This document shows positions 1-45,638 of a stretch of 45,638 nt of DNA, one piece after another. Each line of letters begins with the position of its first letter. The first letter of the stretch is position 1. Made by a program: the position numbers and the translations under genes. The stretch is from Methanomassiliicoccales archaeon (GTDB lineage Archaea; Thermoplasmatota; Thermoplasmata; RBG-16-68-12; SOIM01). Where the stretch lies: contig JAUVHO010000011.1 in the NCBI GenBank assembly GCA_030593295.1, positions 1 through 45,638 of the forward strand. Reading direction: 5' to 3'. The notes beneath the pieces are model-generated. The model saw only the letters and a list, made by a program, of their open reading frames with translations. It made no database searches and was not told where the DNA came from.

Positions 1-400
1 AGTGCTCCCTCTCCCTCATCGAGTACAGGTATGCCGAGAACATACCCAGGTCCGGGGCGAAGGCCGCCAGCCACATGAGGTGGGACGCGACCCTCTGGAG
101 TTCCAGTGCGATGACCCTGAGATACTTTGCCCTATCGGGGATCTCCAAATCCATCATCTCCTCGACGGAGATGCAGTAGGCATGCGCCCAAGTCAAGGAA
201 GAAACGTAGCAGAGCCTGTCCATCAGCGGGATTATCTGGTTGTAGTCCCTCTTCTCGCACAGCTTTTCCACGCCTCTGTGCAGGTATCCTAGAATGGGTA
301 TGGATTCCACTATGATCTCGCCATCCACACGTACCTTCAGGTTCCAGAGCCCATGGTTCATGGGATGTTGCGGACCCATATTTATCCACATATCACTCAT
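1..400 (-). CDS. nuoD: NADH-quinone/F420H2 dehydrogenase subunit D (NuoD/FpoD-like), N-terminal part, runs off the window start
   Basis: Reverse-strand reading from the ATG at 400 gives MSDMWINMGPQHPMNHGLWNLKVRVDGEI...LGYLHRGVEKLCEKRDYNQIIPLMDRLCYVSSLTWAHAYCISVEEMM..., a typical NuoD N-terminus. Absent from the ORF track because it is open at the window edge. Overlaps the nuoC stop. Confidence 0.93.
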   Translation of the reverse strand, partial: MSDMWINMGPQHPMNHGLWNLKVRVDGEIIVESIPILGYLHRGVEKLCEKRDYNQIIPLMDRLCYVSSLTWAHAYCISVEEMMDLEIPDRAKYLRVIALELQRVASHLMWLAAFAPDLGMFSAYLYSMREREH

Positions 401-848
401 CGGATTGACCCTCGAAGTCCTTTCTCAACGGATAATAGAGAACGTCATCTGGCAGTAGAATGCGCCTGAGATCTGGATGACCCTCGAATGTGATGCCCAT
501 CATGTCGTAGGCCTCTCTCTCAGGGAAGTCGGCTCCTCTCCAAACCTCGCTCAGGGAATCGACCTTGGGATCGTCCTTTGGGATCTTGACATGAAGCTCA
601 ACGATGTATTCCTCAAGGTATGAGGTGATGTGGTAAACACATTCAAAATTCTCGGGCCAATCAACTGCGGACACAAGGTTGAGATGTTCGCAGTGGAGTT
701 CATCTCTTAGGAACTTGCAGAACGGTAGAATGGACTCCCGCGGTATAGAAAGCCGGATAAGACCCTCTCTTGGAAACCCGATATCGCTGACCGTGTCTCC
801 GAAATGTTCCCTGAGCGCTCCCGCAACTTCAGTCCCCTTCATCCTCAC
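393..848 (-). CDS. nuoC: NADH-quinone/F420H2 dehydrogenase subunit C (30 kDa subunit)
   Basis: Contains the 30-kDa subunit signature ...SLSEVWRGADFPEREAYDMMGITFEGHPDLRRILLPDDVLYYPLRKDF; directly upstream of nuoD. Confidence 0.93.
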   Translation of the reverse strand: MRMKGTEVAGALREHFGDTVSDIGFPREGLIRLSIPRESILPFCKFLRDELHCEHLNLVSAVDWPENFECVYHITSYLEEYIVELHVKIPKDDPKVDSLSEVWRGADFPEREAYDMMGITFEGHPDLRRILLPDDVLYYPLRKDFEGQSDE

Positions 849-1082
849 TAGCCCCGATGATCGTCCGCTCGGAAAGGTTCGATGGATATTCGTTTTGATA
901 TATGTTCATTTTGTCTGTCGTGGGGGGTTTGGATGTTGAAAATGTCGGTGTAATAATGTCTCATGTCATAATCTCGACATCTGGAGATTGGCTATCGACG
1001 CAAACTTGAACGCATAGTGCAATGTAAGAGCGTCCAAAAGACCTGCCGAACTGCCGGGGTTGCCCCGATAACACGGCTGGGA

Positions 1083-1406
1083 CTAACGATCGTGTTCGTC
1101 TAGGACGTGGATCCGGAGATGCTTGCAAATGACGCATATTCTATCGATTCTGGCCGAGGTGGAAATCCCGTTGGTCAGAGCCTCCCCCAGAGCCCGAATC
1201 TTCTTCTCGATATCGGGATGTCGGTCAATGAGGGTTGCGTCACCTCTCTTGTCACTGAAATAATGACTGACCGCGGCTTGGCTTATTCCAAGAATCTCCG
1301 AAACCTCTGTCTGGTTCTTCCCTGCTTCTTCCATCAATATCTTTGTAAGACCCCTCCTGATGGTCGGGAGAACCTTGTGTGAGTCGATCTCGCATGGCTG
1401 TGTCAT
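1083..1406 (-). CDS. XRE-type HTH transcriptional regulator (archaeal predicted regulator)
   Basis: HTH core NQTEVSEILGISQAAVSHYFSDKRG; C-terminal Cys residues (CVICKHL). Confidence 0.8.
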   Translation of the reverse strand: MTQPCEIDSHKVLPTIRRGLTKILMEEAGKNQTEVSEILGISQAAVSHYFSDKRGDATLIDRHPDIEKKIRALGEALTNGISTSARIDRICVICKHLRIHVLDEHDR

Positions 1407-1453
1407 GGTTACACGACGTAATACTCAAGCATATCGGTGCTATATAATTCTAC

Positions 1454-1473
1454 TGAAATGACGTGACGTTTCA
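1454..1473. promoter_or_regulatory. Imperfect palindrome TGAAATGACGTGACGTTTCA, candidate operator between the XRE-type regulator and nuoAB
   Basis: TGAAA...TTTCA arms directly upstream of a TATA-like tatataa (~1441) on the regulator side. Confidence 0.4.
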
Positions 1474-1570
1474 CATAATCTCAAGGGCGATTCTCGTAAG
1501 TCTGGCATCTCCTTTTTTCCGCTAACGAACATCCGAATGCGTTTGGGGGTTTTTGACAGGTAGAATACTT

Positions 1571-1578
1571 TTTATAAT
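1571..1578 (+). promoter_or_regulatory. TATA-box-like promoter for nuoA (tttataat)
   Basis: AT-rich box ~25 nt before the ATG at 1600, compatible with a leaderless or near-leaderless transcript. Confidence 0.5.
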
Positions 1579-1599
1579 GATTTCCCAATTCCTCCACCG

Positions 1600-1962
1600 A
1601 TGCTCCTGGAAGACTATCTGCCCGTTCTTGTCTTCGCAATAATATGCATCATTTTTCCACCGGTAACGTATTTTCTGAACCGACTGTTCCGACCGACCAA
1701 GAAGACACCTTTGAAGCACTCCACCTACGAATGTGGGGAGGTCCCGATAGGAACAGCGCACATACAATTCACCTTCCAGTACTACATGTACGCGATACTC
1801 TTCGTGGCATTTGACGTGGTGGTCATCTTCCTTGTTCTTTGGGCGCTGGTGTTCGACAGCAGCATGAGTTACGTGGCGCTCGCGTCCGTGGCCCTTTTCG
1901 TCCTTCTGGTCGGAGTGGCGGTGGGAGTCTCCCTCAAGAAAGAGAAAGAGGTCTTGATTTGA
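1600..1962 (+). CDS. nuoA: NADH-quinone/F420H2 dehydrogenase subunit A
   Basis: NuoA signature YECGEVPIGTAHIQFTFQYYMYAILFVAFDVVVIFLVLWA with three hydrophobic helices. Confidence 0.95.
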   Translation: MLLEDYLPVLVFAIICIIFPPVTYFLNRLFRPTKKTPLKHSTYECGEVPIGTAHIQFTFQYYMYAILFVAFDVVVIFLVLWALVFDSSMSYVALASVALFVLLVGVAVGVSLKKEKEVLI

Positions 1963-1973
1963 ACGAGGAGAAG

Positions 1974-2522
1974 ATGGGCATCGCCGGGATCAACTCCGAA
2001 GAGCTCATGGAATGGATCGGGACCGCTTTCGGGAAGACGATGGAGAAGACAAGGCTGAAGGATTTCGTTAACTTTCTGACCGAGAGGCTGTGGAACTGGA
2101 GCCGGAGGAATAGTCTGTGGCCATTGCACTGGGGGTTGATGTGCTGTTCCATAGAGATGGCGGCTGCTTTCTCTCCCAGGTATGATATTGAGAGGTTTGG
2201 AGTTCTGTTCAGGTCGACACCAAGACAGGTTGACATCCTCCTAGTTAACGGCCCGGTGAGCCGCAAGGTGGCTCCATCGATAAGAAGATTGTACGAGCAG
2301 ATTCCCGAGCCAAAATGGGTGATCGCCATGGGGGAGTGCGCCATATGCGGAGGGCCGTACTACGATTCCTACAACATACTGGAAGGCGTGGAAAAAGTGG
2401 TACCGGTCGACGTCTACATACCAGGGTGCCCGGTAAGGCCTGAAGCCCTAATAGATGGCTTCATCCAGCTGAGGGAGAAGATAAAGAAAGAGAAGAAGGG
2501 ATTGTTCCTTCAGCCGAAGTGA
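1974..2522 (+). CDS. nuoB: NADH-quinone/F420H2 dehydrogenase subunit B (start 1974 ATG, or TTG 1959 overlapping the nuoA stop)
   Basis: LWPLHWGLMCCSIEM...VGINGPVSR-like ...MGECAICGGPYYDSY...VDVYIPGCPVRPEALIDG; Fe-S N2 ligand cysteines present. Confidence 0.95.
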   Translation: MGIAGINSEELMEWIGTAFGKTMEKTRLKDFVNFLTERLWNWSRRNSLWPLHWGLMCCSIEMAAAFSPRYDIERFGVLFRSTPRQVDILLVNGPVSRKVAPSIRRLYEQIPEPKWVIAMGECAICGGPYYDSYNILEGVEKVVPVDVYIPGCPVRPEALIDGFIQLREKIKKEKKGLFLQPK

Positions 2523-2577
2523 GCCGTTTTGAAGGCTTGTCTTTTGCACGATTAGTAATCTTGATCAGGCGGAACAA

Positions 2578-4005
2578 ATGAAGAACAAAGTGACTGAAGA
2601 GATGCAGAAGAAGATTATCAGCGGTCCCATTCTCAAGACCCTCTTCATGCTCAGCTGGCCCATCATGGCGACACATTTCTTCCAGATAGCCTACAACCTG
2701 ATAGACACATATTGGCTTGGAAGGGTCAGCGTCGAAGCGGTGGCGGCACCAACCCTGGCATGGCCGATGGTATTCCTGTTGATATCTGTCGCCGGAGGAC
2801 TATCTGTCGCCGGCGTGGCGCTTGTCTCGCAGTACGTTGGTGCCAAGGACGAGAAGGAGGTCAAGAAGTCCGCTGGTCAGGTGATAACGCTACTCACGAT
2901 TGTCGGCGTGATCGTGTCGATGCTGGGAATACTGGCAAGCGACTCTATCCTTCAATTCATTGGAGCAGAACAGGATGTCCTGGACCTCGCGTCACCGTAC
3001 ATCAAGATAGTCTTCGCCAGCATGCCCTGGATGTTCGTCATAATGTCCTACTCCTTCATTCTCCGCGGTTGGGGGGACACGCGGACACCGATGTACATCT
3101 CAGCTCTGAGCGTGGGCCTGAACATCATCCTGGACCCCGTAATGATATTCGGAGTTGAGGGACTGATACCGCCCATGGGAGTGACCGGAGCGGCCATTGC
3201 CACCTTCATCTCCCGCACCGTGGGGGGACTGCTGGCCATCTATCTATTATTCAACGCGAAGAAGACTTTGAGCATATCCATATCCGACCTCAAGGTCGAG
3301 AAGAAGAAGGCGAAGCAGATATTCAAGATAGGCATCCCGGCATCCATCGGGCAGGCGCTGGTCTCGTTCGGTTTCGTGGTCATGGTCGGGTTCGTTGCCA
3401 GGGCGGGAGCAGACGCGATGATGGGGAAGGAGATAATCGCTGCCTACGGCATCGGAACCAGGGTAATCAACATCATTTTCGTCATAATCGGGGGCCTCAC
3501 TGGCGCTGCCATAACCATGATCGGGCAGAACCTGGGAGCTGGAAAACCAGATAGAGCAGCGAAGACCCTGCGCATGACGATTTTATCGGCCACGCTGATA
3601 CTCTTCGCGTGCACCTTCACGTTCTTCGTCTTCCGCGCGGAGATATATGGAGTTTTCATTGACGACCCCGTGGTGATAGAACAGGGAGGGACGTATCTCA
3701 TGATATTCGGCCTCTCCACGACATTCTTTGGCGTCTATGCAAGTTCTCTCTCGGCATTTCAGGGGTCCGGCCAGACAGTACCGACGATGATCCTTGGGTT
3801 CATCAGGCTCTGGTTGATGAGGATTCCCCTCTCTTTCTTGCTGGCGTTCCAATTTGGATATGGGATTGAAGGTCTTTGGTGGGGGATGGCGTTAAGCAAC
3901 GTCACGAGCGCAGCGGCGGCCCTGGCATGGGTATCCTTGGGCAGATGGAAGAAAGCGGTGATAGACAAGCCGCCCAAGGTTGGGGATGTTGAAGGAGTGT
4001 TGTGA
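2578..4005 (+). CDS. MATE family efflux transporter
   Basis: 475-aa polytopic protein; ILKTLFMLSWPIMATHFFQIAYNLIDTYWLGRVS and other MATE-type motifs. Confidence 0.92.
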   Translation: MKNKVTEEMQKKIISGPILKTLFMLSWPIMATHFFQIAYNLIDTYWLGRVSVEAVAAPTLAWPMVFLLISVAGGLSVAGVALVSQYVGAKDEKEVKKSAGQVITLLTIVGVIVSMLGILASDSILQFIGAEQDVLDLASPYIKIVFASMPWMFVIMSYSFILRGWGDTRTPMYISALSVGLNIILDPVMIFGVEGLIPPMGVTGAAIATFISRTVGGLLAIYLLFNAKKTLSISISDLKVEKKKAKQIFKIGIPASIGQALVSFGFVVMVGFVARAGADAMMGKEIIAAYGIGTRVINIIFVIIGGLTGAAITMIGQNLGAGKPDRAAKTLRMTILSATLILFACTFTFFVFRAEIYGVFIDDPVVIEQGGTYLMIFGLSTTFFGVYASSLSAFQGSGQTVPTMILGFIRLWLMRIPLSFLLAFQFGYGIEGLWWGMALSNVTSAAAALAWVSLGRWKKAVIDKPPKVGDVEGVL

Positions 4006-4059
4006 GAGAACGCGTACCCCTTACAATGGTCTTGGATAATCCTGAATCATCATCCGATC

Positions 4060-5289
4060 CTAAACCATAGGACCGATGCCATGTTTCCTGCCGGCCGGAT
4101 CCTCAGCCTTGAGCAGAAAGAGCCCTGTTATGACCAGCCAGAAGAAGCAGACCACGAACGGCAACGCGGTTATCCTATCGGGATCGGCGAACGTAGCAAC
4201 GGCGGTCAGAATAAGGGGTCCAAGGACAAAACCTGCATCTCCAATTGTGCGGTACAACCCCATCGCGGTTCCCATGGTCTTTTTGTCGGAAAGATCCGCG
4301 GCCCAAGCGGCCATTGGGCCGGTAAGCCCTAGGCTCAGACCGAAGACAAGCATGGCGACGACCAGGCCGGTGAGATCCCGGGCCAAAGGTATGAAGAGAC
4401 AGGACACGCCACCCAATATCAAGCTTGTCGTGAATGGGATCTTCCTTCCGTATTTGTCCGCTATTATCCCCGCAGGCACGATCGTGATAAGAGAAGTAAG
4501 GGCGACACCGGTCAAAACAAGACCTATGATGCCAGCGTCATATCCGAAGTTCTGGAAGGCCATGATGGGGAAGATGGTCGCAATGATCCCTCCCCTGGCG
4601 AAGAAGGCGGCCAACGTGCCGGAATTTACGATGAGGAAGGAACGATTGGACATGACCTTCTTGATCTCGGCCTTCACGTCCCTCTGGGCGAGTTCCTCCT
4701 TCGGGACAGCTTCATCTTTCTTGATCAGAACAACATGGATCCCGAATCCGATGGCTGTCATGATGGCATAGGCAAGGAACGGTGCAGCATTCCCGAAGTT
4801 CACCGCGACAAGACCTCCAATCCCAGGTCCTGTGACCATCCCAAGGAGCAATGCGCCGACGAAGATGCCCATAAAGAAGCCTCTTCTCTCGATCTGGGTG
4901 TTCTTCGCCAGGTAGGAGGTGGACATGGTCGAATAGAAAGCCGATCCGATGCCCTCGAATACCCTGGCCAAAACAAGGACCTGGTATCCATTGCCAAAGA
5001 TCTCGTGAATGTCATACGCGAAGTAGGCGATGATGGAGGCCACGATGATTATGACGAGTCCGATCGACATTGCGGTCTTGTTTCCGATTCGATCCCCGAT
5101 GATCCCCGCGGGCAATGAGAGGAAAACTCTAGCTACGGCGAAACTGCCCATCAGAACTCCAACCATCACCCAGTCGGCGCCAAAATCCCCAGCATATGCC
5201 GGCAGGATGGGGGATATGATTGTAACGCCGGTCATAACCAGATAGATGATTATGGAAAGTACCAGCACCGTTCTCATTTCTTTGTTCAT
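4060..5289 (-). CDS. MFS transporter
   Basis: 409-aa polytopic protein; SLPAGIIGDRIGNKTAMSIG (loop 2-3 motif) and IADKYGRKIPF. Confidence 0.9.
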   Translation of the reverse strand: MNKEMRTVLVLSIIIYLVMTGVTIISPILPAYAGDFGADWVMVGVLMGSFAVARVFLSLPAGIIGDRIGNKTAMSIGLVIIIVASIIAYFAYDIHEIFGNGYQVLVLARVFEGIGSAFYSTMSTSYLAKNTQIERRGFFMGIFVGALLLGMVTGPGIGGLVAVNFGNAAPFLAYAIMTAIGFGIHVVLIKKDEAVPKEELAQRDVKAEIKKVMSNRSFLIVNSGTLAAFFARGGIIATIFPIMAFQNFGYDAGIIGLVLTGVALTSLITIVPAGIIADKYGRKIPFTTSLILGGVSCLFIPLARDLTGLVVAMLVFGLSLGLTGPMAAWAADLSDKKTMGTAMGLYRTIGDAGFVLGPLILTAVATFADPDRITALPFVVCFFWLVITGLFLLKAEDPAGRKHGIGPMV

Positions 5290-5451
5290 CGGTTCTCTCT
5301 GCTAAAGTCCCCGGTTTATTAAAGCTTGCTCAGTGGGTATCGAGCTACAGGCGACACATTCTCAATATATCTAAATAGAGATTCAGAGTAGCCATCGGAG
5401 ATTTGATGGATTCTGAAGTCTGGCTTCATCAAAGGCACAGTAAGAAAACAC

Positions 5452-5457
5452 TATATA
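5452..5457 (+). promoter_or_regulatory. TATA box of phoU-like gene
   Basis: tatata ~25 nt upstream of the ATG at 5480. Confidence 0.5.
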
Positions 5458-5479
5458 GAAAGCACGAATTGAGGCACCC

Positions 5480-6484
5480 ATGAACCCGGAAACGAGGAAA
5501 GTGCAAATCACCGGAGGATCGACCTACATCATCTCACTCCCCAAGAGCTGGGCGGAGAGCAGCAGGATAGAGAAGGGGGACAGCCTGACACTCTGGCCGA
5601 GGGACGACGGTCATCTCATTATTGAACCCAGGACCATCTCGAAGAAGAGGACGGAAGAGATAACGCTCTCAGAGGAGCCGCCAACACACCTGCTCAGAAG
5701 GCTCATAGGACTCTACATGGCAGGCCACCGTCAGATGAAACTGAAGACCGAGAAAAGAATGAGCCAGAAGACCAGAAAGGCGATCAAGGAACTGACAAAA
5801 CGAGCCGTCGGCACGGAGATCATGGAGGAGTCCAGCGATTTCGTCCTGATACAGGATTTTCTGGACCCAAGCGATCTTCCGATGGATAAGACGGTTCGCC
5901 GGATGGTCGTGATGGCATCATCCATGTTCACGGACAGCATCATATCGGTCATGGATAACAACATAGACCTGGCCAAGGACGTGCAGTCGAGAGATGATGA
6001 GATAGATCGTCTATACTGGCTGGTCTCAAAGCAGTTCAACATGGTCCTCAACGACCCCATACTTGCATCAAAGATGGGCATGACGAGCCCCCAGTGCATG
6101 AACTTCAGAGCGGTCGCCAGGACGATAGAGAGGATAGCGGACCACGCGTGCAAGATCGCGGCCAACTCCGCAGAGCTCAAGAAGGAGGATGTCGCACCGA
6201 AGACGTTGAAGCTCATCGAAGAATACTCGTCCTTCTCGGCCGACCTCTTCGAGAAATCAATGAAATCCTTCTACGGGAAGGACCTCAAGCTTGCCAACGA
6301 GACCATGGACGTTGCGGAAGAGGGAGCAACATTCAGAAAGAAACTGGCCAGGAACATACCCAAAGCAGATTCCACAGTTGCCGTGGCCCTGGCCTTCATC
6401 AGCGACAGCATAGAAAGAGTGGCATCCTACTCAACCAATATCTGCGAGATAGCGATCAACCATGTGACGCTTGAGGAGAGCTAG
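5480..6484 (+). CDS. AbrB/SpoVT-like domain + PhoU domain protein (archaeal PhoU-family regulator)
   Basis: N-terminal MNPETRKVQITGGSTYIISLPKSWAESSRIEKGDSLTLWPRDDGHLIIEPR (AbrB-like), then PhoU repeats with MNFRAVARTIERIADHACKIAANS. Confidence 0.87.
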   Translation: MNPETRKVQITGGSTYIISLPKSWAESSRIEKGDSLTLWPRDDGHLIIEPRTISKKRTEEITLSEEPPTHLLRRLIGLYMAGHRQMKLKTEKRMSQKTRKAIKELTKRAVGTEIMEESSDFVLIQDFLDPSDLPMDKTVRRMVVMASSMFTDSIISVMDNNIDLAKDVQSRDDEIDRLYWLVSKQFNMVLNDPILASKMGMTSPQCMNFRAVARTIERIADHACKIAANSAELKKEDVAPKTLKLIEEYSSFSADLFEKSMKSFYGKDLKLANETMDVAEEGATFRKKLARNIPKADSTVAVALAFISDSIERVASYSTNICEIAINHVTLEES

Positions 6485-7083
6485 TCCTCTTCCTCGGGTT
6501 CCTCTTCGGGCTCTTTGGCCTCTTCTTTCTCCTTCCTAACCTTCTCGCGAATGTAGGACTGGAGCATGTCATGCCATCTCTTGGTGTCCTTGATCAGCAG
6601 CTTTCTGGCGATCCTGTCCTCATCGCTGGGCAGGTACACCTCCCCGAATGCCTTCCCCGCAATACTGCCAATGAGGGATATTGGAAGGAGGAAGATCGAT
6701 GAAAGGACGACCGATTGCCTCTCCTGGTCAGTGGATCCCAGCTGGGTCATATCCTGGACAGTGCCGGTGATCAGAGGGAGGAACAGCACGACGAATATCA
6801 GGCCGATTGCCATGCCAGTGAGGATGAACGAACTGTAAACGGCGACCTTCTCATCAAACTCGCTGAGCATCGCCCCTGTAACGAAGCCGCAGAAGCCTGG
6901 AACGACAAGGAAGGCAATGCCGGCGTCTCCCGGGTCGATGGGCGAGAACTCCGGGAAGAAGGTGGAGAAGAAGAAGTACGTTATGATCACAGCTGAAGCT
7001 AGGGTCCAACCCAGGACCATGAGGACAAAGTAGGACCTCTTGACGGGTTTCAATTCAATAGGGCTCGACTCCTCTACTTCCAA
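6481..7083 (-). CDS. Uncharacterised four-TM-like membrane protein with acidic C-terminus, last gene of the ABC locus
   Basis: Hydrophobic helices, C-terminal KEEAKEPEEEPEEED; overlaps the upstream gene by 29 nt. Confidence 0.7.
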   Translation of the reverse strand: MEVEESSPIELKPVKRSYFVLMVLGWTLASAVIITYFFFSTFFPEFSPIDPGDAGIAFLVVPGFCGFVTGAMLSEFDEKVAVYSSFILTGMAIGLIFVVLFLPLITGTVQDMTQLGSTDQERQSVVLSSIFLLPISLIGSIAGKAFGEVYLPSDEDRIARKLLIKDTKRWHDMLQSYIREKVRKEKEEAKEPEEEPEEED

Positions 7084-7621
7084 GGAATGACACTCCTCTT
7101 ACTACTTCGATCAGGTCTATGTACTCAAATGTGAACCACAGGGTCCCGAAGACATACGGATAATACTTCCCATTAGCGGTAGTGTTGAGAATCGACATGA
7201 AGACTGAGCCGCCGCTGACAGTCATGCGGACGGGAATGGTCATCGACTCTCCCGGACGGATGATGTGGGAATCGGCCTTCTGAAGATTGAACTGTCCTAT
7301 GCCAACGAGTATCTCATTCATCTTCCCCAAGAAGGGGCGGGTATCGGAAAGGTTGTCCATGTAGATGTAGGCCTCGATGCCGGTAACGTAAATGGTCAGA
7401 CTGGACGGATTGGAGACCGTGAAAAGAACCTCCACGGTCTGGTCCTGCGACTCGTCGGTGATGAGCGGAATGCGGACCTCGGATATCTCTATGTTCTGCG
7501 GGATCTCCGAAGCGGTCTCGGTGTAGTTCAGGTAATTGACCGAAGTGACGTATAGAAGCCCGAATGATAGCAATGAGATGACTATGAAGGAAATCCCGAT
7601 CAAACGAACGAGTTTGTTCAC
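7055..7621 (-). CDS. Uncharacterised protein with one N-terminal TM and an Ig-like/LEA14-like extracytoplasmic domain
   Basis: N-terminal TM (LIGISFIVISLLSFGLLYVTSV) then β-rich domain VEVLFTVSNPSSLTIYVTGIEAYIYMDN...; 9 nt from the oppF stop. Confidence 0.65.
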   Translation of the reverse strand: MNKLVRLIGISFIVISLLSFGLLYVTSVNYLNYTETASEIPQNIEISEVRIPLITDESQDQTVEVLFTVSNPSSLTIYVTGIEAYIYMDNLSDTRPFLGKMNEILVGIGQFNLQKADSHIIRPGESMTIPVRMTVSGGSVFMSILNTTANGKYYPYVFGTLWFTFEYIDLIEVVRGVSFLGSRGVEPY

Positions 7622-7629
7622 GCGGACAC

Positions 7630-8832
7630 CTAGAGTTTCTTACCGCAAACCGTGCATGCCTTCACCCGGTTAGCACATTCCTCATGATAGTTGGCTCCAC
7701 AAGAGTGCTGTACCGAGGCCATGCCCTTCTTGATGGTGGCGTTGCAGTACTTGCATATCTCCTCGGTAACGTACTCGTCGTCAGGCTTCACAATTGGCAG
7801 CTCACCAGCAAAGTGACAGAGAACGAAATGACCCGGTTCAACCTCCTTGAACTCAGGGAACTGGGACTTGCAGATGTCCTTCTTGTACAGGCATCTCGGA
7901 TGGAAGGTGCAGCCGGACGGCAGGTTGATAGGACTGGGCAGGTCTCCCTTGATCTTCACTCTACCATGCTTTGCGGTCGGGTCGGGAACGGGAACGGCGG
8001 ATAGGAGCGCCTCGGTGTACGGATGCATCGGGTTCTTGATGACATCTTCTGCATCGGCCAGCTCCACGAAACCTCCCAGATACATGACACCTATCCTGTC
8101 GCTCATGTACCTTGTCACGGAGACGTCGTGGCTTATGAACATGAAGGGGATACCGTACTCCTCCCGAAGGTTGAGCATGAGGTTCATGATCCCGGCCCTG
8201 ATGGAAACATCAAGCATGCTGACCGGTTCGTCCGCGACTATGAACTGGGGCCTCAGCACGAGTGTTCGGGCGATGGCAACGCGCTGCCTCTGACCGCCGC
8301 TGAGTTCGTGCGGAAACCTGTACATGAACTCCTCCGGGGGTTTGAGCTCCGCATATTCAAGCGCCTTCCGAACGAGCTCCTCCCTTTCCTCGATGGTGTC
8401 GCCGACGCCGTGGACTATCAGAGGTTCCGCGATGGTGGCAAAGACAGAGAGCCTGGGATTGAGGGATTCATACGGGTCCTGGAAGATCATCTGGACGCTC
8501 CTTCTGAATCTCTTCAGCTCCCTCCCCTTGAGCCCGCTGATCTCCTGACCGTTGAACTGCATGGTGCCCCTTGTAGGTGTCTCGAGACGGACCAGAAGCC
8601 TTCCGCACGTCGTCTTGCCGCACCCGCTCTCACCCACGATGCCAAGGATCTCCCTGTCATAGATCTTGAATTCCACGTCGTTGACCGCGTGGACGTTCGT
8701 CTCCTTGCCCAGAAGGGATGCGATGAAGCCTGCCTTTATGGGGAACAGTTTGGTGAGGTTCTTCACCTCCCAGACTACTCCGGATTTCTTCCCGACTTCC
8801 TCGATTGTAGCATCCGTGACTTCTGCTTCCAT
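7630..8832 (-). CDS. Oligopeptide/dipeptide ABC transporter ATP-binding protein (OppF-like) with C-terminal Cys/His-rich zinc-binding tail
   Basis: Walker A GESGCGKTT, signature LSGGQRQRVAIA, oligopeptide C-terminal motif GCTFHPRC; extra tail CKYCNATIKKGMASVQHSCGANYHEECANRVKACTVCGKKL. Start set to the ATG before MEAEVTDAT; the longer ORF overlaps oppD. Confidence 0.92.
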   Translation of the reverse strand: MEAEVTDATIEEVGKKSGVVWEVKNLTKLFPIKAGFIASLLGKETNVHAVNDVEFKIYDREILGIVGESGCGKTTCGRLLVRLETPTRGTMQFNGQEISGLKGRELKRFRRSVQMIFQDPYESLNPRLSVFATIAEPLIVHGVGDTIEEREELVRKALEYAELKPPEEFMYRFPHELSGGQRQRVAIARTLVLRPQFIVADEPVSMLDVSIRAGIMNLMLNLREEYGIPFMFISHDVSVTRYMSDRIGVMYLGGFVELADAEDVIKNPMHPYTEALLSAVPVPDPTAKHGRVKIKGDLPSPINLPSGCTFHPRCLYKKDICKSQFPEFKEVEPGHFVLCHFAGELPIVKPDDEYVTEEICKYCNATIKKGMASVQHSCGANYHEECANRVKACTVCGKKL

Positions 8833-8834
8833 GT

Positions 8835-10118
8835 CTAGACCTTCATCTTTCCAGTGTATATCTCCTCTGCGAAATGACAATATGATCTGTGATTCTTTGC
8901 GACCTCGATGGTCGGGGGCATCTTCTCCTTGCAGATGTCCTGCGCGAGCTTGCACCTGGGGTGGAACACGCATCCAACTGGGGGATTCGCAAGGTCCGGA
9001 GGGGAACCTGGTATGGACTTCAGTCTCTTCTTCTTCCCCTTGATGCTCGGGAAGGCGCCAGTGAGGCCGATGGTGTAAGGATTGGCCGGGTTCTCGAATA
9101 TTGAGACTATATCCCCCTGCTCGAACAACTTCCCGCCGTACATGATTGCGATCTTCTCGGAGACCTCCGCGACCACGGATATGTCGTGAGTGATTATCAT
9201 CATGGCCATGTGCATCTCCTTCTGCAGGTCCCGTATCTCGGCGAGTATTCGGTCCTGCATGATGACGTCCAAAGCCGTCGTGGGTTCATCGGCGATTATC
9301 AACTGTGGGTTCAGTGCCAATGCCATCGCGATTATCGCCCTCTGCCTCATTCCTCCGCTGAACTCGTGCGGGTATCCGGTGACCCTGTCTGGCTTAAGTC
9401 CAACGAGATCGAACAGTTCAAGTACCTTCTGGTGGGCCTCGTCCTTTGACATGTCCTCGTGAGTGAGAAGTGCTTCCGCGATCTGATCGCCGACGCGGTA
9501 AACAGGATTGAACGCATTCATAGCACTCTGGAAGATCATGGAAATCTCTGACCACCTGATAGCGGTCATCTTTGCCTCAATCTCCTTCTCTATCTTCCTC
9601 TTTCTCCTGTCGGCGAAGAACCCGGTTGTCTCGGCCTTGCCGGCCTCATAGAGCATATCCTTGAGATCTTCTGGTGCCACCCTGTCCTTTGTGGCCATTA
9701 TCTCACCGACCTCCTCCAGGAAGACCTCCTCCTCGGCAAGCATTATCTCTGATTCCCCTGGCATCTCACCGAGTCCCTTCTCCTTGAGGGACTGCATTGC
9801 GTTCAGTCTTCTCTCGAAGAGGGCCTCGACCCGGGGCAACCATCTCTTACGCTCCAGGAGCTCCAGCATCTCGGTGGCCGTGTCCGCCCTTGCCAGCACC
9901 ATGTCGTTGAACAATATCTCTCCACCGACGACGTGTCCGTTGAATGGCAGCAGACGGGTCATTGCGAATGCTGTGGTGGTCTTCCCGCACCCGCTCTCGC
10001 CGACCAGGCCCATGGTCTCACCTCTATCCAACTGGAACGAGATGCCGTCGACGGCCTTCACCTTGCCTTTGAGGATCTCGAAGTAGACTCTCAGGTTCTT
10101 TATGTCCAGCATTACCAT
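8835..10118 (-). CDS. Oligopeptide/dipeptide ABC transporter ATP-binding protein (OppD-like) with ~105-aa insertion
   Basis: Walker A GESGCGKTTT, Q-loop SMIFQSAMNAFNP, signature FSGGMRQRAIIAMAL, Walker B LIIADEPTTALDV, GCVFHPRCKLAQDIC tail. Confidence 0.93.
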   Translation of the reverse strand: MVMLDIKNLRVYFEILKGKVKAVDGISFQLDRGETMGLVGESGCGKTTTAFAMTRLLPFNGHVVGGEILFNDMVLARADTATEMLELLERKRWLPRVEALFERRLNAMQSLKEKGLGEMPGESEIMLAEEEVFLEEVGEIMATKDRVAPEDLKDMLYEAGKAETTGFFADRRKRKIEKEIEAKMTAIRWSEISMIFQSAMNAFNPVYRVGDQIAEALLTHEDMSKDEAHQKVLELFDLVGLKPDRVTGYPHEFSGGMRQRAIIAMALALNPQLIIADEPTTALDVIMQDRILAEIRDLQKEMHMAMMIITHDISVVAEVSEKIAIMYGGKLFEQGDIVSIFENPANPYTIGLTGAFPSIKGKKKRLKSIPGSPPDLANPPVGCVFHPRCKLAQDICKEKMPPTIEVAKNHRSYCHFAEEIYTGKMKV

Positions 10119-10127
10119 GTTCTCTGA

Positions 10128-13100
10128 TCACCTCTTCCTCAGACGCGGGTTGACGATCTGTTCGAATGCCCTGCCAATGAGATAGAATGCCAATGAGATG
10201 AATGTGATAGCGATACCCGGCGGCATCAACCACCACCACGCTGCAAGCACGTTCTCGGTCTGGACCGCCTGGAGCATCAGACCCCAGCTGGGGGTGTTCA
10301 CATCTCCAAGACCGAGGAAGCTCAGCGCCGCCTCCGCGAGGATGGATCCGCTCACCGCGAGAGTCATGTACAGGAATGCCAGGGGCATCACGTTGGGTGC
10401 CAGATGTTTGAACATTATGCGGATGTTGCTTGCACCTGTGACCCTGGCGGAATCGATGAAAGGCCTTTCCTTCAAAGAAAGGACCTCCGAACGAATGACC
10501 CTTGCAGTACCTGGCCACCCAATGATGGTCAGCACGAAGATGATGTTCCAGTAGCTCGGACCGAGCACTGCGGCGAGAATGATGAGGAAGGGCAAACCGG
10601 GTAGAACCAGAATGACATCAGTGAACCTCATCAGAACCGAATCGATCCTACCGCCTGAGAATCCGGATACCAGACCTATGATCGTGCCGATACCTATGGA
10701 GCCTGTAGCTGCAAGAAGTCCGACCGTGAGAGCGATCTGTGAACCCCACATCAACTGGCTGAAGATGTCCCTGCCCTGTGAGTCAGTCCCAAGTGTGTAG
10801 CAGTTACCGGAAGCGTAACATCCCGGCGGCAGAGGCGCCATGTTCTCGCCGGTGGAAGAGTATGCGTTCGCGATGCCCTCGCTTGTTCCGAACCAGACGC
10901 TGGGTGTCGGGTGAGTGCCCACATTGTCCTTCCAGATCGTTGGCGTACCTCCGATCCTGCCATCGATGGATACCCGCCAGGAGAGATTGCCGTCCTCTCC
11001 GAGGGCGAAAAGAGTCCCAATATCATCATCCAGATCCATTGGAGTGGTAAATCCCACATAGCCAGCGGCAAACAGCAACCGGTTGTGCATGGAGAACCTC
11101 ACCCCTCCAGCGAAACCGAAGCCAGCGTTGATGAGAATCCTATCGGAATAAATCCAAACCGTGGACCCAGCGGGGTAGCCTGGCAACGGATCCCTCCGGA
11201 TCGCGTAAAGATGTCCCGAACTAGAGCCCAGATAGATGAGGTCCCCGAAGAAGTCCGGTGTTGTGAGGACACCTCCGTCGAATGTCAGCACATCGATCAT
11301 TACCGGGATTCCTCCATCGGTAGCGGTCATATTGTCGTCCAGTCCCCGCTCCTCCCAAGATGCAAGGGAACTGCCGTTGTTCGCATACCTGGCATATATC
11401 CAGCCGTGATCGGTGGCAGCATATACGGCCTCAGTGAAATCAGGTCCTATCCTTCCTGGAATCGCGACTACGGGTGTGTTGGTCCATTCCGGACCCATGT
11501 CAAGGGATGGTGTGCCCCAGGCATCAGTACTATCTAAGGCGTTGATCGCGTGAAGTCCTCCATCGTTGACGAATATCATGGTTCCGTTCGCGTTGAGAGC
11601 TGGAGAGTAATTGGGATCGGTGGGCGTGCTGAGCGGAAATCCAGCCATCAGTATGGAGTTCTCGGTGCTCAACTGCCGGTACCATAGCCTGCTGAAGGTC
11701 CGGTCGTCGCCGCCGAAGATACGTGTCTCATTCCTGACAGAGTCATACACCATGGAGTGTCCGGTCCTTCCCGAGGGGTTTGAAGCGGGTGTCAGTTCGG
11801 TCCAGGCTGCACCATCAAATGCCCAGGTCTCATCCCAACCAGTATCCCCACCGAACATCAGAGTGCGGTTGTCAGCTACATCAAAGACAATGTCGTGGAA
11901 CATCCTCGGTGACGGTCCTGCGGGCGGGGTCAGGTCTGACCAGACGTGAGTAGATGAATTGTAAGTCCAGGTCTCGTTGCCGCCGTCGCTTCCACCGACC
12001 ATGACAACTCGACCGCTGGTGCTGTCGTATGTCATTGCGTGTCCATATCGGCCAGTGGGGAAACTACCCGACGTTCTGTTTATCCATCCCAGTCCGTCAG
12101 AATAAGTCCATGTCTCATTGGACCAATGATCTCCACCATACATCACTGTCATACCAGTACCTGCGTCGAAGGCCATTGCGGAGAAGGCCCTTGCCCAAAG
12201 ACCTGGTGGGATGCCCACCTGGGTCCAGTTGCTTGTAGCCACGTCGAAAGTCCAGGTTTCATTGCTCCAAGGATTGGCCCAGTCGTCGATGACGCCTCCG
12301 AAGAGTACGACATTCCCAGTGCTGGAATCAAAGGCCATGGAGTGACCGTATCTGGCTGAAGGGTGTGAGATCGTGTCGATCATGGTCCACACCTGGGTCA
12401 CTGGATCGTAAATCCAGGTCTCATCGTTGAAGATCCCATCGTTACCTCCGAAAAGAACCATCTTGTCGTTGATGGAATCGTAGACCATGCTGAAATTGGT
12501 CCTCGGGGACGGCCTGATCTCACCTTCTTCCAGAGGCATCGTGGACCAGTCTCCCGAGCCGAAAACCCAATTTTCATTGTCGAACTTGGTCGCAGAATAT
12601 GCATAGAGCCATCCGCCTTCGGTCCCGAAGAAGTACTTCTCAAGGGGGGCCCGACCCGAGACTGGATTGCTGTAGAGGGCAGTGGAGGTTATCGCACTGT
12701 CCAGCTGCTCGGAGTACACGCGTCCGTTGGCCACTGAGGGAGTCGGTTCCCTAAGGACGGTCGGATCGTCGTCGTAGTCCTCTATTATGTAGATGTAGCC
12801 GTCGTTAGTACCCACTCCGAGAAGGTAGTCCACATCGGCCGGATCGTACTGGTTCCCGAAGTTGGCAACCACGACGTCAGTGGAGAAGTGGGCATCGGTG
12901 ACATGCTTGAAGTCGAAGTTCTCAGGAGTGCCCGAATCAGTCCAGTAGGATCCCGCATCGCGCGGTTTCAAAGAAAACAATCTATTGCCTGAAGTGAAGT
13001 AGATCCTGTCGCATTCAGGCGACTGGCCGCCCGTTACGCGGAAGGACATAGTCTTGTTGATGGGTTCGCCCGCATTCCATTGTATTTGGGAAACGTTCCT

Positions 13101-13328
13101 TCCAACGCCCCACCACGAGTTCACCCGGATTATGTCTGCATCTGGTGCCCTCCAGTTGATGGGGTCCCTGAGGTTCATGAAAGGAGCGATGATGGCCATT
13201 CCGAGGAAGAAGAGCACGATGACGACTCCTACTACGCCGATCTTGCTTGCCTTGAACAGGTCCCAGTTCTGCTTGAAGACCTTCCGATACGCTCGAATCT
13301 TCTCCTTGATCCTGTCAGTATCCACCAT
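10128..13328 (-). CDS. DppC/OppC-like ABC permease carrying a ~790-aa extracellular kelch/PQQ-like β-propeller insertion
   Basis: N-terminal TM (KIGVVGVVIVLFFLGMAIIAPFM); C-terminal 220 aa canonical permease GTDSQGRDIFSQLMWGSQIALTVGLL...LSFLGLGDVNTPSWG...; six kelch-type repeats between, flanked by PQQ-like GYIYI/GWLYAY/GHLYAI blades. Confidence 0.92.
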   Translation of the reverse strand: MVDTDRIKEKIRAYRKVFKQNWDLFKASKIGVVGVVIVLFFLGMAIIAPFMNLRDPINWRAPDADIIRVNSWWGVGRNVSQIQWNAGEPINKTMSFRVTGGQSPECDRIYFTSGNRLFSLKPRDAGSYWTDSGTPENFDFKHVTDAHFSTDVVVANFGNQYDPADVDYLLGVGTNDGYIYIIEDYDDDPTVLREPTPSVANGRVYSEQLDSAITSTALYSNPVSGRAPLEKYFFGTEGGWLYAYSATKFDNENWVFGSGDWSTMPLEEGEIRPSPRTNFSMVYDSINDKMVLFGGNDGIFNDETWIYDPVTQVWTMIDTISHPSARYGHSMAFDSSTGNVVLFGGVIDDWANPWSNETWTFDVATSNWTQVGIPPGLWARAFSAMAFDAGTGMTVMYGGDHWSNETWTYSDGLGWINRTSGSFPTGRYGHAMTYDSTSGRVVMVGGSDGGNETWTYNSSTHVWSDLTPPAGPSPRMFHDIVFDVADNRTLMFGGDTGWDETWAFDGAAWTELTPASNPSGRTGHSMVYDSVRNETRIFGGDDRTFSRLWYRQLSTENSILMAGFPLSTPTDPNYSPALNANGTMIFVNDGGLHAINALDSTDAWGTPSLDMGPEWTNTPVVAIPGRIGPDFTEAVYAATDHGWIYARYANNGSSLASWEERGLDDNMTATDGGIPVMIDVLTFDGGVLTTPDFFGDLIYLGSSSGHLYAIRRDPLPGYPAGSTVWIYSDRILINAGFGFAGGVRFSMHNRLLFAAGYVGFTTPMDLDDDIGTLFALGEDGNLSWRVSIDGRIGGTPTIWKDNVGTHPTPSVWFGTSEGIANAYSSTGENMAPLPPGCYASGNCYTLGTDSQGRDIFSQLMWGSQIALTVGLLAATGSIGIGTIIGLVSGFSGGRIDSVLMRFTDVILVLPGLPFLIILAAVLGPSYWNIIFVLTIIGWPGTARVIRSEVLSLKERPFIDSARVTGASNIRIMFKHLAPNVMPLAFLYMTLAVSGSILAEAALSFLGLGDVNTPSWGLMLQAVQTENVLAAWWWLMPPGIAITFISLAFYLIGRAFEQIVNPRLRKR

Positions 13329-15050
13329 CTACAACCTCACCCTTGGGTCCATAAAGGCGTACAGCACGTCTGCAGCCACGTTAGCTAGAATAGTCAGAAC
13401 CGCCAGAAGGAAGAAGACTCCTTGAACGGCGGGATAGTCCTGTTGCAGGGTTGATTGGACGAGGTAGAATCCCATGCCCGGCCAGGAGAATATAGTCTCC
13501 GTGAGAACGCCGCCACTGACAACGCCGCCCACCGACATCGCAATCACGGTCACGACCGGAAGCATCGCGTTCCTAGCGGCGTGTTTGTACATCACCTTCC
13601 TTTCGCTCAATCCCTTTGCCTTGGCGGTGGTGATATAATCCTCCCCGAGGACCTCGAGCATTGAGTTCCTCATCAGAAGAATGGTGAAAGCGAGACCGAC
13701 CATCATCAGGGTAATCAATGGAAGCACCATGTGAGTGCCTACGTCCGCGATCTCTGCCCATATGTCTGGATACCCTTGAACCGCTAACTCCGGGGTTACC
13801 ATGCCTCCGAACGGGAACCAGCCTAGCTGGAAAGCGAAGGCCCATATCAGAATGATCCCGAACCAGAACAGGGGTATCGAGTAGAAGAAAAGAGAGATAA
13901 CAACCGCACTCAGCTCCATCCTTGTCCCCCTTCTCCAGGCAAGGAGGACGCCTATCAGTACGCCGAACACGGCCTGAAGTATCAGTGCAGAGCCGAAGAG
14001 CAAGATGGTGGGCGGTGCTTTCTCCTGGATCTCGGTCCACACTGGTCTTTGAGAGTAAAACGACTTACCGAAGTCCAGTTGCAGCATGCTGGTGAAGTAC
14101 ACCCAGAACTGTTCGAAGATGTTCCTCTCGGCGGTTACCTCGGGGTGGTACAAATCAACGACATCCACCCTTGCGTCAGGTCGAACGACAGTTGCGACCA
14201 CCGTGTTGTTGGTGTTCAGAATCTTGGCGTCATCGGACTCGACGGCTATGCTGACCCTTCCAAAGGCTACGTTGTATTCGTCCTGGTAGGTGAAGACTCC
14301 GCCTTCATCGGCAATCAAGGAGAAAGGTAGAAGCTGAGAATTCGGGAGGTTTGCTGCGAATGCGTAGTGGATTATTGATTCGTTTCCGTCCAGATCTCGT
14401 GCGGTGATGGCGACATCATAGTGTCCAGCCTTGTCGGGTATCATTGGACCGGATGAGAACCTCTGCCCAGATGCAGTGAAGAGAACATCAACCATGAAAT
14501 CCTCGGTCGCTCCGGTCGGGCTTATGTAGGTCACATTCGCTCGAACTTCAACATTGGATGGTGGTGTACCATCGAAGCTGGCGTAGACCGTCACAGTGTC
14601 GTTGACAACAGCAGTCCCAAGCCTCTCCATGGGTTCGTTGAAGAACTCCAAACCTCCGTCTTCGAGGAAGTTCACCAGCAAAGGGTCAACAGAGGCATGG
14701 ACCTGCAGAGGATTCTTGGGGGCATATTCTTCCCGCATGTTGTAGGTCGCATAAAGCTCGGCAGTGTTCCCGTCTTCATCTACCACGTTGATTGTGATCA
14801 GATATGCGCCGGGAAGGTCCGCATCAGATATGGAGGCCTCCCGGTAATGGCCAGGTGCGTCAACCCAGTGCCTGAAACCGAACTTCACCAGGAGCCTATC
14901 TCGAGTATCCTGCGTCTGACCGGGCTCGATGAAGAACCTGGTCGGGTCTCCGGGCATCAGACGGAAGATTATGAAGAGCAGAACAAGTACGACTAGCAGT
15001 GTGATTATGGTGTGTACGGCTCTCTTGATGAGGAATGTGCGCAGCCTCAC
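13329..15050 (-). CDS. DppB/OppB-like ABC permease with ~245-aa extracellular Ig-like insertion
   Basis: RLMPGDPTRFF N-terminus; EAA-type loop YITTAKAKGLSERKVMYKHAARNAMLPVVT; FSWPGMGFYLVQ; β-rich insert between TM1 and TM2. Confidence 0.92.
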   Translation of the reverse strand: MRLRTFLIKRAVHTIITLLVVLVLLFIIFRLMPGDPTRFFIEPGQTQDTRDRLLVKFGFRHWVDAPGHYREASISDADLPGAYLITINVVDEDGNTAELYATYNMREEYAPKNPLQVHASVDPLLVNFLEDGGLEFFNEPMERLGTAVVNDTVTVYASFDGTPPSNVEVRANVTYISPTGATEDFMVDVLFTASGQRFSSGPMIPDKAGHYDVAITARDLDGNESIIHYAFAANLPNSQLLPFSLIADEGGVFTYQDEYNVAFGRVSIAVESDDAKILNTNNTVVATVVRPDARVDVVDLYHPEVTAERNIFEQFWVYFTSMLQLDFGKSFYSQRPVWTEIQEKAPPTILLFGSALILQAVFGVLIGVLLAWRRGTRMELSAVVISLFFYSIPLFWFGIILIWAFAFQLGWFPFGGMVTPELAVQGYPDIWAEIADVGTHMVLPLITLMMVGLAFTILLMRNSMLEVLGEDYITTAKAKGLSERKVMYKHAARNAMLPVVTVIAMSVGGVVSGGVLTETIFSWPGMGFYLVQSTLQQDYPAVQGVFFLLAVLTILANVAADVLYAFMDPRVRL

Positions 15051-15089
15051 TTGTTCATCTCCGATCTACTCCGAAGGAAGGGTGGGTCC

Positions 15090-17936
15090 CTACTCTTCCT
15101 TTAGTTTCTTGATCTTGCGCCTTCTCTTCCTCTTTCCACCTTTCATCATCATGAAGGCGACAATGCCCGCCACCACGCCAGCAACGGCGATCCCCGCTCC
15201 GACAATGAGCCAGGGGAAGTCGCCGCCGGCCGTGGTTACATCGGCCACCACGGTCAAGGTGAAGTTCCTGTCAGTAGGTTCGTGGTTGGCCAAAGTGGCG
15301 GTAATGGTGATCAAATGGTCTTGATCTGAGTCCACTGCCGGCGCTATGAATTCGATGTTCTCGACGCTGTTGATGAAACCGTTCGTATCGGTGGTTCCAC
15401 TGCTGGGAGTGATCTCCGCTGGGGGATCAGAACTGATGACAACGCTTGCGCCATAGATCGGATTATCGTCCTGATCGGTGATCTTGACTCTCATCAGCGT
15501 TGGTCTTCCTTCCTCCATCAGGTCCCCACCCAGCAGGTTCACCAGCATGGACAGGAACAGTGCGCCGGGCGGATGTACAACGATCGTAATCGTAGCGTTC
15601 CTTGATTCAGGATAATTCGCGTGTGTTGCCTTCGCATAGATGAACATTGTTCGTTGAGTATCGTTCTTCACTAAGGTCGGCGGTTGGTAGGTCACCTTGA
15701 ACTGTCCGTTCAGGTCGGTGGTGCCAGTGACATAGTTGGATACTGTGGTTCCCAACACGAAATCCCCATCCGTGGAAGCAACGTATGCCTCAACTGTGGC
15801 CCCTTGAAGAACGTCACCGTCAGGGTCCCTAACGGTGGCAATGAACTTGGCTGTCTTATCGGTCTTGACCGCAGTCTGGATCGATGATGTTATTCGCAAC
15901 GGATCCGGCGGAGGCCGGTGAATGCCCAGCCAGGACCAGTAGGAGAAGATTGTTCCTGCCGCGCCTACAGTCCAGTTGGTGAACTTGTCGGACCTGTAGG
16001 CCTCGATGTTGGTCCTGAAGTACAGAACGTCGTATGGTCGGTCAAAGGCCAGCACACCCTGTGCCGTCTTGATGAGGTCGACCTGTTTCTGCGGATCGAG
16101 TTCCTCTCTGGCATCAAGTATCAGCTGGTCGAACTCGTCGCTCTGATATCCGGGATAGTTCTGACCCTGGGCCGCGTTCCTTGAGTAGAAGAAAGCATGG
16201 AAGTAGTCCGGTGGATCCGAACCTATCCTCCATCCGAGGATGAACATCTGGAAGTCTCGCGCGTCAATTCTCACTACGATCTCACCAAAGGCGGTTGGAA
16301 CCGATCTGGCATTTATTCCAGCTTCGTTCATCGCCTGTGCGATGAGAGTTCCGGCGGCGGCCCTGATCGGATCGTAGTCGGCGTTGGGGGTCAATATCTC
16401 TATCTCGCTATTGCCAATCTCCGGGAATGACCTGCACCCACTCGGGTTCGTATTGGAGCACGGACCGTCCGTGGAGGAATCCCATGGATCGTAGGTGTCG
16501 AGCAAAACGTCCGCCGCGGAGAGGTCGTACGGGAACTGGGGCAGTGAGCTGTTGTACCATCTGGCCAGCGTCGGGCTCACAGGACCGTCAGCAACGATCC
16601 CGTAGTTCTGCAACAGACTGGTGACGATGGTCTTCTTGTCGATCAAGTGCGCAACGGCCTGTCGGAAGTTCTTGCCCAGGTCCGGGTTCCGAGGATCTCC
16701 ACCTTGGTATCCGAAAGGCTCCCCTCTCATATTGTAAGATAGATAGAAGAAACCCTTTTCGGCCGTGCTTGTGATGCCGATGTTGGCGTCGTTAAGCAGC
16801 TCCGGAACGAATGCGGGTGGGATCGACCATGCGATGTAGTCAACGGCACCGCTCCTGAGGGCGAAGACGGCTGTCTGGGTGGTCTTGAACACCTTGAAGA
16901 GCATCCCGTTGATGTACGGCTTGTGGATGTATCCTTCACCTGTGTAGAAATCTTCGAACCTGGTAAGACTGGAGAACTTGCCGGGTTCCCACTGGTCGAA
17001 CATGAACGCGCCGGTTCCAATCACGTATTCGTCCGGAATGTCCCAGCTCTCGGCCAGACTGTAGTCGAACTTCCTGCCGTCGCTCTCCGGCACGCCGTTC
17101 CCGGTATCGGGATCATAGGCAATGCCGAAGGAGGCCATGGCAGATCCGTCTATGTTCTTGTGAATGCCGCACTTGAAGGTTGATGTGTCCTTCTGATAGA
17201 TGCAGCCTGTACCCTCCCAGAGATATGTGGGGAGTACACTCCAGGACATTGTGGCTCTGTAGAAGTTGGCATACGGGGCCTGCTGCTTGAAATGCACAGC
17301 GGCTCTCAGACTCGTGTTGTAGCTGGGGTCAGAGTAGTCCTTGGTCGTAATGCCCCAATCCGATGTCTCGCTGAATCCCTTCAACTCATTGAGATGCAGC
17401 CATCTTGTGATGCTGTAGTTCGATCCAGGCAGGTTGTTCTGGTCCTTCAATACGTCCAGTGAGATGGTCCTTGGATCCTTTGCCCACATGTGGTACGTGA
17501 ACAGAAGATCCTCAATGGTCGCCTGATATCCGTCATGGAAAAAGACGCCGTTGAAGTCGTAAAATGTAGTCACTTCCAGAGGTTTTCCGGGAATGCTTGT
17601 GAATTCTCCGTACTCATTATCCTGGAATATCCCGTCTCCGTTGACATCAGTACCTTTCAGGATATACGGCATCAATTCCTCGGTCTCCGGATTCATCTGG
17701 GTCACAGAATCGTACACCGGTCCCAGAACGTTCTGGGTCCATACGTCGCCAGATGCGAGTATGTTCCTGGTCTTGGGTTCGTCCTGTGCTCCTATGCTCA
17801 GAATCACATCTTCGTCCCCTCTCGTGTTGTCCCCAGCGACATACAGGGGAAACGAACCGAGCAGCAGGGAGAATACAAGTAATACGCTCACAATAGAGGC
17901 TATTCCTCTTCGGCTGTTTCTTCCGCCCATTTCCAT
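15090..17936 (-). CDS. Oligopeptide ABC transporter substrate-binding protein (SBP_bac_5-like) with Ig-like domains and C-terminal TM anchor (SBP1)
   Basis: Signal-peptide-like N-terminus; DVWTQNVLGPVYDSVT...LLFTYHMW...FRQAVAHLIDKKTIV; Ig-like repeats; C-terminal TM WLIVGAGIAVAGVVAGIVAFMMM followed by basic residues. Start uncertain (17957, 17936 or 17930). Confidence 0.9.
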   Translation of the reverse strand: MEMGGRNSRRGIASIVSVLLVFSLLLGSFPLYVAGDNTRGDEDVILSIGAQDEPKTRNILASGDVWTQNVLGPVYDSVTQMNPETEELMPYILKGTDVNGDGIFQDNEYGEFTSIPGKPLEVTTFYDFNGVFFHDGYQATIEDLLFTYHMWAKDPRTISLDVLKDQNNLPGSNYSITRWLHLNELKGFSETSDWGITTKDYSDPSYNTSLRAAVHFKQQAPYANFYRATMSWSVLPTYLWEGTGCIYQKDTSTFKCGIHKNIDGSAMASFGIAYDPDTGNGVPESDGRKFDYSLAESWDIPDEYVIGTGAFMFDQWEPGKFSSLTRFEDFYTGEGYIHKPYINGMLFKVFKTTQTAVFALRSGAVDYIAWSIPPAFVPELLNDANIGITSTAEKGFFYLSYNMRGEPFGYQGGDPRNPDLGKNFRQAVAHLIDKKTIVTSLLQNYGIVADGPVSPTLARWYNSSLPQFPYDLSAADVLLDTYDPWDSSTDGPCSNTNPSGCRSFPEIGNSEIEILTPNADYDPIRAAAGTLIAQAMNEAGINARSVPTAFGEIVVRIDARDFQMFILGWRIGSDPPDYFHAFFYSRNAAQGQNYPGYQSDEFDQLILDAREELDPQKQVDLIKTAQGVLAFDRPYDVLYFRTNIEAYRSDKFTNWTVGAAGTIFSYWSWLGIHRPPPDPLRITSSIQTAVKTDKTAKFIATVRDPDGDVLQGATVEAYVASTDGDFVLGTTVSNYVTGTTDLNGQFKVTYQPPTLVKNDTQRTMFIYAKATHANYPESRNATITIVVHPPGALFLSMLVNLLGGDLMEEGRPTLMRVKITDQDDNPIYGASVVISSDPPAEITPSSGTTDTNGFINSVENIEFIAPAVDSDQDHLITITATLANHEPTDRNFTLTVVADVTTAGGDFPWLIVGAGIAVAGVVAGIVAFMMMKGGKRKRRRKIKKLKEE

Positions 17937-17984
17937 TCCTCCTCTCCTGACCGCCAAGAAGGCAGAGTGAGAGTGGCATATTGG

Positions 17985-18013
17985 GTTGACATTAAATACT
18001 TTTTCTTGTCAAC
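17985..18013. promoter_or_regulatory. Perfect inverted repeat GTTGACA-N15-TGTCAAC upstream of SBP1
   Basis: 7-bp arms at 17985-17991 and 18007-18013, AT-rich spacer; 22 bp between arm centres. Confidence 0.6.
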
Positions 18014-18046
18014 TGAATATACAGTTTCTGTTTATGCTGGGGGGAA

Positions 18047-18088
18047 TATATAAGGAAATTTGTAAGCGGTTTTGTGTATTATATAACC
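18047..18088 (-). promoter_or_regulatory. Promoter-like element copy A (shared with 19270-19312) upstream of SBP1
   Basis: Plus-strand tatataaggaaatttgtaagcggttttgtgtattatataacc; aligns along its whole length with copy B. Confidence 0.6.
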
Positions 18089-18097
18089 ATTATGGTT
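18085..18097. promoter_or_regulatory. 13-bp perfect palindrome AACCAT-T-ATGGTT adjoining copy A
   Basis: Read directly from the sequence. Confidence 0.5.
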
Positions 18098-18199
18098 GTG
18101 GGTTTTGTGGGTTCTTGGGTTTCTGTTGAAGTCGGGGACGGTCTTTGGGAAGCATAGGCTCTTGAGGATAAACCTGTGTCTGAAAACATATCTGAAAGG

Positions 18200-19234
18200 T
18201 CACAACCCGGTCGGGGATCCCGAATCGTCTGGGTAGTACATCCTCTTGCGGCCTTCTTTCCGCACCTGCACGAAGCCCTTCCTAGCCAGTATCCTGAGAT
18301 TGTAGCTTGCGACCTGCTGACTTATCCCCAGGTCCTCAGCGACGTCCTTCTGGGTCGGGGCCGGCCTGCGCCTCAAAGCGGCAAGAATGGTCATCTGCAT
18401 GTCGCTCAGTTTGACGCCCTTGTCCCGAGGGAACTTCATCTCTATGGGATAGAAACGCCGATAGATGCTCTCCTTTCTGGATTTGATGAATCCCTGGACC
18501 TCCAGTGTTCGTAGATGATAGGACAGGGTCCCGTTGGTGACCTTCATCTTCTCCCTGATCGAATTGTAGTGCTTGCCCGGGTTAGAGACGATGTATCCGT
18601 AGATCTGACCCCTAACGAAATGATCCAGGACCTCGTCCTTCTTTATCCTCGTATAAAGCGGGAAGGCGAAGATGTTGAAGAGCGAGAAGCCGGCGGATTC
18701 AGTGCTCGCGACGGCCATGGATGCGAAGGCCGCAAAAAGCGCTCCGAGCTGGAAGTACACGAAAGGGATTTCCTCCTCTTCCTCTTCCGGGGGCGGAACG
18801 ACGATGAAGATCTTGATGGAATCGTCCACTTTCTTCGAATCAAGAGCATCAGCAGAAGCAAGGACGGTGAAGTTGCCACCAACATCGTCCGCCGTCTCGA
18901 ACTCAGCCCACCAGATTCCGGTTTCATTTGCCGTTGTCAAATTAAGGTACTGGGTTCCGTGGGGATCTTCCATAGTGACGGACACATACGTACCATTCAC
19001 ATCTTCTCCTTCAACCAGGACCAGGCCTTGAAGAAGGAAGACTGATCCTGCCTCATGAGTCTCACCATCGGAGATGAATGACACAATGTAGAAGCTTTGC
19101 GGGCTTCCGGCGATGTTGGGAGTGGGTGAGATGTATCCAGGAGAGGAAGCACTGGATTCTTGAGGAATGAAGAAAAGCGAGAGGGCTAGAACAAAGGCAA
19201 CACTAACAGTGATAATGACCACGTTGGGTCGCAT
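18200..19234 (-). CDS. Membrane-anchored transcriptional regulator: signal/TM, extracytoplasmic Ig-like domain, TM, tandem wHTH (ArsR-like)
   Basis: N-terminal hydrophobic segment, β-rich domain, second hydrophobic segment (YFQLGALFAAFASMAVAS), then SIREKMKVTNGTLSYHLRTLEVQGFIKSRKE and TQKDVAEDLGISQQVASYNLRILARKGFVQVRKEGRKRMYYP. Confidence 0.85.
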   Translation of the reverse strand: MRPNVVIITVSVAFVLALSLFFIPQESSASSPGYISPTPNIAGSPQSFYIVSFISDGETHEAGSVFLLQGLVLVEGEDVNGTYVSVTMEDPHGTQYLNLTTANETGIWWAEFETADDVGGNFTVLASADALDSKKVDDSIKIFIVVPPPEEEEEEIPFVYFQLGALFAAFASMAVASTESAGFSLFNIFAFPLYTRIKKDEVLDHFVRGQIYGYIVSNPGKHYNSIREKMKVTNGTLSYHLRTLEVQGFIKSRKESIYRRFYPIEMKFPRDKGVKLSDMQMTILAALRRRPAPTQKDVAEDLGISQQVASYNLRILARKGFVQVRKEGRKRMYYPDDSGSPTGL

Positions 19235-19269
19235 TATTTCCTCTCTGAGAACATATTGGCCTTATGGAC

Positions 19270-19312
19270 TATATAAGTTCATTTGTAGGTGTTTTTGTGT
19301 GATATTTAATCC
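19270..19312 (-). promoter_or_regulatory. Promoter-like element copy B upstream of the membrane-anchored wHTH regulator
   Basis: Plus-strand tatataagttcatttgtaggtgtttttgtgtgatatttaatcc; aligns with copy A; its end overlaps the SBP2 stop region. Confidence 0.6.
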
Positions 19313-22300
19313 TTGTGTTCTTCCTCTGGGGTTGAGATTGTGGGTTCTTCGGAAGATACTACCTCTTCGGTTGATTCGTCGGATTCGGTTTTCTTTCTTG
19401 CCTTTGCCAACAAAATGAGAGAAGCGACCAACAGGACTACAATGACAGCAATCAAGCCCAGCCAACCAATGATAGGCAATATTCCTCCACACAGGGCCCC
19501 ATCCGGACAATCTGAAACAACTTCATTGTCGACGGTGAAGGGGATTTCGAGTGTCGTTGAATAATCAGTACCATCATAGGCCCTTAATCGGAGCGTGTGG
19601 TTACCGTTCTCAAGATCAAAGGTATTCAACAAGAAACTCCAGCGTGATGTGCCGGTTGCGTTCTGCCAACTGCCATCATCGATCCGAACTTCAACCCTGA
19701 TGATCTCGTCATTCCCATCCTCATCGCTGGCATCTCCCACGATATTGACTTCTCCAGAGAATTCCTGGCCTGGGGATATCGGTACAGAAACCACAGGAGG
19801 TTCGTTGTTATCGACGTACACTGTGACAGAGGATACCAAGGAGTAAGCAGCCCCGTCAAAGGACCTTGCGGAAATCGTGTGGGCGTCTTCTGACATGTTC
19901 TTGGTGTCGAGAATGAAGCTCCAGCTCTTAGTTCCACTTGCCATTTTCCAGCCGGTGCCATCGATATCAACCTCCACCATGTCCAATTGGTAGTCTCCAT
20001 CGGGGTCGTGAGCGGTTCCAAAAACGACAACCACGCCGCTGATCGTCTGGCCAGAGGACAATGAGGTTATTTCTACTTCCGGCTTCAAGTTGTTGATGAC
20101 TTTCAGAATCAGGCTCTCTTGTGCGGATTGGTGATCTGTCTTGACGGCCAAGATCGATATGAGATGATAGGTGTCCTGAATCACCATCGGAGCATTGAAT
20201 ATGACATTTGGCAAACCATCGATGAAGCCGTCGGTATCTGTGATTCCGCTGCTGGGATTGATGACCGCCGGAGGATCGGAATCGATGGTCACGCTCGCGC
20301 CGAGGACAGGGTTCTCGTCCCCATCAATGACCTGAATGCCAATAACCGCAGAACCTCCCTCGAGCACCAAATCGCCGCCCTGCAGATCGACCAATAAGGA
20401 GAGGAACTTGTCCCCTGGTGGGTGGACCCGAATGGAATCAGTAGTATTCATTGATTCATTGTATCCAGGATGTGTTGCCCAGGCATAAATGAAAACTGTC
20501 CTCGTGGTGTCGTTCTTTGCAAGAACGGGAGGAACATATGTCGCATGGAATTCCCCGTTCAGATCCGTCTGTCCGCTGACCAGGTTCGACCTTTGGACAC
20601 CGAGCAAGAATTCCCCATCTATTGGGTTCACGTAGACATTGACCGTAGCGTCGTAGATGGCACTCCCGTTGGAGTCGGTGACGGTAGCAGTGAACTCTGC
20701 TCTTTTGTCCGTCAACACATCAGTCTGGATTGAGGTGATGACCCTCAGGGGATCGGAAAGAGGCTCATGGATGCCTAGCCATGACCAGTAGTTGTAGATG
20801 CTCCCACAGGAGCCAACAGTCCAGTTGACGAACTTGTCAGACCTGTACGCCTCGATCATAGTCGGGAAATAGATCACATCGTACGGCCTGTCAAAGGCAA
20901 GAACTCCCTGGGATAGTTTGACCAAATCCATCTGGGTCGGACCGTCAAGTTCCTGTCGAGCCATAAGACTGAGCTGATCAAACTCATCGCTCTGATAGCC
21001 GGGAGAGTTGTCTCCTTGGGCTGCGTTCCTCGAATAGAAGAGGGAATGTAGGTACTCGGGGGGCTCCCGGCAGATCCTCTGATTGAGGAGAGCCATCTGA
21101 AAGTCTCTTGCTTCTATCCTGTCTTCGATTTCGGCCATTCCCATATGTTTCGATCTAGTATTGATTCCGACATCGTTCATGGCCTGTGATATCAAAGTGC
21201 CTGTCGCAGCCCTTATCGGGTCATACTCTGCATTGGGAGTAATGATCTCTATGGCGGAGTTCCCGATAACCGGAAACGTCCTGCATTTGCTTGGGTTCGC
21301 ACTAGTGCACGGACCGTCCATGGAGAGATCCCATGGATCATAAATGTCAAGCAAGGCGTCTGCCGCGATAGGGTCGTACTGGAACAGCGGCAATGAGCTG
21401 TTGTACCACTTACTCAGAACAGGGCTAACCGGTCCGTCGCCAACGATACCGTAGTTCTGCAGCAGACTGGTGACGACTGTCTTCTTGTCGATCAAGTGCG
21501 CAACGGCCTGTCGGAAGTTCTTGCCTAGGTCCCTCGCCGGATCTCCACCTTGGTATCCGAAAGGCTCCCCTCTCATATTGTATGTCAGATAGGTGAACCC
21601 TTCGGGCATTGTCGAGACGATGCTGATATTGGGGTCATCCATAAGCTCGGGCACGAAGGCAGGAGGAATGGACCATGCTATGTAGTCAATGGCCCCACTT
21701 CTAAGGGCGAAAACCGCGGTCTGGGTGGTCTTGTACACCTTGAAGAGCATTCCTTCAATATACGGAAGGTGGAGGTATGATTCCCCCACATAATACTCGT
21801 CGTTTCTGCTTAGACTTGAGAACTGACCGGGGACCCACTTGTCAAACATGAACGCCCCAGTTCCGATTACGTACTCGTCGGGAATGTCCCAGCTCTCGGC
21901 CAGAACGAAGTCAAAATCAAACGGATGGGAAGATGGCACACCATTCCCAGTAACAGGATCATAAGCAATGCCGAAGGAGTCCATGGGGGATCCGTCTGGG
22001 TTCTTGTGAATGTCACACTCGAAGGTTGAGGTGTCCTTCTCATAGATGCAGCCGGTGCCCTCCCAAAGATAGGTTGGCAAGACCCTCCTGGACAATGTTG
22101 ACCGGTAGAAATCCCAATAGGGAGCCTGTTGCTTGAAATGCACAGCGGCTCTCAGACTCGTGTCGTAGCTGGGGTCAGAGCAGTCCCTCGTAGTTATGGC
22201 CCAATCCGACGTCGTAGTGAATCCCTTCAGCTTGTTCAGATGCAGCCATCTTGTGATGCTGAAGTTCGAACCCGGAAGATTGTTCTTGTCCTTTAGAACG

Positions 22301-22773
22301 TCAAGGTCGATGTTTTTCGGGTTCATTGCTTCCACGTGGTAAGAGAACAGAAGATCTTCCACCGTCGCCTGGTACCCATCATGGAACAGAACGCCGTTGA
22401 AGTCGTAGAATGCGGTCACTTCCAGAGGTTTCGTAGGTATGTTTGCAAAGACTCCGTATTCATCGTCCTGGAAGACCCCGTCACCGTTGGCATCGGTTCC
22501 CTGTAATATGTAAGGTCTCAAATCCTCCGTCTTAGAGTCGATCTTGGTCACAGAATCGTACACAGGATCGAGAACGTTGTGGGTCCAGACGTCATTTGTA
22601 GCGAGTATGTTCCGGATTAATGGCTCTCCTTGTCCCCCGATCCTCAGAATTGGATCGCCTTGGGCCAAAACACTGTCAGGCATAACTACCGTGAATCCAC
22701 CAAGAACGATGGCAAGAACGATGAGATAGCTCATGGAAGATCCGAACGCCCTCCGATGATTCTCATGATCCAT
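19306..22773 (-). CDS. Oligopeptide ABC transporter substrate-binding protein paralogue (SBP2), with additional C-terminal Ig-like repeats and TM anchor
   Basis: Extensive collinear similarity to SBP1 (e.g. VHFKQQAPY.., PTYLWEGTGCIY.KDTSTF.C.IHKN.DGS, FRQAVAHLIDKKT.VTSLLQNYGIV); two extra Ig-like repeats (…DGTGWKMASGTKSWSFILDTKNM…, …DDGSWQNATGTSRWSFLLNTFDL…); C-terminal TM. Confidence 0.9.
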   Translation of the reverse strand: MDHENHRRAFGSSMSYLIVLAIVLGGFTVVMPDSVLAQGDPILRIGGQGEPLIRNILATNDVWTHNVLDPVYDSVTKIDSKTEDLRPYILQGTDANGDGVFQDDEYGVFANIPTKPLEVTAFYDFNGVLFHDGYQATVEDLLFSYHVEAMNPKNIDLDVLKDKNNLPGSNFSITRWLHLNKLKGFTTTSDWAITTRDCSDPSYDTSLRAAVHFKQQAPYWDFYRSTLSRRVLPTYLWEGTGCIYEKDTSTFECDIHKNPDGSPMDSFGIAYDPVTGNGVPSSHPFDFDFVLAESWDIPDEYVIGTGAFMFDKWVPGQFSSLSRNDEYYVGESYLHLPYIEGMLFKVYKTTQTAVFALRSGAIDYIAWSIPPAFVPELMDDPNISIVSTMPEGFTYLTYNMRGEPFGYQGGDPARDLGKNFRQAVAHLIDKKTVVTSLLQNYGIVGDGPVSPVLSKWYNSSLPLFQYDPIAADALLDIYDPWDLSMDGPCTSANPSKCRTFPVIGNSAIEIITPNAEYDPIRAATGTLISQAMNDVGINTRSKHMGMAEIEDRIEARDFQMALLNQRICREPPEYLHSLFYSRNAAQGDNSPGYQSDEFDQLSLMARQELDGPTQMDLVKLSQGVLAFDRPYDVIYFPTMIEAYRSDKFVNWTVGSCGSIYNYWSWLGIHEPLSDPLRVITSIQTDVLTDKRAEFTATVTDSNGSAIYDATVNVYVNPIDGEFLLGVQRSNLVSGQTDLNGEFHATYVPPVLAKNDTTRTVFIYAWATHPGYNESMNTTDSIRVHPPGDKFLSLLVDLQGGDLVLEGGSAVIGIQVIDGDENPVLGASVTIDSDPPAVINPSSGITDTDGFIDGLPNVIFNAPMVIQDTYHLISILAVKTDHQSAQESLILKVINNLKPEVEITSLSSGQTISGVVVVFGTAHDPDGDYQLDMVEVDIDGTGWKMASGTKSWSFILDTKNMSEDAHTISARSFDGAAYSLVSSVTVYVDNNEPPVVSVPISPGQEFSGEVNIVGDASDEDGNDEIIRVEVRIDDGSWQNATGTSRWSFLLNTFDLENGNHTLRLRAYDGTDYSTTLEIPFTVDNEVVSDCPDGALCGGILPIIGWLGLIAVIVVLLVASLILLAKARKKTESDESTEEVVSSEEPTISTPEEEHKD

Positions 22774-22814
22774 TCTGCTTCCCTCCGTGACAACCTCCTT
22801 AGGTCACAGCAAAT

Positions 22815-22831
22815 CTCAAATCACGTTTGAG
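22815..22831. promoter_or_regulatory. Inverted repeat CTCAAA-TCACG-TTTGAG next to the TATA-like box of SBP2
   Basis: 6-bp perfect arms, adjacent to gatatatag (minus-strand ctatatatc). Confidence 0.45.
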
Positions 22832-22961
22832 GATATATAGCCTTTCCTATGACGCGCCAGGAATCCGCTGGCCCATGCCTTTGCCGGAAAATTATCGAAA
22901 CAGATCTCAGCCAAATCTATTAGTACCCAGTGCACGATTTGAAGGCGGGTGTAGATTCTAG

Positions 22962-23957
22962 ATGGATATTGAACGGCAAAACACCTGCAGGCATTGCGGC
23001 GTTGAGCTCGATGAGACTTCGACCTGTCCTCTGTGCGGCGAGTTCTACGGTGTGTCCAAGACCGGAACCACTCCGATCCCCGTCAAATCGCAACTGCCGA
23101 CAACGATGATCACAGATGAGAGGAGCTGCAAGGTCTGCGGCCACATCATGGATGACGATACCCCCACTTGCCCCATGTGCAACAGCCCCATTCTGTCAGA
23201 AGAGAAGAAGGAACCTGAGTTCCGATGTCCGATATGCGAGAATCCCATCGAGCAGGACGCCTCGGTCTGCCCCTTCTGTGAGGTCGACCTTCAAGGAAAG
23301 GAGGAAGAGAAGAAGGAGATGAGCTTCAGGTGTCCAGCGTGTCAGGAGATAATGCAGATCGACGATCATCAATGCAAGAAATGCGGGGCAAAGATATGGC
23401 TGGACCTGGAGGAGGAAGTCCGCAGGATCGAGGAATACCGGTGTCCGATGTGCGATGAGGTTGCGCAAGAGGATTCCGAGAAATGTGCCAAGTGCGGCGC
23501 GGACATATGGATGCGAGATGAGGACGCCCTCAAAGAGGAGGCCACTTCCAAGTTGGAGGAGGCGGTGACCCAGATCAAGATCGAGAAAGAAGAAACTAGT
23601 TCCGACCTCTCGAACGCCATAGAGTTCCTGACGGTCGCACGGGAGGCAATGGACTTGAATGACTACGGAAGAGCATCAAGGTGCGCCTCGCTCAGCCTGG
23701 ACCTTGCCAGGTCCGCGGGGTTCCAAAAGAGATTGCTGGTTGATGCGCTGCAGAGAGCGGAGAATACGGTGACCCTGGTCAACAAAAAGGGCGGGGACGT
23801 GGTCAAGGCGATGGAACTTCTGGAGAGCTCCAAGGACGAGGTCCGGAAAGGCAACTACAGAAAGGCGCTGAAGATGGCCATAAGGGGAAAGGTGCTCGCC
23901 GAGTCCACGATCGGTCAAGAAGCAGTTCTGATGATAGATGCTGACAGTCTTGAATGA
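22962..23957 (+). CDS. Protein with five consecutive zinc ribbons followed by a helical-repeat domain
   Basis: Repeated CxxC...CxxC units (CRHCG..CPLCG; CKVCG..CPMCN; CPICE..CPFCE; CPACQ..CKKCG; CPMCD..CAKCG), then helical LxxAExxVxLVNKKGGDVVKAMELLESSKDEVRKGNYRKALKMA. Confidence 0.85.
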   Translation: MDIERQNTCRHCGVELDETSTCPLCGEFYGVSKTGTTPIPVKSQLPTTMITDERSCKVCGHIMDDDTPTCPMCNSPILSEEKKEPEFRCPICENPIEQDASVCPFCEVDLQGKEEEKKEMSFRCPACQEIMQIDDHQCKKCGAKIWLDLEEEVRRIEEYRCPMCDEVAQEDSEKCAKCGADIWMRDEDALKEEATSKLEEAVTQIKIEKEETSSDLSNAIEFLTVAREAMDLNDYGRASRCASLSLDLARSAGFQKRLLVDALQRAENTVTLVNKKGGDVVKAMELLESSKDEVRKGNYRKALKMAIRGKVLAESTIGQEAVLMIDADSLE

Positions 23958-24056
23958 AATATCACTTCATGATAGATATTTGTTAATAGAATTGTGAGAT
24001 TGTCCTCAATCGGACATAATCATATTGAATCGTTCCAAAAATTACTTATTGATTGA

Positions 24057-24680
24057 ATGACAGATATGATGAAAGTTGAGGGCCTCGACGGAGGAGGTCG
24101 GTGGGAAGCTTTGGAACAGCACTACCTAACGGTTATCAATTGTCCGGGTTGCAACGAACAGCTCGAAGAGCTCGATGTGGTGTGCCCGTGGTGCGGCGCT
24201 AAGGTCAGAGAGGCTGCTAGATTTTCTAAGGAGAAGGATTCCCATTTGCGTGAGTACAGGCTGATAGTCGAGGGCGCGATGGCATATGCCATGACCATCA
24301 TTGCCAACGGCAAGAGGAACGGTGCCTTGTTCCCCGCTGCGGAAACCCTACTGGCGAGGGCAAAGGTCGCGCTTTTGGAGAAAGAGTACCCGGTGGCGCT
24401 GGAGATGGCCTCCCGCTGCGGTCTGGAAGCCGAGGATGTCGCGAGGCAGTTCGATGCTTTGCTCCTTCGACTGGGGAGAGCCGAGAGGAAGATCAACCTT
24501 GCGAGCGAAGCTGGGGGAAACGTGGAAGAGGCACTGGAACTCTTGGAGAAGGCCAGGGCCGAGATGGGGAAGGGAGAATACAGAAATGCGATCAAGTTCT
24601 CCATACGCAGTTCTGCCAATGCGGACAAATCCCGTATGATGCATGACGCCTGGAAGGTGGAGGTCGGGGACTACCTCTAA
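24057..24680 (+). CDS. Zinc-ribbon + helical-repeat protein, related to the upstream gene
   Basis: CPGCNEQLEELDVVCPWCG; helical repeat INLASEAGGNVEEALELLEKARAEMGKGEYRNAIKFSIRSS. Confidence 0.8.
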   Translation: MTDMMKVEGLDGGGRWEALEQHYLTVINCPGCNEQLEELDVVCPWCGAKVREAARFSKEKDSHLREYRLIVEGAMAYAMTIIANGKRNGALFPAAETLLARAKVALLEKEYPVALEMASRCGLEAEDVARQFDALLLRLGRAERKINLASEAGGNVEEALELLEKARAEMGKGEYRNAIKFSIRSSANADKSRMMHDAWKVEVGDYL

Positions 24681-24734
24681 AGCCGATTGGGCAAATCTTT
24701 TCTATTCCATTCCGTTTCACTAACCGGGTTTCTG

Positions 24735-25196
24735 ATGGCGCATGCGATTGTTCCCTTTCCGGAGGTCTGCACGGGTTGCAGATTGTGCGAGATGGTCTGT
24801 TCTCTGTGGCATGAAGATGTTTTCAATACGGAGAGATCCAGGATAAGAATCACAAAGAAGGGCGTCAGGCTGGACGTGCCCGTCGTCTGCACACAGGGAA
24901 ATGCGTGTGAGCAGGAATGCGCCGCGGTCTGCCCGGTCGAGTGCATCAGGGTGGTCGAGGGAACCGCCATCGAAGTGGTAGAGGATGAGTGCAACGGTTG
25001 CGGGGCGTGCATTGAAGCGTGTCCTTTCGACTGCATCTGGATGAAGGGGGATATTGCGATCAAGTGCGACCTGTGCCATGGCGACCCGATGTGTGTCAAG
25101 TTCTGCCCGATGCAAGCTGTGCAATACCTGGACGGTTCTGAAGGGGGAGTGAGCGAGAAATGGACAGAGGCCAGAACGCTCTCGGGAGGTGATTGA
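24735..25196 (+). CDS. 4Fe-4S ferredoxin (polyferredoxin, electron-transfer partner of AOR)
   Basis: CTGCRLCEMVC, CEQECAAVCPVEC, CNGCGACIEACPFDC, CDLCHGDPMCVKFCP. ATG 24735 preferred over TTG 24687. Confidence 0.9.
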   Translation: MAHAIVPFPEVCTGCRLCEMVCSLWHEDVFNTERSRIRITKKGVRLDVPVVCTQGNACEQECAAVCPVECIRVVEGTAIEVVEDECNGCGACIEACPFDCIWMKGDIAIKCDLCHGDPMCVKFCPMQAVQYLDGSEGGVSEKWTEARTLSGGD

Positions 25197-27026
25197 TTGG
25201 AGGGCTACGGTGGAAGCATCCTGCATGTGAACCTCGGCACGGGCAAGATCTCCAAGGAAGCCCTGCCTGATGAAATGGTCCAGAAATACCTGGGCGGGGT
25301 CGGATTCGCAGTCAGGCTTCTTTACGACAGGTCGCAGCCCAAGCATGACGCCTTCGACCCATCAAACCCGCTCATAGTGACACCGGGGCTCTTCGACGGG
25401 TTCGGGGTGCCAACGGGCGGAAAGGTCGTCTTCTGCACAAAGTCACCGCTCACAGGTCTGATAGGGGATTCGGTCATGGGCGGGAGCATAGGGTCGGAGC
25501 TCAAACATGCTGGATATGACGCGGTGGTCATCACTGGCAGAGCCAAGGAGCCCTCATATCTGCTCATAGACAGCGACAATGTGGAGATCAAGGATGCATC
25601 GGATCTGTGGGGGTCGACGGTACCAGTTACGGCCGAGAAGGTCAAGGAGAAGGAGGGCGACGTCAAGGTAGCATCCATTGGACCAGCCGGAGAGAATTTG
25701 GTGAGATACGCATGCGTCGACTGTGATGACAGGCAGGCAGGCAGGGCCGGTGTGGGCGCGGTGATGGGATCCAAGAATCTCAAGGCGATAGCCGTTCGGG
25801 GCACAAAGGACCTCGTTCCGCATGACCCGAAGGCCTTGCTGGACCTCAATCTGGAATACCTCAACAAGATGACCGAGAGCTCCGCATACGAGTCGGACAC
25901 CAAGTACGGGACAGGCGAGTTCTTGGAGTGGATCAACGCCGACCGAGGCGTCTTCCCAACGCGGAACTGGAGAGAGGGGATGTTCGACGAAAGAAAGGAG
26001 ATCGACCCTTACCACTGGGCGCCGATATACACGAAGAAGAACAAGGCCTGCTTCTCGTGTTCCAAGCCCTGCGGCAGATTGTTCACCATTGACGAAGGGA
26101 GATTCGCGGGACTGGCAATCGATGGAATCGAATATGAGACCTTGTACTCCCTAGGGGGAGTGTGCGGGACTGGTGACATAGAGACGGTCGCGAAGGGAAA
26201 CGAGATCTGCGACCACGAAGGCATGGACACGATATCAGCCGGAGATGCAATCGGGTTCGCCATGGACCTGTATGAGAACGGGATACTGACAAGAGAAGAA
26301 ACAGGCGGTTTGGACCTGAACTTTGGGAACTCGGATGCTGAGCTTAGGTTGCTGGAGATGATCGCCAGAAGAGAAGGTCTAGGTGACATTCTGGCCGACG
26401 GGGTCAAGGTGGCTGCCGAGAGAATCGGAAAGGGCGCCGACAAGTATGCGGTCCACGTGAAGGGAATGGAGCCTCCGGCTTACGATGTAAGGGGGATCAA
26501 GGGAATGGCCCTGGCCTTCTTGACCTCGACACGGGGTGCATGCCATCTGAGGACATGCGCATATGCGCTCGAGCTCACCGGGAAGTTCTGGAAGTTCAAG
26601 GACGTGGACAGGTTCTCATCCGAGGGAAAGGGCGAAGAGATAACCGACATGGAGGACCTGGTGGTCCTGTACGACGTTCTGGGCGTGTGCAAGTTCTCCA
26701 GGGGATACTTCTTTGCAGAGGGGTTCATGGATGTTCTGAAGGCGGTGACGGGGGCGAAGATCAGCGAAGAAGAGCTGCTCAGGACGGGTGAGAGGATAAA
26801 CAACCTGAAACAGCTTTACAACCTGCGAGAGGGTATGACCAGGCAGGATTATGTTCTACCAGAGAAGATAACGAGCGTACCCATACCGGAAGGAGAATCG
26901 AAAGGGCACCTGGTGACGGTGGAAGAAATGGACAAAATGCTGGAGGATTATTTCAACGCCAGAGGATGGGGTCCGAACTCTGTTCCCACTAGAGAAAAAC
27001 TGAATGAACTTGGCATAGATTTCTGA
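25197..27026 (+). CDS. Tungsten-containing aldehyde:ferredoxin oxidoreductase family protein
   Basis: AOR N-terminus GGSILHVNLGTGKI, AGRAGVGAVMGSKNLKAIAVRG, Fe-S motif ACFSCSKPCGR, later VLGVCKF. TTG start preceded by ggaggtgat Shine-Dalgarno. Confidence 0.93.
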   Translation: MEGYGGSILHVNLGTGKISKEALPDEMVQKYLGGVGFAVRLLYDRSQPKHDAFDPSNPLIVTPGLFDGFGVPTGGKVVFCTKSPLTGLIGDSVMGGSIGSELKHAGYDAVVITGRAKEPSYLLIDSDNVEIKDASDLWGSTVPVTAEKVKEKEGDVKVASIGPAGENLVRYACVDCDDRQAGRAGVGAVMGSKNLKAIAVRGTKDLVPHDPKALLDLNLEYLNKMTESSAYESDTKYGTGEFLEWINADRGVFPTRNWREGMFDERKEIDPYHWAPIYTKKNKACFSCSKPCGRLFTIDEGRFAGLAIDGIEYETLYSLGGVCGTGDIETVAKGNEICDHEGMDTISAGDAIGFAMDLYENGILTREETGGLDLNFGNSDAELRLLEMIARREGLGDILADGVKVAAERIGKGADKYAVHVKGMEPPAYDVRGIKGMALAFLTSTRGACHLRTCAYALELTGKFWKFKDVDRFSSEGKGEEITDMEDLVVLYDVLGVCKFSRGYFFAEGFMDVLKAVTGAKISEEELLRTGERINNLKQLYNLREGMTRQDYVLPEKITSVPIPEGESKGHLVTVEEMDKMLEDYFNARGWGPNSVPTREKLNELGIDF

Positions 27027-27374
27027 TCAGGAGTCCTTCAAAGACTCAAGCAAGATTCTGGAAGAATCAACGACCAAAGAGGGATCGGTCTCCGGAGGTA
27101 CAACGACAACAAGTATCCTCTTCCTTCCCGCGTTCATAATGACCGTCCTTACATCGGATGAGTCCAATACTATCCTCTGCGGAGCGCTCTTCTTGAGTTC
27201 TATGGCGGCGGTTACGCCAGCACCCATGATCGTTGCACTCATTATTGCAAAAGTCTCTCTGGAGACGTCCTCTGGTATATCACTGTCCACTACAGCTCCA
27301 TCTTTGCTGATAATCACTGATGCCATCGCACTGCAGTCGTTCTTCAAAGTCGCCAGTAAACCTTTGTATGACAT
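27027..27374 (-). CDS. Roadblock/LC7-domain protein
   Basis: MASVIISKDGAVVDSDIPEDVSRETFAIMSATIMGAGVTAAIEL...; start at 27374 rather than the longer ORF, which overlaps V4R. Confidence 0.8.
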   Translation of the reverse strand: MSYKGLLATLKNDCSAMASVIISKDGAVVDSDIPEDVSRETFAIMSATIMGAGVTAAIELKKSAPQRIVLDSSDVRTVIMNAGRKRILVVVVPPETDPSLVVDSSRILLESLKDS

Positions 27375-27376
27375 TG

Positions 27377-27790
27377 TTATCCCTCTTTCTCGATCTTGAA
27401 CACGCAATTCTCTGCGCCGAGAGTCTCGCACTCCGTCTCGACGATCTTGACCTGTTGCTGCATGAATATCTCCAGCACCTTGCTGAGAATTCCCCTCAGC
27501 CTGTGGCATGTTTCCAGTCCGGTGCCGTCATCCTCGGAGACCTCGATGCAGCCCTTAACGATGATCCGGTCGTTCTCGAATGAAATGCTGTCCACCCAGC
27601 CCCTGCCCACAAGCACGTTCGATATGACGTGGATGAACTCGTCGGGAGTCTTCTCCGCTATCTTGGCCATCTCCTCACCCAGAAAAAGACCCTCGCGGTA
27701 GAAAAGCCCGTGCGAAGCGTAGGACATGACGCCTTCGTACAAGTTCCTGATCTTCGCTATTTCATCCTGAGATACCTTTACGAATCTCAT
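27377..27790 (-). CDS. V4R (4-vinyl reductase/hydrocarbon-binding-like) domain protein
   Basis: GLFYREGLFLGEEMAKIA...CHRLRGILSKVLEIFMQQQVKIVETECETLGAENCVFKIE. Confidence 0.75.
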   Translation of the reverse strand: MRFVKVSQDEIAKIRNLYEGVMSYASHGLFYREGLFLGEEMAKIAEKTPDEFIHVISNVLVGRGWVDSISFENDRIIVKGCIEVSEDDGTGLETCHRLRGILSKVLEIFMQQQVKIVETECETLGAENCVFKIEKEG

Positions 27791-27835
27791 TCCTTCGTGC
27801 CAGTCGGGTTAGTATTTATAATCCTTTTGAGCCGA

Positions 27836-28369
27836 TTATCTCTCGCGACACTCAGGGCACAGAAGCTGACCGTCCAGCTCCACCAACGATGTGGAAAAAG
27901 CACGGCAACTCTCGCAGTAACCGCTTTCTATCTCCATCCCCGCGTCGGTCATCCCGATCTTCTGGTACTCCCGGGTAACCTCAATGAGACCTGGCCACAG
28001 CTTGAGGATGTCGTTCTCGGTCACCAGCCCGTGCAGTTCCGAGTCCTCGGTCACGACTAGCCTCCGGACGCCTTCCTCGGACATCTTCCGAGCGGCCTCC
28101 TCCACCTTCACATGCGGATGTACGGATATGACCGGGGCGGTCATTATGTCTGAGACCTTCAGCTTGGAAGGTAGCATATCCTGGGCGACCACCTTCTGCA
28201 CAACGTCGTAGTCGGTCATTATCCCGATGGCTTTTTTCCCCTCAACAACGACCAAAGCGCTGACGTCCTCTTTTTTCATCAAAGCTGCGGCTTCCGAGAC
28301 GGTCTCGCCTCGAGTAATGGTCGCCGGATCCCGGGTCATGACCTCCATGACTGGCACCTTTCTGTACAC
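27836..28369 (-). CDS. CBS-pair protein with C-terminal zinc ribbon
   Basis: VMTRDPATITRGETVSEAAALMKKEDVSALVVVEGKKAIGIMTDYDVV... second CBS; C-terminal CESC...LLCPEC. Start GTG 28369 or ATG 28348. Confidence 0.87.
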   Translation of the reverse strand: MYRKVPVMEVMTRDPATITRGETVSEAAALMKKEDVSALVVVEGKKAIGIMTDYDVVQKVVAQDMLPSKLKVSDIMTAPVISVHPHVKVEEAARKMSEEGVRRLVVTEDSELHGLVTENDILKLWPGLIEVTREYQKIGMTDAGMEIESGYCESCRAFSTSLVELDGQLLCPECRER

Positions 28370-28519
28370 TGAGTTCACCGTTCGAATAGTAAACAGGTTT
28401 TGAAGATAAATCTTTTCTCCCTGACATGTCGATGGTCGACTCGATATGAGAATCATGTTTGATAATCCCAAGGGAACGGATTTTACTGCGTGCAGGAATA
28501 GATGTAGTAAGTAGTCCAC

Positions 28520-28786
28520 ATGAACGACCTAGCCACATTCATAGTCATCAACATGGATCAGAACGCGAAGATCCCCGAAGATTTGATGGATGTTCTGAAG
28601 AAGCACGGATGGATGATGGTCAGGGAGAACTCGATATTCGTACTTCCCTGGGAGAGGATTCTGGAGGCAAATGGGAAAAACGTCAGTGAGCTCATGGCAC
28701 GCATAGAGAATGTGCGCTTGACGCTCAGGAAACTGGGATTGGATTACGACATAAGGACGATGGGATCGGACCAGATACCAACATGA
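28520..28786 (+). CDS. Small conserved-looking hypothetical protein
   Basis: 88-aa intact ORF in an otherwise uncovered interval between divergent genes; no recognised domain. Confidence 0.55.
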   Translation: MNDLATFIVINMDQNAKIPEDLMDVLKKHGWMMVRENSIFVLPWERILEANGKNVSELMARIENVRLTLRKLGLDYDIRTMGSDQIPT

Positions 28787-28852
28787 TATTCTTCTTCAGA
28801 ACCGACAGGTGGAATCGTAGGGTTTAAGATATCGGACACATTTATTGGGTCG

Positions 28853-29452
28853 ATGTACTCCATTGAGGAGGGAACCCTAGCAGTTAGAATTGCCCGAAAG
28901 GTCATCGAGTGCTTTGTGGAGGGGAAGCCGTATCCAGACTTCAACTTCCCAGAGAGCTTCGAGGCCGAGTCTGGAGTCTTCGTCACCATCAACACCCATC
29001 CAGAGGATCAACTGCGGGGCTGCATCGGCTACCCATCACCCATATTCTCGCTCAAGAGAGCACTTGTGAAAGCAGCCGAGGGTTCCACCGAGGACCCGAG
29101 GTTTCCCCGCCTGTCTTCCGAAGAACTGGACAGGGTCACGGTTGAAGTCAGCATCCTGACCTCTCCGGAGCAGATAGAAATCAGCAAGGCGGCCGAATAT
29201 CCCAAGAGAATAGACGTCGGGAACGATGGGCTCATTGTGGAGAAAGGGCCCTACCGCGGTCTTCTCCTGCCCCAAGTCGCCGTGGAGTGGAAATGGAACG
29301 AGGAGGAGTTCCTCTCGCAGACGTGCATGAAAGCCGGTCTTCCTCCGGATGCGTGGTTCGACAAGGACACCAAGATATTCAAGTTCAATTCAAGGATATT
29401 TGGAGAGATCTCCCCGGGAGGAGAGGTGGAAGAGAAGACCCTTGGTGGCTGA
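28853..29452 (+). CDS. AMMECR1 family protein
   Basis: GVFVTINTHPEDQLRGCIGYPSP...AAEGSTEDPRFPRLSSEELDRVTVEVSILTSPE.. GLIVEKGPYRGLLLPQVAVEW. Confidence 0.95.
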   Translation: MYSIEEGTLAVRIARKVIECFVEGKPYPDFNFPESFEAESGVFVTINTHPEDQLRGCIGYPSPIFSLKRALVKAAEGSTEDPRFPRLSSEELDRVTVEVSILTSPEQIEISKAAEYPKRIDVGNDGLIVEKGPYRGLLLPQVAVEWKWNEEEFLSQTCMKAGLPPDAWFDKDTKIFKFNSRIFGEISPGGEVEEKTLGG

Positions 29453-29453
29453 G

Positions 29454-30707
29454 ATGCGGGTTGTTGAGGGAAGAGCATTCTTCCGGGGAAGGTTTGAGGA
29501 GTGTTGCATCGGCATAGAGAACGGGAAGATCGCCGAGATCAAGAAGATACTGAAGGGCGATGAGCGCCACAATTTCGGGAGCAACTACATCCTCCCTGCG
29601 GGAATTGACATTCACGTCCATTTCAGGGAGCCTGGCAGGACGCACAAGGAGGATTTTCGTTCAGGGTCTGCGGGAGCTGTCTGCGGAGGGGTGACCACCA
29701 TCTTCGATATGCCCAATAATGACCCCTCGATAGTAGATGTCCGGACCTACCAAGAGAAGCGCGGGATTGTGGGAAGCAAGGCGAACGCGGACTTCGGCCT
29801 TTATGCGGCTCTCAAGGAGAACAGCCCCACTGACGAACTATCCAAACTGGGATGCCCGTTCAAGGTCTACATGACCGGAACGGCTGCGGGACTGGGATTC
29901 GGCGAGTACGATAGGCTGGGTGAGGTATGCGGAGGCGTGGGAGAGGACCGGCACGTGGGCATCCACTGCGAGGACAAGAGCCTGGTGGGATTCGGTGGGA
30001 GAGACTTGGAGGATTTTCTGAAAGTGAGGCCCAACGAGGCCGAGGTGGCCGCCATCAAGAGGGTCATCAAATCTACGGACAGGAAGATCCATATCTGCCA
30101 CGTGAGCGCCAAGGAGAGCATTCCTCTCCTGGAGAACCCAAGGCTGACCTCGGAGGTCACGCCCCATCATCTTCTGCTCAACATGAACTCTGATCTGGAA
30201 GGCTTTGGCAAGACCAATCCCCCCCTCAGAACCAAAAACGACCAAATGGCGATGTGGGAGGCATTAGCATCCGGGAAGATCGACATCATCGCATCAGACC
30301 ACGCACCGCACACGATGGAGGAGAAGGAGCAGTCGTTCGAAGCGGCACCCTCAGGGGTTCCCGGCGTCGAGACCTCGATCCCGGTGATGCTGGCATATGT
30401 GAAGAAAGGGAACATCACGATCGAAAGGCTGATAAACGCGATGATGGAGAGACCGGCGGAGATCATGGGTCTGAACAAGGGGAGGATCGAGGTTGGGATG
30501 GACGCGGACCTCATAGCAGTGGACATGCACAACATCACCAAGATAAGGGGAGATGACCTGCACTCCAAATGCGGATGGACACCCTTTGAGAATCGGGAAG
30601 GCATCTTTCCACTGGCCACGTTCCTGAGGGGGAGGCTGGTGGCCAAGGACAGAGAGATGCAGGAGACCGGAAAAGGCAAGCTGGTCCCCGGAGATGAAAA
30701 ACCTTAA
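29454..30707 (+). CDS. pyrC: Dihydroorotase
   Basis: GIDIHVHFREPGRTHKEDFRSGSAGAVCGGVTTIFDMPNN, HICHVSAKESI, SEVTPHHLLLN, DIIASDHAPH. Confidence 0.93.
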   Translation: MRVVEGRAFFRGRFEECCIGIENGKIAEIKKILKGDERHNFGSNYILPAGIDIHVHFREPGRTHKEDFRSGSAGAVCGGVTTIFDMPNNDPSIVDVRTYQEKRGIVGSKANADFGLYAALKENSPTDELSKLGCPFKVYMTGTAAGLGFGEYDRLGEVCGGVGEDRHVGIHCEDKSLVGFGGRDLEDFLKVRPNEAEVAAIKRVIKSTDRKIHICHVSAKESIPLLENPRLTSEVTPHHLLLNMNSDLEGFGKTNPPLRTKNDQMAMWEALASGKIDIIASDHAPHTMEEKEQSFEAAPSGVPGVETSIPVMLAYVKKGNITIERLINAMMERPAEIMGLNKGRIEVGMDADLIAVDMHNITKIRGDDLHSKCGWTPFENREGIFPLATFLRGRLVAKDREMQETGKGKLVPGDEKP

Positions 30708-30727
30708 CTGTTTTTGTCATATGCGTA

Positions 30728-31354
30728 GTGAACTCGATGGCTTCATTCCTGCTTCCGATTGCGAACTGGTTCAAGGACGTTATCCAGGTCGTCGGCTATC
30801 CAGGTATCTTCCTGGCGATGCTGGTCGAGGGCATAATAACACCCATTCCCAGCGAGATAATCATGCCGTTCGCCGGTTACCTGGCGGCCCAGGGCCAGTT
30901 CAACATAGTTCTCGTCATCCTGGTGGGTTCTCTTGGAGCGGTCATCGGTTCCACCGGAGCGTATTACATCGGCTACAGTCTGGGGAGACCTTTCATCCGA
31001 AAATACGGCAAGTACTTCCGTCTCAGGGAAGAGCACATCGTCAAAGCTGAGGATTGGTTCGAGAAGTACGGGGACGCTGCCATATTCATCGGACATTCCC
31101 TGCCTGGAACCAGGTCGTTCATCTCATTCCCTGCTGGGATAGGGAAGATGAAGCTCCGCAATTTCCTGATATTCACGTTCGCCGGAGCGATGGTCTGGAA
31201 CACGGTGCTGGCCCTACTGGGCTATTTCCTTGGCGATGCGGTGTTTGGCCTGGCAGAGACCTTCGAGTACTTCGATATAGCCGTACTTCTGAGCTTGTTG
31301 CTGGTGCTGGTAGCCTATTTCCTATGGAAAAGAAAGAAGAATCAGGAAGAGTAG
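30728..31354 (+). CDS. DedA family membrane protein
   Basis: EGIITPIPSEIIMPFAGYLAAQG...GAYYIGYSLGRPFIRKYGKY...FIGHSLPGTRSFISFPAGIGKM. Confidence 0.93.
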   Translation: MNSMASFLLPIANWFKDVIQVVGYPGIFLAMLVEGIITPIPSEIIMPFAGYLAAQGQFNIVLVILVGSLGAVIGSTGAYYIGYSLGRPFIRKYGKYFRLREEHIVKAEDWFEKYGDAAIFIGHSLPGTRSFISFPAGIGKMKLRNFLIFTFAGAMVWNTVLALLGYFLGDAVFGLAETFEYFDIAVLLSLLLVLVAYFLWKRKKNQEE

Positions 31355-33111
31355 TAGTACTCGCCTTTTGCCTTCTGGTCCCTGTCCTTTGAAGATCCTA
31401 ACTTGTTGATGCGGGGCCTGTTGGTCTCGCTGTCCCTTCTGAAAGTTATCTCCACCATCTTCAGGAACTTGTTCATCCCATCCCTCATTCCGAAGGGGCC
31501 TTCGCCAATGCCATTGACCCCCGGCTCTCCGCCGAAGACCATCAGAGAATCCGACACGAGATCCAGGAAGTAGACGTCGTGGTCCACAATGAGCCCGCTC
31601 AGCCCTTTCTTCTCCATGGTCCTTCTGATCGTCTTGGCCGCCTGCATCCTCTGGTTGGAGTCCAGGTAGGCAGAAGGTTCGTCAATGAGGTACAGGTCCG
31701 CCTTCCTTCCGAGACACAGAGCGATGGCGACCCTCTGCAGTTCGCCTCCTGATAGGCTCTTCAACTCCCTCTCAAGGTGTGGGGAGACCCCCATCGGCTG
31801 AAGTATCTGGCCCTGGAAGAAGTCCTCCTGGAACTCCTCGTACATCTCTGTCATGAAAAGCTCCTTCACCGAACCAGCGAACTTGGTCTCCAGGTATTGA
31901 GGCTTGTAGCTGACCGTGACCTCGGTGCTAACCACCCCCGCAGTGGGCTTGAACTCGCCTGCCAGCATCCTGACGAATGTGGTCTTTCCGGTGGCGTTGG
32001 GACCGACCACTCCAACGACCTCCCCAATGCCGATACTGCCCTCACCAGTGTTCAAAGTGAAATTCTTGAATCTCTTCTTAAGGGGCTCAAAGTGCAACAA
32101 TGGAACCTTCGACCATTCCTTCCTGGGCGGGTGGGACTCGAACTTGATCGCGGTATCCCTGAACCGGACGTTCTCCTCCTTCATGTAGCCTCCAAGGTAG
32201 ACGTTGATGGCCGACCTCACCTGGCGCGGATGGGAAAGAACGCCGAATGCCCCCTCTGACCCGTACATGAGATAGACGTTGGTAGCGAGGAAATCGAAGA
32301 CGGCCAGATCGTGCTCCACCACCACCGCGGGTCTGTTCTTGGCGAGCTTCTGGATGGACTTCGCGACCTGGAGGCGCTGGTAGATATCCAGGTACGATGA
32401 AGGCTCGTCGAAGAAATAGACATCCGCCTCTTTGAGCAGTGTGGCGGCGATGGCCAGTCGCTGCATCTCCCCTCCCGAGAGCTTCTTCACATCCTTGTTC
32501 ATGAAACTGGTAAGCTCCAGTTCATCCTGAACATCCGAGAGCTTGTCGTTGTGATCTGCCTTCTTGAGGAGGTCGGAGACGACGCCTTTGTACACCTTTC
32601 CGAGGTGGTCGACGTACTGCGGCTTCATTGCCGCTCCCCATTCTCCCTCAGCGATCTTCTCGAGATAATCGTGAAGTTCCGTTCCGGCGAAATGGTCGAG
32701 CACCGGCTCCCAGCTGGGTTCCTCATCATATTCCCCCAGATTGGGCACCAGTTTTCCTGAAAGTATGGAGATGGCCGTTGTCTTTCCAATCCCGTTGGGT
32801 CCCAGCAGACCCACTACCATGCCGCTCTTCGGACAGGGCAGTCTGTAGAGCTGGAAGCCGTTCTCACCGTACTGATGTACCAACTCCCCCTCCAACTCCT
32901 CGGGAAGGCCTATGATCCTGATGGCGTCAAAGGGGCACTTGTTGATGCAGATGCCGCACCCGACGCACAGCTCCTCGGATATGACAGCCTTACCGTCCTC
33001 CCCCAAGACGATTGCTTCGCTACCCGTTCTCACCGGAGGGCAATATCTTATGCATTCGAGGGAACATCTCTTGGACTGGCACCTATCCCTCAAAAGGACC
33101 GCGATTCTCAC
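31342..33111 (-). CDS. Ribosome recycling ATPase RLI/ABCE1
   Basis: Ferredoxin domain RDRCQSKRCSLECIRYCPPVRTG...CVGCGICINKCPFDAI; twin ABC modules GPNGIGKTTA and GPNATGKTTF with LSGGE. GTG start at 33111 fits the VRIAVLLRDRCQ homology. Confidence 0.95.
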   Translation of the reverse strand: MRIAVLLRDRCQSKRCSLECIRYCPPVRTGSEAIVLGEDGKAVISEELCVGCGICINKCPFDAIRIIGLPEELEGELVHQYGENGFQLYRLPCPKSGMVVGLLGPNGIGKTTAISILSGKLVPNLGEYDEEPSWEPVLDHFAGTELHDYLEKIAEGEWGAAMKPQYVDHLGKVYKGVVSDLLKKADHNDKLSDVQDELELTSFMNKDVKKLSGGEMQRLAIAATLLKEADVYFFDEPSSYLDIYQRLQVAKSIQKLAKNRPAVVVEHDLAVFDFLATNVYLMYGSEGAFGVLSHPRQVRSAINVYLGGYMKEENVRFRDTAIKFESHPPRKEWSKVPLLHFEPLKKRFKNFTLNTGEGSIGIGEVVGVVGPNATGKTTFVRMLAGEFKPTAGVVSTEVTVSYKPQYLETKFAGSVKELFMTEMYEEFQEDFFQGQILQPMGVSPHLERELKSLSGGELQRVAIALCLGRKADLYLIDEPSAYLDSNQRMQAAKTIRRTMEKKGLSGLIVDHDVYFLDLVSDSLMVFGGEPGVNGIGEGPFGMRDGMNKFLKMVEITFRRDSETNRPRINKLGSSKDRDQKAKGEYYYSS

Positions 33112-33190
33112 GAACCCTTTCAATAGGACCAATCTATTTAAACAATCCCAACGCTTTTTTAGAGAGAGTCAGATTACCAAAGTGATTCGT

Positions 33191-33541
33191 ATGATTCCAG
33201 GCGGACGGATGAATCCGAGACAGATGAAGAGAATGATGAAACAGATGGGGATCGAGTCCGAGGAGATAGAGGGAGTGGAAGAGGTCATCATCAGGACGGT
33301 CTCCAATGAATACATTTTCAGTCATCCGGATGTGACCAGGACGACCGTTCAGGGGCAGGAGACCTGGCAGATAGTCGGGACCGCGGATGTGGCCGAGAGG
33401 GACGGGGATGTGAGCATCCCGATCGAGGACATAAAGCTGGTCGCGGAAAAGGCGAACGTCTCGGAAGAGGAAGCTAGGAAGGCCCTGGAAGAATGCGATG
33501 GAGAACCTGCTGAGGCTATTGTGAAGTTGATGAGCGGGTAA
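33191..33541 (+). CDS. Archaeal nascent polypeptide-associated complex protein (NAC + UBA)
   Basis: MNPRQMKRMMKQMGIESEEIEGVEEVIIRT...; UBA-like EDIKLVAEKANVSEEEARKALEECDGEPAEAIVKLM. Confidence 0.95.
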   Translation: MIPGGRMNPRQMKRMMKQMGIESEEIEGVEEVIIRTVSNEYIFSHPDVTRTTVQGQETWQIVGTADVAERDGDVSIPIEDIKLVAEKANVSEEEARKALEECDGEPAEAIVKLMSG

Positions 33542-33559
33542 AACTCGGCTTTTTCAGTA

Positions 33560-36500
33560 CTAATCAGTCGGTGGCGGCGGTGCCTCGTCTTCAGGTGGTG
33601 GGGGCGTCTCCTTGTCGGGCGGAGCAGGCGTCTCATCCGGAGGCGGTGGCGTCTCTTTGTCCGGCGGCGGAGGCGGTTCGTCAGGTTCGGGCACCTGATC
33701 CTCTTCCATCGGTGGGGGAGGCATTGCAACTTCCATCCTGGCCCTCTGGGCGGCCCTCTTCTTCCTGAGCCGCGCCTGTCTCCTTCTCTTCTCCCTGAGT
33801 TTCTCTTCCTCTTCCTTCTTCCGTTTTCTGCCGCTGGCGAAGATTATTGGGAGTGCGATGGCAACGAGAAGGATCATCAAGACTATGATCCACCAGTACT
33901 CTGCGAGGAAGTTCCCCCCGGTGGTTCCGTCATCATCGTTGGGTATTAGCGGAAGGTCGTCCTGACCGTCAAGTATCCCGTCGTCGTCGGTGTCGTTGTC
34001 AAGCGGGTCGGTCCCGATGGCGATCTCGTCCGCATCCTCCAGGCCGTCGTCGTCAGAGTCCCTGCTGAGCGGGTCGGTCCCTATCTGGTTCTCGTAATCG
34101 TCCGTCAGACCGTCGCCGTCGCTGTCCTTGGCGGTCACGTCGACCCATGTTGTGTCCGTATCCTTGTTGCCGGAAGAATCGGTCACTTCGAGGGTTATCG
34201 TGTAGTTACCAGGAATGTCAAAGGTATACAATGGGTTGGACCCTGTCAACAATACCGGGCTTCCATCATAATCGAACGTCCAGTTGAACTCGTCCACGTT
34301 GCCGAAATTGTCGCTGCTTCCCCTTCCGTCCAAGGAAACGACCGTCCCTTGCTCGATAGCTCGTCCCGGACCCGCATCCGCGACGGGTGGCGTCTGGTCA
34401 ACGACCGTGAACGTCTCCCACGAGGCGTTCCAGTTACCGCTTGTGTCCTTAACGGCCATGAAGTAGGAGAACTCGCCGAGGGCGCCAAATGAAAGCTCAT
34501 AATAGTAGTTGGCCACGACTCCCGGGTTCTCGATCATGGTGAAGTTGCCCATCGGACTGCCTGCAGGGGTGTAGATGATCACCCAGGCTCCAGCGAGCTC
34601 GAAGTTGTCGGTCGCATTCGCGGTCAGATTGAGGTCGCTGTACACTTCGACCTGCGGGTTGCTCTGAAGCGGCGTCACCGAGGGTCTGGTATCGTCCTCT
34701 ATCCTGAAGGTCCCGCCCAGCGTGTTCCAGTTGCCCACGAGGTCGGATACCCATATCATGTAGTCGAACCTTCCAAGAAGATCATAGCTTCTGGATAGCC
34801 AGTAATTCCCGGGGCTTTCCTCGTTCATGGAATAGTTGCCAACAAAACCGCCGCTCGGGTCGCTGATGTTCACCCACGCTCCGAAGACCACGTGGTTGTC
34901 CGAGACGGACGTGGTTATGTTGACCTCGAAGAACACTTCCTGCGGGTTGGGGTCGGCACCGATGCTGATGAAGGTCGGGTAAAGGGTGTCATGTATGGTG
35001 AATGAGCCGCTGGAGCTGTTCCAGTTACCGCTGAAATCGCTCGCCCAGATGGTGAAGTTGTACGTGCCCAGTTTGTCGTAGAAGTCCTTGTAGAAGTGCT
35101 GAAGTGCCAAGATGAAGAAGCTCATTGAGGTGTTGGTGAAAGCGAGGCCGTCGGGGTCGGTGATGTCGATCAGGACCTGGTCCACCTGGTGGTTGTCGGT
35201 CACGAACAGGGTGACGTTCACGGATCCGTGTATCTGCTGGGCTGCCGGGTTGATGCCGAGGTTGTTCATCTCGGGAGGCGTCCAATCATCGATGATGAAC
35301 GAACCCTGCGAGGAGTTCCAGTTGTCGTACACATCAATTGTCCAGATGGTGAAATCGTAAGTTCCCAGCTCGGTGTACATCCTGCGGTAGTAGTAGAGGT
35401 CACCAGGCCCGGATGTCATGGACACGTTGGTGGTTGTCATGTCTGGCGCCACTACCTTGATCCACACATCGACCAGCCCGTAATCATCCCACACGTCCGC
35501 TGAGATGTTCACGAAGCCGAAGATCTCCTGTGGGTTCGGTGTCGCGGCCACGTTCTGAATGAGAGGCGGATTGCGTTCAATGGTGCACACCCGCATTGTG
35601 TCTATCGCATAGTTGCCGGCGGTGTCTGTCACGTTCAGGTCGACATCATAGCAGGATGCGGTCAGGAATGTGTATTGGGGGGTCACCCCCATCATGGTCT
35701 GCGGGGTTCCGTCGAAGAAGGTCCACACATAGGATGCGATCTGGTAGTTGTCGCTGGATCCGGTACCGTCGAAGTTGACCGCTGTCCCGATCAGTACATT
35801 GAATTGATCAGGTCCCGCATCGGCAATGGGGAAGGTCGAATCCTGGACGACGAACTGCCCTCCGGTGGAGTTCCACAACCCCAGACTGTCGACAGCCCAA
35901 GCTATGAAGTTGAACGTTCCGAGGATATTGTACGCATCATCATGATAGAAACTGTCGAAGAGTCCGCTGTCCATGGTAAAGTTGGTAACGGCCGATAACG
36001 GGTCGGTGATCTCCACCCAGACGTTGGATAAGAGGAAGTTGTCCGTCACATCCAAAGAGATATTGACCGATCCAAACACCTCTTGAGGTGATGGAACGGC
36101 TAGAAGGCTGCTCAACTCCGGAGGGGTCGTGTCCTGTATCGTGAACATCCCAGATGATGTGTTCCAGTTGTTGTTGATGTCCTCGGCCCAGATGTCGAAT
36201 GTGTAGTCCCCCAGGTCGGGGTATGTATCGTAATAGAAGTACTTCCCGGAACCGACATCGAAGCCCATGGTGAAGTTCCCGAAGGGGGTCAGGTCGGGAT
36301 TGGTGATGGCCACATCTACCCTGTTCACGCCTGTGTTGTCCAGTACCAGTGAGGAGATGTTCACGAGTCCGAACACTTCCTGCGGATTGGGCTGCGCGTT
36401 TACCTCCAGGATCAAGGGCAGTTGTACGTCTATGACATCCACGATGATGTTCCCGCTGTTGTTGAGGAAGGTCTCGCCGAGAGAATTGGAATAGCCGTCC

Positions 36501-38851
36501 ACGTTGAACGACTGTGCCCCGACCGCGTCTGCCCTAACCTGCCAAGAGACCATGCCTGTGGCCCCATTGACGAGGCTCCCTATGGCAGATGGATTGGAAC
36601 CCCCGACCAAGGTAAGTCCTCCGGGCAGGTTGATGCGTCCGTTGACGTTCCACCCCTCGAGCTGTCCCAGGTTGGTGATGTTGGCGAACACGGTGAACTG
36701 GCTCCCGAAGAGAACGCTGGAAGGAGCGTTGACATCAACTGTGTAATATGGAGGGACGATCTCGGTGTAGCTTCCCATGTGCGCAAGTGAGAAAGGCTCA
36801 TTCGCAGGACCCATGATGGTCCCGAACGCTCGAACCTTGAAGAGAATGTCACCCCTGGCGGAATTGAAATTCAGCTGTTCGACATTGCTGAGAGAGAAGC
36901 TGGAACGTCCAAGTTCGTTCCTGGTGGGCATCTCGTAAACGTAGAGATCGAGATCATTGGGCGGCCAGTGCTGGAAGGGATAGCTGGTGCCGATGTAGAT
37001 GGAGTGCTTCTGCCAGGCCAGGGTTGCCTTGTCGTCGGCGGCCACAGAACCCCTGTAGAACCTGTACCTGAGGGAGTCGTTTACGAACCCTTCGATGTGA
37101 TAGTCCATCCAGGTGAGGGTCTTGTCCATGTCGATGTAGCCCCATCCGGTAACGTTGTCCACGCCGGAGACCCCCCAGTCCTCCGCATGGTTGATCATGA
37201 GCGCCCTATATACGGCGGGAAAAAGAGATGAATCGTTGGTGTAGTTCATCATGAGAAGAGTGGCAGCTGCGACGTGGGGTGCTGACATGCTCGTCCCGGA
37301 CATGGATATGAAATCGTTCGCGGTCGCCCACTTGGTGTTGGCGGACATGATGTTCTGACCAGGTGCCACAACTGTCGGGGCTATCCTCCCGTCGTCCAGT
37401 GGACCTCGGCTGCTGAAACCGCTGATGGAATCGCCGACCCTTGAGTCGGAATTGGCATCGTTCATGCTTCCCACGCAGAATATGTTGAAGGCGTCACCAG
37501 GAATGCCAACCGTACCTGAGCCCGGACCAGAGTTGCCGGCCGAAACCGCAATAGGGATACCGAGGTCGTCTATGACCGCGTCCAGGAATCGGGAGGGTCC
37601 GCTGTTACCGTTGGTCAGGCCTCCGCCTCCGTAGCTGAGGCTCAAGATATCAGCGCCGGCCGTCTGGACCGCCCAATCGGTGATCTTCATGAAGTCTCCC
37701 CAGTCTCCTCCGCCGAGTCCGTCGCTCGTGTCATATCCGAACTTGCCGTCGATAAGGTTGCGCATGCCGTGTGCAACACCCTGGTAGGTGGTGTCGTTGC
37801 TCAGGATGATGCCTGCGATGTGAGTTCCGTGACCGTGGAAATCGTCTGTCGAAACTGGATTGTCTATGTACCTTGGGTCGAACTGGCCGTTGTCGTGAAC
37901 GACCTTCTCGAATTCCTCGTGCAGGTTGGGATGTGTTCCGTTGATGCCAGTATCCGTGATCGTCAGGTCCCAGGGTCCTCCAGTTATGCCGCTGCTCCAC
38001 ATGACGTTGGCGTATATCGCGTTGGGACTGTGGTCCAGGTGCGGGTACATCTTGAAGCTGGCGTGGACGAAACCTACATCCAGTCTATCAGCAATCGCTT
38101 GGACGGAGTGGACCGGAACCCAGGCTGAGAAAGAATTGAAGAGATGCCCCTGATAGCCCATTCGGTAGCCCAATGATCCAAGGCGGCTGTACAGCTCCTC
38201 CTGGATAAGGGCGTTCTCGACCTCGGTGATGTCCAATATCTCCTTTCGGATCTCGTACGTCTTAAGGTCGATCTTCAGGTTGGTCTGCTCTAGATGGCTG
38301 ACCTCGGATGGCGTCATGGTGTTCTCGATCGGTCCCATGATGGAAACTGCATCAGCGGGCATCCTGGCCTTTGCACCGTGATATATCGCCGTCCTCTCGT
38401 CCATCAGTGCCTGGAGCGCAGACTTGTGCTCCGCCCTGGTCTTCAGACTAATCTCGTGAGAGGGCTGTTCCCTCATCTCCACCACGATGGAAACGATCTC
38501 GTTCTGTAAGCTCTCGTCCCCCATGGCCTCCAGGAGTTTGGGATCGATCTTATACGAAGACCCATCCGCAAGGCCCAGTTCATATTCCGCCAGTGATTCA
38601 AGGTCCTCGAAAAGAATGCTTTCCCCAAGGTAGCTGGTCCTCTCCTCGACCATGTCTTTGACGATGAGATACCTCTGACCCGATACCGGACCAAACAGAT
38701 ATTCACCCTGAGGAAGCGGTTCCTGCAACGCCTCTTCTGCTTGTTGGCTCTGGGCGCTTCCTTTTCCGGGTGTCAACAGAGGCGATAACGAACCGACGAG
38801 GAAAAGGGCAGCGATGAGAAGGGGAGCCATTTTACTGATTATTCTGCCCAA
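33560..38851 (-). CDS. Large S8 (subtilisin-like) surface protease with six related ~95-aa β repeats, two PKD domains, TSP3-type Ca repeats, TM, and Pro-rich cytoplasmic tail
   Basis: Catalytic motifs DLTITDTGINGTHPNL, DFHGHGTHIAGI, SMSGTSMSAPHVAAA; NPQEVFGxVNIS...NWNxSxGxFxIxDxTPP repeats; DSDGDGLTDDYENQIGTDP; TM YWWIIVLMILLVAIALPIIFASG; PPPPDKETPPPP tail. Confidence 0.93.
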   Translation of the reverse strand: MGRIISKMAPLLIAALFLVGSLSPLLTPGKGSAQSQQAEEALQEPLPQGEYLFGPVSGQRYLIVKDMVEERTSYLGESILFEDLESLAEYELGLADGSSYKIDPKLLEAMGDESLQNEIVSIVVEMREQPSHEISLKTRAEHKSALQALMDERTAIYHGAKARMPADAVSIMGPIENTMTPSEVSHLEQTNLKIDLKTYEIRKEILDITEVENALIQEELYSRLGSLGYRMGYQGHLFNSFSAWVPVHSVQAIADRLDVGFVHASFKMYPHLDHSPNAIYANVMWSSGITGGPWDLTITDTGINGTHPNLHEEFEKVVHDNGQFDPRYIDNPVSTDDFHGHGTHIAGIILSNDTTYQGVAHGMRNLIDGKFGYDTSDGLGGGDWGDFMKITDWAVQTAGADILSLSYGGGGLTNGNSGPSRFLDAVIDDLGIPIAVSAGNSGPGSGTVGIPGDAFNIFCVGSMNDANSDSRVGDSISGFSSRGPLDDGRIAPTVVAPGQNIMSANTKWATANDFISMSGTSMSAPHVAAATLLMMNYTNDSSLFPAVYRALMINHAEDWGVSGVDNVTGWGYIDMDKTLTWMDYHIEGFVNDSLRYRFYRGSVAADDKATLAWQKHSIYIGTSYPFQHWPPNDLDLYVYEMPTRNELGRSSFSLSNVEQLNFNSARGDILFKVRAFGTIMGPANEPFSLAHMGSYTEIVPPYYTVDVNAPSSVLFGSQFTVFANITNLGQLEGWNVNGRINLPGGLTLVGGSNPSAIGSLVNGATGMVSWQVRADAVGAQSFNVDGYSNSLGETFLNNSGNIIVDVIDVQLPLILEVNAQPNPQEVFGLVNISSLVLDNTGVNRVDVAITNPDLTPFGNFTMGFDVGSGKYFYYDTYPDLGDYTFDIWAEDINNNWNTSSGMFTIQDTTPPELSSLLAVPSPQEVFGSVNISLDVTDNFLLSNVWVEITDPLSAVTNFTMDSGLFDSFYHDDAYNILGTFNFIAWAVDSLGLWNSTGGQFVVQDSTFPIADAGPDQFNVLIGTAVNFDGTGSSDNYQIASYVWTFFDGTPQTMMGVTPQYTFLTASCYDVDLNVTDTAGNYAIDTMRVCTIERNPPLIQNVAATPNPQEIFGFVNISADVWDDYGLVDVWIKVVAPDMTTTNVSMTSGPGDLYYYRRMYTELGTYDFTIWTIDVYDNWNSSQGSFIIDDWTPPEMNNLGINPAAQQIHGSVNVTLFVTDNHQVDQVLIDITDPDGLAFTNTSMSFFILALQHFYKDFYDKLGTYNFTIWASDFSGNWNSSSGSFTIHDTLYPTFISIGADPNPQEVFFEVNITTSVSDNHVVFGAWVNISDPSGGFVGNYSMNEESPGNYWLSRSYDLLGRFDYMIWVSDLVGNWNTLGGTFRIEDDTRPSVTPLQSNPQVEVYSDLNLTANATDNFELAGAWVIIYTPAGSPMGNFTMIENPGVVANYYYELSFGALGEFSYFMAVKDTSGNWNASWETFTVVDQTPPVADAGPGRAIEQGTVVSLDGRGSSDNFGNVDEFNWTFDYDGSPVLLTGSNPLYTFDIPGNYTITLEVTDSSGNKDTDTTWVDVTAKDSDGDGLTDDYENQIGTDPLSRDSDDDGLEDADEIAIGTDPLDNDTDDDGILDGQDDLPLIPNDDDGTTGGNFLAEYWWIIVLMILLVAIALPIIFASGRKRKKEEEEKLREKRRRQARLRKKRAAQRARMEVAMPPPPMEEDQVPEPDEPPPPPDKETPPPPDETPAPPDKETPPPPEDEAPPPPTD

Positions 38852-38949
38852 CTTTTACCCCCTATGGTGCGTGTGTAGGGTAGTCATATGCAGCTCTGTT
38901 CTAAAAAGTCTTGTGGTTTGAATCTCGATATGGAATACGATAGCCAGAC

Positions 38950-41900
38950 CTAGTCTTTGACACCGTTTCTTCGCTTGTTGGTCTCTTCTTCTATCGTCTT
39001 GAGGGTCTCGGTCATCTGAGCGTAGTCGTCCCCGTCTCGAAGGTTCTCAAGATTTTCCATCAGGTCGTTCACGTCCACGCCCTCTTCGTTGGCGACCTTC
39101 AGGAGTTCCTCGGTCTCCATGAGTGAGTTGTCGAAGGTGTACTTCTGGTCGATTCCTTCTCCGACCTCGGCAGCTCTGTTTATCTTGGCCAGTGCCTTAA
39201 GATATCCGTCGTCCGCGAGCACCTCTTCGGCCTCATACAGGACTGAGACGGCATCTTCAACGTCTGCGCCCTTCTCGCCGAGCTCGTTGACAAACTCCCG
39301 GACCTCTCCCAGCCTGGTCTCGGTGCTCTCTCTGAGCTCCCTCTTGACGGTGGCGACCATGGTCAGCAAGGCCTCCGTCCTCTCCAGCGCTTCCTTTGTA
39401 AGACCAAGAGATTGGATCTCCGCCTTTTCTCTCTCGATGGATGCCAGGTCGTTCTTTCTCACTTCCATGTTCTTCATTTCTTCGTCAAGAGACTCGTTCA
39501 AATCGGTCAAATCTGAATCCAGTTCATCCAGCCCCGACTTCTCCTTGTTCAGAGCCTCGATGAGTTCATTGGCCTCGTCCACCTTTCCCTGTGACATAAG
39601 GTCCTCGGCGGAAGCCAGCACGGCCTCCAGGTTGGATACCTGGACACCTTTCCCTTTCAGTTTCTGAATCTCCATCCGGATGCCGTCTAGATTAGCGCCA
39701 GCATCCTCGCTCAGCGACATCCTGAGGCTGTCCGCCTCCTCGGCAACCATCCTCAGTTTCTGGAGTGCCTCAGCGCCGTCAGAGGTCCTCAAGGCCTCTT
39801 GCAGGTCGCCCGCCAGATTGGACACGCTGACGCCCCAGACAGCGGCCTTTTCGATGGCTTCCTTGGCGCGCTTGATCTCGACCTCTTTCTCCTCGGCCAG
39901 ACTTGACGATTCCTCTGCCAGGGTCTTGGCTTCCAGTGCCAGTCTTTTCGCCTCGAACGTGTTTCCCTCGCCCATCATGTCCTCGGCCCCCAGCAGGAGG
40001 CTTTCGGCATCACCGACGGTCAATCCCTTGGCCTTCAGGTCGTCCAGAATGTTCCGGGCTTCGGAGATGACCTCTGAGGCTTCTTTACTCAGGCTCTCGG
40101 CAGTTCCGGCGGTCTTCTCTCCCAGATCGCGCACCAATTGAATCCTTGATTTGTAATCGTACTCGGCGTTCCTGAGATCTTCCAGTTCTTCCAGGATATC
40201 GTTGACGTCCATGCCTGCCTCGGCAGCCTCTTCGACCTCGGATCTGACCTGCTCCAGCACTGCAATGAAACTCTCGTGGTCATTCTTGAGCTGCTCGGTC
40301 GCCCTGGCCGCCTCGATGATGTTCTTGCGGGCCGATAGGTACTCCTCTTCCTGAACATCCTTCTCGGCTTTCTTGAGAAGGTCCATCAGATCGCCGCCAG
40401 CTGCACCGTCCTCGATGAGATCCTCGAGCGTTTCCCGGGTGGATTGAATGTCCTCCAGTGTTCTGGTGCTCATCATTGTCTTCCTTGCGTTGAGGTCGTC
40501 CAGTATCTTGTCCATTTCCGGTATTGATGATTCGTAGTCCTGGGATTCTTCAAGCATCTCCAGTCTGGTCTCGAAATCCTTGACCCCGATGCCGAAGCGG
40601 GTGGCATCAATAAGGGCCTCATCAACTGACACCTTGACACCGGACCATCTTTCATGCACGTTTCTGAGCTCTGTGATCCTCTCTTCGGCCAGGTCGCATG
40701 TGTCCATGGCATCGACGATGTTATCTTCAGTCATCTCCAGCTCGGCCTTCTCGATCAACTCAAGGACGGTCTTCGTCCGAATCTCGGTGCGTTCCATCTC
40801 GGCCGCCGTCTCTCTCAGTCTGGATAGCGAATCGCGGACATCGTCCCTATGGCCCTCGAACAGGTTGTTGACCCGATCGAAAAGAAGCCCTGCCTTCTCT
40901 ATTATGTGAGAATAGTCATCCGAGCTCTCCAGCCAGGAGATGTCTTCCTCAAGCTCGTCCAGAGACACGTCCATCTCCTTCGCCCTGTTCACGATATGTT
41001 CAAGAGATGACATCCGATCCTTCGCCTCCCTGAACTGCTGGATCCTCTCTTCGGCCAGGTCGCGAACATTTCTCGCTTTCTTCTCAGCATCCCGGTATTT
41101 GAGCCTGTCTGCGAGCTCATTTGCCGAGGACAGCATCTCGGACAGGTCGTCCGATGAGACTTCATTCGCCTTAAGGAGCGATATCCCGTGCCGCGCCTCG
41201 ACCGCCGCCCAGTCCATATTCTGGACCAACTTGGACTCGACCTTCTTGACCTCCGTCTCAAGGGTCCTGATCTTCTCAATCCGCGAACTTGGGTCGCTGT
41301 CCATCTCGCATATCTGGAGGTCCGATTCCAGTGAATGAGCGTCAAAACCGCCCTCGCTCAGCCTCATTATGGTCTCGCCCAGGGCCTCGCAGGCCTCGGT
41401 GGAATTCTCGAAAAGCTCCACCTTCTTCTTCGTCCTGCCAACGGCCTCGACGGCCACCTCGAACGCCTGGCTGAACCTTCCATCGTCGTAGGCCTCGGTT
41501 GCCTTGGCAATGATTTCATTCTCGTCGTCGAACGATATATCTCGGTGTTCTTGGACCAAGGTCCCTGCCTCTTCCAAGGTGTCCCTGGCCTGGCTCCTTA
41601 TCCTGTCCTTCTCCGCACGAACCTCGTCCAGGAACCTGGTCAGTTCTTCCAGGGTATCTGCGTTCCTCTCGGTCGTGATGTTCTGTAAGTCTGATTCGAA
41701 AACCGTTGTGGGAACCCCAGCGGTGTCCAGTAGAGTGAAGGTCTCCGCGATCTGCCCCAAGAGGTCATCGAACATCTCGGAGAGATCGATGGCAGCCTCC
41801 AGCTGCTGCTCGGCCTTCCTAGCGATCTTCCCGGCCTTCTTGAAGTTCTGCTTCTCGACCGAAGATTCCGCTTCCCCGATGAGCTTGGGCACCTCGCCTA

Positions 41901-43686
41901 CGTCCACACCGAGTTCCAGAAGCGAGTGAAGCTGGTCCCTCATCTTCATGAGTTTGACCGTGGTCCTCTCTGTCGCGTCGGTCATCCTTTGGAGAGCGAC
42001 CTCCTCTATCTCCTTGGCATTGGCAATCACCTGCTCCAGGTCCGTGACCTTCTCCAGCGCCTTCATCTTCTTCCTGAGGTCGGTCACCTTGACCCCTTTG
42101 TCCTTTGTTCTGTCAAGCAGGGTTGCGAGCTCTTCCATTGTCCTGACAGAATCCTTGTGCAGAGCCAGGTTCTTGTTGACGATCTCCGTGACGTTGAGCA
42201 GAATCTCCATTGCCCTAACGAAGTTCTCTTCCGAGGCCGTTTCCTCCGAGATCTTGATCGCATTCTCGATCTTCTCGGTGGGGACGCCTTTGTCTTCGAG
42301 CTCTTTCACCTTGGTTCCCAGTTTCTTGGTGGAGCTCTTGATCGCCCTGAGGGACTCTTTCTTCTCGGTCTGGATCTTGTCCGAAAGCTTCTCTGCCATC
42401 TCGACCGCTTCTTCGAAGTTCCCTTTCTTCCTCTCCCCGTCGGCCCCGTCCAGGATCTCAACAAGTTCGAGTTTGGATTCGGGTACAAGGAACAACGTAT
42501 CGATGCTCTTCCTGAGTGGAGCGAATTGTTCCACGACAACGAAGTTCATCTCCTTGATCAGGGACATCTCGGCGTTCCGGAGAACGTCCAGGCTCTTCTC
42601 CAGCCTTCCTTCTTCCAAATCGCCCTTGGCGATGTCCAACCTATGAGGATAAGAGGAAACATCGACGCCCAATCTCTCGGCCCGGGTTGCGATGTCGTCC
42701 AACTTCTCGAAGGACTCGTTGATGGCCCCTTTCGTGGCCTCATCTATGCTGGACCCACCGAGACCGGCCATCTTGATCGTGTTCTCGATATTGGCCGCGA
42801 GAAGATTGGTGCCCGCTTTGGCCATCAGTTCCTGGGCATCCTCGGACACGATGCCCCTGTTCCCCAGTGAGTTGATCTTCCGATAAACCGGAGTGACGTA
42901 GTTCTGCCGGACGTACCTCTTCATGCGAACATTCAGTGAATCCCTGATTCTAATGGATCCCACCCTGGCATCGGAGAAGTTGCCCTTGTTGAACTCTATG
43001 AGAACGTCCTTCAGGTCCTCCAGGTCCTCTTCGATCGGGATGCCCAGTCTCTTGGCTTTCTTCAAGGTGTACCAGAGCCCTTCTATCCTGTCCGATGAGA
43101 TGCTGTGGGCCCGCAAAAGGCGGGAGACCTCCCAGTAGTCACCGTTCTCCAGCTCTTCCTCGATAGGTTTGAGCGACTCGTCCTTGAACAATATCCCGGT
43201 GGAATCCCTCTTGAGCTCCATCCGGGACTTGGTCTTCTCCAGGAGCTTATCGGTGTGAAGTGTCAGCTGTGATTCGAGGATCGCGGTGCAGTCGGTCATG
43301 GCCGCTTCTGATTCCTTCATCTTCCTGAATCCAACGTTCGCCTGGGCACTTTTGTAAAGGTCATCTGCCCTCTGGGTGTCGATGCCCATGCTCTCGGCGA
43401 GACGCAGGCCGGACCGGGCGTTGTCCTTCATCTTGGTGAGCTGCCTCAATCGTGCAAGGAGCCGGGCCTGACGAATGGACAGGGCCCCGGAGACCGTAAT
43501 AAGGAGCAGGCCCAGTATGAGGAGGATGGCGGCAATGTTCTCATCGACAGCAAGAGCGGACACATTCCCGAAGACAAGTGGAAATGACAAGAACAAGCAG
43601 AAGAAACCGATGGCCAGCAGAAGGGCTATTATTGCCCAGAAAAATATGTAGTTGACTGACCCCTCTCGCCTTTTCAGGACCCACAT
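38950..43686 (-). CDS. 1578-aa membrane-anchored helical-repeat/coiled-coil protein
   Basis: Two N-terminal TM segments (FFWAIIALLLAIGFFCLFLSFPLVF, AAILLILGLLLITVSGAL), then ~1500 aa of charged helical sequence with recurring GV[DS]V..L...L..A pattern; single intact ORF. Confidence 0.87.
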   Translation of the reverse strand: MWVLKRREGSVNYIFFWAIIALLLAIGFFCLFLSFPLVFGNVSALAVDENIAAILLILGLLLITVSGALSIRQARLLARLRQLTKMKDNARSGLRLAESMGIDTQRADDLYKSAQANVGFRKMKESEAAMTDCTAILESQLTLHTDKLLEKTKSRMELKRDSTGILFKDESLKPIEEELENGDYWEVSRLLRAHSISSDRIEGLWYTLKKAKRLGIPIEEDLEDLKDVLIEFNKGNFSDARVGSIRIRDSLNVRMKRYVRQNYVTPVYRKINSLGNRGIVSEDAQELMAKAGTNLLAANIENTIKMAGLGGSSIDEATKGAINESFEKLDDIATRAERLGVDVSSYPHRLDIAKGDLEEGRLEKSLDVLRNAEMSLIKEMNFVVVEQFAPLRKSIDTLFLVPESKLELVEILDGADGERKKGNFEEAVEMAEKLSDKIQTEKKESLRAIKSSTKKLGTKVKELEDKGVPTEKIENAIKISEETASEENFVRAMEILLNVTEIVNKNLALHKDSVRTMEELATLLDRTKDKGVKVTDLRKKMKALEKVTDLEQVIANAKEIEEVALQRMTDATERTTVKLMKMRDQLHSLLELGVDVGEVPKLIGEAESSVEKQNFKKAGKIARKAEQQLEAAIDLSEMFDDLLGQIAETFTLLDTAGVPTTVFESDLQNITTERNADTLEELTRFLDEVRAEKDRIRSQARDTLEEAGTLVQEHRDISFDDENEIIAKATEAYDDGRFSQAFEVAVEAVGRTKKKVELFENSTEACEALGETIMRLSEGGFDAHSLESDLQICEMDSDPSSRIEKIRTLETEVKKVESKLVQNMDWAAVEARHGISLLKANEVSSDDLSEMLSSANELADRLKYRDAEKKARNVRDLAEERIQQFREAKDRMSSLEHIVNRAKEMDVSLDELEEDISWLESSDDYSHIIEKAGLLFDRVNNLFEGHRDDVRDSLSRLRETAAEMERTEIRTKTVLELIEKAELEMTEDNIVDAMDTCDLAEERITELRNVHERWSGVKVSVDEALIDATRFGIGVKDFETRLEMLEESQDYESSIPEMDKILDDLNARKTMMSTRTLEDIQSTRETLEDLIEDGAAGGDLMDLLKKAEKDVQEEEYLSARKNIIEAARATEQLKNDHESFIAVLEQVRSEVEEAAEAGMDVNDILEELEDLRNAEYDYKSRIQLVRDLGEKTAGTAESLSKEASEVISEARNILDDLKAKGLTVGDAESLLLGAEDMMGEGNTFEAKRLALEAKTLAEESSSLAEEKEVEIKRAKEAIEKAAVWGVSVSNLAGDLQEALRTSDGAEALQKLRMVAEEADSLRMSLSEDAGANLDGIRMEIQKLKGKGVQVSNLEAVLASAEDLMSQGKVDEANELIEALNKEKSGLDELDSDLTDLNESLDEEMKNMEVRKNDLASIEREKAEIQSLGLTKEALERTEALLTMVATVKRELRESTETRLGEVREFVNELGEKGADVEDAVSVLYEAEEVLADDGYLKALAKINRAAEVGEGIDQKYTFDNSLMETEELLKVANEEGVDVNDLMENLENLRDGDDYAQMTETLKTIEEETNKRRNGVKD

Positions 43687-43937
43687 AGAGGAGATATCCC
43701 CCTTCTTGATACTCGGTATTCTATCGTCTAGATAGTATTCCTATGCCACTGCTCCTTCGGAGCGTGCTATTGATTGTATTCATTTGAGATACTATAAACT
43801 TTCCCTGAGGCCACACAATCGCAGATCGACCAGACCAGTACTCCACAAGAGTGACCGTTCTGTTATCACTATCAATATCAAGAACGAGACGATGGGGTAA
43901 GCCGCACGGTCGCAGTTCGAGCCACCAGACAAAACGA

Positions 43938-43945
43938 TTTAAATA
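43938..43945 (+). promoter_or_regulatory. TATA box (tttaaata) for SRP RNA
   Basis: ~25 nt upstream of the predicted 7S RNA 5' end. Confidence 0.55.
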
Positions 43946-43962
43946 TCATCTATCTCATAGTT

Positions 43963-44290
43963 GGGTTTGGTAGGCTTGAGCGGAGGGCTTGGCGTCCTCT
44001 ACTAGCCGAAATCGTCATGGCGGCGCTGACAGCCGGGGACGACGTAACCAGCCTGGTGATAGGCCCTGGGACAACGATGATATCCTGTCCCGCGGGGCTG
44101 GAGGTGGCGGATGGTTTGGCCGGAGGGTCACGGCCACCGCCTTGATCGCGGGAATCGGGTCAGGCACGGAAGTGAGCAGCCTTACCGCGTATTACCAACG
44201 CTCGTGGGGTAGCGGGGTTGAGAATGTTTCGGGATTCCCTCTTACCAGTTCTGAGCGACTACCCCGGTGGCCTATCACCGACCTATCATA
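43963..44290 (+). ncRNA. Archaeal signal recognition particle 7S RNA
   Basis: S-domain helix 8 signature gggtcaggcacggaagtgagcagcc with GGAA tetraloop; 5' ggtaggct pairs with 3' ggcctatc; length ~325 nt; TATA upstream. Ends ±10 nt. Confidence 0.93.
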
Positions 44291-44888
44291 ATTCGAGTTT
44301 TGTCTGTTTAGGACCCATCAAAAGTCCTTGAGCCTTGAACTCCTCAATCAGAATCATGTGAAGGACCCAGTCCATGACCTCCTCATAGTCCTTTTCCGGG
44401 TCAACGAGATACGCTGGATCGTTGGTCGGAAGCCTGAACCCGTTCTGTGCAAGCATCTTCCTGGCCTCGGACCTTTCCTCGCCTGTTACCCTCTTTGCCA
44501 GTACCGTGTCCCCGAAACCGAACTGCCGGATCTCTTGCAGGAAGATCGGTCTTCTTAGGAGGTTCTGAAGTATGTAACAGCCGATGGTCGCTGCCTCCTT
44601 GTCATCGACCTCCAGTGATCTGCACTTCTCCCTCACCACATCATAAATGCTCTTGTCGCTGTTCGATGTGACCGTGTAAACCTTGGAGGGCGGGATCTCC
44701 TTCTGCTTCAACATCCCAACGTCGGCCAGGGCTTTCAAGTATCCCGTAAGAACCAGCCGGTGAACCTTGTATCCGTCCCTCGCCAGCATCCTTGCGAGAC
44801 CGCTGATGGATGTCTCATTCTCCTTCAAGTAGGTAAATATCAGATCCTTCATGTTCTTGTCAGAAACGAACATCTCCTCTCCCCACAT
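44286..44888 (-). CDS. wHTH DNA-binding protein (predicted transcriptional regulator)
   Basis: LIFTYLKENETSISGLARMLARDGYKVHRLVLTGYLKALADVGMLKQKEIPPSKVYTVT; ATG at 44888 preferred over TTG 44897. Confidence 0.7.
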   Translation of the reverse strand: MWGEEMFVSDKNMKDLIFTYLKENETSISGLARMLARDGYKVHRLVLTGYLKALADVGMLKQKEIPPSKVYTVTSNSDKSIYDVVREKCRSLEVDDKEAATIGCYILQNLLRRPIFLQEIRQFGFGDTVLAKRVTGEERSEARKMLAQNGFRLPTNDPAYLVDPEKDYEEVMDWVLHMILIEEFKAQGLLMGPKQTKLEL

Positions 44889-44931
44889 GGTAAACAACCT
44901 GATAACAAATAAGCTTTTCTCGGTAACAAAC
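44889..44931. promoter_or_regulatory. Three direct repeats of GRTAA(A)CAAMY upstream of the wHTH gene
   Basis: GGTAAACAAC 44889-44898, GATAACAAAT 44901-44910, GGTAACAAAC 44922-44931. Confidence 0.4.
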
Positions 44932-45112
44932 TCAGTTCAAAAATGACTATAAACCAGCAGTCGAATGACCACAACGGCACGGGGCTCAGGAGAGTTGTGA
45001 CAGATTCATCATTCACGATTACTCCCCCTTTTATTTTTTCTAAAACAACATGGTATACCCGCTATTATGGATGCATAGAATGTAGCATCTCCGCGACTGG
45101 AGAATTCGGATG

Positions 45113-45638
45113 TCATTGGAGAGGTTCTTCTTCTGCTCCGTCCGGTTCTTTCTTCCTCCTTAGCCACAGAGCGAGAAGCACTATGCCAAGAAGGGCCAAA
45201 AGCGCTAAGGCACCGATTACCCAAATTCCAATAAGGTCTTCAGCTTGGTTCGTGGGTTTGTCAGGCTCAAACACCTCAAACGTGATTGTCTTCTCAGCCG
45301 TATTGCCAACTGAATCAATGGCCGTTACTCGAACAGTGTGGTTTCCATGCCCTGAAGGAATGAAGGTCAGTTTGTACGGTCCAGCACCCACCATTTGCTC
45401 GTAATATACAACTGTTCCGTTCCAATTAAGGATCTCGATCCTATTGGTCTCAGCACCATCTGTGTCCGCAACATCCCATGTAATGTTCGTACTTTCTCCG
45501 AGAACGAATTCCCCGGGAGATGCAACAAGGTCCTCTATGTCAGGGGGAGAGCCATCGATGATCAGATACTTCACTCCCGCAGTAGTGCTACCACAGTTCA
45601 TAAGAGAATCGCAAGTCCTGAACTCCAGTCCGTAAGTG
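45113..45638 (-). CDS. C-terminal part of a surface protein: Ig-like domain(s) + TM anchor, runs off the window end
   Basis: Open to the window edge in frame; ITWDVADTDGAETNRIEILNWNG...HTVRVTAIDSVGNTAEKTITFEVFEPDKP, TM IGIWVIGALALLALLGIVLLALWL, RRKKEP. Confidence 0.8.
   Translation of the reverse strand, partial: TYGLEFRTCDSLMNCGSTTAGVKYLIIDGSPPDIEDLVASPGEFVLGESTNITWDVADTDGAETNRIEILNWNGTVVYYEQMVGAGPYKLTFIPSGHGNHTVRVTAIDSVGNTAEKTITFEVFEPDKPTNQAEDLIGIWVIGALALLALLGIVLLALWLRRKKEPDGAEEEPLQ

Follow-up and report, generated by a model that had tools for sequence, protein, structure and literature searches.

In the usual picture of type I ABC importers, a free binding protein lands on a bare pair of membrane subunits. 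The locus described here raises the question of how a permease subunit of 1066 amino acids fits this picture, what its additional residues are, and what they may do for the importer. The gene lies in the window, by which we mean the whole analysed stretch of 45,638 nucleotides of DNA from an uncultured sediment archaeon, at positions 10128..13328 on the minus strand, and it forms a single open frame.

The N-terminal transmembrane helix and the C-terminal permease core that the original prediction had assigned to this DppC-like protein are both kept. TM1 (aa 29–50; 13179..13244, on the minus strand like all parts of the gene) is preceded by a cytoplasmic N-terminus and is seen as a helix at 29–50 in the AlphaFold model and as a hydropathy segment at 22–55. 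It falls into the OppC_N region (Pfam, aa 19–52), which gave E 4.4e-5 and 23.7 bits versus a cut-off of 23.9 in the protein scan, and 30.4 bits, above the cut-off, in the genome scan. The core, comprising TM2–TM6 with the EAA loop (aa ~834–1066; 10131..10829), contains BPD_transp_1 (PF00528) at aa 881–1065 (E 3.7e-28, 98.9 bits, cut-off 26.4), and aa 834–1064 align with residues 68–299 of E. coli DppC (E 1e-43). Position 834 thus corresponds to E. coli residue 68, and the short TM1–TM2 segment is replaced by ~785 aa, close to the ~790 aa first claimed. The protein is subunit C of a peptide-type ABC importer, with its TM1–TM2 loop enlarged into an ectodomain. All named equivalogs of NCBIfam (DppC, OppC, NikC and others) stay below their cut-offs for this core, the best being Opp4C with 234.5 versus 350 bits, and "peptide" as the substrate is presumed from the family names.

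The middle of the ectodomain had been read as six kelch repeats at ~11690–12520. The repeats were indeed found, with that span slightly too narrow: the six-bladed kelch propeller occupies 11691..12584 (aa ~249–546), as delimited by Pfam kelch families, the junctions to kelch-free relatives, the model strands and the repeat listing. Kelch families match well above their cut-offs at aa ~248–545 (Kelch_3 in five stretches, E 1.9e-30, 104.8 bits; PF24681, E 4.4e-34), and six A–B units starting at aa 273, 323, 378, 424, 473 and 518 are visible in the sequence. The AlphaFold2 model of the 1066-aa protein alone, calculated from 29 own and related sequences, has a mean pLDDT of 81.4 and a pTM of 0.73 and gives the strand order of propellers, with six A–B and six C–D strand pairs at aa 253–538 (blockwise pLDDT ~75–95). 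In this order the first C–D pair (253–264, ENWVF..WSTMP) stands ahead of the first A–B pair, while the last A–B pair (525–538) has no C–D pair of its own, so that the kelch ring would close by uniting its two ends. This closure, like the relative orientation of the propellers, is read from the predicted strand order. With the model as query, Foldseek leads from the core to E. coli DppC, from the insert to kelch domains (LZTR1, the designed SAKe6, KEAP1) and from the whole chain to multi-propeller proteins.

The segments flanking the kelch part were thought to be PQQ-like blades. These blades are real, with the reservation that the window protein alone does not reach the Pfam family PQQ_2; its close relatives do (orthologue L050, 32.4 bits; paralogue L043, 34.0 bits; cut-off 27.6). 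Profile A3, built from the ectodomain without kelch, matches the solved PQQ propeller 3hxj (1.5e-18), BamB (about 1e-11 to 1e-14) and designed Cake propellers (to 2.5e-35) in the PDB. The N-terminal part of this host propeller comprises the first D strand, blades 1 and 2 and strands A–C of blade 3 (aa ~67–248; 12585..13130), while the C-terminal part comprises strand D of blade 3 and blades 4 to 8 (aa ~547–833; 10830..11690; A3 match at 10827–11729). Eight host repeat units can be counted both in the sequence and in the model strand order, the model strands 95–245 and 547–829 fit eight PQQ-type blades, and an extra strand at 67–71 may supply strand D of blade 8. We infer an eight-bladed PQQ/BamB-like propeller, whose ring closure is likewise taken from strand order. 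Because one end of its chain leads to TM1 and the other to TM2, it would sit on top of the pore.

Profile A3 also matches quinoprotein dehydrogenases at low score (1flg, 1.5e-6), and an NANM epimerase profile matches the standalone paralogue L043 (8.5e-7, 28.6 bits versus a cut-off of 45). One could read this as an enzyme or a cofactor-binding propeller of the quinone, sugar oxidase or epimerase type, which processes the substrate prior to uptake. The top matches, however, are to propellers of the structural or binding type (BamB, a plain PQQ-repeat protein, the Cake designs), and no enzyme family of Pfam or NCBIfam reaches its curated cut-off. We consider a catalytic role to be very improbable.

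The point at which the kelch propeller enters its host can be located exactly, since relatives exist that possess the host propeller and lack kelch (L048, L050; ~760 aa). The empty site reads FVGTSEGHLYAFAASN-LSLIWEQSFG in L050, and the window has FFGTEGGWLYAYSATK-[~298 aa]-SRLWYRQLS at the same site. From this alignment it follows that kelch interrupts host blade 3 in the loop leading from strand C to strand D. That one propeller is nested within a blade of another inside a permease, as had been proposed, is supported by the Pfam and PDB profile matches, by the exact empty-site relatives and by the AlphaFold strand order. The protein is also an evident natural instance of one propeller nested in another, the unnested state of which is still preserved.

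Could the arrangement be an artefact, in which misassembly fused an unrelated kelch gene to a permease? Contigs end inside the kelch part in four genomes (G003, G010, G014, G016), and the one-contig genome G004 has the gene halves 0.43 Mb apart, showing that the stretch is hard to assemble. Against this stands the same uninterrupted full-length frame in two congeneric genomes (G001 and G002, 89% and 91% identity), and the nested DppC is also encoded in one frame in the more distant G018 and G005. Among the three congeneric copies, dN/dS amounts to 0.10–0.17 in the host propeller and 0.15–0.21 in the kelch part; the ectodomain is under purifying selection, also across the junctions. Because the congeneric genomes carry the same continuous frame, and given these dN/dS values, we reject the frameshift or assembly error at the junctions that had been named as one way in which the prediction might fail. 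An artefact is extremely improbable.

The search for homologues with the same insertion site gave a second nested domain. In family f5 (L051, L052), an insert of ~360 aa separates strand A (VTGMAAFTGD) from strand B (ILVAGTAAG) of the same host blade. It contains seven repeats of ~48 aa (GxYASLALDxxxxPxIAYYDxxxxxLKYAxxxGxxW), five or six of them placed by motif and the remainder by eye, which are preceded by an apparent second-half unit (WFNGTAWVTRVV). This insert has no match in Pfam, NCBIfam or the PDB sequences. Modelling gave a structure of intermediate confidence (mean pLDDT 69.7, with low values at the two junctions), which in Foldseek leads to multi-propeller proteins; the seven repeats together with this model point to a propeller-like domain. 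In propellers, the A–B and C–D loops lie on the same face, and hence the kelch and f5 domains should both exit from one face of this blade. The tree calculated from the permease core alone groups the kelch-bearing families f1 and f2 (92/76) and places f5 among insert-free relatives; one calculated from 768 shared columns is concordant, although the kelch group is less well supported there (80/78). On these columns, a single origin of all nested inserts was rejected (AU, p=0.003). Together with the trees this indicates at least two separate insertions. The host propeller is the older layer and kelch a later one, confined to f1 and f2, and the unrelated seven-repeat domain entered the same blade independently in a third family.

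The host propeller is matched in 19 of the 37 genomes of the window's order, including all searched f1, f2 and f5 genomes, several genomes being partly assembled there. In a phylum-wide sample of 343 genomes, the ectodomain profile has strong matches only in the window's class, with three weak partial matches elsewhere, and within the class further families also have the host propeller in their DppC, inserted at this site. The window's own genome holds a second operon (C42), whose DppC ectodomain is diverged and kelch-free. Since many members of the order do without kelch, this layer is not required for transport as such. Are the nested propellers then just tolerated inserts or spacers, which have no specific ligand and for example raise a docking site through the surface coat? 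The kelch-free empty-site relatives are in line with this idea. Additionally, differing domains fill the same DppC loop in other families, namely propellers and acidic repeats (L123, L125), and two different inserts in one blade suggest that size may outweigh identity. The low dN/dS over the kelch part and the retention of kelch in two families, however, argue against a mere spacer. So does the fact that both insertions share one blade and one face, which may on the other hand merely reflect where the fold tolerates insertion. All in all we regard a spacer role as unlikely.

The importer operon, on the minus strand, comprises SBP_bac_5, DppB and two oligo_HPY ATPases. The DppB-type partner (13329..15050, 573 aa; Pfam) has an Ig-like insert of its own of ~260 aa (aa ~41–304, DNA ~14139–14930), and its residues 305–572 align to E. 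coli DppB 56–336. The solute-binding protein SBP1 (15090..17957, 955 aa; SBP_bac_5 by Pfam) bears C-terminal Ig-like domains and a TM anchor that are recognizable in its sequence. The OppD-type (8835..10118) and OppF-type (7630..8973) ATPases both match ABC_tran and oligo_HPY, and OppF ends in a RING-like zinc-binding segment (Prok-RING_1, 403–441, below cut-off). A second solute-binding protein (19306..22773, minus strand, 1155 aa; SBP_bac_5 plus Ig, Pfam) is encoded upstream in the same direction, with a winged-helix regulator gene between the two SBP genes (18200–19234). The order SBP-DppB-DppC-OppD-OppF is kept in relatives wherever the contig permits a view.

The f2 genomes and G002 also contain a standalone paralogue, which has the whole nested ectodomain and a single TM and lacks the permease core. 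In two genomes its gene directly precedes another SBP gene in the same orientation, with a gap of ~108 nt in G005 (L047) and of ~81 nt in G014 (L120, gene cut by the contig end). No such neighbourhood was found for the copy in G002 (L043), and further copies lie at contig ends. That the standalone paralogue gave rise to the ectodomain of the permease is unlikely: the host propeller is already present in kelch-free permeases, and the f2 standalone protein is 53–66% identical to the f2 permeases versus about 33% to the f1 standalone protein.

In the E. coli importer, DppA forms a cap over DppB and DppC, into which the scoop, the TM1–TM2 region of DppB, inserts (PMC12136057). The Ig-like insert of the window DppB is located in this very TM1–TM2 region, where the E. 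coli protein bears its SBP-contacting scoop. The propellers, because they replace the TM1–TM2 segment of DppC, should stand at the SBP landing site. Our preferred reading, which we judge about equally likely to hold or to fail, is that the ectodomain is a module of DppC for SBP docking and substrate capture; it is based on the enlargement of DppB and the SBP as well and on the pairing of ectodomain and SBP genes, and both the SBP contact and the gain in capture are inferred. An anchored SBP would have to land on DppB/DppC for peptide release, and the ectodomain would position it there. The kelch propeller would offer a second binding face, either for the extra Ig domains of the SBP or for a surface protein or peptide substrate. 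A large subtilase (33560–38851, 1763 aa), encoded in the window on the same strand as the second SBP gene and about 11 kb upstream of the latter, fits the use of extracellular protein. If docking and capture are indeed the function, the system would show how protein-degrading sediment archaea, which have no periplasm, retain the substrate of an importer.

The ectodomain contains 16 N-glycosylation sequons, a number that shuffled sequences (7.5 expected) attain in 4 of 2000 cases, and the core contains none; this excess argues for a probably extracellular location. Among the three congeneric copies (G000, G001, G002), dS is 0.03–0.11 over most of the core and mostly 0.13–0.9 in the ectodomain. 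The nearest pair shifts along the gene: it is G000–G002 in kelch, where codons 351–500 give a dS of 0.13–0.18 for this pair versus 0.49–0.91 for the pairs with G001, and G001–G002 in some segments of the host propeller. A comparable hot region lies in SBP1 (codons 451–550, dS up to 2.3). In these three genomes the pattern suggests that surface-exposed segments may be exchanged by recombination.

Propellers of the kelch and PQQ-like kinds serve widely as binding scaffolds, and this, together with the richness in sequons and the raised, partner-changing dS, would also suit a surface adhesin or receptor. The ectodomain, and above all its kelch layer, would then bind glycans, particles, the surface coat of the same cell or other cells, and the transporter would only carry it. 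A free adhesin, however, would need neither the embedding between TM1 and TM2 nor a conserved importer operon, and with dN/dS staying at 0.1–0.2 the excess of amino acid changes of an arms race is missing. We consider this explanation rather unlikely. Returning to docking and capture, one may tentatively extend the idea such that the one blade is a general socket for whole unrelated propellers, which retarget the SBP or the substrate that is captured, with the socketed segment being swapped between strains by recombination. This extension is possible, if clearly less probable than the docking module itself. The empty-site relatives provide a ready comparison for testing the function of the module.

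In summary, the usual picture of the bare membrane pair contrasts with a permease that has two layers of extracellular binding domain and whose partner DppB and SBP are enlarged too. The original prediction knew of no precedent, and we found no published description of the arrangement in the open literature, most subscription journals being outside this coverage. Large DppC ectodomains at the site are nevertheless common, so that uniqueness in this respect does not hold: DppC-type frames of at least 500 aa account for 66 of the 150 OppC_N matches listed for the window's class. What fills the loop varies among them, examples being the acidic repeats of L123 and L125 and a chain with additional membrane helices in L127. 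Compared with DppC/OppC of DppABCDF/OppABCDF (E. coli 8z1v-8z21; M. tuberculosis 8wd9, 8j5q), the core is 34–38% identical (Foldseek), and the EAA region and the partners DppB, OppD and OppF with oligo_HPY and SBP_bac_5 are shared; the known subunits, however, have ~290–300 aa and a short TM1–TM2 segment where the window protein has its nested propellers. The host repeats match PQQ-repeat/BamB propellers by profile, yet BamB and the quinoproteins exist as proteins of their own, soluble or lipid-anchored, whereas the host is tied at both ends to permease TM helices. The kelch part shares its six repeats with known kelch propellers (LZTR1, KEAP1, KLHDC2, plant specifier proteins, SAKe6; Foldseek TM-scores about 0.5–0.8, target-normalised), but sits inside the blade of another propeller, beginning with a C–D half and finishing with an A–B half. 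Several propellers per chain, some threaded through one another, occur in DDB1, CPSF160, Utp21 and Elp2, and DDB1, Utp21 and Elp2 are among our Foldseek matches of multi-propeller type. These proteins are eukaryotic, soluble, WD-like and outside transporters, unlike the transporter subunit described here. In the maltose importer, likewise of type I, the permease MalF extends a large extracytoplasmic loop, P2, next to the binding protein; this loop is Ig-like, has ~180 aa and is a different loop in a different permease family. The host, kelch and permease parts are therefore members of known families, and what is new is how they are combined and nested, and that one blade has been used repeatedly.

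In other members of the class, from family f12, about 750 aa of acidic repeats (HENVTAAFDDNGISLSNDATITEIEDGWRI) take the place of propellers in the TM1-TM2 loop of DppC, as seen in the dppC genes at L123:761-3946 and L125:1545-4649. We also found a second type of operon at five loci of the class (L061, L064, L065, L068 and L071), which combines a DppB of normal length (ca. 330 aa) with a DppC of about 760-800 aa and very long solute-binding proteins of 1500-1950 aa. In genome G008, DppB and DppC form one apparent open frame of 1698 aa (L052:7101-12194) that contains two BPD_transp_1 domains, and judging from this single frame the permease pair may therefore be one polypeptide.

In the one-contig genome G004, the kelch-bearing dppC lies in two pieces at distant sites (L074 and L075, at ~467 kb and ~901 kb), with the break inside the kelch part, and contig ends fall within kelch in G003, G010, G014 and G016. 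Either the kelch repeats were misassembled, or different kelch genes have recombined with one another.

In the gene of the solute-binding protein SBP1 (15090-17957, minus strand), codons ~451-550 stand out: when G002 is compared with the two remaining congeners, synonymous divergence here reaches 1.75-2.34, several-fold that in the rest of the gene, and this stretch looks like a replaced segment.

Elsewhere in the window, a 1578-aa frame (38950-43686, minus strand), for which no Pfam match was obtained at E 0.01, neighbours the gene of a PKD-containing subtilase of 1763 aa (33560-38851).

Finally, the ATPase OppF carries a fused RING/C1-like cysteine-histidine segment at its C-terminus (7651-7767, minus strand; CKYCNATIKKG...CGANYHEECANRVKACTVCGKKL), which Prok-RING_1 matches with 18.5 bits, under the cut-off. 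Such a tail is unusual among the ATPases of ABC importers.
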